A DNA stretch of 64,000 bases. Origin: Methyloversatilis discipulorum. GTDB lineage: Bacteria; Pseudomonadota; Gammaproteobacteria; Burkholderiales; Rhodocyclaceae. The notes under the pieces are model-generated. The model saw only the letters and a program-made list of their open reading frames with translations. It was not told where the DNA came from and made no database searches. Position numbers and translations under genes: made by a program. Location: assembly GCF_000527135.1 (NCBI RefSeq), contig NZ_AZUP01000001.1, positions 2,604,001 through 2,668,000 of the forward strand, read 5' to 3'. Position 1 is the stretch's first letter, and each line of letters starts with the position of its first letter. Shown in pieces: positions 1 through 64,000 of the stretch.

Positions 1-1580
1 ATTCGCTGCCGTCGCGCGACCTGATCGCCGACAGCGTCGAATACATGGTGAATGCCCACTGCGCCGACGCACTGGTGTGCATCTCCAACTGCGACAAGAT
101 CACCCCGGGCATGCTGATGGCGGCAATGCGCCTGAACATCCCGACCGTGTTCGTGTCGGGCGGCCCGATGGAAGCGGGCAAAGTGAACTGGGGCCAGAAA
201 ATCATCGCCGTCGATCTGGTCGATGCGATGGTCAAGGGCGCCGACAGCAACTGCTCGGACGAAGAGGCGGAAGCCTACGAACGCAGCGCCTGTCCGACCT
301 GCGGCTCCTGCTCCGGCATGTTCACCGCCAATTCGATGAACTGCCTGACCGAGGCGCTGGGCCTCAGCCTGCCGGGCAACGGCTCGGTGCTGGCGACGCA
401 CGCCGACCGCAAGGCGCTGTTCCTGCGCGCCGGTCAGCTGGCGGTGGAACTGTGCCGCAAGTACTACGAAGGCGACGACGCCTCGGTGCTGCCGCGCTCG
501 ATCGCCAGCTTCAAGGCCTTCGAGAACGCGATGACGCTCGACGTGTCGATGGGCGGCTCGACCAATACCGTGCTGCACCTGCTGGCCGCCGCCAAGGAAG
601 CCGGCGTGCATTTCACGATGGCCGACATCGACCGCATCTCGCGCCACGTGCCCTGCCTGTCCAAGGTGGCGCCGGCCAAGTCGGACGTGCATATGGAAGA
701 CGTGCACCGCGCCGGCGGCATCATGGCCATCCTCGGCGAACTGGACCGCGCCGGCCTGATCCACCGCGACCTGCCGACCGTGCACAGCGCCACGCTGGGC
801 GAGGCGCTCGACAAGTACGACATCATGCGCACCCAAGACGAGGCCGTCCGCACCTTCTACCGCGCCGCGCCCGGCGGCATCCCGACCCAGGTCGCGTTCT
901 CGCAGGACCGCCGCTACCCGGAGCTGGATCTCGACCGCGAGAACGGCGTCATCCGAAACAAGGAACACGCCTTCAGCCAGGACGGCGGGCTGGCCGTGCT
1001 GTACGGCAACATCGCCGAGCGTGGCTGCATCGTGAAGACGGCCGGCGTCGATGATTCCATCCTGAAGTTCTCCGGCACCGCCAAGGTGTTCGAAAGCCAG
1101 GACGATGCGGTCGCCGGCATCCTCGGCGACCAGGTCAAGCCGGGCGAAGTGGTGGTGATCCGCTACGAAGGTCCGAAGGGCGGCCCGGGCATGCAGGAAA
1201 TGCTGTATCCGACCACCTATCTGAAGTCCAAAGGTCTGGGCAAGGCCTGCGCACTGCTGACCGACGGTCGCTTCTCCGGCGGCACCTCCGGCCTGTCCAT
1301 CGGCCACGCCTCGCCGGAAGCGGCCCAGGGCGGCCTGATCGCGCTGGTCAAGGACGGCGACGTGATCGAGATCGACATCCCGAACCGCACCATCCACCTC
1401 GCGGTCGATGACGCCGAACTGGCGCACCGCCGCGAAGCGGAAGAGGATCGCGGCGCCGCCGCGTACACGCCGCATGCGCGCGAGCGCGTCGTGTCGGCTG
1501 CGCTGCAGGCCTACGCGCTGATGACCACCAGCGCCGACACCGGCGCCGTGCGCGACCTGAGCCAGCTGCGCCGCTCTTGA
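1..1580 (+). CDS. ilvD: Dihydroxy-acid dehydratase (5' partial)
   Basis: IlvD converts 2,3-dihydroxy-3-methylbutanoate (or -pentanoate) to the 2-oxo acid in valine and isoleucine synthesis, using an Fe-S cluster. The reading frame is already open at base 3 and aligns, from memory, to about residue 100 of the roughly 616-residue enzyme, so some 90-100 N-terminal residues lie outside the window. Visible hallmarks are the cluster-ligand regions [10 protein letters not shown] and [12 protein letters not shown], then [41 protein letters not shown] and [15 protein letters not shown]. The C-terminus is intact. Its stop overlaps the start of the downstream transporter gene, which suggests translational coupling. 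The identification is secure; only the start is unknown. Confidence 0.97.
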
Positions 1581-2428
1581 GCGCAGGCCCGACGCCGGGC
1601 CGCATCGCCGCGCTGACCGCGGCGGCGATGCTGGCCTTCGCCGCCAATTCGGTGCTGAACCGGCTGGCCCTGGCCGACACCGCGATCGACGCCGCCAGCT
1701 TCACGCTGGTGCGCATCGCCGCCGGCGCGCTGGTGCTGTGGGCGCTGGTGCGTCGCCAGCAGGATGGTCGACTGGCCGGCGACTGGGCGGGCGCAGCCGC
1801 GCTGTTCGTCTATGCCGCCGCCTTCTCCTACGCCTACCGCGAACTGGCCGCCGGCACCGGCGCGCTGCTGCTGTTCGGCACCGTGCAGGTGACGATGATC
1901 GGTACCGGTCTGCTGAAAGGCGAACGGCTGCGCGCGCTGCAGACCGTCGGTCTGCTGCTGGCGCTGGCCGGGCTGGGCGTGCTGCTGGCACCCGGCGTCA
2001 GAGCGCCGCCGGCCGAAGCCGCCATCCTGATGGCGCTGGCGGGTATTGCCTGGGGCGTCTACTCACTGCGCGGCCGGCGCGCCCGCGCCACGCCGCTGGC
2101 GATGACCGCCGGCAACTTCGTGCGCGCGGTGCCGATGGCGATCGGTCTGTCGATGATTGCTGCTGCCGATGCGCGCATCGATGCGCTGGGCTTCGTCTAT
2201 GCGGCGCTGTCCGGCGCACTGGCGTCCGGCGTCGGCTATGCCATCTGGTACAGCGCGCTGCGCGGTCTCAGCGCAACGCAGGCGGCCAGCGTGCAGCTGT
2301 CGGTGCCGGTGATCGCGGCCATCGGTGGCGCCCTGCTGCTGTCCGAAGCGCTGACGCTGCGCCTGCTGCTGGCCTCGGTCGCGACGCTGGGCGGCATCGC
2401 GCTGGTGGTGACCACCCGCCGGCGGTGA
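1577..2428 (+). CDS. EamA/DMT-family transporter
   Basis: This is a 283-residue, strongly hydrophobic protein with about ten predicted membrane segments in two repeats, the layout of the drug/metabolite transporter (EamA) superfamily. The substrate cannot be read from sequence; relatives export amino acids or metabolites. The chosen start is the TTG at 1577, which overlaps the ilvD stop (TTGA). The ATG at 1628, before [12 protein letters not shown], is an alternative that would still leave the first membrane segment. Tight coupling to ilvD is compatible with amino-acid or overflow export, but that is inference. It ends one base from the convergent cca gene, with no room for a terminator between them. 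Confidence 0.85.
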
Positions 2429-2429
2429 T

Positions 2430-3650
2430 CTAGCGCGCTGCCACCGCCTGTACGCGCGCGGCATGCACCGCCTGTGCGATCGCCGGGCCGGACGTCTTGC
2501 CGGATTCGGCCAGCTGCTTCGCGATGGCGCCGGCATCGACCGATCTGAACGCCTCGGCGGCCGCGCGTACAAGTCCGGCCTGCGGATAACCGCGCTCATC
2601 GAAACCCGGGCGGCTGCGTGCATCCGCTTCGCAGGCGAGCAGGATGTCGGCCAGCCGTTCCGGCTTACGCATCACGTCCAGCCGCTCCAGCAGCTTCACC
2701 ATCGTGTCGGCGCGCAGTTCGGCTGCGCGGTGCACATTGGTGTGTTCCTGCGCCACCAGCCGCGCGATGTCGGCGATATCGACCGGCACGCGCAGGCGCT
2801 CGGCCAGCTCGCGCGCCAGCTTCGCGCTGCGCGCCTCGTGCGCGATGTGGCGCGGCCAGTCCTCCTTCGGCGTCGTGCCCTTGCCGAGGTCGTGCGCCAC
2901 CAGCGCCCACCGTGCCGCCAGCGAAGCGCCGTGCGCGGCGGCCCAGTCCAGGCACTGCATCAGGTGGACGCCGGTATCGATCTCCGGATGGTGCTGCGGC
3001 GGCTGCGGCACGCCGAACAGCGCGTCCACCTCCGGCAGCACGGCACGCAGCGCGCCGCACTCGCGCAGCACTTCGATCATGCGCGAGGGCTTGGCCTCCA
3101 TCAGCCCGCGCGACAGCTCCTGCCACACGCGTTCGGCCACCAGTGCGTCGACCTCGCCGCAATCCACCATGTCGCGCATCAGCGCCATCGTTGCCGGCGC
3201 CACCGTGAAGTCGTGGAAGCGCGCGGCGAAGCGGGCCAGCCTGAGTATGCGTACCGGGTCTTCCGCGAAGGCCGCGCTGACGTGGCGCAGCACGCGCGCG
3301 GCGATGTCGGCGCGGCCATTGCACGGGTCGATGAGCGTGCCGTCGTCGGCGCGCGCGATCGCGTTGATGGTGAGGTCGCGCCGCTGCAGATCCTGCTCCA
3401 GCGTCACCGTGCGGTCGGCGTGGAACACGAAGCCGCGGTAGCCGGGCGCGGTCTTGCGTTCGGTGCGCGCCAGCGCGTGTTCCTCGTGCGTCTGCGGATG
3501 CAGGAAGACCGGAAAGTCGCGGCCGACCGGCGTGTAGCCGGCGGCCACCATGTCTTCCGGCGTGGCGCCGACGACCACCCAGTCGCGGTCGCCGGCCGGC
3601 AGCCCCATCAGCTCGTCACGGACCGAGCCGCCGACGCGGTAGATCTTCAT
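2430..3650 (-). CDS. cca: Multifunctional CCA tRNA nucleotidyltransferase
   Basis: The enzyme adds or repairs the 3'-CCA end of tRNAs without a template. At 406 residues it is close to the E. coli enzyme. The N-terminal class II nucleotidyltransferase signature is [10 protein letters not shown] (residues 7-16), followed by [10 protein letters not shown] with the catalytic acidic pair, the template-like motif [11 protein letters not shown], and [16 protein letters not shown]. The C-terminal half carries an HD-type motif, VAHDLGKGT, as in the multifunctional proteins with phosphodiesterase/phosphatase activity. The start is directly adjacent to the stop of the upstream NDUFA9-like gene, so the two are probably co-transcribed from the slt promoter. 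Confidence 0.95.
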
Positions 3651-4607
3651 CTATCTGTGCGCTTTCGAGCGGGCGTGCTCGAAGCGGTCGGTCGGGCGAA
3701 AATCGGCCAGGCAGGCGTCGATCTCGCTCTCCAGTGTCAGCGGCACGAAACCGAAAGGCAGCGCGCAGCCGGCGTCGCACACGCTGTCGACCTGCATCGA
3801 GCGCAGGTTGTCGCGCGACATCAGAGTCGGCCCCGGCGCCAGCTCCAGCGCCAGCGCCTGCAGCGACGCCAGCGGACCGGGCAGGCCGATGACGCAGCGC
3901 TCGGCGCCGATGGCACGGCCGGTCATCTTCACCAGTTCGCGCATCGTGTAGACCTTGGGGCCGCACAGCGCATAGGTCTGACCGACCGCCGTCTCGTCGC
4001 CCAGCGCATGCACGATGCAGCGCGCGACGTCGCGCGCCGCGACCGGCTGGTAGCGGGTGTCGGCACCGGCCAGCGGGAACACCGGGAACATCTTCAGCAG
4101 ACCGGCGAACATCGACAGGAAGCACTTGCCGTCGCCATACACCAGCGACGGACGGAATATCGTCCAGTCCACGCCCCCCGCACGGATGGCCGCCTCACCG
4201 GCCGCCTTGGAGCGCAGGTACTCCGACGGCGCCCCCTCGGACGCGCCGAGCGCGCTGACCTGGATGAGCTGCCGCACGCCGGCCGCCTTCGCCGCGGCGG
4301 CGATGGCCCTGGGCAGCGCCACGTGCGCACGCTCGAAATCGCGGCCCCAGGGACTGCCGCCGCGCGAGTGCAGGATGCCGACGAAATTGACCACCGCGTC
4401 CACGCCGCTCATCAGGCGCGCCAGCACGGCCGGGTCGTGCACGTCGGCCTCGACCACGTCGATCATCGGCAGCAGGATGAGGTGCTTGGCGCGGTCGCGG
4501 CGGCGCGTCGGCACGATGACGCGCACGTCGCGGGCGGCAAGCTGGCTGGCGACGTGGCTGCCGATGAAGCCGGCGCCACCAATCAGAAGGACGGTTTTCG
4601 GAAACAT
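3651..4607 (-). CDS. NDUFA9-like NAD(P)-binding Rossmann protein
   Basis: This 318-residue atypical short-chain dehydrogenase begins with the dinucleotide-binding motif LIGGAGFIGSHVA (residues 7-19). Further conserved stretches are VVNFVGILH and FRPSLVYGDG. It resembles the 'complex I NDUFA9 subunit family' proteins that are common in Betaproteobacteria. These bind NAD(P)H, but no defined reaction is established. The usual catalytic YxxxK appears as YLRSK, so enzymatic activity is possible. It lies between slt and cca on the same strand with 41 and 0 bp gaps, so it is very probably in one operon. Its function is left open. Confidence 0.85.
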   Translation of the reverse strand: MFPKTVLLIGGAGFIGSHVASQLAARDVRVIVPTRRRDRAKHLILLPMIDVVEADVHDPAVLARLMSGVDAVVNFVGILHSRGGSPWGRDFERAHVALPRAIAAAAKAAGVRQLIQVSALGASEGAPSEYLRSKAAGEAAIRAGGVDWTIFRPSLVYGDGKCFLSMFAGLLKMFPVFPLAGADTRYQPVAARDVARCIVHALGDETAVGQTYALCGPKVYTMRELVKMTGRAIGAERCVIGLPGPLASLQALALELAPGPTLMSRDNLRSMQVDSVCDAGCALPFGFVPLTLESEIDACLADFRPTDRFEHARSKAHR

Positions 4608-4648
4608 GGATGCACTCCGGGTCTGTTGTTCGAGACTCTGTTTGTGGA

Positions 4649-6604
4649 TCAGATCGGATCGTCAGGCAGCGCGCCGGGACCGGGCTGTATGGTGCCGAGT
4701 CGCTGCTTCAGCCCCACCTCCTTGCGACCGAACACGAGGTTGTACATGACGGCGTTGGCCATCACTTTCTTCACGTAGTCGCGCGTTTCGGTGAACGGAA
4801 TGGTTTCGGCGTAGATGGCGCCTTCCAGCGGCTTGGCAGCACGCCACTTCTTGGCGCGGCCGGGCCCGGCGTTGTAGCCGGCACTGGCCAGCACCGGATG
4901 GTCGTCCAGGCTGTCCAGCACCAGCCGCATATAGCTGGTGCCGAGCAGCAGATTGGTGTCGGTGTCGGCGATCTGCGAGGGCTGGTAGCCGTTCAGACCG
5001 ATCTTCTTCGCTACCCACTTGGCCGTCGCCGGCATCACCTGCATCAGGCCCTGGGCGCCAGCCGACGACTTCGCGTTCATGATGAAGCGGCTTTCCTGCC
5101 GCATCAGGCCATACACCCAGCTCAGATCGAGCGCGCGCGCCTGCACGTGCGGCTCGACTTCGCTACGCATCGGCGCCAGATAGCGCAGCGCGTAGTCGTG
5201 CTCGGCCACCGTGCGGTCGGCGCTGGCGATGGCACGGTCCCACAACGACTTCTTCACCGCGAAATGGGCGACCGCCAGCAGTGTGCGGTCGTCCGCCTCG
5301 CGGATGGCCCAGTTCCATTCGCGCAGCGCTTCGGTCCGCAGATCGAGCGCAAACAGCTTGAGCGCGCGCTGGATGGCCGGTGTCAGTTCGGCGCGACGGA
5401 TGTCCTCCGGCGACGGCGCGGCCGCCTGTGGCGGCAGCTGGTAGGGCTGGCCCAGTTCCTCGCGCGCCAGAAGTCCATAGAAGTTCGGCTGGTCGGCAAT
5501 GCGGCGGTAGTGTTCGCGCGCCTGATCGACGTGACCGGTGGCGCCGCGCGCGCGGCCGCCCCAGTAGATCCATTCCGGCTTCGACGCCAGCGCTTCGGGC
5601 ATGCGCTCGACAATGTCGCGCAACACCTTCCACTTGCCGTCGCGCATCGCGGCGCGCGCGCACCAGGCGAACACCTCGTCGCCATCCATCGCGTCGTCGG
5701 CCGAGCGGCACCATTGCAGCGCCCGCGGGTCGTGCCGCATGGCGCCCTGCCAGCCAAGCTGGCCAAAAGCGTAAGCGCGCTCCTGCGGGCTCAGGCGGGC
5801 GGCGATCACTTCAAGGCTGCGCTCCGCCGCGCGCACGTCGTTGCGCGCCATGCGTGCAACGGCCATCAGCGCCAGCTCGCGGCCACGCCGGGTAATCGAG
5901 AAATTGGCCGGTTGCCGGACCAGCCAGCGCGCCGGATTGGCGACGATGTCGTCGAGCACCCGGCCCGGCCGTTCGGCCGCCGGCAGCAGATCCAGCACGC
6001 TGCTGGCCTGACCTGGCCGCTTCGCCTCCATCTGCCGGCGCGCACGCGCCCACACCTCGTCCTCGCTCAGGCGGCCGGCGTCGAACAGCGCGGCGAACAC
6101 CGGATTGCAGGCAGAGGGGGCGTCGTCCAGCGTGTCCCACAGCGCGCGCGCCTCATCGACCGCCGCCGCGTCGCCCATCACCATGCCCGCGCGTGCGGCG
6201 TGGCAGCGCAGGTCGTTCTCGGGCGACGGATTCTTCTGCGGCAGCTTCGCGTACTCGGTGCGGTAGGCCGCCCACTGTTCGGTCTTCGCCAGCTGGCGCA
6301 GCCAGTCGCTGCGCAGGCGTTGCGCAACCACCGTGTCGGCATTGCGTTCGAGGAACACCGCAATGCTGTCCGGCGAAGCGCGGTCGATGTCCATGCGCAG
6401 CCGGTAGTAATCGATGTAGGACGCCAGCGGGTGAGACTGCAGGCCGGCAGCGTGGCGTTCGAAGGCCTGGCGGTTGCCAGCGGCAAAGGCGTCGCGCGCG
6501 GCGAGGAAGGCCGCGTCGTCATTGGCGTGCGCGGCGGCAGCGACAGTCACGCAGGCGCCGATGAACAGCGTGCGGACGGTGTGAAGCGGGAATCGTGTGG
6601 GCAT
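4649..6604 (-). CDS. slt: Soluble lytic murein transglycosylase
   Basis: The enzyme cleaves the MurNAc-GlcNAc bond of peptidoglycan in the periplasm to give 1,6-anhydro ends. It has 651 residues, matching the Slt70 family. The N-terminus is a signal peptide that ends near AAAAHAND. A long alpha-helical superhelix follows up to about residue 480, then the catalytic domain with RQESRF, where Glu504 is the general acid, SSAGAQGLMQVMP, the substrate-binding NLLLGTSYM and the closing GYNAGPGRA. It is the first gene of an operon with the NDUFA9-like gene and cca. It is divergent from the cyclo-ligase gene, with only 42 bp between them. Confidence 0.94.
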   Translation of the reverse strand: MPTRFPLHTVRTLFIGACVTVAAAAHANDDAAFLAARDAFAAGNRQAFERHAAGLQSHPLASYIDYYRLRMDIDRASPDSIAVFLERNADTVVAQRLRSDWLRQLAKTEQWAAYRTEYAKLPQKNPSPENDLRCHAARAGMVMGDAAAVDEARALWDTLDDAPSACNPVFAALFDAGRLSEDEVWARARRQMEAKRPGQASSVLDLLPAAERPGRVLDDIVANPARWLVRQPANFSITRRGRELALMAVARMARNDVRAAERSLEVIAARLSPQERAYAFGQLGWQGAMRHDPRALQWCRSADDAMDGDEVFAWCARAAMRDGKWKVLRDIVERMPEALASKPEWIYWGGRARGATGHVDQAREHYRRIADQPNFYGLLAREELGQPYQLPPQAAAPSPEDIRRAELTPAIQRALKLFALDLRTEALREWNWAIREADDRTLLAVAHFAVKKSLWDRAIASADRTVAEHDYALRYLAPMRSEVEPHVQARALDLSWVYGLMRQESRFIMNAKSSAGAQGLMQVMPATAKWVAKKIGLNGYQPSQIADTDTNLLLGTSYMRLVLDSLDDHPVLASAGYNAGPGRAKKWRAAKPLEGAIYAETIPFTETRDYVKKVMANAVMYNLVFGRKEVGLKQRLGTIQPGPGALPDDPI

Positions 6605-6646
6605 CTGCTAGTGTTTCCGGGTTTGCACGAATGATACCGCCCGCAC

Positions 6647-7231
6647 ATGAATGTTCCCGATGATCGCGCACGCCGCAAGGCGCTGCGACTCGAACTGGTC
6701 GGCCGCCGCCAGGCCATGGAACCGGCCACCCTCGCGCCGCTGCACGCCGCGCTGAACGAAAGGCTGGAGGCGCTGCTGACCCGTCTGGCGCCGCGCTCGA
6801 TCGGCTTCACCTGGCCCTATCGTGGCGAATTCGACGCGCTGCCGCTGATGCGTCGCTGGCTGGCCGCCGACCCGGCACGCTGGGCCGCGCTGCCGGTGGT
6901 CGGCGAAAAGGGCCAGCCGATGAGCTTCCGCCGCTGGGCGCCGGACAGCGTGATGGCGACCGACCGCTACGGCATTCCCTTTCCGGCAGAAGGCGGGCCG
7001 GTGGTACCCGAACTGCTGCTGATTCCGTGCAACGGTTTCGACGCGCGCGGCTACCGGCTGGGCTACGGCGCCGGCCACTACGACCGCACGCTGGCCGCGC
7101 TCGAACCGACGCCGCTGGCGGTCGGCGTGGCGATCGAGGACGGTCGCCTCGACGACCTGCAGCCGCAGCCGCACGACCTGCCGATGGACTGGATCGTCAC
7201 CGAAGCCGACACCTTCCCGTCGCGCCGCTGA
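6647..7231 (+). CDS. 5-formyltetrahydrofolate cyclo-ligase
   Basis: The enzyme converts 5-formyl-THF to 5,10-methenyl-THF with ATP and so returns a storage or inhibitory folate to one-carbon metabolism. The 194-residue length is typical. N-terminal basic residues RKALRLEL and the C-terminal signature RLGYGAGHYDRTL (nucleotide/folate binding) support the call. In many proteobacteria the homologue (ygfA/fau) follows 6S RNA, but only 42 bp separate this start from the divergent slt gene, so no 6S RNA gene fits upstream. The intergenic bases must hold both promoters. Confidence 0.93.
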   Translation: MNVPDDRARRKALRLELVGRRQAMEPATLAPLHAALNERLEALLTRLAPRSIGFTWPYRGEFDALPLMRRWLAADPARWAALPVVGEKGQPMSFRRWAPDSVMATDRYGIPFPAEGGPVVPELLLIPCNGFDARGYRLGYGAGHYDRTLAALEPTPLAVGVAIEDGRLDDLQPQPHDLPMDWIVTEADTFPSRR

Positions 7232-7344
7232 GCGGCCGGGCAGCGCGCCGCCGGCCGTCTATGCTGGAAGCAGTCCCGACCTGATCGCGCGCCTGCCTGC
7301 AGCGGGGGTGCGTGCCTGCAAGGCCCTGCACGGAGGAGGACGGC

Positions 7345-7854
7345 ATGAAACGCATCTATTTCCTGGTACCCGGCATCGAAACGGCGCGCACCGTGGTGAA
7401 CGACATGCTGGTCGCGCGCATTCCCGAGAAGCACATCCACATCCTGGCGCGGCGCGGGACGCCGCTGGAGGAGTTGCCGGAGGCGACCATGCTGCAGAAA
7501 TCGGACTTTTCGCCGGCCGTGCAGCGCGGGCTGGCCATGGGCGGCAGCGTCGGCATACTGGGTGGGCTGATCGGGCTGGCGCTGTCGCCCGGCGCTGCGG
7601 TCATCGCCGGCGGAATCCTGCTCGCGTCGGGTCTGGGCGGCGCCGGTGCCGGCGCCTGGGTTGGCGGCATGGTCGGGCTGACCGCAGGCAACACGCACCT
7701 GAAGGCCTTCGAAGAGGCGATCGAACAGGGCCAGATGCTGGTCATGCTCGACGTACCGCGCGCACGGGTCGACGAAATCACCGAACGGGTGCGCGCCCTG
7801 CATCCGCAGGTGCAGCCGCACGGCGCCGACCCGGACATTCCGGTGTTTCCGTAG
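7345..7854 (+). CDS. Hypothetical membrane-associated protein
   Basis: This 169-residue protein starts at the ATG preceded by a strong GGAGGAGGA Shine-Dalgarno. The soluble N-terminal part (MKRIYFLVPG..., residues 1-60) looks like a small alpha/beta domain. Residues about 62-112 are Gly/Ala-rich and hydrophobic (two glycine-zipper-like segments, GGSVGILGGLIGLALSPG and AGGILLASGLGGAGAGAW). The acidic C-terminus includes FEEAIEQGQMLVMLDVP and VDEITERV. The pattern is like small stress-related proteins with a central glycine-rich membrane segment (DUF1269/YflT-like), but I do not recognise the family with certainty. It ends beside a hairpin whose U-tract serves the opposite strand. Confidence 0.8.
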   Translation: MKRIYFLVPGIETARTVVNDMLVARIPEKHIHILARRGTPLEELPEATMLQKSDFSPAVQRGLAMGGSVGILGGLIGLALSPGAAVIAGGILLASGLGGAGAGAWVGGMVGLTAGNTHLKAFEEAIEQGQMLVMLDVPRARVDEITERVRALHPQVQPHGADPDIPVFP

Positions 7855-7863
7855 GCGAAAAAA

Positions 7864-7885
7864 AACCGGGCCGCATGGCCCGGTT
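7864..7885 (-). terminator. Rho-independent terminator
   Basis: A perfect 9-bp stem (AACCGGGCC / GGCCCGGTT) closes a GCAT loop. Read on the minus strand it is followed by a run of T residues (the A-tract at 7857-7865 on the plus strand). It sits just past the stop of the minus-strand SRPBCC gene and so terminates that gene. It may also slow transcription arriving from the plus-strand gene that ends at 7854. Confidence 0.85.
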
Positions 7886-7904
7886 CGCTGCGTCGTGCGG
7901 ACGC

Positions 7905-8432
7905 TTACTTCTCCATCACCTTCTTCAGGTTTTCCAGACCGCTCTTGTACACGCCGGTCACCGCGGTCAGCGCGGCTTCGTCGTCCTCACCCTTCGGGGG
8001 GTCGTTGTTCATGTACTTGCGGTAGAAGGCGCCGCGCCATTCGACCACCGAGGTGCCGCCGTCGCCGGCCTTCACCGTGATGTTGGAGCTGTAGTTGGTC
8101 ACCGGCAGTGCGCCACCATCCTTCGCGCGATAGGAGAACTTCTTGGCCGCCGGGTCGATGGACTCGAGCGTCTCGACCAGTTCGCCGCCGCCCTTGAGCT
8201 TCAGCGTACGCACCGAGCCGACGTTGCTGCCGTTGGTGGCGGTGCTGCTCTCGACCGCCGGATGCCAGCCCTGCAGCTGGGTGAAATCGCTCACCTTGGC
8301 CCACACCGCATCCGGGCTGGCCTTGATGGTGATGGTTTCGAACGCCTTCTGGCGGGTCGGGCCGTGCGCGTGGGCGAACGATGCCGCCAGCGACGCGGCC
8401 AGCATCATGACGAATGCCGATACAAAACGCAT
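7905..8432 (-). CDS. Secreted SRPBCC-fold (polyketide cyclase-like) protein
   Basis: This 175-residue protein has a cleavable signal peptide (hydrophobic segment to ASFAHAHG, residues 1-23). The mature part follows the START/SRPBCC ligand-binding pattern: ETITIKASPDAVWAKVSDF, then GWHPAVESS, RTLKLKGGGELVETLES and a final amphipathic helix. Such domains bind hydrophobic ligands; no catalytic function is implied. The start ATG has a GAGGAG ribosome-binding site. It appears to be a single-gene unit with its own terminator (7864-7885). Confidence 0.8.
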   Translation of the reverse strand: MRFVSAFVMMLAASLAASFAHAHGPTRQKAFETITIKASPDAVWAKVSDFTQLQGWHPAVESSTATNGSNVGSVRTLKLKGGGELVETLESIDPAAKKFSYRAKDGGALPVTNYSSNITVKAGDGGTSVVEWRGAFYRKYMNNDPPKGEDDEAALTAVTGVYKSGLENLKKVMEK

Positions 8433-8520
8433 GGGTTGAATCTCCTCGTTGTCAGAATGGTTGGGTTGAAAAGTCGGCGACGAAAAAAGGCGGTGAAGAT
8501 AGCGGCAAGTACGGTGGCGA

Positions 8521-9474
8521 TCAACGTGCCGCCGCAGGCTTGTGCATGAAGCGCCCGAATCCGCGCGGGTTGCGCCCGAGTTCGATGCTGCCCAGCGACT
8601 GTCCGGTCCGCGCGTCGTACACGCCGACCAGATCGTCCATCCAGCTCACGACCAGCAGTTTAGTGCCGGCCACCGCGACGCCCTCGGGATAAACGACCGA
8701 AGGCCAGGTCGCGATGACGCGCCGTTCAGCGGTGTCAATGACCGACACGCTGTCGCCCTTCTGGTTGGTCACGTAAGCGCGCGCGCCGTCGTCCGAGAAA
8801 GCGATGCCGTACGGCGCCTTGCCGACCGGCAGTGTAGCGACCGTGCGTGACTGTGTGAGGTCGACCACCGACACGTCGTCGCTCCACACGTTCAGCGCGT
8901 ACAGCGTGCGGCCGTCGGCCGACAGTTCGAGCGCGAACGGATGCTTGCCGACGGCAATGACGGCGGTCTGCTTCATCGCGTCGAGGTCGAGCACACCGAC
9001 CGCATTGTCGTCGCGGTTGGCGACGTAGGCAGTGCGGCTGTCCGGCGACGCGACCAGCCCGGCCGGCGCATTGCCGACCGCGATCTCGCCGAGCGCAGCG
9101 TGGCTCGCCGCGTCGAACACCAGCACGCGGTGCGAGAACCAGTCGGCCACCAGCACGCGACGGCCGTCCGGCGTGACGGTGATGCCGACCGGGCTGCGAC
9201 CGGCCTTCATTTCACCGACCACCGCGCGGCTTGCGAGGTCGATCACCGTGATCGTGGCACTGTCCGGCGCGCTGACGAAAGCCTTGCCGGCCGCCTCGCT
9301 GACCCAGACCCCGGCCGGCGACTTGCCAGCTGGCAGCCGGGCGATGATGGTCGAGGCATCGACATCGACCACCGTCACTTCGTGCGAGCCCTGGTTCGTG
9401 ATGTAGGCCAGCGGCCCGGCCGAAGCACAGGTCGCGGCGGCGCACAGCGCCAGCAGGACAGCGAAGCGCCTCAT
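8521..9474 (-). CDS. Periplasmic YVTN/YncE-type beta-propeller protein
   Basis: This 317-residue secreted protein has a signal peptide ending around CASAGPLA and about seven repeats of roughly 42 residues. Each repeat carries a motif such as AYVTNQ or AYVANRDDN followed by VxVxD, the hallmark of YVTN/YncE-family seven-bladed propellers. The family includes DNA- or ligand-binding periplasmic proteins and quinoprotein-like scaffolds; no substrate can be inferred here. Its ATG overlaps the ilvA stop by 4 bp (ATGA arrangement), so it is translationally coupled to threonine deaminase, an odd partnership. Confidence 0.85.
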   Translation of the reverse strand: MRRFAVLLALCAAATCASAGPLAYITNQGSHEVTVVDVDASTIIARLPAGKSPAGVWVSEAAGKAFVSAPDSATITVIDLASRAVVGEMKAGRSPVGITVTPDGRRVLVADWFSHRVLVFDAASHAALGEIAVGNAPAGLVASPDSRTAYVANRDDNAVGVLDLDAMKQTAVIAVGKHPFALELSADGRTLYALNVWSDDVSVVDLTQSRTVATLPVGKAPYGIAFSDDGARAYVTNQKGDSVSVIDTAERRVIATWPSVVYPEGVAVAGTKLLVVSWMDDLVGVYDARTGQSLGSIELGRNPRGFGRFMHKPAAAR

Positions 9475-10982
9475 CCGAGGAAGAGCTTGTATGCCGGATT
9501 CGCGGTTTCCTCGCGCCAGGAATAGCCCAGCGTATCGAGGAAGCGCTGCAGCGCCTCGGCATCGCCCGGCGGCACCTGCATGCCGACCAACACGCGGCCG
9601 TAGTCGGCGCCGTGGTTGCGGTAGTGGAACAGGCTGATGTTCCAGTCGCGGCTCATCGAGTCGAGGAATTTCATCAGCGCGCCCGGACGTTCCGGGAATT
9701 CGAAGCGGAACACCTGTTCGTGGCCGACCGCCGGGCTGCGGCCGCCGACCATGTAGCGCACGTGCAGTTTGGCCATTTCGTCGTCGGTCAGGTCGAGCGC
9801 CGGATAGCCGTTGGCATCGAGATGACGCACCAGTTCGGCCGCCTCGTCACGCCCCGACACCTGCACACCGACGAAGGCGTGCGCCTCGCTGGCGTCCTTG
9901 TAGCGGTAATTCAGTTCGGTGATGTTGCGCCGGCCGAACAGCGACACCAGCTCGCGGTATGCGCCCGGACGCTCCGGCAGCGTCACCGCCAGCACCGCTT
10001 CGCGCGACTCGCCGATCTCGGCGCGTTCGGCAACGAAGCGCAGGCGGTCGAAATTCATGTTGGCACCGCTGGCCACGGCGACCAGGGTCTTGCCCTTGAC
10101 GTTGTTGCGCGCCGCCCAGGCCTTGGCACCGGCCACTGCCAGCGCGCCGGCCGGCTCCAGAATCGAGCGGGTGTCCTCGAACACGTCCTTGATCGCGGCG
10201 CAGATGGCGTCGGTATCGACCAGCACCATTTCGTCGACGTACTGCTGCGCCAGGCGGAAGGTTTCCTCGCCGACCAGCTTGACCGCGGCGCCGTCAGCGA
10301 ACAGCCCGACGCTGTCCAGCTGTATGCGCTTGCCCGCCTTCAGCGACTGCGCCATCGCGTCGGCGTCCGACGCCTCGACGCCGATGATGCGGGTGTTCGG
10401 GCGCAGCCGCTTGATGTAGGCCGCGACACCGGCGATCAGCCCGCCGCCGCCGACGCAGCAGAACACGGCGTCGATCGGCTTTGGATGCTGGCGCAGGATT
10501 TCGACGCCTATCGTGCCCTGGCCGGCGATCACGTCCGGATCGTCGAAGGGATGCACGAAGGTGAGGCCCTGTTCGGCTTCCAGCTTGCGTGCGTGGGCGT
10601 AGGCCTCGTCGTAGGACTCGCCGGCCAGCACCACCTCGCCGCCGCGCGCCGCGACCGCATCGACCTTGATGCGCGGCGTCGTGGTCGGCATCACGATGAC
10701 TGCACGGCAGCCCACCTTGGCCGCCGACAGCGCCACGCCCTGGGCGTGGTTGCCGGCCGAGGCGCAGATGACGCCACGCGCCCGCGCCTCGTCCGACAGC
10801 TGGGCGATCTTGTTGTAGGCGCCGCGCAGCTTGAACGAGAACACCGGCTGCATGTCCTCGCGCTTGAACAGCACGGTGTTGCCGATGCGCCGCGACAGGT
10901 TCGGTGCGGCGTCGAGCGGCGTTTCGACCGCGACGTCGTACACTTGCGCGTTGAGGATTCTTTCGAGGTAGTCGGTTTGCAT
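9471..10982 (-). CDS. ilvA: Threonine ammonia-lyase, biosynthetic
   Basis: The enzyme deaminates threonine to 2-oxobutanoate, the first committed step to isoleucine; it is PLP-dependent and feedback-controlled. The 503-residue chain starts from the ATG at 10982 (a GTG at 10991 is possible). The PLP lysine lies in FSFKLRGAYNK. The SAGNHAQGVALSA phosphate/substrate loop and the GGGGL cofactor loop are present. Two C-terminal ACT-like regulatory domains (EFPERPGALMKFL and the preceding TLPERPGAYRELV) mark the long, allosteric biosynthetic form. It overlaps the beta-propeller gene downstream. ilvD is in the same window, but about 8 kb away and on the other strand. Confidence 0.96.
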   Translation of the reverse strand: MQTDYLERILNAQVYDVAVETPLDAAPNLSRRIGNTVLFKREDMQPVFSFKLRGAYNKIAQLSDEARARGVICASAGNHAQGVALSAAKVGCRAVIVMPTTTPRIKVDAVAARGGEVVLAGESYDEAYAHARKLEAEQGLTFVHPFDDPDVIAGQGTIGVEILRQHPKPIDAVFCCVGGGGLIAGVAAYIKRLRPNTRIIGVEASDADAMAQSLKAGKRIQLDSVGLFADGAAVKLVGEETFRLAQQYVDEMVLVDTDAICAAIKDVFEDTRSILEPAGALAVAGAKAWAARNNVKGKTLVAVASGANMNFDRLRFVAERAEIGESREAVLAVTLPERPGAYRELVSLFGRRNITELNYRYKDASEAHAFVGVQVSGRDEAAELVRHLDANGYPALDLTDDEMAKLHVRYMVGGRSPAVGHEQVFRFEFPERPGALMKFLDSMSRDWNISLFHYRNHGADYGRVLVGMQVPPGDAEALQRFLDTLGYSWREETANPAYKLFLG

Positions 10983-11098
10983 GATGAGCACACAGCGCAG
11001 CCCGCACCGGCGCCGGAATGGCCGATGCGCAAGCCCGCAAGCCTAGCAGCGCGCAGCGGCCGGGAGCAAATCGCGCCCGCCATGGACGCGCGCTGAGC

Positions 11099-11506
11099 AT
11101 GGATTTCATGCCCGGCGCCGAAGCCAGCCTGGCCGGGCTGGCGCTGGCCAGCTTCCTGTCGGCCACCGTGCTGCCGGGCGGCTCGGAGGCGGCGCTGCTG
11201 GCCGTACTCGCCACCCACCCGGAACAGCGCGACGCGGCGCTGCTGCTGGCCACCGCCGGAAACACGGCTGGCGGCATGGTGAGCTATGCCATGGGCCGCT
11301 TCATCCCGCGCAAGGAACTGCCGGGCCGGCTGGCGCTGGTACAGAAGCACGGCACGACGGCGCTGCTGCTGTCCTGGGTGCCGCTGATCGGCGACGCGCT
11401 GTGCATCGCCGCCGGCTGGCTGCGCCTGCCGCCGCTGCGCAGCGGCGTCATGATGGCGATCGGCAAGGGCGCACGCTATCTCGCCATTGCCGGACTGATG
11501 GCATGA
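11099..11506 (+). CDS. YqaA/DedA-like small membrane protein
   Basis: This 135-residue integral membrane protein has three or four predicted helices. The motifs GNTAGGMVSYAMGRF and LLLSWVPLIGDALCIAAGWLRLP match the YqaA branch of the SNARE-associated/DedA (VTT) family, where the acidic residue in PLIGD and the glycine-rich loop are conserved. DedA-family proteins are linked to lipid-carrier flipping and membrane homeostasis; the exact role of YqaA is not established. It is the first gene of a run of overlapping genes (ATGA with the next). Confidence 0.85.
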   Translation: MDFMPGAEASLAGLALASFLSATVLPGGSEAALLAVLATHPEQRDAALLLATAGNTAGGMVSYAMGRFIPRKELPGRLALVQKHGTTALLLSWVPLIGDALCIAAGWLRLPPLRSGVMMAIGKGARYLAIAGLMA

Positions 11507-12591
11507 AGACCAGCCATCACGCCACCCACCTCGCCCGCCACCTCGCGCTGCTGTGGGCACTGCTGATCGCCTACGCCAGTCTGCATCCGCTGAGCGACTT
11601 CCGCGAGGGGGGCGGCGATCTGCTCGGCTTCCTGAGCGCGCCGTGGCCGCGCTACTGGACGCGTTTCGACGTGATCGCCAATGCGCTCGGCTACCTGCCG
11701 CTGGGCTTCCTGCTGGTGCCGGCCGCGTCGCCCTGGTTGCGCCGCGTGCCGGCGCTGTTCGTCGCCTGCCTGCTGGCGACCGGACTGTCCATCGGGCTGG
11801 AGGTGCTGCAGCACTATCTGCCGACCCGCGTGCCGTCCAATCTCGACGTGGCTTCGAATGCCCTGGGCGCCGCCTGCGGCGCACTGCTCGGTGCGCGCTG
11901 GGGTGGCATGCTGGGCGACGGCGGCGCGCTGGCGCGCTGGCGCGCGCGCCGCATCGTGCGCGGCCACACCGGCGAATTCGCGCTGGTGCTGCTGGTGCTG
12001 TGGTGGCTGGCGCAGATCGATCCGGACACGCCCTTGTTCGGTCTCGGCGACCTGCGCTGGGTGTTCGGCCTCGAAGCACCGGTCGATTTCACCGCGCGGC
12101 GCTACCGCGCGGTCGAGATCGGTGCCTGCATCTGCGCCATGGTGAGCGTCGGCGTGATCGGCTGGCACAGCATGCGCGCGCGCAGCTTCTGGCTGCTCGG
12201 CTCGACTTTCGTCGTCGCGCTGGCGATCAAGGCTGGCTCCGGCGCCGTGCTGGTGCCGGCCGGCGGTGCCTGGCTGTGGGCCACACCGGGCGCGCTGGCC
12301 GGGCTGGCGGGCGGCGCCATCGCGCTGCGCGTCGCGCTGTGGCTGCCGGTCACGCTGCGCTTCGGCGCAGCCGCACTGGCCCTGCTGGCCGGCGTGGCGC
12401 TGGTGAATCTGGCGCCGGACAACCCCTACCCGTCGGCGGTGTCCGATGCCTGGCGGGCCGGGCACTTTTTCAATTTCAGCGGTCTGACCCGACTGGCGTC
12501 CGCGCTGTGGCCGTATTTCGCGCTGCCTTACCTGATGGCGCTGCAACTGCGCGAAAGCCGCGGCCGCCATGCCGCCCACGATCACCGATAA
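11503..12591 (+). CDS. VanZ-family membrane protein
   Basis: This 362-residue protein has about eight to ten predicted membrane segments. The N-terminal half carries the VanZ pattern: RFDVIANALGYLPLGFLL, then GLEVLQHYLPTRVPSNLDVASNALGA split across two helices with conserved Asn, Glu and Arg residues. The C-terminal half is an extra membrane region, as in the long VanZ-like proteins of Betaproteobacteria. The function of these proteins is unknown; 'teicoplanin resistance' is only the family name. The start codon overlaps the YqaA-like stop. Confidence 0.85.
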   Translation: MKTSHHATHLARHLALLWALLIAYASLHPLSDFREGGGDLLGFLSAPWPRYWTRFDVIANALGYLPLGFLLVPAASPWLRRVPALFVACLLATGLSIGLEVLQHYLPTRVPSNLDVASNALGAACGALLGARWGGMLGDGGALARWRARRIVRGHTGEFALVLLVLWWLAQIDPDTPLFGLGDLRWVFGLEAPVDFTARRYRAVEIGACICAMVSVGVIGWHSMRARSFWLLGSTFVVALAIKAGSGAVLVPAGGAWLWATPGALAGLAGGAIALRVALWLPVTLRFGAAALALLAGVALVNLAPDNPYPSAVSDAWRAGHFFNFSGLTRLASALWPYFALPYLMALQLRESRGRHAAHDHR

Positions 12592-12620
12592 TCACGTCTT
12601 TGTCCGAACCCGAACCTCGC

Positions 12621-12929
12621 ATGAGCCACTTCAAGCACCACGTATTCTTCTGCTGCAACCAGCGCGCCGAAGGCGAGCAATGCTGTGCCGCGCTGGGCGC
12701 CGCCGCGCTGCGCGACTACGCGAAGCAGCGCGTCAAGGCACTGGGCCTGTCCGGCGAAGGCAAGACCCGGGTCAACATGGCCGGCTGTCTGGACCGCTGC
12801 GGCGAAGGTCCGGTCATGGTGATCTACCCGGAAGCGGTCTGGTACACCTATGTGGACCGCGAGGACATCGACGAAATCATCGACGAGCACCTGGTGCACG
12901 GCCGCGTCGTCGAACGGCTGAAGGTCTGA
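12621..12929 (+). CDS. Thioredoxin-fold (2Fe-2S) ferredoxin
   Basis: This 102-residue protein belongs to the thioredoxin-like [2Fe-2S] ferredoxins related to the 24-kDa subunit of complex I. It has cysteines in HHVFFCCNQR and EGEQCC, then GCLDRCGEGPVMVIYPE, which supplies the second pair of cluster ligands. Such small ferredoxins carry one electron, but the partner is unknown. The stop overlaps the next gene's start (TGATG). Confidence 0.88.
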   Translation: MSHFKHHVFFCCNQRAEGEQCCAALGAAALRDYAKQRVKALGLSGEGKTRVNMAGCLDRCGEGPVMVIYPEAVWYTYVDREDIDEIIDEHLVHGRVVERLKV

Positions 12930-13594
12930 TGAATACGCGCATCCAGTCGGAACGCACGGTGATCGCCGGCCCGGTCGGCGGCATCGAGGTGCTGGCCGAA
13001 CGCCCTGACCACGCACCGCGCGCACTGGCGCTGATCGGCCACCCGCACCCGCTGTTCGGCGGCACCATGGAAAACAAGGTGGTGGTGACCGTCGCGCGCG
13101 CACTGCGCGAACTGGGCTGCGTCACGCTGCGCTCGCAGTTCCGCGGCGTCGGTGCGACCGAAGGCACGCACGACGAGGGCCGCGGCGAGACCGACGACCA
13201 GCTGGCCGTGATCGAACACGGTCTGAATGCCTATGGCGACCTGCCGGTCATCGTCGCCGGTTTTTCCTTCGGCGCCTTCGTCGCCACCCGCGTCGCCGAC
13301 CGGCTGGCCGAGAACGGTCGCCCGGTGGCCGGCATGGTGCTGGTCGGCCTGGCCGCTGGCAGCGTCGAGGGCATACGGCATTACGAGCCGGGCCCGGTGC
13401 GCGACGACGCGCTGGTGATCCACGGCGAGCGCGACCAGGTCGTGCCGCTGGCCAATGTGCTGGCCTGGGCGGCGCCGCAGAACCTGCCGGTCGCGGTGCT
13501 CGGCGACAGCGGCCACTTCTTCCACGGCAAGTTGCACGTGCTGCGCCTGCTGATAGAACGCTGGTGGCGGGCCACCGCCCCGGCCGGACAATGA
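12929..13594 (+). CDS. Alpha/beta hydrolase (dienelactone-hydrolase-like)
   Basis: This is a 221-residue single-domain hydrolase. The oxyanion-region signature LIGHPHPLFGGTMENKVV is typical of the YcjY/CPBP-like family common in Betaproteobacteria. The nucleophile elbow is GFSFGAF (serine), the acid lies in HGERDQVVPL and the histidine in DSGHFFHG, so the triad looks complete. The substrate is unknown. It overlaps the ferredoxin gene upstream and cutA downstream by 1 and 4 bp, so the block behaves as one translationally coupled operon. Confidence 0.88.
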   Translation: MNTRIQSERTVIAGPVGGIEVLAERPDHAPRALALIGHPHPLFGGTMENKVVVTVARALRELGCVTLRSQFRGVGATEGTHDEGRGETDDQLAVIEHGLNAYGDLPVIVAGFSFGAFVATRVADRLAENGRPVAGMVLVGLAAGSVEGIRHYEPGPVRDDALVIHGERDQVVPLANVLAWAAPQNLPVAVLGDSGHFFHGKLHVLRLLIERWWRATAPAGQ

Positions 13595-13923
13595 CCGACG
13601 TGCTGCTGGTGCTGACGACGCTGCCGGACGCGGCGACCGCGCAAGGCATCGCGCGCTCGCTGGTCGAGGCCGGACACGCCGCCTGTGTCAGCATCGGCGC
13701 GCCGGTCCGGTCCGTCTATACCTGGCAGGGCGCGATCGAGGAGGCGGTCGAGGTGCCGCTGGCGATCAAGACTACCGTCGCCGCCTACGACGCGCTCGAA
13801 TCCGCGCTGCGTGCGCTGCATCCCTACGAACTGCCCGAAATCATTGCGCTGCCGGTGGACCGCGGTCTGCCGGCCTATCTGCAGTGGGTGGGCGACATGA
13901 CGACGCATACGGAAAGCCGATGA
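13591..13923 (+). CDS. cutA: Divalent-cation tolerance protein CutA
   Basis: This 110-residue trimeric PII-like-fold protein has the family signature GHAACVSIGAPVRSVYTWQG followed by KTTVAAYDALESALRALHPYELPEI. CutA is associated with copper tolerance and, in E. coli, sits next to dsbD, as it does here. The ATG overlaps the hydrolase gene, and its stop overlaps the dsbD start (ATGA). The identification is firm; the physiological role is still debated for the family. Confidence 0.95.
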   Translation: MTDVLLVLTTLPDAATAQGIARSLVEAGHAACVSIGAPVRSVYTWQGAIEEAVEVPLAIKTTVAAYDALESALRALHPYELPEIIALPVDRGLPAYLQWVGDMTTHTESR

Positions 13924-15794
13924 TCCGCACCCTCATTGCCGCGCTGGCCTGGCTGGCGCTGCTGGCCGTAGCACCCGTGCGCGCCGAACCCGAACTGCTG
14001 CCGCTGGAACAGGCTTTCCGCCTGTCGGCCCAGGTGGTGGACCGCAATACGGTCGAGGTGCGCTTCGACATCGCCGACGGCTACTACCTGTACCGCGACA
14101 AGCTGGGCTTCGCCGCCGAACAGGCGGCGCTCGGCACACCCGACATCCCGCCGGGCAAGATGAAGAAGGACGAAATCTTCGGCGACGTCGAAGTGCATCG
14201 CGGCCAGTTGCCGATCCGCCTGCCGCTGAGCGCCAGCGGCGAGACGGTGACGCTGAAGGTGGCGTCGCAAGGCTGCGCCGACGCCGGCGTGTGCTATCCG
14301 CCGAGCGAACAGACGGTGCTGCTCGACCCGGCACAGCCCGGCGTACGCGTGTGGCCGGCCGGCCTCGACGGCGACAGCGCAGGCGGCGGACTGCTCGACC
14401 GGCTGCGCGGCCGCGCCGCTGCAGCCACCTCGTCGCCGGCAACCGACACTCCGGCGGCGACCGACACGACGGCGACCGGCGCTTCGCAGCCGGACGACGG
14501 CTCCTTCGCCGCCGGCCTGCTGCGCGGCGGCAATCTGTGGCTGGTCGCCATCACCTTCTTCGGCTTCGGCCTGGCATTGAGCTTCACGCCCTGCGTGCTG
14601 CCCATGGTGCCCATCCTGTCCGGCATCATCGTCGGCCACGGTGCGCACATTTCGCGCGGCCGTGCGTTTGCGCTGTCGCTGGCCTACGTGCTGGGCATGG
14701 CGGTGACCTACGCCATCGCCGGGGTGGCGGCCGGACTGTCCGGCACGCTGCTGTCGGCGGCGCTGCAGAACGCCTGGGTGCTGGGCGGCTTCGCGCTGCT
14801 GTTCGTCGTGCTCGCGCTGTCGATGTTCGGCTTCTACGAACTGCAACTGCCGACCGCGCTGCAGTCGCGCCTGTCCGACACGGCCAACCACCGGCGTGGC
14901 TCCTACGGCGGCATCGTCGCGATGGGCGCGCTGTCGGCGCTCATCGTCGGTCCCTGCGTCGCCGCCCCGCTGGCCGGTGCGCTGCTCTACATCGCGCAGA
15001 CCGGCGACGCCGCGCTCGGCGGTCTGGCGCTGTTCGCACTGGCGCTGGGCATGGGTGCGCCGCTGATCGCAGTCGGCGTCGCGTCGCGCTCGCTGCTGCC
15101 GCACACCGGTCCGTGGATGGAGGGCGTCAAACGCTTCTTCGGCGTGCTGCTGCTGGCGACCGCGATCTGGATTGCACAACCCGTGTTGCCGGCGCTGGTG
15201 GTGATGCTGGCCTGGGCGGCGCTGCTGATCGCCAGCAGCATCTATCTGCACGCGCTCGACCCGCTGCCGGCGCACGCCAAGGGTTTGCACAAGCTGTGGA
15301 AGGGCGTCGGCGTGATCGCGCTGCTGGCCGGCGCCAGCATCCTGATCGGCGCCGCGGCCGGCTCGCGCGACCCGCTGCAGCCGCTGTCGGTGCTGCGCGG
15401 CGGTGCGGCGGCGGCCGAGGCGAAACCGGTGTTCGAACCGGTGCGCAGCGTGGCCGAACTGGACGCCCGTCTCGGAACCGCCACGCGCCCGGTCATGCTC
15501 GACTTCTACGCCGACTGGTGCGTCAGCTGCAAGGAAATGGAACGCTTCACCTTCGCCGACCCCAAGGTGGCAACGCGCCTTGCCGGCTTCACGCTGCTGA
15601 AGGCCGATGTCACGGCGAACGACGCCGAACATCAGGCGTTGCTGAAACGTTTCGGCCTGTTCGGACCGCCGGGCATCCTGTTCTTCGGCCTCGACGGGCG
15701 CGAGATCGACAGCGCGCGCACCGTCGGTTTCGTGCCGGCCGACGCCTTCGCCGCGAGCCTTGATCGCGTAATCGCTGCCAGCAGCGCGCGCTGA
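13920..15794 (+). CDS. dsbD: Thiol:disulfide interchange protein DsbD
   Basis: This 624-residue inner-membrane reductant conduit moves electrons from cytoplasmic thioredoxin to periplasmic DsbC, DsbG and cytochrome c maturation factors. All three redox modules are visible. The N-terminal periplasmic domain has GCADAGVCYPP. Eight transmembrane helices carry the paired cysteines in FTPCVLPMVP and VGPCVAAPLAG. The C-terminal thioredoxin domain has DWCVSCKEME. A signal peptide ends at VRAEP. Periplasmic electron supply fits the several c-type cytochromes and the crosslinked amine dehydrogenase encoded in this window. Confidence 0.96.
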   Translation: MIRTLIAALAWLALLAVAPVRAEPELLPLEQAFRLSAQVVDRNTVEVRFDIADGYYLYRDKLGFAAEQAALGTPDIPPGKMKKDEIFGDVEVHRGQLPIRLPLSASGETVTLKVASQGCADAGVCYPPSEQTVLLDPAQPGVRVWPAGLDGDSAGGGLLDRLRGRAAAATSSPATDTPAATDTTATGASQPDDGSFAAGLLRGGNLWLVAITFFGFGLALSFTPCVLPMVPILSGIIVGHGAHISRGRAFALSLAYVLGMAVTYAIAGVAAGLSGTLLSAALQNAWVLGGFALLFVVLALSMFGFYELQLPTALQSRLSDTANHRRGSYGGIVAMGALSALIVGPCVAAPLAGALLYIAQTGDAALGGLALFALALGMGAPLIAVGVASRSLLPHTGPWMEGVKRFFGVLLLATAIWIAQPVLPALVVMLAWAALLIASSIYLHALDPLPAHAKGLHKLWKGVGVIALLAGASILIGAAAGSRDPLQPLSVLRGGAAAAEAKPVFEPVRSVAELDARLGTATRPVMLDFYADWCVSCKEMERFTFADPKVATRLAGFTLLKADVTANDAEHQALLKRFGLFGPPGILFFGLDGREIDSARTVGFVPADAFAASLDRVIAASSAR

Positions 15795-15835
15795 TCGCGT
15801 AAAATCGCGCATCTTTCCGCTGCGCACCCTTCCCC

Positions 15836-16444
15836 ATGTTTTCCGGCATCGTGGCCGCCGTCGGCCGCATCACCCGCATTGATCCGCTCGAACAGGGCGT
15901 CCGCCTGACCGTCGATACCGCCGGTCTCGGCCTGGACGACGTCGCGCTCGGCGACTCGATCGCCCACAACGGCGTCTGTCTGACGGTGATCGGCATCGAC
16001 GGCCGCAACGCGCAGTTCGACGTATCGAAGGAAACGCTGAACTGCACCGCCGGCCTCGACGCGCCGGGCGAGGTGAACCTGGAAAAGGCGTTGCGCCTGT
16101 CCGACCGGCTGGGTGGCCATCTGGTCAGCGGCCACGTCGACGGCGTCGGCTCGGTACGCAGCTTCGAACGCGTCGGCGAATCGCACGAGCTGGTCATCGT
16201 CGCGCCCAAGCCGCTGGCCCGCTACATCGCGCGCAAGGGCTCGATCACGGTACAGGGCGTCAGCCTCACCGTGAATCGCGTGGCCGACGTCGAGGATGGC
16301 TGCGAATTTTCGATCAACCTGATTCCGCACACGGTACAGGTCACCACGCTCGGCAGCCTGAAAGCAGGCAGCCGGGTCAATCTTGAAATCGACCTCATCG
16401 CCCGCTACGCGGAGCGCATGATGGCTGCAGAGGATAAGCAATGA
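15836..16444 (+). CDS. ribE: Riboflavin synthase, alpha subunit
   Basis: The enzyme dismutates two 6,7-dimethyl-8-ribityllumazine molecules to riboflavin and the pyrimidine precursor. It has 202 residues in two internally homologous lumazine-binding halves, each with the N-terminal MFSGIV-like strand, [13 protein letters not shown] and the matching [13 protein letters not shown]. The intact signature GHVDGVG is present. It overlaps ribBX by 4 bp. The 41-bp upstream gap is too short for an FMN riboswitch; a TAAAAT -10-like box at 15800 could drive a local promoter. Confidence 0.96.
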
Positions 16445-17529
16445 GCGCACTGGCGCCGGTCAAGGACATCATCGCCGACATCAAGGCCGGCCGCATGGTC
16501 ATCCTTGTTGACGAGGAAGATCGCGAAAACGAGGGCGACGTGGTGCTGGCCGCCGAATTCGTGACGCCCGAGGCGATCAATTTCATGGTGAAGCACTGCC
16601 GTGGCCTGGTCTGCCTGACGCTGACCGACGAGCGCTGCCGCCAGCTCGGGCTGGAGCAGATGGTGCGTCACAACCGCACGCCGCACGGCACCGCCTTCAC
16701 CGCGTCGATCGAAGCGGCCACCGGCGTGACCACCGGCATTTCGGCGCACGACCGCGCGCGCACCATCCAGGTGGCGGTGGCGCGCAACGCGAAGCCCGAC
16801 GACATCGTGATGCCCGGCCACATCTTTCCGCTGACCGCGCAGAAGGGCGGCGTGCTGATCCGTGCCGGTCATACCGAAGCCGGTTGCGACCTCGCCCAGC
16901 TGGCCGGCCTGGAGCCGGCGGCGGTGATCTGCGAAATCCTGAAGGACGACGGCACGATGGCGCGCCTGCCGGACCTGATCGAGTTCGCCAAGGAACACGG
17001 CCTGAAGATCGGCGCCATCCGCGACCTGATCGCCTATCGCGCCGCCACCGAAGCACTGGTGCGCGAGGTATCGAAGCGCGAGGTGCGCAACGCCTACGGC
17101 CAGTTCACGCTGCACGGCTTCGAGGACACCACGACCGGTGAAATCCACCTGGCGCTGGTGAAGGGCGAGATCGACCCTGAGAGCGAAACGCTGGTGCGCG
17201 TACATGAGCCGATTTCGGTGCTCGACTTTGTCGACGCCGACAATCCGCGCCACAGTTTCAGCATCGACCGCGCGATGCAGATCATCAACGACGCCGGCAG
17301 CGGCGTCATCGTCATGCTGCGCCGGACCGAAACCGACGCCAGCATGCGCGCGCTGCTGATCGACCCAGCCGACGCGCCGGCGGCGCGCTGGGATGCCCGC
17401 ACCTTCGGCGTCGGCGCGCAGATCCTGCGTACGCTGAACGTGCGCAAGATGCGGCTGCTCGCCAGCCCGCGCAAGATTCCGAGCATGGCCGGCTTCGACC
17501 TCGAACTGACCGGCTACCTGCAGCACTGA
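16441..17529 (+). CDS. ribB: DHBP synthase with degenerate GTP-cyclohydrolase II domain (RibBX)
   Basis: Residues 1-205 form a complete 3,4-dihydroxy-2-butanone-4-phosphate synthase: [10 protein letters not shown] (metal/acidic loop), [24 protein letters not shown] and [10 protein letters not shown]. The C-terminal 150 residues keep the fold of GTP cyclohydrolase II, but the three zinc-binding cysteines (normally ECLTGD...RCDCG) are absent. The equivalent stretch reads [12 protein letters not shown]...[10 protein letters not shown]. The second domain is therefore predicted to be inactive as a cyclohydrolase, as described for RibBX-type proteins, so a separate ribA should exist elsewhere. 362 residues. 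Confidence 0.93.
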
Positions 17530-17531
17530 GA

Positions 17532-17601
17532 TGTTGGCCCCCACGCTCACTCCGTTCGCTGCCCCCCGAGGGGGCTGCGCCCATCCTTGGGGCGGCCCGG
17601 C
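17532..17601. repeat. Betaproteobacterial intergenic repeat with GC hairpin
   Basis: The gap between ribBX and ribH contains CGCTCACTCCGTTCGCT followed by a perfect hairpin GCCCCC-CGA-GGGGGC (17561-17575) and CCATCCTTGGGGCGGCCCGGCGG. From memory this composite is a recurrent intergenic element of Betaproteobacteria, especially Burkholderiales. It interrupts an otherwise gap-free rib operon and could attenuate or stabilise the transcript. Copy number cannot be judged from one window. Confidence 0.6.
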
Positions 17602-17654
17602 GGATGGCGCGGCGCCCTCATCCAGCGCAATGAACAACTGACACGGACATCGAC

Positions 17655-18128
17655 ATGCCCCGCTTCAACGACATCCCCGAAATCGAGGAAAACCTCGACG
17701 GCAAAGGCCTGCGCGTCGCCATCGCGATGGCCCGCTTCAACCCGGACATCGGCAACGGCCTGCTGTCGGCCTGCTGCGCCGAACTGCGCAAGCTGGGCGT
17801 CGCACCGTCCGACACGCTGATCGTCACCGTACCCGGCGCGCTCGAACTGCCGCTGACGCTGCAGCGCCTGGCGCTGTCCGGCAAGTACGACGCGCTGGTC
17901 GCGCTCGGCGCGGTCATCCGCGGCGAGACCTACCATTTCGAGATCGTGTCGAACGAAATGGCGCGCGGCGTGGCCGACATCCAGCTGAAGACCGGCGTGC
18001 CGATCGCCAATGGCGTGCTGACCACCGAAGACGATGACCAGGCCATCGCCCGCATGCACGAGAAGGGCGCCGACTGCGGTCGCGCCGCGGTCGAAATGGC
18101 GCGTCTGCTCGCCAAACTGACGGATTGA
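17655..18128 (+). CDS. ribH: 6,7-dimethyl-8-ribityllumazine synthase
   Basis: The enzyme condenses 5-amino-6-ribitylamino-uracil with DHBP to give lumazine, the substrate of RibE. It has 157 residues. The hallmarks are [42 protein letters not shown] with the catalytic His, and [15 protein letters not shown]. It follows ribBX after a 125-bp repeat-containing gap and is tightly followed by nusB, the classical rib-nusB arrangement. Confidence 0.96.
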
Positions 18129-18130
18129 AC

Positions 18131-18598
18131 ATGGACGCCAAGCCCGAAGCCCCGCGCAAATCCAGCCGCCGCCTCGCCCGTGAATACGCGGTGCAGGGCA
18201 TCTACCAGTCGCTGCTGTCGGGCAACGAGGCGCCGGACATCATCGCCCACTTGAGCGAAGACGCCGGCTTCTCCAAGGTCGACCACAAGCTGTTCCGCAC
18301 GCTGCTGCGCGGCGCGCTCGACAATGCCGAGGCGCTGCGTGCGCAGTTCGGCACCCACCTCGACCGCAAGGTGGAGGAACTGTCGCCGGTCGAACACGCC
18401 ATCCTGCTGGTGGCCACCTTCGAACTGGCCAACATGATCGAGACGCCCTACCGCGTCGTGATCAACGAGGCGATCGAGCTGACCAAGGAATTCGGCGGCG
18501 CCGACGGCCACAAGTTCGTCAACGGCGTGCTCGACAAGCTGGCGCCGCAGCTGCGCGCGGTCGAGGTCGAGGCGGCACGCAACCGTCCGCGCGGCTGA
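18131..18598 (+). CDS. nusB: Transcription antitermination factor NusB
   Basis: NusB binds boxA RNA with NusE (S10) and supports antitermination of rRNA operons. The 155-residue protein starts at the ATG at 18131; a TTG at 18125 overlapping the ribH stop is an alternative. It shows the basic N-terminus SSRRLAREYAVQGIYQ, the central VEHAILLVATFEL and the C-terminal PYRVVINEAIELTKEFGG and DGHKFVNGVLDK. It is directly downstream of ribH, as in many proteobacteria. Confidence 0.95.
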   Translation: MDAKPEAPRKSSRRLAREYAVQGIYQSLLSGNEAPDIIAHLSEDAGFSKVDHKLFRTLLRGALDNAEALRAQFGTHLDRKVEELSPVEHAILLVATFELANMIETPYRVVINEAIELTKEFGGADGHKFVNGVLDKLAPQLRAVEVEAARNRPRG

Positions 18599-18607
18599 GC
18601 GCCGTTC

Positions 18608-18639
18608 GCACGCTGCATATATATATGCGCACGGCGTGC
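18608..18639. promoter_or_regulatory. AT-rich palindrome inside an inverted repeat, upstream of thiL
   Basis: GCATATATATATGC (18615-18628) is a perfect 14-bp palindrome in very GC-rich surroundings. It is flanked by inverted arms GCACGC (18608-18613) and GCGTGC (18634-18639). It lies between the nusB stop and the thiL start. It may be an operator, a hairpin or a promoter core; no T-tract follows, so a classical terminator is unlikely. Confidence 0.45.
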
Positions 18640-18670
18640 ATGGCACTTGCTGCATGAGTACCGACGCCGG

Positions 18671-19627
18671 ATGACGCCCGAGTTCGACCTGATCCGCCGC
18701 CACTTCGTGCGGCCGATGCGCGCGGCCGCGCTCGGCCCGGGCGACGACTGTGCGCTGGTCGCACCGTCGCCCGGCCACGAACTGGCCATCACCAGCGACA
18801 TGCTGGTCGCCGGCACCCACTTCCTGCCGGACACCGACCCGCGGCGCCTCGGCTGGAAAGCGCTGGCGGTGAATCTGTCCGACGTCGCCGCGATGGGCGC
18901 CGTGCCGCGCTGGGTCACGCTGGCGCTGTCGCTGCCGCAGGTCGATCACGACTGGCTGGCCGCCTTTGCCGCCGGCTTCTTCGACTGTGCCGATACCTTC
19001 GGCGTGGATCTGATCGGCGGTGACACGACGCGCGGCCCGCTCAATCTGTGCGTGACCGCCTTCGGCGAGGTCGCCGCCGGCCGCGCGATACGTCGTGGCG
19101 GCGCCCGCGCCGGCGACGGCATCTGGGTGTCCGGCCAGCCCGGCCGCGCCGCGCTCGGCCTGGCTGACCTGCAGGGCAAGGTCCGGCTGCACGGCAGCGC
19201 ACACGACGACTGCATCGCGGCGCTGGAACAGCCGCAGCCGCGCGTCGCGCTCGGCGCCGCGCTGCAGGGCTTGGCAAGCGCGATGATTGATGTGTCCGAC
19301 GGTCTGCTGGCCGATCTGGGCCATATCGCCAGCGCCAGCGGTCTGGGCGCCGTGGTCGATGACGCGGCGCTGCCCTGGGCGGGACTGCACGCCGCCTGCG
19401 CTGACACCACCGCAGTCCGCGACGCACTGCTGGCCGGCGGCGACGATTACGAACTGCTGTTCTGCGCACCGCGCGAAGCCGATGACGCGCTCGCCGCGCT
19501 GTCGGCCCGGCTGGCACTGCCCCTCACCCGCATCGGCGCGATGCAGTCCGGCGACGGCGTGCGCCTGGTCGATGCCGCCGGCGCGGAACTGCCGGTCGGC
19601 CGCCGCGGTTACGATCATTTCGCCTGA
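18671..19627 (+). CDS. thiL: Thiamine-monophosphate kinase
   Basis: The enzyme phosphorylates thiamine monophosphate to thiamine diphosphate. The 318-residue protein starts from the ATG at 18671 (MTPEFDLIRR). ATP/Mg-binding motifs of the PurM-like fold are LGPGDDCALV near the N-terminus, VNLSDVAAMGA, LIGGDTTRGP and the C-terminal MIDVSDGLLADLGHI and LLAGGDDYELLF. It follows nusB and precedes pgpA by 3 bp, the widely conserved nusB-thiL-pgpA order. Confidence 0.96.
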   Translation: MTPEFDLIRRHFVRPMRAAALGPGDDCALVAPSPGHELAITSDMLVAGTHFLPDTDPRRLGWKALAVNLSDVAAMGAVPRWVTLALSLPQVDHDWLAAFAAGFFDCADTFGVDLIGGDTTRGPLNLCVTAFGEVAAGRAIRRGGARAGDGIWVSGQPGRAALGLADLQGKVRLHGSAHDDCIAALEQPQPRVALGAALQGLASAMIDVSDGLLADLGHIASASGLGAVVDDAALPWAGLHAACADTTAVRDALLAGGDDYELLFCAPREADDALAALSARLALPLTRIGAMQSGDGVRLVDAAGAELPVGRRGYDHFA

Positions 19628-19630
19628 ATC

Positions 19631-20131
19631 ATGAAAACCAGAGCGCCCTATCCCGGACCCGGCTTCCTCGTCCACCCGGCCCACATGCTGGCCTGCGGCT
19701 TCGGCAGCGGCCTGATCCCGTTCGCCTCCGGCACCTGGGGCACGCTGGCCGCCTGGCCGCTCTACCTGCTGATCAAGCCCTCGTTCTCCGACGGCGCTTT
19801 CGCGCTGTTCCTGCTGATCGCCTTTGCGCTCGGCAGCGCCTGCTGCCAGCGCACCGGCCGCGCGCTCGGCGTGGCCGACCACGGCGCCATCGTGTGGGAC
19901 GAAATCGTCGCCTTCTGGCTGGTGCTGTGGGTGACGCCGGTCGATTTCTGGTGGCAGCTCGCGGCCTTCTTCGCTTTCCGCTTCTTCGATATCTTCAAGC
20001 CGCCCCCGGCGCGCTGGGTGGACGTGAACATGAAGAACGGCTTCGGCGTCATGCTCGACGACGTGATCGCGGCGCTCTTTGCCGCGGCATCCATCGCCGC
20101 GCTGCATCTGCTGATCGGACGCTTCTTCTGA
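19631..20131 (+). CDS. pgpA: Phosphatidylglycerophosphatase A
   Basis: This 166-residue membrane phosphatase makes phosphatidylglycerol from PG-phosphate. Diagnostic segments are [34 protein letters not shown] with the acidic catalytic residues, and [14 protein letters not shown]. It has three or four membrane helices. It follows thiL closely, and its stop overlaps the pncC start (TGATG). Confidence 0.95.
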
Positions 20132-20652
20132 TGGACGCCGACCTGCAGACCCTGTCGAAAGAGGTGGGCGCCGCACTGAAAGCCGCCGGTGCCGTGCTGG
20201 CCACCGCCGAATCCTGCACCGGCGGCTGGGTGGCCGAGATCGTCACCGCCACCGCCGGCAGTTCGGCCTGGTTCGACTGCGGTTTCGTCACCTACTCGAA
20301 CGCCGCCAAGCAGCGCATGCTCGGCGTGCCCGAGGCCACGCTGAAAGCGCACGGCGCGGTCAGCGAGCCGGTGGCGCTGGCGATGGCGCGCGGCGCGCTG
20401 GCGCATTCGGACGCCACCGCCGCGCTGTCGATCACCGGCATCGCCGGCCCGGGCGGCGCAGTACCGGGCAAGCCGGTGGGCACCGTGTGCTTCGGCTGGG
20501 CGCTGGCCGACGGCCGCAGCCGCAGCGAAACCCGGCATTTCGACGGCGACCGCGAGGCGGTCCGCCGTCAATCCGCATGTCATACACTGGCCGTGCTCCT
20601 GGCTTTGCTGGGAGGCACGCCAAAAGACCCTGTGGCAAGAACTGTGCCATAA
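20131..20652 (+). CDS. pncC: Nicotinamide-nucleotide amidohydrolase (CinA C-terminal family)
   Basis: The enzyme deamidates NMN to nicotinate mononucleotide in the pyridine-nucleotide salvage cycle. The 173-residue stand-alone CinA C-terminal domain has [48 protein letters not shown] and [10 protein letters not shown]. It sits directly before recA, a common arrangement (cinA-recA) in bacteria. Its last codons overlap the likely recA promoter region. Confidence 0.93.
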
Positions 20653-20653
20653 T
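20645..20653 (+). promoter_or_regulatory. Candidate extended -10 promoter of recA
   Basis: TGCCATAAT (an extended TGn element plus CATAAT) lies 29 bp before the recA ATG, at the very end of pncC. No good -35 hexamer is at the right distance. No CTGT-N8-ACAG LexA box was found between 20581 and 20681, so SOS control cannot be claimed from this stretch. Confidence 0.4.
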
Positions 20654-20681
20654 CGACCGCATACCCAGGAAAGGATTCAGC

Positions 20682-21716
20682 ATGGACGATAGCAAGGCCA
20701 AGGCGCTCGCCGCAGCGCTCGCGCAGATCGAGAAGCAGTTCGGCAAGGGCTCGATCATGCGCATGAGCGACGGCCAGCTCGAAAACGACATCCAGGCGGT
20801 GTCGACCGGTTCGCTCGGTCTGGACATCGCGCTCGGCATCGGCGGCCTGCCGCGCGGCCGCGTGGTCGAGATCTACGGTCCGGAATCGTCCGGCAAGACC
20901 ACGCTGACGCTGCAGGTGATCGCCGAAATGCAGAAGCTCGGCGGCACCGCGGCCTTCATCGACGCCGAACACGCGCTCGACGTGCAGTACGCCGGCAAGC
21001 TGGGCGTGCGCATCGACGACCTGCTCATCTCGCAGCCGGACACCGGCGAACAGGCGCTGGAAATCGCCGACATGCTGGTGCGCTCGGGCGGCGTCGACAT
21101 CATCGTCATCGACTCGGTCGCCGCGCTGACGCCGAAGGCTGAAATCGAGGGCGAAATGGGCGATTCGCTGCCCGGCCTGCAGGCCCGCCTGATGAGCCAG
21201 GCGCTGCGCAAGCTGACCGCCAACATCAAGCGCACCAATACGCTGGTCATCTTCATCAACCAGATCCGGATGAAGATCGGCGTCATGTTCGGCAACCCGG
21301 AAACCACCACCGGCGGCAATGCGCTGAAGTTCTACGCCTCGGTCCGCCTGGACATCCGCCGCACCGGCGCGATCAAGAAGGGCGAAGAGGTGGTCGGTTC
21401 GGAAACCCGGGTCAAGGTGGTCAAGAACAAGGTGGCGCCGCCGTTCAAGCAGGCCGAATTCGACATCCTGTACGGCGAGGGCATTTCGCGCGAAGGCGAA
21501 ATCATCGAACTGGGCGTGCTGCACAAGTTCGTCGAGAAGTCCGGCGCCTGGTATTCCTACAGCGGCGACCGCATCGGCCAGGGCAAGGACAATGTGCGCG
21601 AATTCCTGCGCGCCAATCCGGCGATGGCCCGCGAAATCGAGAACAAGGTGCGTGTCGCCTGCGGCATGCCCGAACTGGCGGTGATCGCGCCGGACAGCAA
21701 GGCGGACGCCGCGTGA
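20682..21716 (+). CDS. recA: Recombinase RecA
   Basis: RecA is the strand-exchange and LexA co-protease protein. The 344-residue chain starts at an ATG preceded by AGGAAAGGA. It carries the P-loop [11 protein letters not shown], the Walker B segment [12 protein letters not shown], the L1 loop ([22 protein letters not shown]), the L2 region beginning [22 protein letters not shown] (shown here only to mark it), and an acidic C-terminus. It is followed with a 4-bp overlap by its regulator recX. Confidence 0.98.
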
Positions 21717-22156
21717 ACGCCGCGCTGCGCGAGAAGGCTTTGCGCCTGCTCGCGCGGCGCGACCACAGCCGGGCGGAACTGGCGCGCAAGCTGCGCGAGG
21801 ACGGCGACGAGGACGAGATTGCCGCCCTGCTCGTCCGTTTCGAGGAGTGCGGGCTGCTGTCCGATAGCCGTTTCGCCGGGCAGTTCGTAACCTCACGCGC
21901 GGCGCGCTTCGGCACGCGCCGGCTGCAGTACGACCTGAAACAGCGCGGCGTGGCCGAGGCCGACGTCGCGGATGCGCTGGCCAGCGTCGGCGACGACGAG
22001 GCGGTCCGCGCCCGTGCCGTGTGGGCCCGCAAGTTCGACGCCCGCCCGTCGGATGCCAAAAGCTGGGCGAAACAGGCAAGATTTTTGCAATCTCGCGGTT
22101 TTTCCGCCGATAGCATTCACAAGGTATTGCGCGAACAACCCGAACAAGATGAGTGA
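21713..22156 (+). CDS. recX: RecA regulator RecX
   Basis: RecX limits RecA filament growth. The 147-residue, three-helix-repeat protein begins at a GTG that overlaps the recA stop. Conserved pieces are [50 protein letters not shown] and the C-terminal [20 protein letters not shown]. It overlaps the next gene, lptB, by 8 bp, which is unusual because lptB normally follows lptA. Confidence 0.93.
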
Positions 22157-22889
22157 TTCCCGGACTGTCAGCCGGCTCAAGGTCGAACGGCTGCGCAAAA
22201 AGTACAAGTCGCGCCCGGTGGTGAAGGACGTGTCCTTCGAGGTCGGCAGTGGCGAGGTGATCGGACTGCTGGGCCCGAACGGCGCCGGCAAGACCACCTG
22301 TTTCTACATGATCGTCGGCCTGGTCAGCGCCGACGGCGGCGAGATCCATCTCGACGGCGAGCGGCTCACCCACCTGCCCATCCACCGGCGGGCGCTCGAG
22401 GGGCTGTCCTACCTGCCGCAGGAGAATTCGGTGTTCCGCAAGCTGGACGTCGAGGAGAACATCCTCGCCATCCTCGAGCTGAACGAGAAGGATGCGACCC
22501 GGCGCGCCGCGCGGCTGGACGAGCTGCTGGAAGAGCTGGGCATCGGCCACCTGCGCAAGAGCCCGGCCGCGGCGCTGTCGGGCGGCGAGCGTCGCCGCGT
22601 CGAGATCGCCCGCGCGCTGGCGACGTCGCCGCGCTTCATCCTGCTCGACGAACCATTCGCCGGCGTGGACCCGATCGCCGTCATCGACATCCAGAAAACC
22701 ATCCGTTTCCTGAAGGAGCGCGGCATCGGCGTACTGATCACCGACCACAACGTGCGCGAGACACTGGGCATCTGCGATCGCGCCTACATCATCAACGCCG
22801 GTGAGGTACTGGCGAGCGGCCGGCCTGAAGAAATCGTGTATAACGAGAGCGTCAGGAAGGTCTATCTCGGCGAACACTTCCGCCTCTAG
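22149..22889 (+). CDS. lptB: LPS export ABC transporter ATPase LptB
   Basis: LptB powers LPS extraction by LptFG. The 246-residue ATPase has Walker [10 protein letters not shown], a Q-loop in [12 protein letters not shown], signature [15 protein letters not shown], Walker [14 protein letters not shown], the switch His in [10 protein letters not shown] and the LptB-typical C-terminus VYLGEHFRL. It is upstream of rpoN as in many proteobacteria, but the usual lptC-lptA neighbours are missing here, replaced by recX, whose end it overlaps. Confidence 0.96.
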
Positions 22890-22909
22890 ACCGCCGAAAT
22901 TTGCACACC

Positions 22910-24352
22910 ATGAAGCAGTCGCTGCAACTCAAACTTTCCCAGCATCTTGCGCTCACGCCGCAACTGCAGCAGTCCATCCGGCTGCTGCAGCTGTCGACCA
23001 TCGAGTTCAACCAGGAGATCGAACGCTTCCTGGACGAGAACCCGATGCTCGAGCGCGACGACAGCGAGCCGGTCGCGAACTACCAGCCGCCGCAGGACAG
23101 CATGGGCGAGACGCGCGACAGCACGCCGCAGGAGAGCGCGGACGCCCAGCAGGAGGAGCAGCGCGCCCAGGAGAGCGCCAGCAGCGCCGACATGGACGAC
23201 TGGTCCGGCGAAAGCGGCAGCTACGGCTCACGCAGCGGCGGCGACGACGAGGACGGCGACTACCAGGACGTACAGGCCGCCGGTACCTCGCTGCGCGACC
23301 ACCTGTGTGGTCAGCTTGCGCTGTCGCAGATGAGCGAGCGCGACCGCTACCTGATCCGCCTGCTGATCGAGGCGCTGGACGACGACGGCTACCTGAACCA
23401 GGAACTGACCGAACTGGTCGAGCTGCTGCCGGAAGAAGCCGACATCGACCTCGACGACCTGTCGATCGCGCTGCGCCAGCTGCAGAACTTCGACCCGGTT
23501 GGCGTCGGTGCCCGCGACCCGCGCGAATGCCTGCTGCTGCAGCTCAATGCGCTGCCCACCGACGAAGTGTCGACACTGGCTCGCACCATCATCGACCAGC
23601 ACATCGACCTGCTGGCCGCGCGTGACTTCGCCAAGATCCGCCGCGCCGTCGGCTGCGACGAAGAGCTTCTGCGCGCCGCGCAGACACTCATCCGCTCGCT
23701 GAACCCGCGCCCGGGCGCGCAGTTCGCACCGATCGACGCGCGCTACATCGTGCCCGACGTGGTGGTACGCAAGGTGCGCGGTCAATGGACGGCCCTGCTC
23801 AACCCGGACGCGATGCCGCGGCTGCGCATCAACCGTCTGTACGCCGAAATCCTGCAGGGCCAGCGCGGCAGCGGCCTGTCCGGTCAGCTGCAGGAAGCCA
23901 AGTGGCTGATCAAGAACGTGCAGCAGCGCTTCGACACCATCCTGCGCGTGTCGCAGGCCATCGTCGAACGGCAGCGCCAGTTCTTCGAGTTCGGCGAGGT
24001 GGCGATGCGACCGCTGACGCTGCGCGAGATCGCCGAAACGCTCGAATTGCACGAATCCACCATTTCGCGTGTCACCTCGCAGAAGTACATGGCGACGACA
24101 CGCGGCCTGTTCGAACTGAAGTATTTCTTCGGAAGCCATGTGGCGACCGAAAGTGGCGGGGCCTGTTCGGCCACCGCGATCCGCGCGCTCATCCGCCAGT
24201 TGGTGGGCGCCGAGGATGCCAAGCGTCCGCTGTCGGACTCGCGCATCGCGGAGATACTGGGCCAGCAGGGCATCGTCGTTGCGCGGCGCACCATCGCCAA
24301 GTACCGTGAGTCCCTGAACATCCCGCCGGTCAGCGTGCGCAAGGCGATCTGA
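22910..24352 (+). CDS. rpoN: RNA polymerase sigma-54 factor
   Basis: RpoN directs polymerase to -24/-12 promoters with enhancer-binding activators. The 480-residue protein starts at the ATG at 22910 (a TTG at 22901 is possible). Region I is Q-rich (LSQHLALTPQLQQSIRLLQLS). An acidic Region II covers residues 50-125. The core-binding domain and HTH are followed by the invariant RpoN box ARRTIAKYRESLNIP near the C-terminus. It follows lptB by 20 bp and is followed by hpf. Confidence 0.97.
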   Translation: MKQSLQLKLSQHLALTPQLQQSIRLLQLSTIEFNQEIERFLDENPMLERDDSEPVANYQPPQDSMGETRDSTPQESADAQQEEQRAQESASSADMDDWSGESGSYGSRSGGDDEDGDYQDVQAAGTSLRDHLCGQLALSQMSERDRYLIRLLIEALDDDGYLNQELTELVELLPEEADIDLDDLSIALRQLQNFDPVGVGARDPRECLLLQLNALPTDEVSTLARTIIDQHIDLLAARDFAKIRRAVGCDEELLRAAQTLIRSLNPRPGAQFAPIDARYIVPDVVVRKVRGQWTALLNPDAMPRLRINRLYAEILQGQRGSGLSGQLQEAKWLIKNVQQRFDTILRVSQAIVERQRQFFEFGEVAMRPLTLREIAETLELHESTISRVTSQKYMATTRGLFELKYFFGSHVATESGGACSATAIRALIRQLVGAEDAKRPLSDSRIAEILGQQGIVVARRTIAKYRESLNIPPVSVRKAI

Positions 24353-24415
24353 GACGGATCACATCGACCGACCCGATCGCCACGCATTTTTCGTCCCGTA
24401 ACGAAAGGAGGCAGC

Positions 24416-24736
24416 ATGAACCTCACCATCACCGGCCATCACCTCGAAGTCACCCCGGCCATCCGCGAATACGTCGAAACGAAACTCGACCGCGTGATCC
24501 GCCATTTCGACCACGTGACCAGCGTTTCCGTCATCCTGTCGGTGGAAAAGCTGCGACAGAAGGCGGAAGTTACGCTGCACGTCCGCGGCAAGGACATCTT
24601 CGTGGAAGCCGAAAGCGAGGACATGTACGCGACGCTCGACAACCTGATCGACAAGCTCGATCGCCAGGTGCTCAAGCACAAGGAGAAGTCCGGCGAACAC
24701 ACCCGTGAAGCACTGAAGCACCAGGCGGCAGAATGA
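24416..24736 (+). CDS. hpf: Ribosome hibernation-promoting factor
   Basis: This short HPF binds the 30S decoding region and favours 100S dimers in stationary phase. It has 106 residues with [32 protein letters not shown] and the C-terminal [24 protein letters not shown] strong AAAGGAGG precedes the ATG. The rpoN-hpf-ptsN order is conserved in proteobacteria. Confidence 0.95.
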
Positions 24737-24760
24737 AACGATTGCCCGCTGCCAGGGGCG

Positions 24761-24766
24761 TATAAT
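24761..24766 (+). promoter_or_regulatory. Candidate -10 box (TATAAT) before ptsN
   Basis: A perfect TATAAT occurs in the 122-bp hpf-ptsN gap, about 90 bp before the ptsN ATG. No convincing -35 is visible at 16-18 bp. It is probably an internal promoter that lets ptsN-hprK be expressed apart from rpoN. Confidence 0.45.
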
Positions 24767-24858
24767 CCGCGGCCTTGTTGCAGTGCAATCAACTTTTCCG
24801 GCGCGGCGACCGTTAACCTCGGTACCGCGCCCGCCGCGTGTTCGGAGTAGCCCCTGAC

Positions 24859-25347
24859 ATGACGCTTATCGCAAAGCTGTTGCCCATTTCGAACATCTGC
24901 CTCGGCCTCGACGCCAGCAGCAAGAAGCGTGTGTTCGAACAAGCCGGCCTGCTTTTCGAAAACAACCAGGGCATCGCCCGCAGCCAGGTGTTCGACAGCC
25001 TGTTCGCGCGCGAAAAGCTCGGTTCGACCGGCCTCGGCCAGGGTGTGGCCATTCCGCATGGCCGCATCAAGGGCCTGAAGGAAGCCATCGGCGGCTTCGT
25101 GCGACTGGAAAACCCGGTTGCCTTCGACGCGCCGGACGGCCGCCCGGTCAATCTCCTGTTCGTGCTGCTGGTCCCGGAGCAGGCGACCGAACTGCATCTG
25201 CAGATCCTGTCCGAGCTGGCGCAGATGTTTGCCGACAAGGCCTTCCGCGAACAGCTGATGCAGGCCGCCGACGTACCCGCCATCCACACCCTGTTCACAG
25301 CCTGGCAGCCCGCGCATGCGGAAACTCAGCGTCGCGCGGCTGTTTGA
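24859..25347 (+). CDS. ptsN: Nitrogen PTS enzyme IIA-Ntr
   Basis: This 162-residue EIIA of the regulatory nitrogen PTS is phosphorylated on the histidine in GVAIPHGRIKG (His67). Other family marks are KKRVFEQAGLLF and FVLLVPEQATELHLQILSEL. It signals carbon/nitrogen and potassium status rather than moving sugar. The ATG at 24859 was preferred to a GTG at 24838. Its 3' end overlaps hprK by 32 bp, an unusually long overlap. Confidence 0.94.
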   Translation: MTLIAKLLPISNICLGLDASSKKRVFEQAGLLFENNQGIARSQVFDSLFAREKLGSTGLGQGVAIPHGRIKGLKEAIGGFVRLENPVAFDAPDGRPVNLLFVLLVPEQATELHLQILSELAQMFADKAFREQLMQAADVPAIHTLFTAWQPAHAETQRRAAV

Positions 25348-26251
25348 GGACAATCGCGACCGGCTGCGCCTGCAATGGCAGTGCGGCAGTGGTGAAACGC
25401 TGATCGTCGCCGACCAGATCGGTCTGTCACCGGCCGACCTCGTCGGCCACCTGAACACCATCCACACCCGACGCATACAGGTCGTCGGCGTGCCGGAAAT
25501 CCTGTGGGCCGAAAGCGTCTCGACACGCAAGGTCGAAGACATCGTCGATACCCTGCTCGACGCCCGTCCGCCCGCCTTCATCGTTGCCGACGGTGCCGAT
25601 CCGCCGCCCACCATCCGCAGCGGCTGCGCCAGCCGCGGCATCCCGCTGATGACCACGCAGCGCAGCGCTGCCTCGGTGATCGACCAGCTGCGCGCCTATC
25701 TGGCGCGCGAACTGGCGGACCAGACCACGCTGCACGGCGTGTCGATGGACGTGCTGGGCATGGGTGTGCTGATCACCGGTGACTCCGGCGTCGGCAAGAG
25801 CGAACTGGCGCTGGAACTGATTTCGCGCGGTCACGGCCTGGTGGCCGACGACTGCGTCGACATTTCGCGCATCGCACCCAATGTGCTCGAAGGACGCTGC
25901 CCGGAACTGCTGAAGGATTTCCTCGAAGTGCGCGGGCTGGGCGTACTGAACATCCGCACCGTATTCGGCGAAACCGCCTGTCGGCGCAAGATGAAGCTGC
26001 AACTGGTGGTGCATCTGCAGAAGCAGGTGACCGGCCTGCCCGAAGCCACGCGCATGCCGCTGGACAACGAGGTGATGGACATCCTCGGCGTGAAGATACG
26101 CAAGGTGGTCATTCCGGTTGCAGCTGGCCGCAACCTGGCGGTGCTGGTCGAGGCCGCCGTGCGTACCACGATACTGAGTTTCCGCGGCATCGATTCGACG
26201 CTCGAATTCGTCGAACGCCAGCGCCGCGCCCTCGGCGGGGAGGATGGCTGA
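25316..26251 (+). CDS. hprK: HPr kinase/phosphorylase
   Basis: HprK phosphorylates and dephosphorylates a serine of HPr-type proteins. The 311-residue protein has an N-terminal MurF-like domain and a C-terminal kinase with P-loop GDSGVGKSELALEL, the ADDCVDI region and the family signature LEVRGLGVLNIRTVFG. It overlaps ptsN. The rapZ gene that usually follows hprK in Betaproteobacteria is not present; secreted-protein genes follow instead. Confidence 0.95.
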   Translation: MRKLSVARLFEDNRDRLRLQWQCGSGETLIVADQIGLSPADLVGHLNTIHTRRIQVVGVPEILWAESVSTRKVEDIVDTLLDARPPAFIVADGADPPPTIRSGCASRGIPLMTTQRSAASVIDQLRAYLARELADQTTLHGVSMDVLGMGVLITGDSGVGKSELALELISRGHGLVADDCVDISRIAPNVLEGRCPELLKDFLEVRGLGVLNIRTVFGETACRRKMKLQLVVHLQKQVTGLPEATRMPLDNEVMDILGVKIRKVVIPVAAGRNLAVLVEAAVRTTILSFRGIDSTLEFVERQRRALGGEDG

Positions 26252-26358
26252 CCCGGCGACTGTACATGATGATGACATATGCATAACATGCACGACGGCA
26301 GCCCGCCCGGGCCGCCGCCGGTATTGTCATTTCATGCTGCACAGCCAGGAGCTCAGTC

Positions 26359-26682
26359 ATGCCGAATACCCGCCTTACGCTCAGCTGCACACTCGTCAGC
26401 ATCACCCTGCTCGCCTCCTTCCCGCATGCCGCCGTCGCCGGCCCACAGCAGGACAGGATGCGTGCCTGCAACAAGGAGGCGAAGGAAAAGTCGCTGAAGG
26501 GCGACGAGCGCAAGTCCTTCATGAGCAGCTGCCTGTCGTCCGGAAAGAGCGAGGCGACGACCACTGCAGACGCATCCGACGATGCTGCAGCGCGCAAGAA
26601 GCAGTGTCGCGCCGAAGCCAGCGCCAAATCGCTGAAGGGTGACGAGCGCAAGGCCTTCATCAGCGAGTGCTCGAAGACCTGA
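26359..26682 (+). CDS. PsiF-repeat secreted protein
   Basis: This 107-residue protein has a signal peptide ending at AAVAGPQ and two tandem PsiF repeats, each of the form C-K/R-x-EA-x-x-KSLKGDERK-x-F-x-S/E-C. Lysine- and serine-rich residues separate the repeats. PsiF is induced by phosphate starvation in E. coli; its function is unknown. AGGAG precedes the ATG. No clear Pho box was found in the 107-bp upstream gap. Confidence 0.85.
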   Translation: MPNTRLTLSCTLVSITLLASFPHAAVAGPQQDRMRACNKEAKEKSLKGDERKSFMSSCLSSGKSEATTTADASDDAAARKKQCRAEASAKSLKGDERKAFISECSKT

Positions 26683-26831
26683 ACGCGGCAGCATCGGCCC
26701 GCCCGCGGTGGCGGGTCGCACCTGCTTTCGTGCGCTATGCAACAAGACGTCCCCGAAAGGCGCGCCGGGCCTGCCGGACAGGCAAAAACCTTTTGGTATA
26801 GTCGATCGTCTTCGAACGTCGGAGCTGCCCG

Positions 26832-27521
26832 ATGTTGCGCGACCGATTCCTGCGCCCCGCACTGCTTGCCACCGCCCTCGCCATCGCGGCCCCCGGCGTC
26901 CTTGCCTTCAGTTTCTCCGAGGACGCGAAGAAGGACGCCGCCGCGGACGAGGAAGCCCGTGCCGCCGCTGCCGCGCACGTGCTGTCGCTGCCGCCGGCCT
27001 GCCTTGACGAACTGCGGCGCCGGAAGATCATGATCGTGATGGGCGAGCGCACCGGCGAAGGGGTCACTGCCGAGCAGGCCCGTTTCAGCCCGCACTTCAA
27101 CTCGATCAACAAGCGCCTGCTCAAGCACGGCATCCGCACCTATTCCCAGCAGGAAATCCGCGCGCAGATCGCGCAGGCCGAGGTCGATGCCTATTTCCGC
27201 AACGACCCGGACGCAGCGCTCGCGGCGTCGAAGAAGATGGGCGCACAACTGGTGATGCGCGGCACGATCGACTCCCGTTCGACGATCAATCCTGTGCTGC
27301 GCATTCCCGAGGTCTATGTTTCGATTGCGTACGTACTGATGACCCCCGGCGGAAAGATGATTTCCGAAGCCAGCGCGAAAGCCGAATCGTATTCCGGCAG
27401 CGACACGCTCGGCATGGCCAGCACGCTGATCGAGGAACAGGCCGACGCCGTCGTCAGTTCGCTGCTCGGCGGCTACTGCGCGGCCAATCCGCCCGCAAGC
27501 GGCAAGAAGAAAAGCAAATAG
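26832..27521 (+). CDS. Secreted protein of unknown function
   Basis: This 229-residue protein has a signal peptide ending near GVLAFSF. The mature domain starts with an Ala/Glu/Lys-rich helix and continues with RRRKIMIVMGERTG, FNSINKRLLKHGIRTYSQQEIRAQIAQAE and an alpha/beta pattern ending in a cysteine-containing LLGGYCAANP. The pattern (IMIV..GE, SINKRL, GIRTYS, GAQLVMRGTI) resembles CsgG-fold or periplasmic 'LPP20/FlgT-like' domains, but I do not recognise the family. GGAG precedes the ATG, and a TATAGT box lies at 26800-26805. It is probably the first gene of the unit containing the CsgG-like protein and the kinase. Confidence 0.7.
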   Translation: MLRDRFLRPALLATALAIAAPGVLAFSFSEDAKKDAAADEEARAAAAAHVLSLPPACLDELRRRKIMIVMGERTGEGVTAEQARFSPHFNSINKRLLKHGIRTYSQQEIRAQIAQAEVDAYFRNDPDAALAASKKMGAQLVMRGTIDSRSTINPVLRIPEVYVSIAYVLMTPGGKMISEASAKAESYSGSDTLGMASTLIEEQADAVVSSLLGGYCAANPPASGKKKSK

Positions 27522-27524
27522 GCA

Positions 27525-27545
27525 CCGCGCGGCCCGACCGCGCGG
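27525..27545. other. GC-rich intergenic hairpin
   Basis: CCGCGCGG-CCCGA-CCGCGCGG forms an 8-bp stem 4 bases after a stop codon. There is no T-run, so it is more likely a transcript-stabilising or attenuating hairpin between the two secreted-protein genes than an intrinsic terminator. Confidence 0.5.
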
Positions 27546-27596
27546 ACACATAACGGGGCGCAGGCGTCCCAGCAATCTTCAGAGAAAGGGACCTCC

Positions 27597-28412
27597 ATGA
27601 ACATCACCTTGCATCGCGCACTGAAATCCGCGGCATTCGCCGCCGCCGTCGGCAGCCTGCTGCCGCTCGCGTACGCCCAGCCCACCTTCGAAAGCGCTTC
27701 GCCGACCGCTGGCGACAGCGTGTCGCAGAAGGCCAACGAGAGCGCCGACAAGGCGATGTACAAGGCTGTCGAATACAGCAACAAGAACAAGCCGGGCCCC
27801 ACGGTGGTCGTCGTGCCGGGCGAGATCAAGAGCAACAACGCGACGTTCACGCAGAAGTTCGCGTCGAACAACATCGCTGATTTCGGCGAACTGGAACTGT
27901 CGCAGGCCAACTTCAAGGTGCTCGAACGTTCGGACATGGGTCCGCTGCTGAACGAGTTCCAGCTCGCCTACTCGATGGGCGACCCCGGCTCCGCGCGCAA
28001 GATGCTGCAGAAGGGCAAGTTCAAGACGACCAAGTACGTGGTCAAGTTCGACATCCTGAAGGCCGAGCAGGTCGCCGCCGCGAAGGAGGGCGTCAGCGGC
28101 CGCACGCTCGGCAACATCATCGGCATCCTCGGCGGCAGCCGCGGCAGCTACGCCGCCGGCGAGGCGGTCGGCTCGGTCGAGACGGGTGCCGCCGCCGGCG
28201 TCTGGATCATCGGCATGCGCTACAAGATCATGGACGCCAACACCACCGAACAGCTGGCGCAGGGCTATACCGAAGAAAAAATGGAAGTGGGCGCCAAGGG
28301 CTCGTCCATCCTCGGCGTATCCAGCAGCCAGGAAGGCGGCATCACGCTCGACGGCATGGTGCAGCGTCTGGTGCAGAAGTCGGTCTGGGAAATCGACGCC
28401 AAGTACAAGTAA
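27597..28412 (+). CDS. CsgG/HfaB-like secreted protein
   Basis: This 271-residue protein has a signal peptide ending at LAYAQPTF; no lipobox cysteine is seen. The core shows the CsgG-like fold cues: GPTVVVVPGEI, NFKVLERSDMGPLLNEFQLAYSMGDP, YVVKFDILKAEQV, then a glycine-rich loop GIIGILGGSRGS-like stretch at about residues 177-190 and WIIGMRYKIMDANTTE with final VQRLVQKSVWEIDAKYK. CsgG relatives form outer-membrane secretion channels or act in periplasmic complexes. Its position directly before the Ser/Thr kinase (30 bp) suggests a shared envelope role, which is inference. Confidence 0.7.
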   Translation: MNITLHRALKSAAFAAAVGSLLPLAYAQPTFESASPTAGDSVSQKANESADKAMYKAVEYSNKNKPGPTVVVVPGEIKSNNATFTQKFASNNIADFGELELSQANFKVLERSDMGPLLNEFQLAYSMGDPGSARKMLQKGKFKTTKYVVKFDILKAEQVAAAKEGVSGRTLGNIIGILGGSRGSYAAGEAVGSVETGAAAGVWIIGMRYKIMDANTTEQLAQGYTEEKMEVGAKGSSILGVSSSQEGGITLDGMVQRLVQKSVWEIDAKYK

Positions 28413-28442
28413 TTCCCCGCCAACGCCGCCGGAGCACGCCTC

Positions 28443-30836
28443 GTGAGCATTCCCGCAAAGCTGGGCAAGTACGACATCCTGCGCGAACTGGGCCAGGGCG
28501 CGATGGGCATTGTCTATGAGGGGCGTGACCCGGTGATCGATCGCCGGGTCGCCATCAAGACGCTCAAGCGCGAACAGCTGGAGCGCAGCGAGGCGGACGA
28601 GGTGATCGCCCGCTTCAAGCGCGAGGCACAGGCGGCCGGCCGGCTCAACCACCCGAACGTGGTGGCAATCTACGAGTATGGCGAAGAAGCGGACGGTACC
28701 GCCTTCATCGCGATGGAATTCGTGCAGGGACGCGAACTGAAGGATGCCTTCGACTCCGACGAGCGCATTCCTCTGCAGATGGTCGGCCGCGTCATGGACC
28801 AGCTGCTCGACGCGCTTGAGCACGCCCATCGCAACGGCGTCACGCACCGCGACATCAAGCCGGCCAACATCATCCTGCTCGCCGACGGCACGGTGAAGGT
28901 GGCCGACTTCGGCGTGGCCCGCATCGAATCGTCGAACCTGACCCAGGCCGGCACCGTGATGGGCACGCCGTCCTACATGTCGCCGGAACAGTTCATGGGG
29001 CAGACGGTGGACGGGCGCAGCGACCTGTTTTCGGCCGGCGTCGTGCTGTACCAGTTGCTGACTGGCGAGAAGCCCTTCACCGGCGCGCTCACCACCATCA
29101 TGCACAAGGTGCTGAAGGAAGATCCGCCCTGGCCGTCGGTGCTCAACGTCCATGTGTCGCCGCGCATTGACGCGGTGGTCAAGCGGGCGATGGCCAAACG
29201 GCCGGAGGACCGTTTCCAGAGCGCCTCCGAATTCCGCCGCGCACTCGACGCGGCGTTGTCGGCGCCGGTTGCCGACGACGACGCCACCGTCGTGAACCTC
29301 GACGACGGCGACGCCACCGTGCTGTCGGCGACGCCGGACGCGACACTGCAGACTTCCCGCATGCCGGCGCCGCCGGCGGTCGAGCCCGCGCCGCCGCCCG
29401 CGGCAGCACCGGCACGCACGGCGCCCGAAACGCCGTCCCCAGCCGCGCCACCCGTCGCCGCGAAACGCACCCCGATGCTCATCGCCGCCGGCGTCGCTGT
29501 GCTGCTGATCGCCGGCGGCGCCTGGATGTACGTCGGTGGCGGCTCCGAGCCGGCCCCGTCCACGCCCGCCCCGCTCGCCGCCGAAGCGGACGCGGCCCCC
29601 GTCGCCGTCGCGCCACCGCCGCCGGCACCGACGGCAGCGCTGGATCCGGGTGTCGCCATCATCAGCGCCATCGGACTGGCCGATCCCGGTGACCCCAGGC
29701 TGGCCAATGACCGCAACGCGCTGAACCAGGCCATGCGCGACGACGCGCGCCGCCAGATACTCGAGAAAGCGGTTGCGCTGTTCGTCGACCCGAAGTCGGT
29801 CAATGCGCACTACGACGTGCTGCAGTCGCGCCTGCTCGACCGCAGTGGCGACTTCATACAGGCGGTGCTGGAAGAAGGTCCGCCGCAGCTGGGCAAGGAC
29901 GGGCTGATGTCCGGCGAAGTGCGCGCCGCGGTACGCGTGCGTCAGGTGCAGAAGTCGCTGAACCAGATGTCGCAGGAGGAACGGGTCGATTTCATCCGCA
30001 ACAACGGCGACCCGAAGATCGCGGTCGCCGTGTCGTCGTTGTGGCCGGACGGCGATCCGACCGCACCACCGCTGCGTTCGCAACTGGCCGAGAACACGTT
30101 GAAGCAGCACATCCAGGGCTTCGGCTTCCGCACCTGGAACGACGAGGCGGGCACCGGCCAGAACGCCGACTTCGCGATCGACGGAGAAGTGCGCTTCAAG
30201 CGGCTGAGCGTCCGGCTGGCGGCATCCGGTCTGGTGATCGACAAGGTCGTGCTGACTTCATGGACGGTGCGCTGCACCGACCGCAAGTCGGGCGAAGAGG
30301 TCTATCTGAACACCGAGGTGCCGGAAGGCACCAGCTGGACGTCCGAAGAGAAGGCGCTGGCCGACATCGGCAAGCGCGTCGGCGAGCAGTTCAGCCGCGA
30401 GTTCTTCCTCAGCCACTTCCATTTCACCGCCCGCAAGGTGGCGCTGCAGCTCACCGGCCTGCCCGGCGAGGAAGTCGCCGGTTCGCTGTTGCGTGAAATC
30501 GCGTCGCTGCGCGCAGTGCTCGCCACCGAAGTGAAATCGCTGGGCAGCGAGCGCGCCGAGTTCGTGGTCGACATGTCGGGCGGCCTCGCCGACGCCGGCC
30601 AGAACGTGCAGGCCGGCATCCTGATGCCGCTGTCGCGCAAGCTGGGCCGCAACTGCCTCAGCGTCGCGTCGAGCACGCCCGACGCCGTAACGCTCAATTT
30701 CGATCCGGCCTGCGCCGCCCCCGAAATGGTGGCAAAGCTGCAGACGCTGCCGCCCGCCGGGCTGATGGAAGCCGCGCCGTCGCGGCGTGAAGCGGTGGTG
30801 CACAGCCCCGAACTGCGCAAACGCATCAGCATCTGA
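28443..30836 (+). CDS. Transmembrane Ser/Thr protein kinase (Hanks type)
   Basis: This 797-residue protein starts with GTG and has a good GGAG site. The kinase domain (about residues 10-275) is complete: glycine loop GQGAMGIVYEG, VAIK (Lys39), HRDIKPAN (Asp137), DFG (Asp155), GTPSYMSPEQ. A Pro/Ala-rich linker, one membrane helix (about 344-363) and an Ala/Pro-rich stretch lead to a 400-residue extracytoplasmic domain not matching PASTA. That domain contains VRVRQVQKSLNQMSQEERVDF and a later alpha/beta part with ADFAIDGEVRFKRLSV and WTSEEKALADIGKRVGEQF. It is followed by the FHA-ABC exporter gene. It probably senses an envelope signal and phosphorylates the neighbouring exporter, which is inference. 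Confidence 0.88.
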   Translation: MSIPAKLGKYDILRELGQGAMGIVYEGRDPVIDRRVAIKTLKREQLERSEADEVIARFKREAQAAGRLNHPNVVAIYEYGEEADGTAFIAMEFVQGRELKDAFDSDERIPLQMVGRVMDQLLDALEHAHRNGVTHRDIKPANIILLADGTVKVADFGVARIESSNLTQAGTVMGTPSYMSPEQFMGQTVDGRSDLFSAGVVLYQLLTGEKPFTGALTTIMHKVLKEDPPWPSVLNVHVSPRIDAVVKRAMAKRPEDRFQSASEFRRALDAALSAPVADDDATVVNLDDGDATVLSATPDATLQTSRMPAPPAVEPAPPPAAAPARTAPETPSPAAPPVAAKRTPMLIAAGVAVLLIAGGAWMYVGGGSEPAPSTPAPLAAEADAAPVAVAPPPPAPTAALDPGVAIISAIGLADPGDPRLANDRNALNQAMRDDARRQILEKAVALFVDPKSVNAHYDVLQSRLLDRSGDFIQAVLEEGPPQLGKDGLMSGEVRAAVRVRQVQKSLNQMSQEERVDFIRNNGDPKIAVAVSSLWPDGDPTAPPLRSQLAENTLKQHIQGFGFRTWNDEAGTGQNADFAIDGEVRFKRLSVRLAASGLVIDKVVLTSWTVRCTDRKSGEEVYLNTEVPEGTSWTSEEKALADIGKRVGEQFSREFFLSHFHFTARKVALQLTGLPGEEVAGSLLREIASLRAVLATEVKSLGSERAEFVVDMSGGLADAGQNVQAGILMPLSRKLGRNCLSVASSTPDAVTLNFDPACAAPEMVAKLQTLPPAGLMEAAPSRREAVVHSPELRKRISI

Positions 30837-30842
30837 CCCTCC

Positions 30843-30868
30843 GCGTGGCGCAGGACGACACGCCACGC
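30843..30868. other. Intercistronic hairpin between kinase and exporter genes
   Basis: GCGTGGCG (30843-30850) and CGCCACGC (30861-30868) form a perfect 8-bp stem with a 10-base loop, 6 bp after the kinase stop and 22 bp before the exporter GTG. There is no T-tract. It may set relative expression of the two genes. Confidence 0.5.
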
Positions 30869-30890
30869 ACTCGCCTCGGAGAGCCGCACG

Positions 30891-33800
30891 GTGGCAGACA
30901 GGAGCGACCACGGTTTGCGCGTGCTGCGCATCGGTTCGGCGCCGGAGTGCGCCTTGCGCGCCAACGACACGCGCGTCGCCGCGCATCACGCGACCCTGCT
31001 GTGCAGCGGTGACGAACTGGCGCTGAGCGCCACCGGCGCCGCGCCACTGCGCGTGAATGGCACGCCGCTCGAACACGGCGAGGTACGCATCGGCGACCGC
31101 ATCGACCTGAATGGCTTCGAGTTCGTACTCGATGACGCGGCGCTGGCCGGACGCCTGTCCGCCCCGCCGGCGCAGACCGTCGCGCTCGACATCGATTTCA
31201 GCGCCGGCGACGAAACCGTGGTGGCACAAACCGCACCTGCACCGGCCGCGCACAGCGGACTGTCGCTGACCATCGGCTCCGCCGCGGACAACGACATCGT
31301 CGTGCCGCTCCCGCAGGTGTCGCCGCGCCACTGCACGCTGTGGCTGCGCGACGGCCAACTCGTCGTCGAGGACGCCGGTTCGGACGCCGGCACCCATGTC
31401 GCAGGTGGGCGCGTACGCGAGGCCGAACTGGCGGAAGGCGACACGATAGGGCTGGGCAGTCATCCGCTCCTCATAGGCCCGGCGGTGACCGCACTGTTCC
31501 ATCGTCTGGACGAGGACGCCGACGCCACGCGCATGATGGCGGTCGCACCACCGCCCAGCGTGACGATACGGATAGGCCGCGACGCCACGCCCGGCGTGAA
31601 CGACATCGTGCTGCAGGCGCCGTCAGTGTCGAAGCGCCAGTGCGAGCTGCGCAGTGACGGCCGGCACTGGCACGTGCGCGACCTCGGCTCCACCAACGGC
31701 ACATCGATCAACGCGCCGGGCGCGCCGATAGACTGCGAAACCGTGGTCAGCGCGCAGGACGTGCTTTATTTTGGCTCCTGCCGCTTTCCGCTGTCGCGGC
31801 TGCACGCGCTCGAGCGCGACGCCGCAAGCGCGCATGCCGCCGGCGCAGCGCTGCCCGAAGACAAGCAGGAAGTGGTGGTCGGCCGCGATCCGTCGGCCGA
31901 CCTGCGCATCGATTCACCCCAGGTGTCGCGCCGCCACGCCCGGCTGCTGCGCAGTGGCGGCGGCTGGCTGGTCGAGGACCTGGGGTCGGCCAATGGCACT
32001 TACATCAACGGGCAGCCGGTCAGGCAAGCGACGCCGCTGGGGCACGACGACGTGCTCAGCCTGGGCAGCGTGGTGGTCGATCTCGGTGAAGCCGGCAATC
32101 TGGCGCGCGCCTACCGCGGCGACGTGGTGCTGCAGGCCGAAGGCATCACGGTCAGCGTGGACGGCGGCCGCAAGACGCTGCTGCACGACGTGTCCTTCAC
32201 CGTGTTCCCGACCGAGTTCGTCGGCCTGATGGGGCCGTCCGGCGCCGGCAAGACCACGCTGATGATGGCGCTCAACGGTTACCTCAAACCGCAGTCCGGA
32301 CGTTCGCTGATCAACGGCCAGGATCTCTACCGCAACTTCGACGCCTGGCGGGGCGCCATCGGCTACGTGCCGCAGGACGACATCATCCATCCTGAACTGA
32401 CGGTGTTCGAGGCGCTGTATTTCACCGCCCGCCTGCGCCTGCCGCCCGACACCTCGCGCGCCGAGATCGAGGCACGCATCACCGACGTGCTGGCCCAGCT
32501 CGAAATAAGCCAGACGCGCGACGTGGCTATCGGCTCGCCCGAGCGCAAGGGCATTTCCGGCGGCCAGCGCAAGCGCGTCAATCTGGCGCAGGAACTGATC
32601 ACCCAGCCGCGCCTGCTCTTCCTCGACGAACCGACCTCGGGCCTGGCCAGCGAGGACACGCTGAACGTGATGCGCCTGCTGCGCCGCCTGGCCGATCAGG
32701 GCCGCTCCATCCTGCTCACCATCCACCAGCCCTCGCTGGAGGCCTACCGCTGCATGGACAACATCGTCTATCTGGCCGACGGGCAGCTCGTGTACTACGG
32801 ACCGGCCTGGCCGGATTCCATCACCTACTTCAACCCGGGCGTCGAACCGGGCGCGCCGGAGTACGACAAGCTGGTGTCGGAACCGGGGCACGCGCTGAAG
32901 CCGCTGGCCGAGGACAAACGACGCGGGCGCGACATGGGCGAGCGCGCCGCCGCTTTCCGCGCCTCGCCGCTGCACGCGCGCTACGTCGGCGAACGACGCG
33001 GCGCCGACACCGCGACGATGACCGGCGAGCGCGCGAACGAAGGCGGTCGCACGCGCGGCTTCGGCCTGCGCCAGTGGGCGGTGCTGACGCGCCGCTACGC
33101 CACCATCAAGCTGCGCGATCGCGTCAGCACACTCATCCTGCTGGTACAGGCGCCGGTCATCGCCGCCGTCATCGCCCTGGTGTTCGCTGGCGAACTGGAC
33201 ACGGCGGCCGGCCGCAATGCCTACGGCGCATTCGCGCTGTTCCTGATGGCGGTGTCGGCCGTCTGGTTCGGCTGCTCCAACGCGGCGCGCGAAATCGTGT
33301 CCGAGCAGGCGATCTACCGCCGCGAGCGCATGGTGAACCTGAAGATACCGAGCTATGTGATGAGCAAATTCGTCGTGCTCGGCGCGCTGTGCGCGATCCA
33401 GTGCGCGCTGCTGCTCGGCATCGTTGGCGTGGCCACCGGGCTGCAGGGCAGCTGGGCCGGCCATTTCGCGCTGCTGTGGGCGTGCGCGGCATCCGGTGTC
33501 GGCATGGGACTGCTGCTGTCGGCGCTGGTGCGCTCGTCGGAAGCGGCGATCGGGCTGGTGCCGCTGCTGCTCATCCCGCAGGTCATCCTGTCCGGCCTCA
33601 TCATGCCGCTGGACAAGCTGTCACCGCCGATGCGCTGGACCTCGTCGGTGATGATGACCCGCTGGGGCTTCGAGGGGGCACTGCAGCACGAGCAGGCTGC
33701 CGGCGCCTACGCACTGCCGGCCGTGCCCGCCACAGCCGGCCCGATGCCGCAGAGTGACGTGACGGCACTGCCGCCCTCGACGCCGGTACAACGCTATTTC

Positions 33801-33905
33801 GGGGAATTCGCGGTCGGCAGGCTGCGTGCGACTGCCGTGCTGGTCAGCGCCAGCGCGCTGCTGCTGGCGGCGGTGATGGCGGTTCTGCGCTTCAGGCAGC
33901 AATGA
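30891..33905 (+). CDS. ABCG-type exporter with four N-terminal FHA-like modules
   Basis: This 1004-residue fusion contains four FHA-like modules at about 10-85, 121-205, 223-300 and 326-405. The last two are canonical (IGRD...SVSKRQCEL...GSTNGTSI and VGRDPS...VSRRHARL...GSANGTYI). The first two keep only part of the phosphothreonine-binding residues. The ATPase follows: Walker A GPSGAGKT at 448-455, GISGGQRKRVN, LLFLDEPTSGL, and ABCG-style LLTIHQPS. An ABC-2 membrane domain with six helices fills about 720-1004. The layout resembles mycobacterial Rv1747 (two FHA domains, controlled by PknF). With a kinase next door, phospho-dependent control of export is likely; the substrate is unknown. Confidence 0.9.
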   Translation: MADRSDHGLRVLRIGSAPECALRANDTRVAAHHATLLCSGDELALSATGAAPLRVNGTPLEHGEVRIGDRIDLNGFEFVLDDAALAGRLSAPPAQTVALDIDFSAGDETVVAQTAPAPAAHSGLSLTIGSAADNDIVVPLPQVSPRHCTLWLRDGQLVVEDAGSDAGTHVAGGRVREAELAEGDTIGLGSHPLLIGPAVTALFHRLDEDADATRMMAVAPPPSVTIRIGRDATPGVNDIVLQAPSVSKRQCELRSDGRHWHVRDLGSTNGTSINAPGAPIDCETVVSAQDVLYFGSCRFPLSRLHALERDAASAHAAGAALPEDKQEVVVGRDPSADLRIDSPQVSRRHARLLRSGGGWLVEDLGSANGTYINGQPVRQATPLGHDDVLSLGSVVVDLGEAGNLARAYRGDVVLQAEGITVSVDGGRKTLLHDVSFTVFPTEFVGLMGPSGAGKTTLMMALNGYLKPQSGRSLINGQDLYRNFDAWRGAIGYVPQDDIIHPELTVFEALYFTARLRLPPDTSRAEIEARITDVLAQLEISQTRDVAIGSPERKGISGGQRKRVNLAQELITQPRLLFLDEPTSGLASEDTLNVMRLLRRLADQGRSILLTIHQPSLEAYRCMDNIVYLADGQLVYYGPAWPDSITYFNPGVEPGAPEYDKLVSEPGHALKPLAEDKRRGRDMGERAAAFRASPLHARYVGERRGADTATMTGERANEGGRTRGFGLRQWAVLTRRYATIKLRDRVSTLILLVQAPVIAAVIALVFAGELDTAAGRNAYGAFALFLMAVSAVWFGCSNAAREIVSEQAIYRRERMVNLKIPSYVMSKFVVLGALCAIQCALLLGIVGVATGLQGSWAGHFALLWACAASGVGMGLLLSALVRSSEAAIGLVPLLLIPQVILSGLIMPLDKLSPPMRWTSSVMMTRWGFEGALQHEQAAGAYALPAVPATAGPMPQSDVTALPPSTPVQRYFGEFAVGRLRATAVLVSASALLLAAVMAVLRFRQQ

Positions 33906-33917
33906 CGGCCGCCCGGC

Positions 33918-34808
33918 TCACTCCAGCACTTCGAAGCTCATCAGGTCTATGCCCTGCTCCAGAGCGCTGTGGCCGAAGCCGATGGTGCCCTGACCGCGCA
34001 GGATGATTTCTTCGCGCTTGAGCACCACCTCGTTCTCGCCCTCGATGCGCAGGAAGGTGCCGTTGGTGCTCTGGTCGACCAGCACGAACTTGTCGCGCCG
34101 GCGCTCGATGCGCGCGTGATTGCGCGATGCGCGCTGGTCCTTGATCACGACCTCGTTGCTCATGTCGCGGCCCAGCGTGAGCGGGCCGTGCGCGTTGTCC
34201 ACCGTCAGTTCGGTGTCGCGGTAGCGCACCAGCAGCCGCGCCACGTGATAGCTGGCGACGATGCTCGACGCCTTCATCGTCAGGTCGGCGCCCTCCTGCC
34301 ACAGCACCTCACAGACGCGCACGTCCTCGGCCTTGCCCTTCACCGTCAGCGCGTCGATTTCGCGCACCTCGGGGCCCATCGACAGCGTCACCGCAGCCAG
34401 CGTTTCGGCGGTGGTGATGATCTGCCCTGCCTTGGCCAGACCGGCCATGCGCGCCGCAGTGTTGACGGTGTCGCCGAACACGTCGTCGTTCTCCTCGATC
34501 GCCGGCCCGAAGTGGAAGCCGACGCGGATCGCCAGCTTGACGCCCGACACCGGCGGCAGGTCGGTCACCCGGTGCTGCATCTCGCAGGCGGCCTGGATGC
34601 CGGCATCGGCATTGGGGAAGGTGGTCATGACCTCGTCGCCGATGGTCTTGATCACCTTGCCGCCATGTCCGTCGACCACGCGCCGCATGCGGTTGAGGCA
34701 GCGTTCCACGGCGCGCAGCGCTTCGGCGTCGCCCAGCTTCTCGTAGAGCCGGGTACTGCCGGAGACGTCGGCGAACAGCACGCACACAGATTTAGGTTGG
34801 GAACTCAT
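33918..34808 (-). CDS. Class III adenylate cyclase fused to a C-terminal FHA domain
   Basis: This 296-residue protein starts at the ATG before SSQPKSVCVLF. The cyclase domain (about 8-180) has both metal aspartates (FADVSGST and TIGDE), the purine-selecting Lys in VIKTIGDE and Asp in VFGDTVN, and the transition-state Asn/Arg in VNTAARM, so an active adenylate cyclase is predicted. The FHA domain (about 205-290) has GRDMSNEVVI, RASRNHARI and DQSTNGTFL, which is canonical for phosphothreonine binding. It converges on the FHA-ABC gene with a 12-bp gap. A cyclase recruited or gated by phosphorylation from the nearby kinase is a reasonable hypothesis. Confidence 0.9.
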   Translation of the reverse strand: MSSQPKSVCVLFADVSGSTRLYEKLGDAEALRAVERCLNRMRRVVDGHGGKVIKTIGDEVMTTFPNADAGIQAACEMQHRVTDLPPVSGVKLAIRVGFHFGPAIEENDDVFGDTVNTAARMAGLAKAGQIITTAETLAAVTLSMGPEVREIDALTVKGKAEDVRVCEVLWQEGADLTMKASSIVASYHVARLLVRYRDTELTVDNAHGPLTLGRDMSNEVVIKDQRASRNHARIERRRDKFVLVDQSTNGTFLRIEGENEVVLKREEIILRGQGTIGFGHSALEQGIDLMSFEVLE

Positions 34809-34947
34809 GGCAGGCCGGGTGGCATAGGGCTTCAACGTCAGGGCCCGAGGTCAGTGCTGCAACGTCAGGCATTTACGCCATTTTACAATTACCGACGATA
34901 TACGTGCGGCGTCGCGCCGGCAATCCGACGAAGGTCTGACGGATGCG

Positions 34948-35688
34948 TCACAGGTGCACGCTGCGCCCGCCGTCCACGGCAATGATCTGGCCGGTGATGT
35001 AGGGCGCATCCTCGATCAGGAAGCGTACCGTACGTGCGATGTCCTGTGGGTCGCCTTCGCGCTGCAACAGGGTATGCCGCACGATGCGCGCACGTTCTTC
35101 CGGGTCGAACAGGTCGTTTTCCGGCCACTGGATCGGGCCCGGTGCCACGCCATTGACACGCACCCGCGGCGCCAGGTCGATGGCCAGCGCCCGGGTCAGC
35201 GTCGCCAGCGCGCCTTTCGAGGCGCTGTACAGCGCATAGCCCGGCAGCGGTCGTTCGGCGTGGATGTCGGCGATATTGACGATGCAGCCGCCGCTGTCGC
35301 GCAGCGCCGGCGCGGCCGCCTGCGACAGGAAGAGCGGCGCGCGGAAGTTGCTGCCGGTCAGGTCGTCCCAGTCGCGGACGGTGATGGTGCCGATCGGCGT
35401 CGGGTAGAAGGAAGAGGCGTTATTGATCAGTGCGTCCAGCCGGCCGAATTTCGCCAGCGTCTTGTCGACCAGTTCGGGCAGGCGGGCGGTATCGAGCAGG
35501 TCGGCCGACAGGCAGCAGGCGCTTTTCGCGCGGCGCGCATTGAATTCGTCGAGCAGCAGCAGTGCCTCTTCGGCCGACTGCCGGTAGTGGATGGCCACCC
35601 GCCAGCCGGCGTCGTGCAGCGTGCGCGCCATCTGCGCGCCAAGGCGCCGCGCCGCGCCGGTGATCAGTGCAACCTTGCCGTTTTCCAT
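34948..35688 (-). CDS. Pteridine reductase (FolM/PTR1-like SDR)
   Basis: This 246-residue short-chain dehydrogenase has the variant cofactor motif TGAARRLGAQMA (TGxxxRxG), which is characteristic of pteridine reductases. It also has NNASSFYPTPIG, the catalytic YSASK and a C-terminal DGGRSVHL. It is likely to reduce dihydrobiopterin or dihydromonapterin/folate with NADPH. The ATG at 35688 has a strong GGGAAG site. It is divergent from the methyltransferase gene (77 bp), a pairing seen in Betaproteobacteria. Confidence 0.88.
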   Translation of the reverse strand: MENGKVALITGAARRLGAQMARTLHDAGWRVAIHYRQSAEEALLLLDEFNARRAKSACCLSADLLDTARLPELVDKTLAKFGRLDALINNASSFYPTPIGTITVRDWDDLTGSNFRAPLFLSQAAAPALRDSGGCIVNIADIHAERPLPGYALYSASKGALATLTRALAIDLAPRVRVNGVAPGPIQWPENDLFDPEERARIVRHTLLQREGDPQDIARTVRFLIEDAPYITGQIIAVDGGRSVHL

Positions 35689-35765
35689 CGCTTCCCTGTC
35701 CGCCTGTTTGTCTGTCGCGACGCGATGCCGCATTATCGCGGACCCCGCGACCGGACACCCGTGCC

Positions 35766-36905
35766 ATGTCACTGCCCCAGCCCGATTCAGACGCCGTCGA
35801 GCACAGCCAGCGCCTGCTCGGTCAGATCCGCGACGAGATCACCCGAAGCGGCTGGATGCCTTTCAGCCGCTACATGGAGTGCGCGCTGTACGCGCCGGGG
35901 CTCGGCTATTACAGCGGCGCGCTGCAAAAGTTCGGCGACGACGGCGATTTCGTCACCGCGCCGGAGCTGACGCCGCTGTTCGGCCGCAGCCTCGCCCGCC
36001 AGTTGGCGGAACTGATGGCGCTGAGCGCGCCGCACCTGATCGAGGCGGGCGCCGGCAGCGGCCGCCTGGCGGTCGATGTGCTGGCCGAGCTCGACTGGCT
36101 GGGCGCCGCACCGCAGAGCTATCGCATACTCGAACTGTCGGCCGACCTGCGCGCCCGCCAGCAGGCGCTGATCGCCGCCGAACTGCCGCATCTGAGCGCA
36201 CGCGTGAGCTGGCTGGACAGTCTGCCCGACGCGTTTGACGGCGTCGTGATCGGCAACGAGGTGCTCGACGCGATGCCGGTCGAACGCCTGCGCAACGCGG
36301 CTGGCCACATCGAGCAGGCCGGACTGGCGCTCGACCCGTCCGGCCTGCCGGTACTGGACTGGCGCCCGGCGCCGGACGCACTGGCCGACGAGGCACGTAC
36401 GCTCGGCTTTACCGAGGGCTACGACAGCGAAATCAATCTCGCCGCCCGCGCCTGGGTGGCCGAGTGGGCGCGTCGCATCGGCCGCGGCGCGCTGCTGCTG
36501 ATCGACTACGGCTTCCCGCAGGCCGAGTACTACCACCCGGACCGCCGCAGCGGCACGCTGATGTGCCACTACCGCCATCACGCGCACACCGACCCGCTGT
36601 GGATGCCCGGACTCAACGACCTGACCGCACACGTCGATTTCACCGCCGTCGCCCAGGCCGCCTTCGACGCCGGCATGTCGCTGGCCGGCTACACCAGCCA
36701 GGCGAACTTCCTGCTGAACTGCGGCGTGCTCGAACTGCTGGACCGCGACGCCGACGCGCTGAGCCGGGCGAAGCAGAATGCGGCGCTGAACCAGCTCACC
36801 TCGCCGGCCGAGATGGGCGAGCTGTTCAAGGTGATCTGCCTGACCCGCGACATCGATGCGCCGCTGACCGGCTTCTCGCGCGGCGACCGCAGCCACACGC
36901 TGTAG
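35766..36905 (+). CDS. MidA/NDUFAF7-family SAM-dependent methyltransferase
   Basis: This 379-residue member of the DUF185 family begins with the marker GWMPFSRYMECALYAPGLGYY and has SAM motif EAGAGSGRLAVDVL, the post-motif VIGNEVLDAMPVERL and LLIDYGFPQAEYYHPDR. The eukaryotic NDUFAF7 relative dimethylates an arginine of a complex I subunit; bacterial roles are not well defined. The ATG at 35766 is favoured because upstream codons lack family similarity. It converges on the AAA ATPase gene (6-bp gap). Confidence 0.9.
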   Translation: MSLPQPDSDAVEHSQRLLGQIRDEITRSGWMPFSRYMECALYAPGLGYYSGALQKFGDDGDFVTAPELTPLFGRSLARQLAELMALSAPHLIEAGAGSGRLAVDVLAELDWLGAAPQSYRILELSADLRARQQALIAAELPHLSARVSWLDSLPDAFDGVVIGNEVLDAMPVERLRNAAGHIEQAGLALDPSGLPVLDWRPAPDALADEARTLGFTEGYDSEINLAARAWVAEWARRIGRGALLLIDYGFPQAEYYHPDRRSGTLMCHYRHHAHTDPLWMPGLNDLTAHVDFTAVAQAAFDAGMSLAGYTSQANFLLNCGVLELLDRDADALSRAKQNAALNQLTSPAEMGELFKVICLTRDIDAPLTGFSRGDRSHTL

Positions 36906-36911
36906 CGCCTC

Positions 36912-37877
36912 TCAGAAGCCGATCTTCTTCTGCCGCGTCGCGCGGCCCGCTTCGAGGTCGGCCGGCAGCAGATGGTCGCGGTGCGCCAGCTTGGCGTTGC
37001 CGAAAGCGGCCAGCAGCACCTTGCGCATGTCGCGCGGCGGCACGCCGGCCAGGCGGTCGATCACGTCTTCCGGTGCCTCCGGCGCGAATCCCCAGTCGTG
37101 CGCGGCGACCAGTTCCTCGTACAGCGTGCGCGCGATGATGCAGGCCTGATCGTGGTCCGGCCGCGGCACGGTGTACACGTTCATCCGGCTCAGGATGGGT
37201 TCGGGAATCGAACGCTCGTCGTTGGCGGTGGACACCCACATGATGTGGCTGGCGTCGATGTCGACCTCGACGAATTCGTCCTTGAACTGGCGCGCGGTGT
37301 CCTGCTCCAGCAGCCCGTACAGCGCACCCATCGGATCGTAGCGCGCGTCGCCGCCCGCCTTGTCGACTTCGTCAAGCACCACCAGCGGGTTGGCGTAGTC
37401 GCCGCACACCAGCGCCTGCGCCACCTTGCCCGGCTTGGCATGCGACCACTGCGACGAGGCGCCGCTCAATATCCAGCCGGCGGTGAGCGAGGACATCGAC
37501 ACGAATTCGAAGCCGGTGCCGAGCACATTGGCCAGCTGGCGCGCGAAATGGGTCTTACCGATGCCCGGCTCGCCGAGCAGCAGGATGGGCGTGAAGTTCA
37601 TCGGCTCGTTGCCGGCCACCGCCAGCGCCAGATAGCGCTTCAGGTCGTCCAGCACCGGCGTGAAATTGGGGCAGCGGGCGTACAGCGGGTCGAGACCGTC
37701 GAACGAGGACGGCTTGACCACGTAGCGCACGCCGCCCAGCGTCTTCATCTTGCCGTAGAAGGCGGTCAGCGCCTCGTTGCGCGCCCCGCTGCCGGACTCC
37801 ATCGCCCGGTCCACATCACCCACGTCGTAGATTTCGCGGCATTCCGCCAGAGGAATCCGAATGTCCGCCCCGTCCAT
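36912..37877 (-). CDS. AAA ATPase, Lon-like without protease domain
   Basis: This 321-residue protein contains one AAA module: Walker A GEPGIGKTH near residue 100, Walker B LVVLDEVDKAGG, sensor-like VSTANDERSIP and an arginine-finger-type ILSRMNVY. A PPRDMRKVLLAAFGNAK stretch follows in the small domain. The fold is closest to the ATPase part of Lon; no Ser-Lys protease domain follows. It starts at the ATG with an AGGAGG site. It is upstream, on the same strand, of nothing but convergent genes, and downstream of the pseudokinase gene (104 bp), suggesting co-transcription with it. A remodelling partner for the kinase-like protein is possible (inference). Confidence 0.85.
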   Translation of the reverse strand: MDGADIRIPLAECREIYDVGDVDRAMESGSGARNEALTAFYGKMKTLGGVRYVVKPSSFDGLDPLYARCPNFTPVLDDLKRYLALAVAGNEPMNFTPILLLGEPGIGKTHFARQLANVLGTGFEFVSMSSLTAGWILSGASSQWSHAKPGKVAQALVCGDYANPLVVLDEVDKAGGDARYDPMGALYGLLEQDTARQFKDEFVEVDIDASHIMWVSTANDERSIPEPILSRMNVYTVPRPDHDQACIIARTLYEELVAAHDWGFAPEAPEDVIDRLAGVPPRDMRKVLLAAFGNAKLAHRDHLLPADLEAGRATRQKKIGF

Positions 37878-37981
37878 GATGGCTTGCCTCCTGCTGTCCG
37901 AACATGATTCAACGTCTCGTCCGACCGGAAACTGAACGGCCGGCACACACCCCACTGAAACGAAGCATCATCCGCGCCACG

Positions 37982-39814
37982 TCACATCGGTGACGGCACG
38001 ATGAGCTTGGCCAGCGTCGGGAAACGGCTGGGCTGGCCGAGCAGCAGTCGCACCAGCTCGTCCAGCCATTCGCTGCCGCGGTCTTCGGCCGGCGGCACGT
38101 AATCGACCAGACCGAAGCGTTCGACGTTCTGCAGCGTCAAGCGCAGCGTCAGCGTCCGGTAGTCGGCATTCAGTTCAACCCGGCCGCGCACCTCGGGCGC
38201 GACGTCGAATATCTGCGCACGCAGCCGGTTCAGTTCGTCGCGCGCCGGCTGTTCCTCGAAACGCAGGCCGTGCTCGCGCAGCGCCAGACGCAGCGTGTCG
38301 GCCGCCAGCGGATCGCGCTCACAGCGCAGCACCGACTGCCCGCGCAGCAGCCAGGACAAGGACACGCGCACCAGCTGGTCCGGTGCCTCGGCGCCGCGGT
38401 TGCGGGTGTTCACATCGGACGCCTGCCAGGCCAGGCCACGCAGGACGCCGAGCCCGAGCAGCGGATAGTCGCGCGCCACCTGCGGCTTGATCACGTTGAG
38501 CTGGGCGCTCAACTGGGTGAAGTAGTCGCGCACCAGCAACAGGCGGTTGGACAGTGCCTGTTCCGCTTCGGTGCGGACCGCACGCTCGCCACGCTGCATC
38601 TGCGCCGTGTGCGCACGGATGCGCTGCGCCTCGCCGGCAAGGTCGGCGAGCAGCGACGACGCAGCCGGCGGATCGGCAGGCGACAGCGCTGCGCGCTGCA
38701 CGGCCGGCGCCGGCGGCGGGGGCGCTTGCGGCGGCGCCGGCATTTCGTGCAGCGTGGGGAAGGCGACGGCCGGCGCTGCCTGTTCGCGCAGCGGCCGCTG
38801 CGCCGAGGCGGACGCCGCCTGCCCGATCGACGGTTGCGGTGCGCCGCGCGCGGCGAAGGCGTCGATGTCGGCCGCCAATTCGGCCAGCACGTCCTCGACC
38901 GGCGCCTTCGGTCTGCCCGACTGCCCGCGACGCAGGATGGGCGCCGGCCCGGTATCAGTCGGCAGCACCTCGGGCAGCGGGTCTGCGTCGCGTACAACCG
39001 GGGCAGGTCGCACGCCGCGCAGCGCCTCTGCCAGCGCCGACGCGTCGGCGTAGCGCTCGATCGGCGACTTGGCCAGCGCCTTCATCACGACCATGTCCAG
39101 ATCCGGCGGCACGTCGGGATCGATCGCACTGGGCGTCGGCGTCGGCGCATAGGCGATGTTCTCCAGCACGGTAGATAGCGAGCCGGTCAGCGGCGAACCG
39201 AAAGGCGGACGACCAGCCAGCATTTCGAACAGGATGGCGCCGAGCGAGAACACGTCAGAGCGCGCATCCGGCGGCAAGCCCTGCACCTGCTCCGGCGACA
39301 GATACTGCGGCATCGCCGGCAACGCATCCGGCGACGGCGAGGGCAGCGCGAAATCGGTGACGAACACGCGTCCGTCGCCATCGACCAGGATGTTCGACGC
39401 CTTCAGCCCGCCATGCACGATGCCGGCGGCGTGCGCATGGGCCAGTGCATCGGCCGCCTGGCTGCCTATGCTGCGTACCCAGTCGAAGGCCATGCGCGGC
39501 AGCGCGTCGAGCAACTGACGCAGCGAGCGCGCGTCCAGCCGCTCGACCGCCGCCCAGGGCTGCCCGTCGTCGGCCACACCCTGTTCGATGATGCGGACGA
39601 TGCCCGGGTGCTGCAGCGAGGACGTGGCAAGCAGACTCTCACCGAGTTTGCGCACGTAGTGCGCGGGGTCGGCGGCGAGATCGGTACGGAAGGTCTTGAT
39701 TGCCAGCAAGCGGCCGCTGCCGGCTTCGGTGGCTTCGAATACGGCGCCGCGCTCGCCGCGACCGATTTCGCGGCCGAGCACGTAACGCCCCAGCTTGCGC
39801 ACGGCATCGCTCAT
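37982..39814 (-). CDS. Predicted pseudokinase (Ser/Thr kinase fold)
   Basis: This is a 610-residue protein. The N-terminal kinase domain (about 9-275) keeps the glycine loop GRGERGAVFE and VAIK-type lysine (Lys40). However, the HRD motif is HGG (residues 134-136), so the catalytic Asp is Gly, and DFG is DFA (154-156). Asn141 and Asp154 remain, so nucleotide binding is possible. The tail has a Pro/Ala-rich linker and a helical C-terminal domain (about 395-610: SNRLLLVRDYFTQLSAQLNVIKP, then LSWLLRGQSVLRCE and RVELNADYRTLTLRL). There is no membrane segment. It is probably a scaffold or regulator for the genuine kinase encoded at 28.4-30.8 kb. Confidence 0.85.
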   Translation of the reverse strand: MSDAVRKLGRYVLGREIGRGERGAVFEATEAGSGRLLAIKTFRTDLAADPAHYVRKLGESLLATSSLQHPGIVRIIEQGVADDGQPWAAVERLDARSLRQLLDALPRMAFDWVRSIGSQAADALAHAHAAGIVHGGLKASNILVDGDGRVFVTDFALPSPSPDALPAMPQYLSPEQVQGLPPDARSDVFSLGAILFEMLAGRPPFGSPLTGSLSTVLENIAYAPTPTPSAIDPDVPPDLDMVVMKALAKSPIERYADASALAEALRGVRPAPVVRDADPLPEVLPTDTGPAPILRRGQSGRPKAPVEDVLAELAADIDAFAARGAPQPSIGQAASASAQRPLREQAAPAVAFPTLHEMPAPPQAPPPPAPAVQRAALSPADPPAASSLLADLAGEAQRIRAHTAQMQRGERAVRTEAEQALSNRLLLVRDYFTQLSAQLNVIKPQVARDYPLLGLGVLRGLAWQASDVNTRNRGAEAPDQLVRVSLSWLLRGQSVLRCERDPLAADTLRLALREHGLRFEEQPARDELNRLRAQIFDVAPEVRGRVELNADYRTLTLRLTLQNVERFGLVDYVPPAEDRGSEWLDELVRLLLGQPSRFPTLAKLIVPSPM

Positions 39815-39964
39815 GCGGACCGCTCCACAGGGCGGCGGCCGCAGCGCGCGGCAAGCATCGGACGGGAAACTGGAACAGGGGTGCAGGCCATGAGCGCGAT
39901 ATTACCCGCGCCGGCTGCGCAATATGCAGGATCGGAATGCGAACCGGCGCATCGACGCGAAAGA

Positions 39965-39990
39965 AGACACGTGCCCACGGGCAAGTGTCT
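39965..39990 (-). terminator. Weak intrinsic-terminator-like hairpin
   Basis: Inverted repeat AGACAC-G-TGCC...GGCA-A-GTGTCT, one mismatch, 24 bp past the stop of the small minus-strand gene. On the minus strand it is followed by TCTTTC, a poor U-tract. It may reduce read-through into the pseudokinase gene. The rest of 39815-40014 shows no other convincing feature. Confidence 0.4.
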
Positions 39991-40014
39991 CGCGCCTCAT
40001 CCGGTCAGCGCCGA

Positions 40015-40209
40015 TTACTCCTGGCTGCGGTAGATGTCACGCAGGAAGGCGTCGGGGTCGGCCACCGCGCTGCGCTGGCGTACCGCCTGCACACGACGGC
40101 CGGCCACGGCGGCGTCGAGCTGCGGCAACCAGCCCGCGTTGAGCACTTCGTCTCCGTAGTCCTGGGCGCGGCCCAGCGACTTCCCGGTCATGAAATCGAA
40201 CAGATCCAT
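40015..40209 (-). CDS. Small hypothetical protein (64 aa)
   Basis: A 64-residue open frame starts MDLFDFMTGKSLGRAQDYGDE and ends in FLRDIYRSQE. The ATG has a plausible GGGAAGAG site 5-6 bases upstream. There is no signal peptide, membrane segment or cysteine. The codon pattern is like that of the surrounding genes. I do not recognise it; it may be a small cytoplasmic partner of the pseudokinase encoded downstream on the same strand, which is inference. Confidence 0.6.
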   Translation of the reverse strand: MDLFDFMTGKSLGRAQDYGDEVLNAGWLPQLDAAVAGRRVQAVRQRSAVADPDAFLRDIYRSQE

Positions 40210-40342
40210 CTTTCTCTTCCCGTACCCGACACCATGGCTAACGGCGGACAGCACTGCCAGCTTGAATCATCCGAAGGGCCGACGCGGACATGCATCGAAA
40301 CTTCACAAACCCATGCCACAGCACCTGCGTTCGCGGCCTCGT

Positions 40343-40356
40343 GACAAGCTTTTGTC
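40343..40356. promoter_or_regulatory. Inverted repeat in divergent intergenic region
   Basis: GACAA-GCTT-TTGTC is a perfect 5-bp-arm inverted repeat, about 50 bp before the cytochrome ATG and in the 197-bp divergent gap with the small minus-strand gene. It is operator-like; nothing else is clear in the gap. Confidence 0.35.
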
Positions 40357-40406
40357 GGCCGTCTTGCTGGACTACTCTGGAGAGGTCTGACCTCCTCCCC
40401 GCACAC

Positions 40407-41093
40407 ATGTTTCATCACGGCATCGTGCTACTGATCGCACTGTTTGCTTACGGCACCGTTACAGCCGGCGACGGTCCGCTGGCGAACCAGGCAGCGATCG
40501 ACGCCGCACGTGCGCGCTGGCAAGGTTCGCCGCAGGCCAGCTGGCTCGCGCGCATCCTGCCGCCCTCACTCGACGCCGCCTCGCTGCCGGAACCCGGATC
40601 GCGCGGCGCCGCGTTGCTGGCGCGCTACTGTGTTCAGTGCCACCACGTTCCGAATCCGGCCATGCATCACCCCGACAAGTGGCCGAAGATCGTCGACCGC
40701 ATGGTGGTGCGCATGCGCGGACACGGAAACCGTGGGGCGCTGATGAAAGACATGATGGGCGGCGTCAAGGCGCCAGACGAGGAAGAAGTACACATGCTGA
40801 TCGGCTACCTGCGACGTAATGCACAGAAACCGATCGATGCAGCGCGCTATCCGGACCTCGACACGCGCGGTCGCAGCTTTCGCGACGCCTGCGACCAGTG
40901 TCACGTGCTGCCGGAGCCGTCGAGCCGCACCGCTGGCGAATGGCGACATGTGGTCGCGCGGATGGAGAGGAATATGGCGTGGATGAACCGCGTGGTCGGC
41001 TCGCGGGCGATGCCGGGCGAACCGCAGCTGCGCCTGCCCGACATCCTGGCCTATCTGCAGCGGCACGCCGCACCGGGGCGCCGGGGTTCGTGA
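40407..41093 (+). CDS. Periplasmic diheme cytochrome c
   Basis: This 228-residue protein has a signal peptide (MFHHGIVLLIALFAYG..., cleavage near VTAGD) and two heme-binding motifs, CVQCH at 75-79 and CDQCH at 162-166. Each is followed by a helical segment with methionines that may ligate heme (MMGGV, MNRVVGSRAMPGEP). The two halves look like a duplicated c-type domain. It is an electron carrier of unknown partner. It is divergent from the small gene and convergent with the hydrolase gene. Confidence 0.88.
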   Translation: MFHHGIVLLIALFAYGTVTAGDGPLANQAAIDAARARWQGSPQASWLARILPPSLDAASLPEPGSRGAALLARYCVQCHHVPNPAMHHPDKWPKIVDRMVVRMRGHGNRGALMKDMMGGVKAPDEEEVHMLIGYLRRNAQKPIDAARYPDLDTRGRSFRDACDQCHVLPEPSSRTAGEWRHVVARMERNMAWMNRVVGSRAMPGEPQLRLPDILAYLQRHAAPGRRGS

Positions 41094-41138
41094 CTGCGGG
41101 CGCTCGGTCCGCCGCGTGACGGACCGAGTGTCAGCCGG

Positions 41139-41978
41139 TCAGGCGCCGGCGTTGCAGCCCTGGACCTCTGGCTGAACCGCCGACAGGGCGCCGGGCAGCC
41201 AGTCGAGCATGCGTTGCGCCACCTTGCGCCAGTCGGCCTCCAGCATCATGCCGTGCCCCATGCCCGGGAAGACGTGGGCCGGCACACCGAGTGCGCGCGA
41301 GGTCATTTCGGTCAGCGCCGGCGGGATGATGGGGTCGCACTCGGCGCCCAGCACCAGCATCGGCGGACGATGCATGCGCGCCGGCTGAGGCAGGTTGAAC
41401 AAGGTCATGTCCCAGATCACGCGTGCCGATTCCGGCTGCACGCGACTGGCCATCTGCTGCAGGCGCTCCATCGACACCGGCTGCGCGAACAGCGCCTCGC
41501 GCAGTGCGTCGAGCGAAGTCGCGCCGCCGGCCAGCAGACTGTTCAGTTCGGACATCAGATCCGGCTTGCGCATGACCAGGCCGACCGCCGACGCCCACAG
41601 CCCCTGCGGCGGCACCGACGCCATCAGCACGGCAGCGGGCACCTGTCTCACCTCGAGACACTTCTGTACCACCATGCCGCCCATCGAATGTCCGATCAGC
41701 ACCGGCGGGGTGTCGAACTGGTCCAGCACGTCGAGCACGTCGCGCACGTAGTCGTCGAGACTGATCAGGTCGAGGTATTCGCGACCCGGGCTGCCGCCGT
41801 GGCCGGACAGCGACAGCGCGTGCGCCTCATAGCCGGCTTCGGCAAAGCAGGGCAGGAAGTGTTCGTCCCAGCACCAGGCGGCCGTGTAGGCGCCATGCAC
41901 GAACAGCAGCGGCACCGGCCGCGACCTGACGTGAGGCGTGCGGGTAATGACTTCCAGTGGTCCGTGACGCTTCATCAT
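41139..41978 (-). CDS. Alpha/beta hydrolase
   Basis: This 279-residue alpha/beta-hydrolase-fold protein has the oxyanion-hole segment FVHGAYTAAWCW, the nucleophile elbow GHSMGG, an acid in LGAECDPIIPP and the histidine in GMGHGMM. The lid is helical. Substrate is unknown; the family includes esterases and C-C hydrolases. The first of two adjacent ATGs was chosen because CAGGAG lies 9 bp upstream. It shares its strand with the GGDEF/EAL gene, 76 bp upstream. Confidence 0.88.
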   Translation of the reverse strand: MMKRHGPLEVITRTPHVRSRPVPLLFVHGAYTAAWCWDEHFLPCFAEAGYEAHALSLSGHGGSPGREYLDLISLDDYVRDVLDVLDQFDTPPVLIGHSMGGMVVQKCLEVRQVPAAVLMASVPPQGLWASAVGLVMRKPDLMSELNSLLAGGATSLDALREALFAQPVSMERLQQMASRVQPESARVIWDMTLFNLPQPARMHRPPMLVLGAECDPIIPPALTEMTSRALGVPAHVFPGMGHGMMLEADWRKVAQRMLDWLPGALSAVQPEVQGCNAGA

Positions 41979-42054
41979 TGTTGTTCGCTCCTGCAGGTTC
42001 CCGACACTGTAACCTGAAGCATGTATCGGGCCTGCAACCACGGCACGGAAATAT

Positions 42055-44472
42055 TCAAACTGCGACAGTCCGGGCGGCGGTTCTGCCGATCGGCTCGTTC
42101 ACCGTCGAGGCGACTGGAGAGGACCCGACCGCGCCGTTCGCCCAGCGCGACTCGCGGAACCATTTTTCAAGGGCTTCGGCCGGAATCGGCTTGCTGATCA
42201 GGTAACCCTGGGCGAGGTCACAGCCGAGCAGGCGCAGTCGATCCAGCACGCCTTCGGACTCCACGCCCTCGGCCGTCACCTTGAGACCCATGTTGTGCGC
42301 CAGTTCGATTGTCGAACGTACGATGATTTCGTCGTTCGGATTGTCGAGCAGGTGCATCACGAAACTGCGGTCTATCTTCATCTCGCTGACCGGCATCTGC
42401 CGCAGGTAGGACAGCGACGAGTAACCGGTGCCGTAATCGTCGATCGACAGCGCGCAGCCGGTCTCGCGCAGCACCTGCAGATTGGCCAGCGCGCGCAGGG
42501 GATCGTCGAGCACCGCGCTCTCGGTGATTTCGAGCGTGATCAGGCGTGCCGGACAGCCATGGCGTTCCAGCATGCCGGCGAACAGCGCCGGCAGTTCCGG
42601 GTTCAGCAGGTCGCGTGCTGAAATGTTCAGCGACACGTTCACCTCCAGCCCCTGCCGCAGCCACTGCCCGCACTGGCGGATCGCCGCGTTCATCACCCAC
42701 AGCGTGATCGCCTTGATGTAGCCGGTCTGCTCGGCGAAAGGAATGAACTCGAACGGCGGCACGAAACCGCGCGTCGGGTGTATCCAGCGCACCAGCGCCT
42801 CGACGTGGTGAACCGCGTCCGGCGCGGTCGCCACCTTGGGCTGGTAATAGAGCACCAGTTCATCGCGCTCGACCGCCAGCCGCAGCTCGCTCAGCAGCGA
42901 CAGCCGCTCGACGTTCTGGTCGTGATGCCTGGGGTCGTAGATTTCGGCCATCGTGTTGTGACGCTTGGCCAGATACATGGCGACGTCGGCGTGGCGCAGC
43001 AGCGACTGCGCGTCGCTGCCGTGCGCCGGGCAGGCCGACACGCCCATGCTGGCGCTGACGTCGACCATCTGGCCGTCGAGGTTCATCGGCCGGTTCATCG
43101 CTTCGGCGATGCGGTGGGCCACGCTGAGCGCCTTTGACGCGTCGGCGCCCGGCAGCATGACCGCGAACTCGTCGCCGCCCAGTCGTGCCACCTGATCGCG
43201 CACGTCGCGCAGCGTTTCGCGCAGCCGTCGCGCCACCTCGCGCAGCAGCAGGTCACCCAGTTCGTGCCCCAGCGTGTCGTTCACCATCTTGAAACGATCC
43301 ACGTCCAGGCACACCACCGCCAGATCGCTGCCGTCGGCGGCCGCTGCGCGCAGCGATTCTTCCAGCCTGTCTGTGAAGTAGGCGCGATTCGGCAGGCCGG
43401 TCAGTACGTCGTAGTAGGCCAGTTCGCTGATGCGCGTTTCGCGCAGCGAGATGGCGTCGGTCATGTGAACGAAGGCGTTGGCGAGCTGGCCGATCTCGTC
43501 GCCGCGCGCCACCGCCGGCGGCGCGCCGTACTCGCCGGATTCGACACGACGCGCGAATTCCGCCAGCCGGACCACTGGCGAGGCGATCGAACGTCCCATG
43601 AAGGCACTCACGGCGAGCGCCAGCAGCGTGCCGATCAGCGTAAGCCCGGTCCAGTCACGATACAGCCGGTTCCACGGCGCCAGCGCGCGCTCCAGCGACA
43701 GTTGCAGTACGGCGCCGACCTGCTGTTGCGGGCCGGCGTCGATCGGATGCATCAGGCTGACGTAATCGCGGTCGCCGAGCGTCAGCGCCTCCTCCCGCAG
43801 GGCGCTGTTCGCCGACAACTCACCGAGCAGCGCACTCTGCAGCGGCTCGTTCAAGGTGCTCGACGCCAGCACCCATCCCTTGTCGCCACTGCGCCGCACG
43901 AAACTGACTTCGAGGCCGGTCACGCTCTTAAGGTCATTGGCCAGACTCTTGTCCACGCTGAAGCCCATCACCACCCAGCCGACCGGCACCGGCGCCATCA
44001 CCGGCACCACGACCAGCTGGTAGAGCATGCCGGACACCACGGCGAAGCCGCCGCTGTGTGCGCCGCTGCGCGCGCCCTCGATCAACTGGCGCAGGCGCTC
44101 GGGCGTACGTCCCGGATTGAAGGACGAACTGGCAACGATGGACTCGTCCAGCGCCAGAAGCAGCATCACGTCGGCACGGATGCGCCCGCCGTGGTTCGCC
44201 AGCGCCGATTCGATCGTTTCTCTGTCCTGGCTGAGCAGCGCCTCACGAAAACCGTAGTCCGCCGCCAGCACGCGCGCCGCCTGGGTCAGCTGCGACGCCC
44301 GTTCGTCGACCAGGCGCGCGAATACGCGGTCGCCGGTCTTCAGGTCCGCCTGAGCGTCGGCCATCGCACTGCCGCGGCCAATCTCACCGAACAGCAGCAG
44401 CCCGCCGATCTGCGTGACCAGCAGCAGCGCGGCGCACCAGGCCGCGATCTTCCATTTGAGACTGAAGCGCAT
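42055..44472 (-). CDS. Membrane GGDEF/EAL cyclic-di-GMP enzyme
   Basis: This 805-residue protein has an N-terminal membrane helix (about 10-30), a periplasmic Cache-like sensor region to about 275, a second helix (about 277-297) and a HAMP-like segment. The GGDEF domain has the intact active-site motif RLGGDEFAV. The EAL domain has HHVEALVRW, DDYGTGYSSL and TAEGVESEG. Both activities could be functional. It is downstream of, and 4 bp from, the cupredoxin-like gene on the same strand, so it may respond to a periplasmic redox or copper state, which is inference. Confidence 0.93.
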   Translation of the reverse strand: MRFSLKWKIAAWCAALLLVTQIGGLLLFGEIGRGSAMADAQADLKTGDRVFARLVDERASQLTQAARVLAADYGFREALLSQDRETIESALANHGGRIRADVMLLLALDESIVASSSFNPGRTPERLRQLIEGARSGAHSGGFAVVSGMLYQLVVVPVMAPVPVGWVVMGFSVDKSLANDLKSVTGLEVSFVRRSGDKGWVLASSTLNEPLQSALLGELSANSALREEALTLGDRDYVSLMHPIDAGPQQQVGAVLQLSLERALAPWNRLYRDWTGLTLIGTLLALAVSAFMGRSIASPVVRLAEFARRVESGEYGAPPAVARGDEIGQLANAFVHMTDAISLRETRISELAYYDVLTGLPNRAYFTDRLEESLRAAAADGSDLAVVCLDVDRFKMVNDTLGHELGDLLLREVARRLRETLRDVRDQVARLGGDEFAVMLPGADASKALSVAHRIAEAMNRPMNLDGQMVDVSASMGVSACPAHGSDAQSLLRHADVAMYLAKRHNTMAEIYDPRHHDQNVERLSLLSELRLAVERDELVLYYQPKVATAPDAVHHVEALVRWIHPTRGFVPPFEFIPFAEQTGYIKAITLWVMNAAIRQCGQWLRQGLEVNVSLNISARDLLNPELPALFAGMLERHGCPARLITLEITESAVLDDPLRALANLQVLRETGCALSIDDYGTGYSSLSYLRQMPVSEMKIDRSFVMHLLDNPNDEIIVRSTIELAHNMGLKVTAEGVESEGVLDRLRLLGCDLAQGYLISKPIPAEALEKWFRESRWANGAVGSSPVASTVNEPIGRTAARTVAV

Positions 44473-44476
44473 CGAC

Positions 44477-45100
44477 TCAGGGCCTCAGTTCGACCTTGAC
44501 CGTTTCGGTCTGGTCACCGGCGATGCGTAGCGGCCGCGGCGGAATTTCGGGCATGCCGAGGCGGCGCGGATGCCACAGCTGAAGCTGATAGTCGCCGGTC
44601 GGCACGTCGGCGATGCGGGCCACGCCGTCAGTCTGCGAGATCGCCGACCACGGCGTATCGACCACGACGACGTAAGCCGCCATCTTGTCGTGGATGTTGC
44701 AGCCCAGCACGACGACGCCCTGCTTGTCGAACACCACCGGTTTCTCGGGTTTGCCGGCGTAGAGCTTCAGCTCGAAAACCTTGGCCGCCGAGAAGGAATA
44801 GACGTGATGGCGCACCGTGTCGTTGTTCGGAAACTCGATCGCAGTGCCGGTCTGCACAACGCTGATCGCCGGCAGGAAGGTCTTGTTGCGCTGCTCGATC
44901 TGCGCCGGTCTGGCGGCGGGCAGGGCGGCACGCGCAACCGGAACCAGCGACACGACGACGCTGTCCAGCGCATTGCCCGATCCGTCGCCGGCCTTGATCG
45001 TGACCGTGGCGGCCTGCGCGGGCAGGCCGGTGCCCACCAGGACAACGGCGACAAGCAGGACACGACGGAAATGATGAAACACGATGACGGCGCAGGGCAC
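44477..45100 (-). CDS. Cupredoxin-like 'methylamine utilisation' type secreted protein
   Basis: This 207-residue protein starts at a GTG (a later GTG at 45082 is possible) with a signal peptide ending at LPAQAA. The cupredoxin-like part has FPNNDTVRHHVYSFS and LGCNIHDKMAAYVVV, which supply possible His, Cys, His and Met copper ligands. A carboxypeptidase-regulatory-like beta domain follows (ADVPTGDYQLQLWHP). Databases often name such proteins methylamine utilisation protein, but no role in the amine pathway is shown. It is translationally close to the GGDEF/EAL gene. Confidence 0.75.
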   Translation of the reverse strand: MPCAVIVFHHFRRVLLVAVVLVGTGLPAQAATVTIKAGDGSGNALDSVVVSLVPVARAALPAARPAQIEQRNKTFLPAISVVQTGTAIEFPNNDTVRHHVYSFSAAKVFELKLYAGKPEKPVVFDKQGVVVLGCNIHDKMAAYVVVVDTPWSAISQTDGVARIADVPTGDYQLQLWHPRRLGMPEIPPRPLRIAGDQTETVKVELRP

Positions 45101-45190
45101 GGCGGTTCGCTCTGATCGATGACTGCCTGATTAACGGACATCGCCACGGTCCCTTGAGGCGGGCATCTCATCCGACCGGGCGAGAGGGAC

Positions 45191-45204
45191 GAGACAACTG
45201 TCTC
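45191..45204. promoter_or_regulatory. Inverted repeat GAGACA-AC-TGTCTC
   Basis: A perfect 6-bp-arm inverted repeat with a 2-bp spacer lies in the 200-bp divergent gap between the cupredoxin-like and DUF4394 genes. It is operator-like; no strong sigma-70 box was picked out around it. Confidence 0.35.
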
Positions 45205-45300
45205 AAGAGCGGGCCTGTGCAGCCGTGATCAGGTCGGTAACCATGCGGATCGCACCGCCGCGGCGCCGCGCAATCGAACGACGACATACGGATCCTCACG

Positions 45301-46188
45301 ATGAAACATGCTTTCGCTTTTCCCGCTGCAGTGATCGGCGTCACCCTGCTCGCCACCGGCTGCGCCGGTCTGTCCGACGCCGGCGGCACGCCGCGCAAGG
45401 AAATCGTCCGCGCGGTCACGCAGTCGCACCATCTGGTCAGCTTCAACGCCGGGCAGCCCGGCCGGCTGCTGTCCGACGTCGCACTGAAGGGTCTGGCAGC
45501 GGGCGAAACGGTGCTCGGCATCGATTACCGGGTCGCCCGCGGCGAGCTGTATGCGCTCGGCAGCAGCGGTCGCGTGTTCCGGGTCGATACCGCGAGCGGG
45601 CAACTGACGCCGGTGGGCAACGAGAAATTTTCGCAGCCGCTGAACGGCGGCCAGTTCGGCTTCGACTTCAACCCGGCGGCCGACCGCATCCGCATCGTGT
45701 CCGACACGCGGCAGAACCTGCGCGCCCACCCGGACACCGGCGCGCTGGTCGACGCCTCGCCCGATACGCCGGGCCTGCAGGCGGACGGCACGCTGCACTA
45801 CGCCGCTGGCGACGCGAACGAAAAGGTGGCGCCACGGGTGGTCGCTGCCGGCTACACCTACAACAAGGACAACGAGAAGCTCACCACCAACTACGCGATC
45901 GACGCCGCCACCGGCGCACTGGTGCGTCAGGGTTCGGTCGAGGGCGAACAGCCCGTCGTGTCGCCCAATCTGGGCAAGCTCTACACCGTGGGTTCGCTCG
46001 GCGTCGCCGGTGTCACCGACGCCCACTTCGACATCGCCGATCTGAACAACGCCGCCTTCGCGGTACTTGGCACGGCCAAGGAGGCCGCCGCCCAGTTCTA
46101 CGAAATCGACCTGAAGACCGGCAAGGCGACGCGCATCGGCAAGGTGGGCAACGGCGAAGCGCTGCGCGGCATCGCGATCGAACCCTGA
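45301..46188 (+). CDS. DUF4394 lipoprotein
   Basis: This 295-residue protein begins with a lipoprotein-like signal peptide (LLATGCAG; Cys21 is the likely lipidation site, though the -3 position is atypical). The mature part has DUF4394 repeats: HHLVSFNAGQPGRLLSDVALKGL, ETVLGIDYRVARGELYALGSSGRVFRVD and FDFNPAADRIRIVSDTRQNLR. It is a predicted beta-propeller. Function unknown. It has its own divergent promoter region and is convergent with the PAS gene. Confidence 0.85.
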   Translation: MKHAFAFPAAVIGVTLLATGCAGLSDAGGTPRKEIVRAVTQSHHLVSFNAGQPGRLLSDVALKGLAAGETVLGIDYRVARGELYALGSSGRVFRVDTASGQLTPVGNEKFSQPLNGGQFGFDFNPAADRIRIVSDTRQNLRAHPDTGALVDASPDTPGLQADGTLHYAAGDANEKVAPRVVAAGYTYNKDNEKLTTNYAIDAATGALVRQGSVEGEQPVVSPNLGKLYTVGSLGVAGVTDAHFDIADLNNAAFAVLGTAKEAAAQFYEIDLKTGKATRIGKVGNGEALRGIAIEP

Positions 46189-46212
46189 CGCGGTCAGGTC
46201 ACCCGGCGGCGC

Positions 46213-48078
46213 TCATTCGTCGGCGAACTCGCAATGGCCGGGCCCCAGCTCGGCCGCCTGGGTCGCCGCACGACGGGCCGCCGCGAACATCGATTCGGCG
46301 CCGATGTAGCGGGCGTCGGCGATGGCGATGCCGACCGCCACCGGCACCGAAATGTCGCGCCCGCCGACGTTCAGCGGCGCCGACAGCTCCTGCACCAGCC
46401 GGCTGGCCAGCTGCGACACGGCCGGTATCACCTCGTTCGAGCCGGACAGCGCACGCGCCGCCTCACCGGCGCGGAAATCAGTCAGCAGCACGGCGAACTG
46501 GTAATTGTCGAGATAGGTAATCGCCGCCCCCGGGTAATTCACCGGCCGGAAGCGGCGCGCCACCGTGGCCAGTATCTGTTCGGCCGCCTCGGCGCTGCTG
46601 CTCATCACCGGCTCGGCCAGGCCGCTGGCGTCCACCCACAGCAGCGCGAACGGAAGCTCGTTCACCTGCGACTGATGCAGCGTCCACGCCAGCAGCGCGT
46701 CGAAGATGGCGCGGCTGGTCATGCCGGTGCGCGCCTCGAACCACATGCGCCGGCGCGCCTTCTCTTCCGCACCGCGACGCTCGCTGACGTCGGTGATGAA
46801 GCCCTCGATCGCCAGCAGCTCGCCCTGCGACGAAAACACGCCGCGGCCCTGCTCCCACACCCAGATGTAGTTGCCGCTGACGTCGGCGATGCGGTACGAA
46901 ATCTGGTAAGGCTTGTGCTGCGCCAGATTGGCCTGCACCTGTGCCCACAGGAATTCGCGGTCCTCCGGGTGCACCAGGCTGCCGAAGGCAATGCGGTGAT
47001 TGTCCACCAGTTCCCACGGCTCGTAGCCGATCAGGTCCACGCTGCCGTCGCTGACGAATTCCATCGTCCAGTCCGGGTCGTTGCGACCGCGATACACCAT
47101 GCCCGGCACGTTGGCGAGCAGCGTGTTCAGATAGCGCCGGCTGGAACCGAGGTCTTCGCCGCGCCGGCGCCGCGTCACTTCGGTCATGGTGCCGACGACG
47201 CCGAGCAGATCGCCGTCGGGCAGTGTGCAGGTCTGCGCGCGCAACATGACCCAGAACACGGTGCCGCTGCCATTCACCATGCGCACTTCGGTATTCAGGT
47301 GATCGAGCTGCCCACCGGCGACCGACAGCATGCCGCGGTCCACCGCGTCGCGGTCCTCCGGGTGGATGGCCACAGACAGCAGCCGGCCACGGCTGTCCGC
47401 CATGCTGCGGCCGGTGAGCCGTTCCCACGCACGGTTCACGTAGGCGATGCGCCCCTCGGCGTCGGTCTTGAACAGCACCAGATCGAGCTGGTCGAGCACC
47501 AGCGACATCGAGTTCTCGACGCCGTCGCGCACGGGTGCGGTCGCCGCATCCGGGCTGAACTGGATGAGCAGGCTGCCGGGCACAGAAGACAGCGGCGAAA
47601 TGCTGGCGTGCATCTTGATCGCGCCACCGTCGGAGCGCACCAGCCGCAGCACGCCCTCGGCGTCCGACGCGTCTTCGCCGCCGGCGATCGCCATCAGCGT
47701 CGCGAAGCGCGCGTGATCGACCGGGTGCAGCAGGTTGGTGAAGGGCAGGCCGACCACCTGATCGCCGCGCCCGCGGTAGTTCAGCAGCGCGAGAAAGGCC
47801 TGGTTCGCAAAAGTGATCTGCTGCCCCTGAATCGTGACCGAGGGCGACGAAATGTTGTGGCACAGTTGACCCGCCCACTCCATCTGCTGCGCGCTGGCCT
47901 CGGGCGGATGCGGGCGACCGACGTACCAGGGCAGACGGCGCGCCAGGCCGAGCATGGCCAGCCCGCTCAGCACGACGGCACCCGGCAGCGCGTACGCCGT
48001 CGCGGAGCCGTACCACGAACCGACCACTGCAGCGAACAGCAGCGCCAGTATCCAGGCTGAAAACACGTACAAAGTCAT
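46213..48078 (-). CDS. Multi-PAS membrane sensor with degenerate GGDEF domain
   Basis: This 621-residue protein has two N-terminal membrane helices (about 3-50) and three PAS-like modules (about 65-190, 195-325 and 330-460). The third is of the PAS_3 type with a WVWEQGRGVF strand. A C-terminal domain with the GGDEF fold has lost its signature: the usual RxGGDEF reads YLDNYQF, and the entry motif is ARTGMTSR instead of DxLTGLxNR. Diguanylate cyclase activity is therefore not expected. It is probably a signal-binding regulator. Its ATG overlaps that of the divergent histidine-kinase gene. Confidence 0.88.
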   Translation of the reverse strand: MTLYVFSAWILALLFAAVVGSWYGSATAYALPGAVVLSGLAMLGLARRLPWYVGRPHPPEASAQQMEWAGQLCHNISSPSVTIQGQQITFANQAFLALLNYRGRGDQVVGLPFTNLLHPVDHARFATLMAIAGGEDASDAEGVLRLVRSDGGAIKMHASISPLSSVPGSLLIQFSPDAATAPVRDGVENSMSLVLDQLDLVLFKTDAEGRIAYVNRAWERLTGRSMADSRGRLLSVAIHPEDRDAVDRGMLSVAGGQLDHLNTEVRMVNGSGTVFWVMLRAQTCTLPDGDLLGVVGTMTEVTRRRRGEDLGSSRRYLNTLLANVPGMVYRGRNDPDWTMEFVSDGSVDLIGYEPWELVDNHRIAFGSLVHPEDREFLWAQVQANLAQHKPYQISYRIADVSGNYIWVWEQGRGVFSSQGELLAIEGFITDVSERRGAEEKARRRMWFEARTGMTSRAIFDALLAWTLHQSQVNELPFALLWVDASGLAEPVMSSSAEAAEQILATVARRFRPVNYPGAAITYLDNYQFAVLLTDFRAGEAARALSGSNEVIPAVSQLASRLVQELSAPLNVGGRDISVPVAVGIAIADARYIGAESMFAAARRAATQAAELGPGHCEFADE

Positions 48079-49681
48079 GGTGATCCGTTCTTTCTTCGGC
48101 CCCAGCGGGCGCTATCCCTTATATACCGGATTGGTCGCCACTCTGGCGGGCTGTGCGGTCGCCGCCGTGCTCAGCATCTGGGGCAGCGTCGAGATCGAGC
48201 GTCAGTTCGAGCAGGTGTTCGGCACGCTGGTCGACCTCTGTGCGCAACGGACGGACGGCGTCGACTCGGCAGTTTGCACGGCTTTTGCCGGGGTCGAACG
48301 CACGCTGCTCGAACGCGTTGCCGTGATGCTGCTGTTGCAGGGGCTGTGCTTCGCCGTCATCGTCGCCGGCGCCCTGCTGATCGCGCAACGCGCACACCGC
48401 GTGCTGGTGCGCCGGACCGAATCGGCGCTGTCGCTGATGCCGGACAGCGCTCGTGCCCGCGGTCGCGACGAAGTCGAACGGCTGGTCGACAGTCTGGCGG
48501 AACTGACGGCGCGCCAGGCGGGCTTCGAGGCCGAAGGCCGCTGGCGCCAGCAGGTCAGCGGAGAACAGCTGCGCCGCAAGAGCCAGGCGCTGCAGACGCT
48601 GCACCAGGTGGCGCGCATGTTCACCGACGGCGACGTATCGGAGTTCAGTCTGCGCAATGGCCTCGCCCTGCTCGAAACCTCGCTCGGCGCACAGACCGCG
48701 GCACTCTGCCTGAACACGCCGGCGCACAAGGCGCTGGGCACCGGACCGCTGCTGTGCACCCGCGGCGAGCCGGCCATCGTGCGCCAGCTCGGCGCCGAAC
48801 AGAGCGCGCGTGAAGTCAGCGCGCGCGTGGTGCCGCCTTCGGGCGACTGCACCGCGCATTCGCTGGTGGTGCCGGTGTGTCGCGGCGACGTATCCGTCGG
48901 CACGCTGGTGATCGAATTTCCCGAAGTCGCGCGCGTCGACGACCCGCAGGTCAATCTCGCCGAAAGTTTCGCCCACCTCGCCGCGCTGGCCATTTCCAGC
49001 ATCAGCCGCAGCCAGGAGGAAAGACGGGTGGCGCTGATGGAGGAGCGCAGCGCCATTGCCGGCGAACTGCACGACTCGCTGGCGCAGTCGCTGGCCTATA
49101 TGAAGATCCAGGTGGCGCGGCTGCAGCGCGGACTGGACCGCGAGAAGCATCCGACCGACGTCGCCCAGGCGGCGCGCGAACTGCGCGAGGGGCTGTCCGC
49201 CGCCTACCGCGAAGTGCGTGAGCTGATCGCCGCCTTCCGCGTGCGCATGGGCCCCGGCGGTCTGCTGTCGACGGTGCAGGACGCGGTCGACGATTTCGCC
49301 CAGCGCAGCGGTCTGGACATCAGCTTCGTGCACGACCTCGGCCGCTGCCACCTCGAAGTGAACGAGGAATTCCACGTGATGCAGGTGATCCGCGAAGCAC
49401 TGTCGAACACCGTGCGCCACGCGCGCGCCTATCATGTGTGGGTGAGCATGCACTATGGCCCCGAACACCTGCTGAACGTGATCGTCGACGACGACGGTCG
49501 CGGCCTCACCAACCCGTACGCCGAAAGCAACCACTACGGCCTGAGCATCATGCGCGAACGCGCTCGCTCTCTCGGCGGCGAAGTGTCGGTCGTGCATCGC
49601 CCCGGCGGCGGCACGCGCGTGCAGCTCACCTTCGCGCCGCAGAAACTGCCGGTCGGCCAACTAGACGAAAGTACCGCATGA
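48077..49681 (+). CDS. NarX-type sensor histidine kinase
   Basis: This is a 534-residue kinase. Two membrane helices (about 12-35 and 75-97) enclose a short periplasmic loop with a pair of cysteines ([14 protein letters not shown]). HAMP-like and GAF-like segments follow, then the HisKA_3 dimerisation box [21 protein letters not shown] (phospho-His) and an HATPase with [12 protein letters not shown] and DDDGRGL and [14 protein letters not shown]. It overlaps its response regulator by 4 bp. The start ATG shares CATG with the divergent PAS gene; a GTG three bases on is possible. Confidence 0.9.
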
Positions 49682-50325
49682 GCATCCGCATCCTGCTGAT
49701 CGACGACCATCCACTGTTCCGCAAGGGCGTGGCCCAGCTGGTGCGCGCCGACGACGAACTCGAACTGGCGGGCGAAGTCAGCGACGGCGCCAGCGGCATC
49801 GCGCTGGCCGCCGAACTCGACCCCGACCTCATCCTGATCGACCTCAACATGAAGTCGATGAACGGCATCGAAACGCTGCGCCAGCTCAAGGCCTCCGGCG
49901 TGCGTGCGCGCTGCGTCATGCTCACCGTGTCCGACGACGAGCGCGACGTGCTCGACGCGATGAAGGCGGGTGCCGACGGCTATCTGCTGAAGGACATGGA
50001 ACCGGAAGAACTGTGCGCCCGCATCAAGCAGTCGGTCGGCGGAAATGTCGTGCTCGACGCCAGCGTCGCCGGCCTGCTGGCGCACGCGCTGAACGCACCG
50101 CCGGCCGCCTCGCACAGCGACCTGACCGAACGCGAGCGGGAAATCCTGAGCCTGCTGGCCGACGGCCGCAGCAACAAGGAAATCGCCCGCGAACTGGGCA
50201 TCTCGGATGCCACCGTGAAGGTGCACATCAAGCATCTGCTGCGCAAGCTGAACATGAAGAGCCGGCTCGAAGCGGCGGTGTGGGCGCTGCAGAACCCGCA
50301 GTTCAGGCAGATGATGGCGGGCTGA
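49678..50325 (+). CDS. NarL/FixJ-type response regulator
   Basis: This 215-residue regulator has a receiver domain with the acidic pocket [13 protein letters not shown], the phospho-accepting Asp in [13 protein letters not shown], and the Thr/Lys of MLTVSDDE and [12 protein letters not shown]. The LuxR-type HTH is [28 protein letters not shown] (split here as [15 protein letters not shown] and [11 protein letters not shown]) followed by [14 protein letters not shown]. It is the cognate partner of the overlapping kinase. Targets are unknown; the nearest downstream units are the TorF porin and qhp genes on the other strand. Confidence 0.93.
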
Positions 50326-50330
50326 AAAAG

Positions 50331-50371
50331 ACAGCGCGCAGCCGTCCGGTAAGCTGAATGCTGCGCGCTGT
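50331..50371 (-). terminator. Rho-independent terminator of porin 1
   Basis: An 11-bp perfect stem, ACAGCGCGCAG (50331-50341) with CTGCGCGCTGT (50361-50371), is followed on the minus strand by TTTTT. It ends the long minus-strand qhp/porin transcript. A second small hairpin GGTGCC-TGCAA-GGCACC lies at 50377-50393. Confidence 0.85.
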
Positions 50372-50404
50372 ACAACGGTGCCTGCAAGGCACCAACGAGG
50401 TCAT

Positions 50405-51112
50405 TCAGAACGTGCGCTTCACGTAGAGCAGCCACTTGCTGTCGCCGGTGTCCTTGCAGCGGATGCCGTTGTCGCAGATCGTGTAGAAGTTCTTGTCGGC
50501 ATTGGTGTCGACATACGCCACTGCCGCCTGCCAGCCCCCTTCGAAGTTCTTCGTCACGCCCACCTTCCAGTCGGTGAAGTCGTAGTCGTCGTAGTTCTTC
50601 ACCTTCTGGTGACCGACGTGAACGTTGGCGATCCACGACGGCATGAACTCGTAGTTCGCGTTCAGCTCGATGTAGTCCGACCCGTCCGAATCCGCACCGA
50701 AGGACTTCTTGCTGAAACCGAAGTAGTCGGTCACCGCGTACGAGTACTTCAGCTGGATGAACTTCCACGTCACCGCCGCGTTCAGTTCCAGCGTGTTCAG
50801 GGTTTCGGTGCCCCCACCTGCCAGATCGAGCTTGCCGCCCGGGAAGATGAACTGCAGGAAGCCGACGTCGAAGGTCCAGTCATCGATGGTCTTGGCGAAG
50901 CCACCGTACACGTCGATCTCGCCGGTAGCGTTCGACAGTGCCAGGTCGCTCACATTGGTGCCCCAGATGCCCAGGTAGGCGCCACTCGAATGCGCGAGGT
51001 CGAAACCGCCCTGCACCGCCGGCTTCTCCTGCGTGTAGCTGATGCCGCGGAAAATGTACTGCGAGAACAGGCCTACGTTCGCGCTGACCGTATAGGCCGG
51101 TGCGGCCGCTTC
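50405..51112 (-). repeat. Direct repeat, copy A (porin coding sequence)
   Basis: This stretch matches 63170-63877 almost base for base. Over 50521-50880 I count three mismatches in about 360 bases against the second copy. Similarity falls away in the signal-peptide region and outside the genes. Confidence 0.8.
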
Positions 51113-51187
51113 TCCGGCAAACGACGACAGCGGCAGCAGGCCTGCCAGCATTGCGGGCAGCAGCCCCTTCATTGGTGTTCTTTTCAT
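50405..51187 (-). CDS. TorF-family putative porin (copy 1)
   Basis: This 260-residue outer-membrane beta-barrel protein has a signal peptide (KGLLPAMLAGLLPLSSFAGE). The N-terminal mature strand GLFSQYIFRGISYTQ, alternating aromatic strands and a final VKRTF phenylalanine suit outer-membrane assembly. Two cysteines (ICDNGIRC) may pair. AAGAGGAGC precedes the ATG at 51187. It is 37 bp downstream of qhpG and probably co-transcribed. Mature sequence differs from the copy at 63170-63952 at only about five positions; the signal peptides differ. It could admit amines or export signals, but no function is demonstrated. Confidence 0.85.
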   Translation of the reverse strand: MKRTPMKGLLPAMLAGLLPLSSFAGEAAAPAYTVSANVGLFSQYIFRGISYTQEKPAVQGGFDLAHSSGAYLGIWGTNVSDLALSNATGEIDVYGGFAKTIDDWTFDVGFLQFIFPGGKLDLAGGGTETLNTLELNAAVTWKFIQLKYSYAVTDYFGFSKKSFGADSDGSDYIELNANYEFMPSWIANVHVGHQKVKNYDDYDFTDWKVGVTKNFEGGWQAAVAYVDTNADKNFYTICDNGIRCKDTGDSKWLLYVKRTF

Positions 51188-51224
51188 CTTCAAACGCTCC
51201 TCTTGCGGTGGGTGAAGCGCCGGG

Positions 51225-52562
51225 TCAGTGCCCGACACGAGTAGTGAGGGATTGCGCCTGCAGCCAGCGCAGCGCACGCGCCACTGCGTCGGCCGGCGCG
51301 TGCAGGTGATGGCCGATGTCGCTCGGCCCGGCCGGCGCGCCGGCCTGCAGCAGTTCGTCGAGCCGGCCAAGGTCTATGCCATCGATGAAGCGCACACCGC
51401 GCGGATGCTCGGCACTGACGACGACACGGCGCTCGACGATGAAGCCGTCCTCGACCACCGGTCGCGTCGCAAACGCCGCCGCGGCGACCGAGGCGCGCGC
51501 CAATGACGAGGCAACGGGTGGCTGGGTCACCTGCCGCCAGAAGGGCTCGTCCGACCAGTGCGTCTCAGCGGCATAGTGCCGCCGCGCCGCCTCGACGCGC
51601 GAAGCGAACACCGTCTCGATGCGTTCGCGCAGATAGCGCTGTGCCACCGCCGTCTGCGCCGGCCGTCGCAGCAGCGTGTTGATGACGGGCACCGCGGCAA
51701 TGGCACCGGAGGCCGCTTCGAACATGCCGTGACCGGACAGCGGATCGCAGGTGTAGGCCGCATCGCCGACGCGCAGATAGCCGTCGCCGACCACGCCGCC
51801 GCGCAATGCCGCCTGTATGCCACGCGCCCGCGTCGTACCCGCCGGCTTCAACTGCATGCCGAAACGTCGTGGCAGACGCGTGAGCTGCGCCAGCGCTGCC
51901 GCGTGCGCCAGATCGAGGTCACCGCCGACGGTCGCCACGCTGGCCGGCTGCACGACCACCTGGATATGGGCACGGCCCTGCGGATCGACGCCGCCCCAGG
52001 CCCAGCCGGACGGGAAGGATTCGATGAAGGTCGTGCGCGGCTGCGGCCGCGCGCCGTCGAAGGTGCGGCCCAGCGACACCAGCGTCGGACCGGCACAGCG
52101 GTCGGGCGCCATCTTCGGCGCCGTATGGCCGCGGCACTCGGCGAGCAGCGCGGCCTCGGTGCGCTGCAGCCGGCCCTCGCCGTCCTCCCAGCACACGCAC
52201 CAGCCGCCGTCGTCGCCACGCTCCAGTTCGCGCACCAGACCGTCGTGCAGGTCGACGCCTGCTGCTCTCACGTCGCGCAGCAGCGCCGCGTCGAAGGCAA
52301 CGCGGTCGACAACGAACTCGCCGTTCATCTCGACCTCCTGCGCGTTCCAGCTGGACACGCGATGCCAGCGCGGGCCGAGCAAGGCCAGCGCCTCGTGACA
52401 GCCGAGCAGCTTCAGCGCCTCGACCACACGCTGCGACAGCCCCTCCACCGCCGGCGCCGTGCGTCGCCGCCCGATGATCTGCGCCGGTATGTCATGTCGC
52501 GCCAGCGCGATCGCCAGCAGACTGGCGGCCGGGCCGGCGCCGAGTATGAGCAGCGGATTCAT
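51225..52562 (-). CDS. qhpG: QHNDH biogenesis flavoprotein monooxygenase QhpG
   Basis: This 445-residue FAD-dependent monooxygenase begins with the dinucleotide fold LLILGAGPAASLLAIAL. It has the second FAD motif RVGDAAYTCDPLSGHGMFEA and an arginine-rich substrate region. In Paracoccus QhpG hydroxylates the gamma-subunit tryptophan on the way to the CTQ cofactor. The call here rests on this fold plus its place in a complete qhp set. The ATG at 52562 has a strong GGGAGG site and overlaps the CcmF-like stop by 4 bp. Confidence 0.88.
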   Translation of the reverse strand: MNPLLILGAGPAASLLAIALARHDIPAQIIGRRRTAPAVEGLSQRVVEALKLLGCHEALALLGPRWHRVSSWNAQEVEMNGEFVVDRVAFDAALLRDVRAAGVDLHDGLVRELERGDDGGWCVCWEDGEGRLQRTEAALLAECRGHTAPKMAPDRCAGPTLVSLGRTFDGARPQPRTTFIESFPSGWAWGGVDPQGRAHIQVVVQPASVATVGGDLDLAHAAALAQLTRLPRRFGMQLKPAGTTRARGIQAALRGGVVGDGYLRVGDAAYTCDPLSGHGMFEAASGAIAAVPVINTLLRRPAQTAVAQRYLRERIETVFASRVEAARRHYAAETHWSDEPFWRQVTQPPVASSLARASVAAAAFATRPVVEDGFIVERRVVVSAEHPRGVRFIDGIDLGRLDELLQAGAPAGPSDIGHHLHAPADAVARALRWLQAQSLTTRVGH

Positions 52563-54718
52563 CCTTGCACCTCCCTGTGTGTCGGCATTGGGCGCAATGC
52601 GAGCCACAGCGCGCCGAGCGAAGTCAGCGTCAGACCGATCCACAACAGCGACGCGAAGGGCAACACCCGCAGCACCACCACGGCCTGAGCGGCCTGCGGC
52701 CCGCCTTCGAGCGCCGCCACCGCAGACGAGGTGGCGACCCACAATTGCAGATCACGCGCCCAGCCGCGGTCGATGAAGGGATGCAGCACATAGCCGGGCT
52801 GGTCGGCGTAACGCGCATAGCGGTAGTCGAGGATTTCGCAGATCTGGCGCACCGGCCCGGCGTAGCCGGCGATCGCGCTGCGGGCGTCGCGGTACAGCGT
52901 CTGCCCCTGCAGCACGCCGTGCTCCGGCGTCGAAATCTCGATCTGCGCCAGCGCGCGGAAGCTACCCTTGTCCTGTGTGCGACCGCCGTCTGGCGCGCGG
53001 TCCACGTCGAGGCCGGTGACGCGCACCGCATAGCCCTGATGCGCGCGCTGCCACGCTCCGTCGATAGCGACCAGGTGCTGCGAATAGCCATTCAGCGCCG
53101 TCGCCAGCAACCCGCCCCACAGCGCGACCACCGCACCGAGATGCAGCAGGCCGAGCGGCAGCAGGTAGCCGGCGGTACGCCGGCTGCGCCAGGCGCCGTG
53201 TGCGCTCCAGGCGGCGCAGCCGAGCGCCAGATAGGCACCAGCGATCAGGGCGGCGTCGATGCGCGGCAGCACGGCGGCGATCTGCTGCGACAGCACGCCG
53301 CTGCCGGCGTAATGACGGGCCAGCAGGCCGCCGTGCTCGAACATGGCGGCGCAGGCCAGTGTCGCGACCGCCAGCGTGATCCAGCCCAGTCGCGCCGACA
53401 GCCGGCGGGCGAAGAACCAGCCGCCGATCAACCCGGTCACGACCATGGGCAACAGCAGCAGACGCGCCAGCCCGTAGCCATCGACGTCCCACTGCGCGAA
53501 GGCCGCGCGCAGCGCCGGCAGTTCGGAACCGCGTGCCCAGTTGCGCAGCGTTTCGAAGAAGGGCTTCAGATCGTCCGGCCGCGGCAGGCCTTGCGCGCTG
53601 GCGTAGAAAGCCCAGGCGAGATGCGCCGATGCGGCCAGGCCGATGAACACGAAAATGAGCTGCGTCGCGCGCAAGCCCCAGGCGGCGAGGTTCAGGCGTT
53701 TCGCATTCGGCAGCGGGCGCACCGCGCGCAATCCGTGCAGCCACGCGGCCAGTCCGGCCAGCGACAGCAGGACAGCCAGCGTCATGTGGGCCGCCCAGGT
53801 CGACGCGCCGACGTAGCGGTGCGAACTGGCGAGCACCTCGTTGCGCGTGATACCCATCGCGATCGCGGTCAGCACCGCCGCCGCCAGCGCGGCGAAAGGC
53901 ACCCAGCGCCACATCGTGCGCCCGGGCCGCCAGCCGCCGGCGCCGTGCAGATGGGCGGCGAGCAGGCACCACACGGCGAACACCGCGGTCTGCACCGGGT
54001 CCCAGTGCCACACCTGGCCGTACATCGCGTCCTCGAAGGCCCACACCATGCCGAAGCCGATGCCGGCGGTGAGCAGTGCCCAGGCCCGTCGCGCGTGCGT
54101 CAGTGCGCCGCCCGGCCAGCGCGTTTCCCGGCCGCCGAGCGCAGCCAGCGCGGGTGCGGCGAGCGACAGTGTCCACGCATAGGCGGCGAGGATGAGTGGC
54201 GCGTGCACCAGCATCCAGATCTTCATCAGGTGCGCGTTCATGCCCTGCGATGCCGACCTCTGCAGCCAGTCGACCGGCGTCGCCGCAAACGGGCCGAGCC
54301 AGGCGGCGGTCAGCGCATACCAGGCCGCCAGCAGCGCCGCGACGTCGATGCGCTGGCTGCGCCGCGCCGCCCCGCGTGCAGCCAAGGTGCTGAGGAAGGC
54401 GGCCAGCAGCAGCGTCGTACCTTCGTCGCCACCCCACAGATTGGCCAGCTTCAGATGCAGCGGCAGCTCCGCTCCGCTGTAGATCCAGACATAGCGCAGG
54501 TCGAAGCGGTCGGCCAGCAGCAGCACGGCGAGCGCGATCAGCGCGCCCCACAACAGGCCGGCTGCGGCGCGGAGCAGCGCGGCACGGCGGGCGCTCGCCA
54601 CGCCGGCACACAGCGCGGCCGCGCCGGCGACGGCGAGCAGCGCATCGCCAAGCGCCGGCAGCACGGTACAGACCAACGCCGCCAGCGGCACGACGCCCCA
54701 CAAAAGGCGATCACGCAT
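52559..54718 (-). CDS. CcmF/CcsA-type heme-lyase-like membrane protein
   Basis: This 719-residue polytopic protein has about 14 predicted helices and the heme-handling WWD-type motif GQVWHWDPVQTAVFAVW (about residues 230-247), together with a periplasmic C-terminal segment ending RDLQLWVATSS before a last helix, as in CcmF. Typical CcmF is about 650 residues. It is placed between qhpE and qhpG with 8- and 4-bp overlaps, so it is part of the qhp operon. It may attach heme to the diheme subunit QhpA. No other ccm genes are in the window. Confidence 0.85.
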   Translation of the reverse strand: MRDRLLWGVVPLAALVCTVLPALGDALLAVAGAAALCAGVASARRAALLRAAAGLLWGALIALAVLLLADRFDLRYVWIYSGAELPLHLKLANLWGGDEGTTLLLAAFLSTLAARGAARRSQRIDVAALLAAWYALTAAWLGPFAATPVDWLQRSASQGMNAHLMKIWMLVHAPLILAAYAWTLSLAAPALAALGGRETRWPGGALTHARRAWALLTAGIGFGMVWAFEDAMYGQVWHWDPVQTAVFAVWCLLAAHLHGAGGWRPGRTMWRWVPFAALAAAVLTAIAMGITRNEVLASSHRYVGASTWAAHMTLAVLLSLAGLAAWLHGLRAVRPLPNAKRLNLAAWGLRATQLIFVFIGLAASAHLAWAFYASAQGLPRPDDLKPFFETLRNWARGSELPALRAAFAQWDVDGYGLARLLLLPMVVTGLIGGWFFARRLSARLGWITLAVATLACAAMFEHGGLLARHYAGSGVLSQQIAAVLPRIDAALIAGAYLALGCAAWSAHGAWRSRRTAGYLLPLGLLHLGAVVALWGGLLATALNGYSQHLVAIDGAWQRAHQGYAVRVTGLDVDRAPDGGRTQDKGSFRALAQIEISTPEHGVLQGQTLYRDARSAIAGYAGPVRQICEILDYRYARYADQPGYVLHPFIDRGWARDLQLWVATSSAVAALEGGPQAAQAVVVLRVLPFASLLWIGLTLTSLGALWLALRPMPTHREVQG

Positions 54719-55361
54719 GACGACGCTCCGGTCCGACATGGATTGCCGCGCTTTGCAGCCGCGCGCGCAGATCGCCCGGGACAACGCCCTGCGCAAGCAG
54801 CGCGGCGATCAGCCCGCTCATCCGCGCGGTGGCGATGCTGGCACCTCCGCCGCGTTCCGGATGACCGGCTTCGATCAGCGCGTGCGTGCCGAAGTCGGCC
54901 GCAGCGGTCGCCAGCCACGACAGCTCGCCCGGCGCGCAGCGCGCATCGCCGGTGACCGCGATGCAGTGCGCGAAGGCGGCCGGGTACGCCGGCGCGCCGC
55001 GCGCAGGCGCCGATGCGACCAGCGCGATGCCGGCGTCGGCGGCGTCGCGGCAGGCCTGCGCCAGCCGAGGGCTGGCGGTGGGCATGCCGAAGCTCATGTT
55101 GATCAACTGAACGCCCTCCCCGATCAGCCAGTAGAAGCCGTCGAGCACCGCATCGACCGTGGTTTCACGGCTGCGGTCGAACACCTGTGCCACCGCCAGC
55201 CGCGCCTGCGGCGCGTGCGCAAGCACGCAGCGCGCGATCTGGCTGCCGTGGCCGCGCGCATCGGCGTCCAGTGGCGCGGCTCCGGAGGTGGCATACACCG
55301 CGTCGCTCAAGCCGCGGTCCAGCGCACTGTCGAGCAGACCCACGCGAACGACGACGGTCAT
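54711..55361 (-). CDS. qhpE: Subtilisin-like maturation protease QhpE
   Basis: This 216-residue minimal subtilase removes the QhpC leader in characterised systems. The triad is visible: Asp11 in VGLLDSALD, His38 in RGHGSQIA and Ser175 in GGGASIATARMSG. The usual oxyanion Asn (A-x-GN) is replaced by ASAPARG. There is no signal peptide or propeptide, so it should act in the cytoplasm. It overlaps the qhpF stop (ATGA) and the CcmF-like start. Confidence 0.88.
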   Translation of the reverse strand: MTVVVRVGLLDSALDRGLSDAVYATSGAAPLDADARGHGSQIARCVLAHAPQARLAVAQVFDRSRETTVDAVLDGFYWLIGEGVQLINMSFGMPTASPRLAQACRDAADAGIALVASAPARGAPAYPAAFAHCIAVTGDARCAPGELSWLATAAADFGTHALIEAGHPERGGGASIATARMSGLIAALLAQGVVPGDLRARLQSAAIHVGPERRHA

Positions 55362-57088
55362 GCGGCGGCCTGCGGAAAATCGATGACGCAGTCGAAGGCG
55401 AGCTGCGACAAATCGCGGTGACTGACCACGACGCGCGTCGCCTGCGGCAGCAGCGCGTCGATCGCCGCCAGCGTGCGCAGTTCGAGCGCACCGTCGAGAG
55501 AGGACGTGCCCTCGTCGATCACCAGTACCGCTGGCGACATCAGCAGCGCGCGCGCCAAGGCGACCCGCTGCCGCTCGCCGCCGGACAGCGAGGCGCCGCG
55601 CGGCCCGACCGTCGCCTCCAGCCCGCCGGGCAGACGCGACAGGAAGTCGCTCACGCCGGCCGCCTGCGCCGCCTGCTCGACCTCGTCGCGACGCGCATCG
55701 GGCCGGCCGTAGCGGATGTTGTCGAACAGCGAGCCGGTGAACAGCACCGCCTCCTGCGACACGACGACGACGTGCCGGCGCAGCGTCGCGCGGTCGATGA
55801 GCTGCAGATTCACGCCGCCGATGGCCATCCAGCCAGCTGACGGTTCGAAGTGGCGATGCAGCAGATCGGTGAAGGTGGATTTGCCGCTGCCTGAATCGCC
55901 ACGCAGCCACACGCGGGCGCCGGCGGGAATGCTCAGGTTCAGGCCGCTGAAGGCCGGATGCGCCGCGCCCGGATAGCTGAAGGCGAGGTCGCGCACCACC
56001 AGGTCGCCGGTCGGCAGAACGTCTGCCGGCAGCGGCGCCGCATCGTCCGGCACGTCGAGCGAACGCAGTTCGTCGACACGGTTCAGGCCAACCTTCACGC
56101 GCTGCCACTGCAGATAGAGCCCCATCAGCGCATGCAGCGGCGCGCTGGCGCGCTGCACGCAGGTGGCGAAGGCGACCAGCGTCCCCAGAGTAAGCGGCTC
56201 GCCGGCCAGCATCGACAGGCTGCCGCCGACGAAGATGCCGATCACAGCGAGCGACAGCAGCAGGTTGGGGAAAGCGCCGCCCAGATAGCCGAACAGCTGC
56301 AGCGACAGCAGGCGCTCGCGCACCGTGCCGTGCAAGGCAGCGAGCCGTTCCAGCTCGCGCCGCTCGGCGGCGTGCGTCTGTATGCAACGCACCGCACCGA
56401 CCTTCTCGACCAGAAAGCTCGACACCTCGACACCGGCGTCGCGCGACTGCTGCGACAGCTTCTCGATGCGCGGTCGCACCCAGGACAGCACGATGCTGTT
56501 GAGCCCCATCAGCAGCGCGAGGAAGAGCGCCAGCTTGGGGCTGAGCATCCAGAGCAGCACGACGGTGCCGATCAGCGTGAGCACCGAATTGATCGCCGAC
56601 AGCACGGCGTCGACGGCGAAGCGCTGCACCTCGCCGAGGTCGCCCTCCAGCCGCGTCAGCAGGTCGCCCTGCCGCATGCGCGCGAAAAAGGCCGGCGACA
56701 GCCGCAGCACATGCGCGAACAGCGATTCGCGCATGCGATGGAGGATGCGCGCCGACGCCGCCACGTGAATGCGGCGGCAGGCGAAGCCGACCGCCAGCGC
56801 GGACAGTGCCAGCCCGACCATCCAGCCGCCGCTCGCCAGCACCGCCGCGCGATCGTGCGCGAGGATGCCGTCGTCAATCAGCGCCTTGGTCAGCAGAGGC
56901 TGGGCCAGGCCGGCCAGCACGGCGAGCAGCGACAGCAGAAGCACGGCCGCCAGCGCCGGCCACTCCGGCCGGATGAAGTCGCCGGCCCAGCGGTAGAGCG
57001 CGCCGAGACGACGGCCGCCCTGCCCCGCAGGCAGCGCCGCGACCGGCGCGGCGCTGCCTGCGGGCGCATGGAGTGCTTCTGCCCTCAT
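55358..57088 (-). CDS. qhpF: ABC transporter of QHNDH gamma subunit, QhpF
   Basis: This 576-residue half-transporter has an N-terminal six-helix exporter domain (about 40-330) and an ATPase with Walker A RGDSGSGKST, signature LSGGERQRVALARAL and Walker B VLVIDEGTSSLD. QhpF is thought to carry the crosslinked gamma subunit to the periplasm. It starts 5 bp after the qhpB stop and overlaps qhpE by 4 bp. In Paracoccus the order is E-F-G; here F precedes E. Confidence 0.9.
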   Translation of the reverse strand: MRAEALHAPAGSAAPVAALPAGQGGRRLGALYRWAGDFIRPEWPALAAVLLLSLLAVLAGLAQPLLTKALIDDGILAHDRAAVLASGGWMVGLALSALAVGFACRRIHVAASARILHRMRESLFAHVLRLSPAFFARMRQGDLLTRLEGDLGEVQRFAVDAVLSAINSVLTLIGTVVLLWMLSPKLALFLALLMGLNSIVLSWVRPRIEKLSQQSRDAGVEVSSFLVEKVGAVRCIQTHAAERRELERLAALHGTVRERLLSLQLFGYLGGAFPNLLLSLAVIGIFVGGSLSMLAGEPLTLGTLVAFATCVQRASAPLHALMGLYLQWQRVKVGLNRVDELRSLDVPDDAAPLPADVLPTGDLVVRDLAFSYPGAAHPAFSGLNLSIPAGARVWLRGDSGSGKSTFTDLLHRHFEPSAGWMAIGGVNLQLIDRATLRRHVVVVSQEAVLFTGSLFDNIRYGRPDARRDEVEQAAQAAGVSDFLSRLPGGLEATVGPRGASLSGGERQRVALARALLMSPAVLVIDEGTSSLDGALELRTLAAIDALLPQATRVVVSHRDLSQLAFDCVIDFPQAAA

Positions 57089-57093
57089 GCCGC

Positions 57094-58203
57094 TCAGCGC
57101 TGGAAGATGCGCAGCGAGGTGAGCACCTGATCGCCACCGCCCGGCGTGCGGATGTTGCCGATGCGCTTCAAGGTGGCGCTGTCATACACCGCGATGTCGC
57201 CCTGGGTGCCGCCGATGTACAGCTCCTTGCCGTCGCTCGACACATTCACGTTGTAGTAGGTGTGGTCGAGATCGACGCGGTCCATCTTGCCGGTCTTCGT
57301 GTTCACCTTCGTGAGCTGGGTATAGACGGTATAGGTTTCGTCGCGGCGCACCGGGTTCACCACGCTGGAGAACAGCACGACGCCGGCGTTCTCGAATTCC
57401 TTGAACTTCACCGTGTCCTTTTCGAGGTCCAGCGTCCAGATGCCGGCGCGCAGAGCAGACGGATCGCCTTCCGGCTTGTTCGCGTAAGCGACGTAGTAAG
57501 GCGTGGCGAACACATTGGTCTGTTCCCACTGCGGCCAGATCGCCAGCGTGTCCGGCTCGCCCTGTTCGCCGTTCTTCCAGCTGCGCCACGGGTGCTTGCC
57601 CTTGACTGCACCCGTCTGCGGGTCGAGCTTGAGCATGTCCCAGCTGAAGGCGTACAGCGTGTCGCCCTTGGCCGACCAGGCCAGCGTCGACACCCGGCGC
57701 GGCACCTTGAGCTTGCGTACCGGCTCGGCGTCGGTGCCGGCGTCGGTGCGGTAAATCGCGATGTAGGGATCGAGTACCTTGTACTCGCCCGGCAGCAGCT
57801 GGGTCGGGTTCACATAGACGGCCAGTTCCTTGCCGTCCGGGCTCAGGTCCATCGGGAAGGGCGATTTGCCACGGATGTCGCCGCCGGACAGTTCGGCGCG
57901 GAACACCTCCTTGCCGCTGTCCAGGTCGATGCCGGACACGGTTTCCCAGCGGTTGTGGATGACGTAGGCGGTCTTGCCGTCACGCGAATGCACCAGCGTG
58001 ATCGGGCTGTTGCCCATCGAGGTGTTCGGGATGGTGTGCGTCTTCACCACCTTGCGTTCCTTCGCGTCCATCACGAACACGAGGTTGGGGCGTGCGGCGG
58101 TCACCAGATAGTCCTTGGCCGCGAGGGCGGCGGTCGGGAGGGCGCCGAACAGGGCGACGCCGGAGCTGGCGGCCAGTGCGGCCGCCGTGGTCTTGATCTT
58201 CAT
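57094..58203 (-). CDS. qhpB: Quinohemoprotein amine dehydrogenase, beta subunit
   Basis: This 369-residue seven-bladed propeller has a signal peptide ending at AALAAKDYL. Repeats such as DGKTAYVIHNRW, SPDGKELAVYV, DTLYAFSWD and SSDGKELYIGG fit the QHNDH beta subunit, which shields the quinone site and holds the alpha and gamma chains. AAGAGGAAC precedes the ATG. It lies between qhpC and qhpF on the minus strand. Confidence 0.93.
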   Translation of the reverse strand: MKIKTTAAALAASSGVALFGALPTAALAAKDYLVTAARPNLVFVMDAKERKVVKTHTIPNTSMGNSPITLVHSRDGKTAYVIHNRWETVSGIDLDSGKEVFRAELSGGDIRGKSPFPMDLSPDGKELAVYVNPTQLLPGEYKVLDPYIAIYRTDAGTDAEPVRKLKVPRRVSTLAWSAKGDTLYAFSWDMLKLDPQTGAVKGKHPWRSWKNGEQGEPDTLAIWPQWEQTNVFATPYYVAYANKPEGDPSALRAGIWTLDLEKDTVKFKEFENAGVVLFSSVVNPVRRDETYTVYTQLTKVNTKTGKMDRVDLDHTYYNVNVSSDGKELYIGGTQGDIAVYDSATLKRIGNIRTPGGGDQVLTSLRIFQR

Positions 58204-58234
58204 GGTCAGCAGTTCCTCTTGTACGTTCGCGGGC

Positions 58235-58555
58235 TTACTTCGGGAACACGCTCTGCAGCGCCTTCCAGTCGCGTGCAGCGTCGTCCTTGCCGGTGTTCCA
58301 GTCCGGGTAGTTGTGCAGCGTGTCCGGCACCTGGGCCGGCCACCAGCAAGGGTCGGAACAGCCGTACAGGTCGGCTTCCATCGGCTGACACAGGCCGGCC
58401 ACGCCGAGGAAGGGATCCAGTTCCCAGCCCGGATCGAAGGTGGTGGCGCAGCCGGCGACGGCGGCGGTCATCGCAACCACCTTCTCGACCGCCTCGTCGT
58501 TCGGGGCGGCTTCGATCTGGTGGGCCTTGCGGTTCAGCGGTTTCAAGCGGTTCAT
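58235..58555 (-). CDS. qhpC: QHNDH gamma subunit precursor (CTQ-bearing)
   Basis: This 106-residue precursor carries all crosslinking residues. If the mature chain starts at Thr30, Cys36-Glu45, Cys56-Asp62 and Cys70-Asp78 correspond to the known Cys7-Glu16, Cys27-Asp33 and Cys41-Asp49 thioethers, and Cys66 with Trp72 to the Cys37-Trp43 cysteine tryptophylquinone. A 29-residue leader ([13 protein letters not shown]...) fits cleavage by QhpE. The ATG overlaps the qhpD stop by 4 bp. The product is the catalytic cofactor subunit for primary amine oxidation in the periplasm. Confidence 0.96.
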
Positions 58556-59994
58556 AGTTCAGAGCTCCTGTTCGCGACGTGCTTGTGGAGGAAGGCGGGG
58601 TTCTTTTCGAGGATTTCGAGGTAGGCCTCGATGCCGAAATCGACCCACTCCCTGAGCAGTTCGCAGTAGTGATAGACCGGCGAATGCGGGTCGCTGAAGT
58701 TGGCGTAGGACTCGTGGTAACAGCCGCCGGAACACAGGTTGCGGATGCGGCAGGTCGAGCAGCCGCGCTCCGAGCGGTCAAGCGCGCCTTCGAGGAAGGC
58801 GCCCAGCTCCGCTTTCGCGATGCCGGTATCGACGTTGCCGAAGGTCGGCAGCTCGGAGCCGGTGAAGCGGTGGCAGAGATTCAGTTCGCCCTTGTGATCG
58901 ACCGCCAGCAGCCCGATGCCGGCGCCGCAGGGCAGCGCCTTGCGACGGCCCTCGTACAGGTCGGACAGCATCTGGTGCATGTTCGAGAAGCCGATGTTGC
59001 GGCCCTCGACTGCCGCCTCGACGTACTCGCGGCCCAGCGTTTTCATCGCGTCGAACACCGCGCGCAACTCGTCACCGACCAGGTTGAAGGTGGTGATCGG
59101 ATTGCTGGTGACCGGCGCGAAGCCCACTTCGGCGAAGCCGATGTCGTCTTTCAGGTGATGGTGGATGGCCGCCACGTCGGAATAGCCTGCGGTCAGCGTG
59201 ACCCGCGCACCGACCGCCCGCGAGGTGTAGCGCGAAAGCAGCATGCGCGCCTTCTTCGCCACCACCTCGTAGGTGCCCTTGCCGCCTATCGTCTTGCGGC
59301 GCAGGTCGTGCACCGCCTGCGGGCCATCCATGCTGATCGAGATGCCGAAGGCGTGTTCGTTGAACCAGTCGGCGATCTCTTCGGTGAGCAGCGTGGCGTT
59401 GGTGGTCAGCGAGAAGTCGACCTGCTTGCCCTCCTCGCGGCAACGCTCTTCCGCGTAGGCGGTGACCGCCTTGATCAGCCGCATGTTCGACAGCGGCTCG
59501 CCGCCGAAGAACACCACGTTGACGCGGTCGCGCTTCGCCCCTTCCTTCAGCAGCAGCTCGATGCTCTTCTTCGCCTTGTCGAAGTCGAGCTTCTCGCCCT
59601 TGGACGGCGTCGTCAGGTCTTCCTTGTAGCAGTAGGTACAGCTCAGGTTGCAGCCGGTGTTCACGTTCAGCACGATGGTGCTGAGCGGAAACTCGGTCAC
59701 GCTGATCCCGGCGCCGCGGTCGGCCACGGCGGGGTCGCCGCGCAGCACGCCCAGCGACTTCAGGTCCTCGATCGCGTCGGCGATCAGCGTCGGCGAGCCG
59801 CTGCCCGAGAAGCGCTGCAGCAGCTCCTCGAAACTGACGGTCGCCTTCGGCCGCACGAAATCGAGCACCTCGGTGGTCACGCCGTCGAGATCGAAGATGC
59901 CGGTGCTCGGCACGTGCAGCAGCACGCGCCGGCCCTTCACATCCACGTCGTGGAAGGCGTGCGTATCGACGTAAAGCAGGTTGGCTTCGGACAT
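58552..59994 (-). CDS. qhpD: Radical SAM peptide crosslinking enzyme QhpD
   Basis: This 480-residue SPASM-type radical SAM enzyme forms the Cys-Asp/Glu thioether bonds of QhpC. The SAM cluster motif is CNLSCTYC (Cys115, Cys119, Cys122). The C-terminal SPASM ligands lie in [18 protein letters not shown] and a later YHYCELL. It precedes qhpC and follows qhpA by 27 bp. An N-terminal segment of about 100 residues resembles a RiPP-recognition-like module, which is inference. Confidence 0.95.
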
Positions 59995-60021
59995 GGTGGC
60001 TGTTCCGGTGACGGCCCGCGC

Positions 60022-61635
60022 TCAGCGGATCGGGGGATCGTTGAAGCGCTGCACGGTGACGATCAGCGGCGCCGTGGCCTTGACCGTGCGCGTGCCGTCC
60101 TTGACCGCGGCGGTCACCTTCAGCTCGCCCGCGTTATTGGTTCGGTACTTGCGCTGCGGGTTGGGGCCGGCGTCATTGGTCATGAACAGGCCGGTCTGGT
60201 CGATGCGGCCGGCGAACTTCGCGTCCTTCATTTCCGCCGCCACCTTGTTCAGGTTGTCGAAGGACCAGGTCGCGGGCATTGCACCGAGCTGCACGTCGTC
60301 GGCCGTACCCTGCTTGCCGTCGGCGCCCACCGTGTAGGCCAGCGCTTCCAGCTGGGCCGGCACCTTGTTCATCGAGCCGCCGTTGCCGCCGACACGGGCC
60401 ATCGGGTGGTCGGGCGTGATCTTCACGTAGTCGATGCGCTGATAGACCTTGAGCGCGTCGCCGCTGCGTGCGTTACCCACCTTCACCTCGCGCGGTCCGG
60501 TCACCGCGTCCTTCGCCGACTCGACCTCGACCACCACGCGCTCGGCGCTGCGCTCGGCTACCGACACCACCTTCACGCCATTGCCCAGGCTCACGTCGCC
60601 GTCGAGACCGACGCCGTTGATGACGAGGCGGCCGCGGGTACCCGCCTTCAGCGCGGCCGGCTGCACCGACAGCACCATCGGCGTGGCGCCGTCGGCGCGC
60701 ACGGCGCGCAGCGTGCCGCCGATCGCGTCGTAACCGGACTCGAACCAGCGACCCGACAGCGAACGCCCCCCGTCGGCCAGCGTCATGACCTGGTTGATTT
60801 CGCGCTCGCCGCTCTTCAGCGTCGCGCGCCATTCGTGACCGGTGTAGACGAGTGCCGATCCGGTCAGCTGTTCGCTCGTGCCGTTCTCGTAGCGCACGGT
60901 CATGCTGACCGAATAGGCGTCGTTGCCGGTGCGCTTTACCGTGGCCGTACCTTCGTAGGCACCAGTTCCCGGCTTGTGGCCGACCAGGCGCCAGCTGCCG
61001 CTCGCGTCGGCCGGCTTCTGCGCCTTCCACGTGTTCCAGCTGTCGGACTCGAAGCCGTACACCTTGCCCAGTTCGACCGCGGCCTCGCCGGTGGCGATGT
61101 CGAACCAGTTGCGGTCGCGACCGCCAGCCTGGATCTCGATCGCCGGAAACTGACCGACATGGAAGTGCACCAGCTTGCGCCAGTCCGCCTCGGTGCGACG
61201 CTGTACCGCGATGCGGCCGTAGGAGTGGCAGCGCGCGCAGGTGTCGCCGATCAGCTTGTTCTCCGGGTGCTCGACCACGCTGGGCGTGCGGTCGACGATG
61301 TAGCGGTGCGCCGCCGACTCGTCCGGCGACAGGCCGTAGGCGTCCGACAGGTATTTGACGATGGCGCCGCGCTCGTCGTGGCTCAGCTTGACGCCGTGCG
61401 CGAAGGTCATGCGGGCGACCGTCATGTCCCAGCCTTCGGGCGTGCGGCGGCTTTCGCTGATGCGGTCCCACTTGCCGTCGCCCTTGGCGGAGTGACAGGA
61501 CGCGCACTTGGTATTGACCAGCGCCTCGCCCGCCGGGGCGGCCGCGTAGGCGCCAGCGACGCAAAGCTGGGTGAGCAGGCCGGTGGCAAGCGCGAGCGCT
61601 CGCTGCGACCTCCTGTTGAGTACTGTTCTGTGCAT
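60022..61635 (-). CDS. qhpA: Quinohemoprotein amine dehydrogenase, alpha (diheme) subunit
   Basis: This 537-residue subunit has a signal peptide (to GAYAAAP). It has two c-type hemes, CASCH at 44-48 and CARCH at 133-137, followed by three beta-rich domains (SYGRIAVQRR onward). It accepts electrons from the quinone of QhpC and passes them to a soluble carrier. AAGAGG precedes the ATG. It is the first gene of the minus-strand operon qhpA-D-C-B-F-E-ccmF-like-qhpG. Confidence 0.95.
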   Translation of the reverse strand: MHRTVLNRRSQRALALATGLLTQLCVAGAYAAAPAGEALVNTKCASCHSAKGDGKWDRISESRRTPEGWDMTVARMTFAHGVKLSHDERGAIVKYLSDAYGLSPDESAAHRYIVDRTPSVVEHPENKLIGDTCARCHSYGRIAVQRRTEADWRKLVHFHVGQFPAIEIQAGGRDRNWFDIATGEAAVELGKVYGFESDSWNTWKAQKPADASGSWRLVGHKPGTGAYEGTATVKRTGNDAYSVSMTVRYENGTSEQLTGSALVYTGHEWRATLKSGEREINQVMTLADGGRSLSGRWFESGYDAIGGTLRAVRADGATPMVLSVQPAALKAGTRGRLVINGVGLDGDVSLGNGVKVVSVAERSAERVVVEVESAKDAVTGPREVKVGNARSGDALKVYQRIDYVKITPDHPMARVGGNGGSMNKVPAQLEALAYTVGADGKQGTADDVQLGAMPATWSFDNLNKVAAEMKDAKFAGRIDQTGLFMTNDAGPNPQRKYRTNNAGELKVTAAVKDGTRTVKATAPLIVTVQRFNDPPIR

Positions 61636-62021
61636 CGAGTACCTCTTGAGTTGTTGGCCATGAATGCCGCCCGGTGGCGATGCGGCGTCTGTGGATCACG
61701 GCGCAGGCGGAGCTCGCCGGCCGTTGATCGACTATAGGAGTGGGGTCTGCGCGGGCGTTATCGCGAACCGGCCAGAGGTTCCGTTCGCACTATCAAGAAT
61801 CGGCCCGTTCGTCCGGACGCCGGCCGGCGGTGTATTGCCGGGGGATGTGGGCAGGCCTACCATGGGTTTCAGAGGAGTCCGGGCGAGCCGGGCGGGTCCG
61901 GTCTGCGCGCCGGAACGCACGCCGATCCGCAGACACAGAGAACGCCGCCATTTTCCGAAGCGTCATCCGTCCTGCCAGACAGCATGGGTTGCGCCGATCA
62001 CGAGCGGCGAAGGGAGTGAGC
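61636..62021. promoter_or_regulatory. Divergent qhpA/qhpR control region
   Basis: This 386-bp gap is the only one over 300 bp in the window. On the minus strand a TATAGT (61731-61736) could be the qhpA -10, leaving a leader of about 90 bases; no good -35 is at 17 bp, which fits an activator-dependent promoter. The qhpR start has AGGGAG at 62011-62016. I see no terminator, tRNA or strong symmetric operator. AraC-type half-sites are likely but cannot be named. Confidence 0.5.
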
Positions 62022-63086
62022 GTGAATACCGTTGAATCCACCCGCGAGATGCTGTCGCACGAACAGCCGGTCGGTCCCCAGGTGTGCTGCTTCGTCACCG
62101 AGGATCCCTGTCAGCACGCGGACAGCCTGCCGCAGTGGTCGCAGGAATACCTGCAACTGACCAGCGGTGAGTTCCGCGGCCGCATCGTCGAAATGTCGTC
62201 CGGCCCGGTGCAGCTGTTCCGCGAATCGATGGACCAGGTGATCGACGAGAAGGGCCATCCGCGGCCGTCGTCCTACACCTTCGGCGTGCCGATCAACGTG
62301 CATCCGGACGGCTACTGGCAGGCGCAGGAGGTGCGCCGCGACAGCCTGCTCACGCTGCTGCCGGGCGAGGAACTTCACTTCCGCACACCGCGGATGTCGG
62401 ACATCTTCGTCGCCGTGATCGACGCCGACACGCTGGATGGCTACGCCGAATCGGTGCTCGGGCGCGAAGTCGCGAGCGTGGTGGCGCGGACGCAGATGCA
62501 GACACTGCAGTCAGGTGCGGCGATGCGCTACCGGCAGGTGCTGCACGAGGTGATGTGCTGCGTGCAGTCGACACCCGAGGTGCTGCAGCACGCGGCCTCC
62601 TGTCAGGCGGTATCGGAATCCATCATCAATGCATCGCTCACCGCGCTGCTGTCGATTTCCGAGCGACCCGAGCGCAGCCGCGGCGGCCACGCCATCCACC
62701 GCGCCATCGTCGAACGCGCCCGGCAGTACATCCTTGCCAACCGCGACGCGCCACCATCGGTCAGCGACCTCAGCGTGCATCTGAAGATGAGCCGGCGCGG
62801 CCTGCACCATGCCTTCATGAACGTGCTGGGCATCAGCCCGGTCACCTTCCTGCGTTACGTGCGCCTGCACGGCGTACGAAAGGACCTGCTGCATGGCGGC
62901 CCGGACATGTCGGTCAGCAGCGCCGCCTGCAAATGGGGCTTCTGGCACATGGGCATGTTCTCGTCCTACTACAAGGCGCTGTTCGGCGAGTCGCCGTCGT
63001 CCACGCTGAAGCGACCGCCGCAGGTGCGGGCGCAGCCGTGGTCGTCGGGCACCGGCGACTGGCCCTTCCCCGGATTGTCGGACTGA
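62022..63086 (+). CDS. qhpR: AraC-family regulator of the qhp genes
   Basis: This 354-residue regulator starts at a GTG (62022) preceded by AGGGAG; another GTG is at 62016. The N-terminal 230 residues are a sensing domain with no recognised motif. The C-terminal AraC/XylS double HTH includes PPSVSDLSVHLKMSRRGLHHAF and VSSAACKWGFWHMGMFSSYYKALFGESPS (cited in parts: VSSAACKWGF and FSSYYKALFGESPS). QhpR activates the amine-dehydrogenase operon in response to amines in Paracoccus. It is divergent from qhpA. Confidence 0.9.
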   Translation: MNTVESTREMLSHEQPVGPQVCCFVTEDPCQHADSLPQWSQEYLQLTSGEFRGRIVEMSSGPVQLFRESMDQVIDEKGHPRPSSYTFGVPINVHPDGYWQAQEVRRDSLLTLLPGEELHFRTPRMSDIFVAVIDADTLDGYAESVLGREVASVVARTQMQTLQSGAAMRYRQVLHEVMCCVQSTPEVLQHAASCQAVSESIINASLTALLSISERPERSRGGHAIHRAIVERARQYILANRDAPPSVSDLSVHLKMSRRGLHHAFMNVLGISPVTFLRYVRLHGVRKDLLHGGPDMSVSSAACKWGFWHMGMFSSYYKALFGESPSSTLKRPPQVRAQPWSSGTGDWPFPGLSD

Positions 63087-63091
63087 AAAAA

Positions 63092-63123
63092 ACGGCCGCG
63101 ACGCGAGGAGAGCGTGCGGCCGT
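63092..63123 (-). terminator. Rho-independent terminator between qhpR and porin 2
   Basis: ACGGCCGC (63092-63099) pairs with GCGGCCGT (63116-63123), extended by ACGC/GCGT. On the minus strand it is followed by TTTTTTT (the A-run at 63086-63092). It terminates porin 2 and may act on qhpR. A second hairpin GGATTCC...GGAATCC lies at 63127-63149. Confidence 0.8.
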
Positions 63124-63169
63124 CAAGGATTCCCCCGGAGGCGGAATCCGCGAGGTCATAGTCGGTGCT

Positions 63170-63877
63170 TCAGAAGGTGCGCTTCACGTAGATCAGCCAC
63201 TTGCTGTCGCCGGTGTCCTTGCAGCGGATGCCGTTGTCGCAGATGGTGTAGAAGTTCTTGTCCGCGTTGGTGTCCACATACGCCACCGCCGCCTGCCAGC
63301 CCCCTTCGAAGTTCTTCGTCACGCCCACCTTCCAGTCGGTGAAGTCGTAGTCGTCGTAGTTCTTCACCTTCTGGTGACCGACGTGAACGTTGGCGATCCA
63401 CGACGGCATGAACTCGTAGTTCGCGTTCAGCTCGATGTAGTCCGATCCGTCCGAATCCGCGCCGAAGGACTTCTTGCTGAAACCGAAGTAGTCGGTCACC
63501 GCGTACGAGTACTTCAGCTGGATGAACTTCCACGTCACCGCCGCGTTCAGTTCCAGCGTGTTCAGGGTTTCGGTGCCCCCACCTGCCAGATCGAGCTTGC
63601 CGCCCGGGAAGATGAACTGCAGGAAGCCGACGTCGAAGGTCCAGTCGTCCACTGTCTTCGCGAAGCCGCCATAGACGTCGATCTCGCCGGTCGCGTTCGA
63701 CAGCGCCAGGTCGCTCACATTGGTGCCCCAGACGCCCAGGTAGGCGCCACTCTCGTGGGCGAGGTCGAAACCGCCCTGCACCGCCGGATTCTCCTGCGTG
63801 TAGCTGATGCCGCGGAAGATGTACTGCGAGAACAGGCCTACGTTCGCGCTGACGGTATAGGCCGGTGCCGCCGCTTC
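63170..63877 (-). repeat. Direct repeat, copy B (porin coding sequence)
   Basis: This is the counterpart of 50405-51112, in the same orientation 12.8 kb away. The pair frames the complete qhp operon together with qhpR, which makes it a substrate for homologous recombination or gene conversion. Confidence 0.8.
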
Positions 63878-63952
63878 TTCGGCGTGCACCGTGACGGATG
63901 CTGCGCACAGCGCCAACGCGGCGAGCGGGAGACGGATGAAGTTTGTGTTCAT
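63170..63952 (-). CDS. TorF-family putative porin (copy 2)
   Basis: This 260-residue outer-membrane protein has a signal peptide (MNTNFIRLPLAALALCAAS, cleavage near VHAEEA) unlike that of copy 1. From EAAAPAYTVS onward it is almost identical, with about five differences (N for K, E for S, V for I twice, and I for L near the C-terminus). Its own upstream region begins at 63953. The ATG has AAAGGT upstream. It lies just outside qhpR, on the opposite strand. Confidence 0.85.
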   Translation of the reverse strand: MNTNFIRLPLAALALCAASVTVHAEEAAAPAYTVSANVGLFSQYIFRGISYTQENPAVQGGFDLAHESGAYLGVWGTNVSDLALSNATGEIDVYGGFAKTVDDWTFDVGFLQFIFPGGKLDLAGGGTETLNTLELNAAVTWKFIQLKYSYAVTDYFGFSKKSFGADSDGSDYIELNANYEFMPSWIANVHVGHQKVKNYDDYDFTDWKVGVTKNFEGGWQAAVAYVDTNADKNFYTICDNGIRCKDTGDSKWLIYVKRTF

Positions 63953-64000
63953 GATGTCGACCTTTCGGAATGTGCTCCGTGCGCGCGAACGCTTGCCGCG

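What the first reader, a model, noticed from the sequence alone, without database searches (positions are those of the whole stretch)
51225..63086. Complete QHNDH locus with rearranged order and an added CcmF-like gene
All known qhp functions are present (A, D, C, B, F, E, G and the AraC-type regulator). The order differs from the Paracoccus set as I recall it (E-F-G becomes F-E-x-G), and a CcmF-like gene is inserted with 8- and 4-bp overlaps. It is a full set of genes for making, crosslinking, exporting and controlling a peptide-derived quinone enzyme.
Basis: partly seen in the sequence, partly recalled or inferred. Interest (0 to 1): 0.85.

Follow-up and report, generated by a model that had tools for sequence, protein, structure and literature searches.

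The report
Amine dehydrogenase operon with heme-handling extra
This is a complete set of genes for a bacterial enzyme that oxidises amines with a cofactor made from its own tryptophan; the gene order is an ordinary variant, but one added gene is a recurring, apparently unstudied relative of the machinery that attaches heme to proteins.

Summary
Six of the nine gene products match NCBI equivalog models for QHNDH (quinohemoprotein amine dehydrogenase) above their cut-offs. QhpF and the AraC-type regulator are identified by domain family and position. The CcmF-like gene lies between qhpE and qhpG with 8- and 4-bp overlaps.

The rearranged order is not news. Published work calls qhp order variable (PMC7876137), and a 2015 Methyloversatilis paper prints qhpRADCBFE (PMC5023235).

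Best reading: a dedicated heme-handling accessory for QhpA/QHNDH maturation. Against it: QhpA has ordinary CXXCH sites with or without this gene, many QHNDH genomes lack it, and 3 genomes have it without a detected qhpD.

The parts
60022..61635 (-). qhpA, alpha subunit with two CXXCH heme sites (CASCH, CARCH)
   Evidence: TIGR03908 727.8 bits; PF09098, PF14930, PF09099, PF09100; PDB 1jju_A E=5.8e-129
58552..59994 (-). qhpD, radical SAM maturase that makes the Cys-Asp/Glu thioethers (function from PMC7876137)
   Evidence: TIGR03906 799.8 bits, cut-off 453
58235..58555 (-). qhpC, gamma subunit precursor; Cys36-Glu45, Cys56-Asp62, Cys70-Asp78 and Cys66/Trp72 line up with the crosslink and CTQ residues of the solved chains (the list of pairs is recalled)
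   Evidence: NF037958 165.9 bits; PDB 1jju_C and 1jmx_G alignments
57094..58203 (-). qhpB, beta subunit
   Evidence: TIGR03907 493.5 bits
55358..57088 (-). qhpF, ABC exporter
   Evidence: PF00664 and PF00005; census profile and position
54711..55361 (-). qhpE, subtilisin-like leader protease
   Evidence: NF049966 212.8 bits, cut-off 165
52559..54718 (-). CcmF-like heme-handling membrane protein (719 aa): P-His H172/H300, TM-His H258/H526, W237-x-W239-D240, Q243 in place of E. coli CcmF Glu246
51225..52562 (-). qhpG, flavin monooxygenase (peptidyl Trp dihydroxylase)
   Evidence: NF049967 428.6 bits; PDB 7ctq E=1.4e-61
50405..51187 (-). TorF/Gcw_chp-family putative porin, 37 bp after qhpG; probable last gene of the operon (inferred)
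   Evidence: TIGR02001 155.2 bits, PF09694 251.9 bits; next to qhp genes in 10 of 80 loci
62049..63086 (+). qhpR-type AraC regulator, divergent from qhpA; start codon uncertain (frame open from 61740)
   Evidence: PF12833 76.7 bits; best NCBIfam EutR, below cut-off; candidate starts
63170..63952 (-). second TorF-family porin copy beyond the regulator
   Evidence: TIGR02001 161.4 bits; 96% identical to the first copy over 715 bp

Best explanation
The locus is a qhp operon that makes periplasmic QHNDH, plus an accessory heme-handling protein of the CcmF fold. Known steps (PMC7876137, for the shared genes): QhpD crosslinks QhpC, QhpG dihydroxylates its Trp, QhpE cuts the leader, QhpF exports it; [quoted passage not shown] Inferred here: the CcmF-like protein receives heme in the periplasm through its two P-His residues and WxWD loop, holds a transmembrane b-heme through its two TM-His residues, and loads or readies heme on apo-QhpA beside the general Ccm system, so that alpha-subunit hemylation keeps pace with induced production of the gamma subunit. 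Shown: gene content, recurrence with qhp, CcmF fold (predicted model), the four ligand histidines, presence beside an ordinary CcmF, remodelled WWD site. Inferred: that it binds heme, that QhpA is its client, and that it is a lyase rather than another heme-dependent helper.
Against: QhpA heme sites do not differ: two CXXCH in 20 of 21 loci with the gene and in 76 of 80 without (the other 5 rows were not inspected; duplicates L124 and L125 are counted), so no odd motif of the NrfA kind explains a dedicated lyase. All 20 qhpD genomes of the family have an ordinary CcmF, 19 over the cut-off and one in two pieces. The gene is absent, at E <= 1e-40, from 41 of the 49 genomes searched out of the 64 whose locus lacks it, among them all 7 with Paracoccus-titled loci (L034, L037, L040, L045, L062, L067, L077), so it is dispensable for QHNDH in general. 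E. coli CcmF Glu246, required for synthase function (PMC10746174), is Gln in 43 of 43, and Trp236, whose change severely impairs synthase, is Tyr or Phe: ordinary synthase chemistry may be lost. None of the nine operon proteins matched a CcmH/NrfF/NrfG model. Three genomes (G624, G667, G671) have the gene without a detected qhpD, on contigs of 3.6, 3.7 and 7.4 kb. In four genomes (G524, G527, G528, G530) it is on a different contig from qhpD with no qhp gene detected nearby, and in G582 it is about 96 kb from qhpD.
Confidence: 0.55

Rival explanations
1. Redox helper rather than lyase: the protein holds two hemes permanently (P-heme and b-heme) and links QHNDH, or the maturing QhpA, to the membrane quinone pool. 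It would accept electrons from the enzyme or drive the final oxidation of dihydroxy-Trp to CTQ.
For: All four heme-ligand histidines are kept while the synthase-required Glu246 is invariantly Gln, and an extra near-invariant His (H238, 42 of 43) sits in the heme loop. Final CTQ oxidation is unassigned and proposed to use the alpha-subunit hemes.
Against: The gene can sit with maturation genes where A, B and C were not detected (L030, L165), which fits maturation better than respiration. Many qhpD genomes lack it. No redox measurement exists.
Confidence: 0.15
2. Heme delivery to some other c-type cytochrome that partners QHNDH, for example its electron acceptor, rather than to QhpA.
For: The association is with qhp as a whole; co-variation does not single out QhpA (r 0.76 with QhpA, 0.72 with QhpD).
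Against: Among the nine operon proteins only QhpA matched a cytochrome c model. Neighbouring genes of the other loci were not screened for cytochromes.
Confidence: 0.1
3. Neutral passenger or decaying CcmF paralogue carried in some qhp operons.
For: Patchy distribution: 64 of 80 loci lack it (some of these contigs are short, and 8 of 49 such genomes searched have it elsewhere).
Against: No internal stop in any hit; motifs invariant across members down to 43% identity; recurrence in several lineages and overlapping reading frames.
Confidence: 0.07
4. Ordinary System I CcmF or NrfE simply relocated into the operon.
For: Same Pfam family and fold; sources name it CcmF or CcsA.
Against: 57 bits against TIGR00353 (cut-off 569), where the genome's own CcmF scores 753. 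E. coli CcmF and NrfE and the genome's CcmF agree at Trp236, Trp239, Phe241 and Glu246; the window's protein differs at all four.
Confidence: 0.06

Closest known systems
qhp operon of Paracoccus denitrificans / Pseudomonas putida (QHNDH)
   Same: All structural, maturation, export and regulator genes; A-D-C-B core order; crosslink and CTQ residues of QhpC.
   Different: Order of F, E, G; an extra CcmF-like gene and a TorF-family porin gene. Paracoccus-type loci seen here read <G A D C B E F.
qhpRADCBFE of Methyloversatilis universalis FAM5 (PMC5023235, abstract and passages seen)
   Same: Same genus as the nearest loci and same order; Qhp transcripts about 10-fold higher on methylamine (listed q-values 0.68, 0.65 and 0.00); a qhpA deletion brought activity down to background but did not impair growth on methylamine.
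   Different: The passages name seven genes; the CcmF-like gene, qhpG and the porin are not described in them. A plasmid for an undefined 'qhpX' is listed; the passages do not say which gene that is.
System I heme lyase CcmF (PDB 6ZMQ; E. coli CcmF)
   Same: Fold, four heme-ligand His, WxWD core.
   Different: HEG to DEG/EEG, Trp236 to Tyr/Phe, Phe241 to His, Glu246 to Gln; far below the TIGR00353 cut-off; no CcmH partner among the operon proteins; linked to qhp.
NrfE, dedicated CcmF paralogue for CXXCK in NrfA (PMC12285233, passages seen)
   Same: An extra CcmF paralogue encoded with its presumed client beside a general Ccm system.
   Different: Client sites here are plain CXXCH; no nrfF/nrfG-type gene in the operon; WWD loop differs from NrfE.

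Membership tests
QHNDH / qhp operon | QhpA, B, C subunits matching equivalog models | tested here: met
   TIGR03908, TIGR03907, NF037958 above cut-off
QHNDH / qhp operon | Maturation set QhpD, QhpE, QhpG matching equivalog models | tested here: met
   TIGR03906, NF049966, NF049967 above cut-off
QHNDH / qhp operon | ABC exporter QhpF beside qhpE | tested here: met
   PF00664 and PF00005; position and census profile
QHNDH / qhp operon | Crosslink and CTQ residues in QhpC, two CXXCH in QhpA | tested here: met
   Alignment to 1jju_C and 1jmx_G (pair list recalled); CASCH and CARCH in QhpA
QHNDH / qhp operon | Amine-inducible enzyme activity | not testable with these tools
   Reported for relatives only (PMC5023235 passages)
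System I CcmF | Cytochrom_C_asm domain (PF01578) and CcmF fold | tested here: met
System I CcmF | Score above the TIGR00353 CcmF/NrfE cut-off | tested here: not met
   57.2 vs 569 bits
System I CcmF | P-His1/2 and TM-His1/2 | tested here: met
   H172, H258 in 43 of 43; H300, H526 in 42 of 42
System I CcmF | WWD residues most needed for synthase function (E. coli Trp229, Glu246; Tyr231, Trp236, Trp240, Asp243) | tested here: not met
   Trp229, Trp240, Asp243 kept in 43 of 43; Glu246 is Gln in 43 of 43; Trp236 is Tyr or Phe; Tyr231 is Phe 29, Leu 8, Tyr 6 (requirements)
NrfE dedicated lyase | Client with a CXXCK site | tested here: not met
   Only CXXCH found in QhpA; two sites in 96 of 101 rows, the other 5 not inspected
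NrfE dedicated lyase | Linked NrfF/NrfG partners and TIGR03145 cut-off | tested here: not met
   55.2 vs 927 bits; no such match among the nine operon proteins
Heme-binding protein | Binds heme | not testable with these tools
   Inferred from ligand residues only

The most novel reading that the evidence does not exclude
An apparently undescribed subfamily of CcmF-fold proteins is a client-specific heme device of QHNDH: with Glu246 swapped for Gln and an added His in the heme loop it no longer acts as a general cytochrome c synthase. It instead readies the two QhpA hemes for, or carries electrons during, the last oxidation that turns dihydroxy-tryptophan into CTQ.
Probability: 0.2. Interest if true: 0.75.

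Novelty: new variant of a known kind. Interest (0 to 1): 0.48.

Why it matters
The last oxidation to CTQ is not assigned to an enzyme (PMC7876137 only proposes the QhpA hemes), and nothing seen here says how QhpA gets its hemes. A heme-handling gene that travels with qhp in some lineages gives both questions a testable candidate, and a natural set of CcmF variants in which residues known to be needed for synthase function have changed.

Tried and rejected
Replacement of System I: rejected. No ResB in the window's genome, and all 20 qhpD genomes of the family have an ordinary CcmF; ResB-family matches occur in 7 of the 20, several of them weak and partial.

Odd heme motif in QhpA: rejected, CXXCH with and without the gene.

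Spread on plasmids: tblastn against 72,556 plasmid records gave 4 weak matches, none covering 80% of the query.

Class-wide sample: uninformative, 2 qhpD (E <= 1e-120) and 1 CcmF-like hit (the window itself) in 369 genomes.

Literature: no held paper contains both CcmF and quinohemoprotein amine dehydrogenase, CcmF and amine dehydrogenase, or radical SAM, QHNDH and cytochrome c biogenesis together. One search listed 20 of 46 papers on looser terms, of which I looked only into passages of PMC12285233 and at PMC7876137. The library is open-licence PMC only; Nakai et al. 2014, which PMC5023235 cites for the qhp biogenesis genes, was not read.

Fold list: in the 50 rows shown, nothing besides CcmF and CcsBA stood out.

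Limits of the counts. The 80 loci are the best 80 of 451 relatives of the window's QhpD, so 16 of 80 leans towards near relatives; 7 of 20 in the family sample is the fairer figure. Some of the 64 loci without the gene are short contigs, and 15 of those 64 genomes were not searched. The first QhpC profile was spoilt by read-through segments and was replaced by a single-sequence search., and 61 and 63, are taken to have drawn the same genomes because numbers and handles agree; the tool does not say so.

Changed on re-check: the Paracoccus count (7, not 6), the G582 distance (96 kb, not 98), and F-E-G loci (5, two of them with the gene elsewhere).

Full report
WHAT IS THERE. The window lies in a 4.31 Mb single-contig genome. 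Its QhpD is closest to Methyloversatilis loci (96% identity). On the minus strand run qhpA, D, C, B, F, E, a CcmF-like gene (X below), qhpG and a TorF-family porin gene (T); an AraC-type regulator is divergent from qhpA. Six of the gene products exceed NCBIfam equivalog cut-offs. QhpC aligns to the solved gamma subunits with all crosslink and CTQ positions kept (the pair list is recalled). QhpG matches peptidyl tryptophan dihydroxylase 7ctq. Gene junctions from A to G are tight: 27, -4, 31, 5, -4, -8 and -4 bp, as expected of one transcript (inferred).

GENE ORDER. I fetched the 80 best QhpD loci of 451 and 22 loci from 19 of the 20 qhpD-bearing genomes among 150 of the window's family, the twentieth being the window's own, and placed nine gene profiles plus T on them (recounted). 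A-D-C-B is the fixed core: found in that order in 77 of 80; L031 and L051 are short contigs, and L030 shows no A, C or B on the stretch held. F, E, G and R vary. Sixteen of 80 read <G A D C B E F (Paracoccus and relatives) and 22 of 80 read G A D C B F E (one of these, L061, followed by X). The window's run A D C B F E X G occurs in 6 of 80 (L006, L007, L008, L009, L013, L070); in the family sample it occurs in L123 and L128 and in L124 and L125, which look like L008 and L070 again. F-E-G without X between occurs in five loci: L012, L016 and L063 without X, and L019 and L021 with X after B. Print already says that order varies (PMC7876137, Introduction and Discussion read) and gives qhpRADCBFE for M. 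universalis FAM5, with about 10-fold higher Qhp transcripts on methylamine and activity at background in a qhpA deletion that still grew on methylamine (PMC5023235, passages). So the order is ordinary.

THE CCMF-LIKE GENE, DISTRIBUTION. It is in 16 of 80 loci (L006-L010, L013, L015, L019, L021, L027, L028, L030, L035, L041, L061, L070): after E, after B, or after D. On the QhpD tree the label needs 11 changes (at least 7 forced by starred branches), against a mean of 19.3 for shuffled labels (quick method). Family sample: 20 of 150 genomes have qhpD over the cut-off and 7 have X at E <= 1e-60, all 7 among the 20, with gaps of about 3.8 to 6.5 kb to a qhpD (Fisher p=2.6e-7). Order of the Emcibacter loci, 147 genomes: 15 qhpD, 11 X, 8 both, 3 X only. 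Those three sit on contigs of 3.6, 3.7 and 7.4 kb, so missing sequence is likely but not shown. Of 50 genomes searched (49 of the 64 whose locus lacked X, plus L061), 8 of the 49 had X elsewhere: beside a second qhp cluster in P. jinjuensis (L154), beside F, E and G on what looks like the other half of a split cluster (L156), on a different contig from qhpD in four Emcibacter-group genomes, and on contigs of 3.3 and 7.5 kb in two, with no qhp gene detected there. In L030 the order is D, X, G, F, E with no A, C or B detected; in L165 it is D then X with no other qhp gene detected. In both, X stays with the maturase.

HOW IT MOST LIKELY WORKS. The QHNDH alpha subunit has two c-hemes, and PMC7876137 proposes that these hemes carry out the last CTQ oxidation. 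X adds to System I: all 20 qhpD genomes of the family have an ordinary CcmF, one of them in two pieces. A dedicated heme-handling helper for QhpA maturation is therefore the simplest reading, like NrfE beside CcmF (PMC12285233, passages). Two facts weigh against a plain copy of NrfE: the QhpA sites are CXXCH with or without X, and the loop has lost a residue that the synthase needs. A heme-dependent redox helper is the main rival. Genomes without X, all 7 Paracoccus-titled ones searched among them, show that it is not needed in general.

PORIN. T follows qhpG by 37 bp and is next to qhp genes in 10 of 80 loci, in two of them without X (L011, L012). The window, L008 and L070 each carry two copies, one on each side. 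Within each genome the two copies are more alike than they are to the other two genomes' copies (91.1, 89.1 and 95.6% within, at most 87.2% between these three), which suggests gene conversion or separate duplications. A role in amine uptake is a guess.

VERDICT.

Noticed in passing
window 50405-51187 and 63170-63952: Two near-identical TorF-family porin genes flank the qhp locus as direct repeats; L008 and L070 have the same arrangement, and pairs are more alike within a genome than between genomes, which suggests gene conversion and a possible recombination deletion of the whole cluster.
   Followed up: partly
L157-L163, L165, L166: In Emcibacter-group genomes the CcmF-like gene often sits near aroA/cmk-like and GST/SelO-like genes (names by eye from ORF starts), alone or with D or A-D-C-B; orphan copies look left behind after the other qhp genes moved.
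   Followed up: partly
L154 and L014: P. jinjuensis carries two A-D-C-B clusters, one of them beside the CcmF-like gene; G100 and G103 also have two qhp clusters with the gene in one of them.
   Followed up: no
L084, L056: Records titled Nocardioides marinus and Enemella evansiae carry QhpD nested among Leisingera and Rhodobacteraceae sequences: mislabelled or contaminated assemblies, or recent transfer.
   Followed up: no
L004 (genome 3415617-3416207): A further PF01578 protein of the genome, away from qhp, next to what looks by eye like a CBS-domain transporter gene.
   Followed up: no
window 24439-36896: Six long minus-strand open frames without a Pfam match at E 1e-10, next to a protein kinase and an AAA ATPase; some may be the wrong frame.
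   Followed up: no
window 52559-54718, residue C627: An invariant Cys (42 of 42) in the C-terminal periplasmic part of the CcmF-like family, at a gap in the genome's own CcmF.
   Followed up: no
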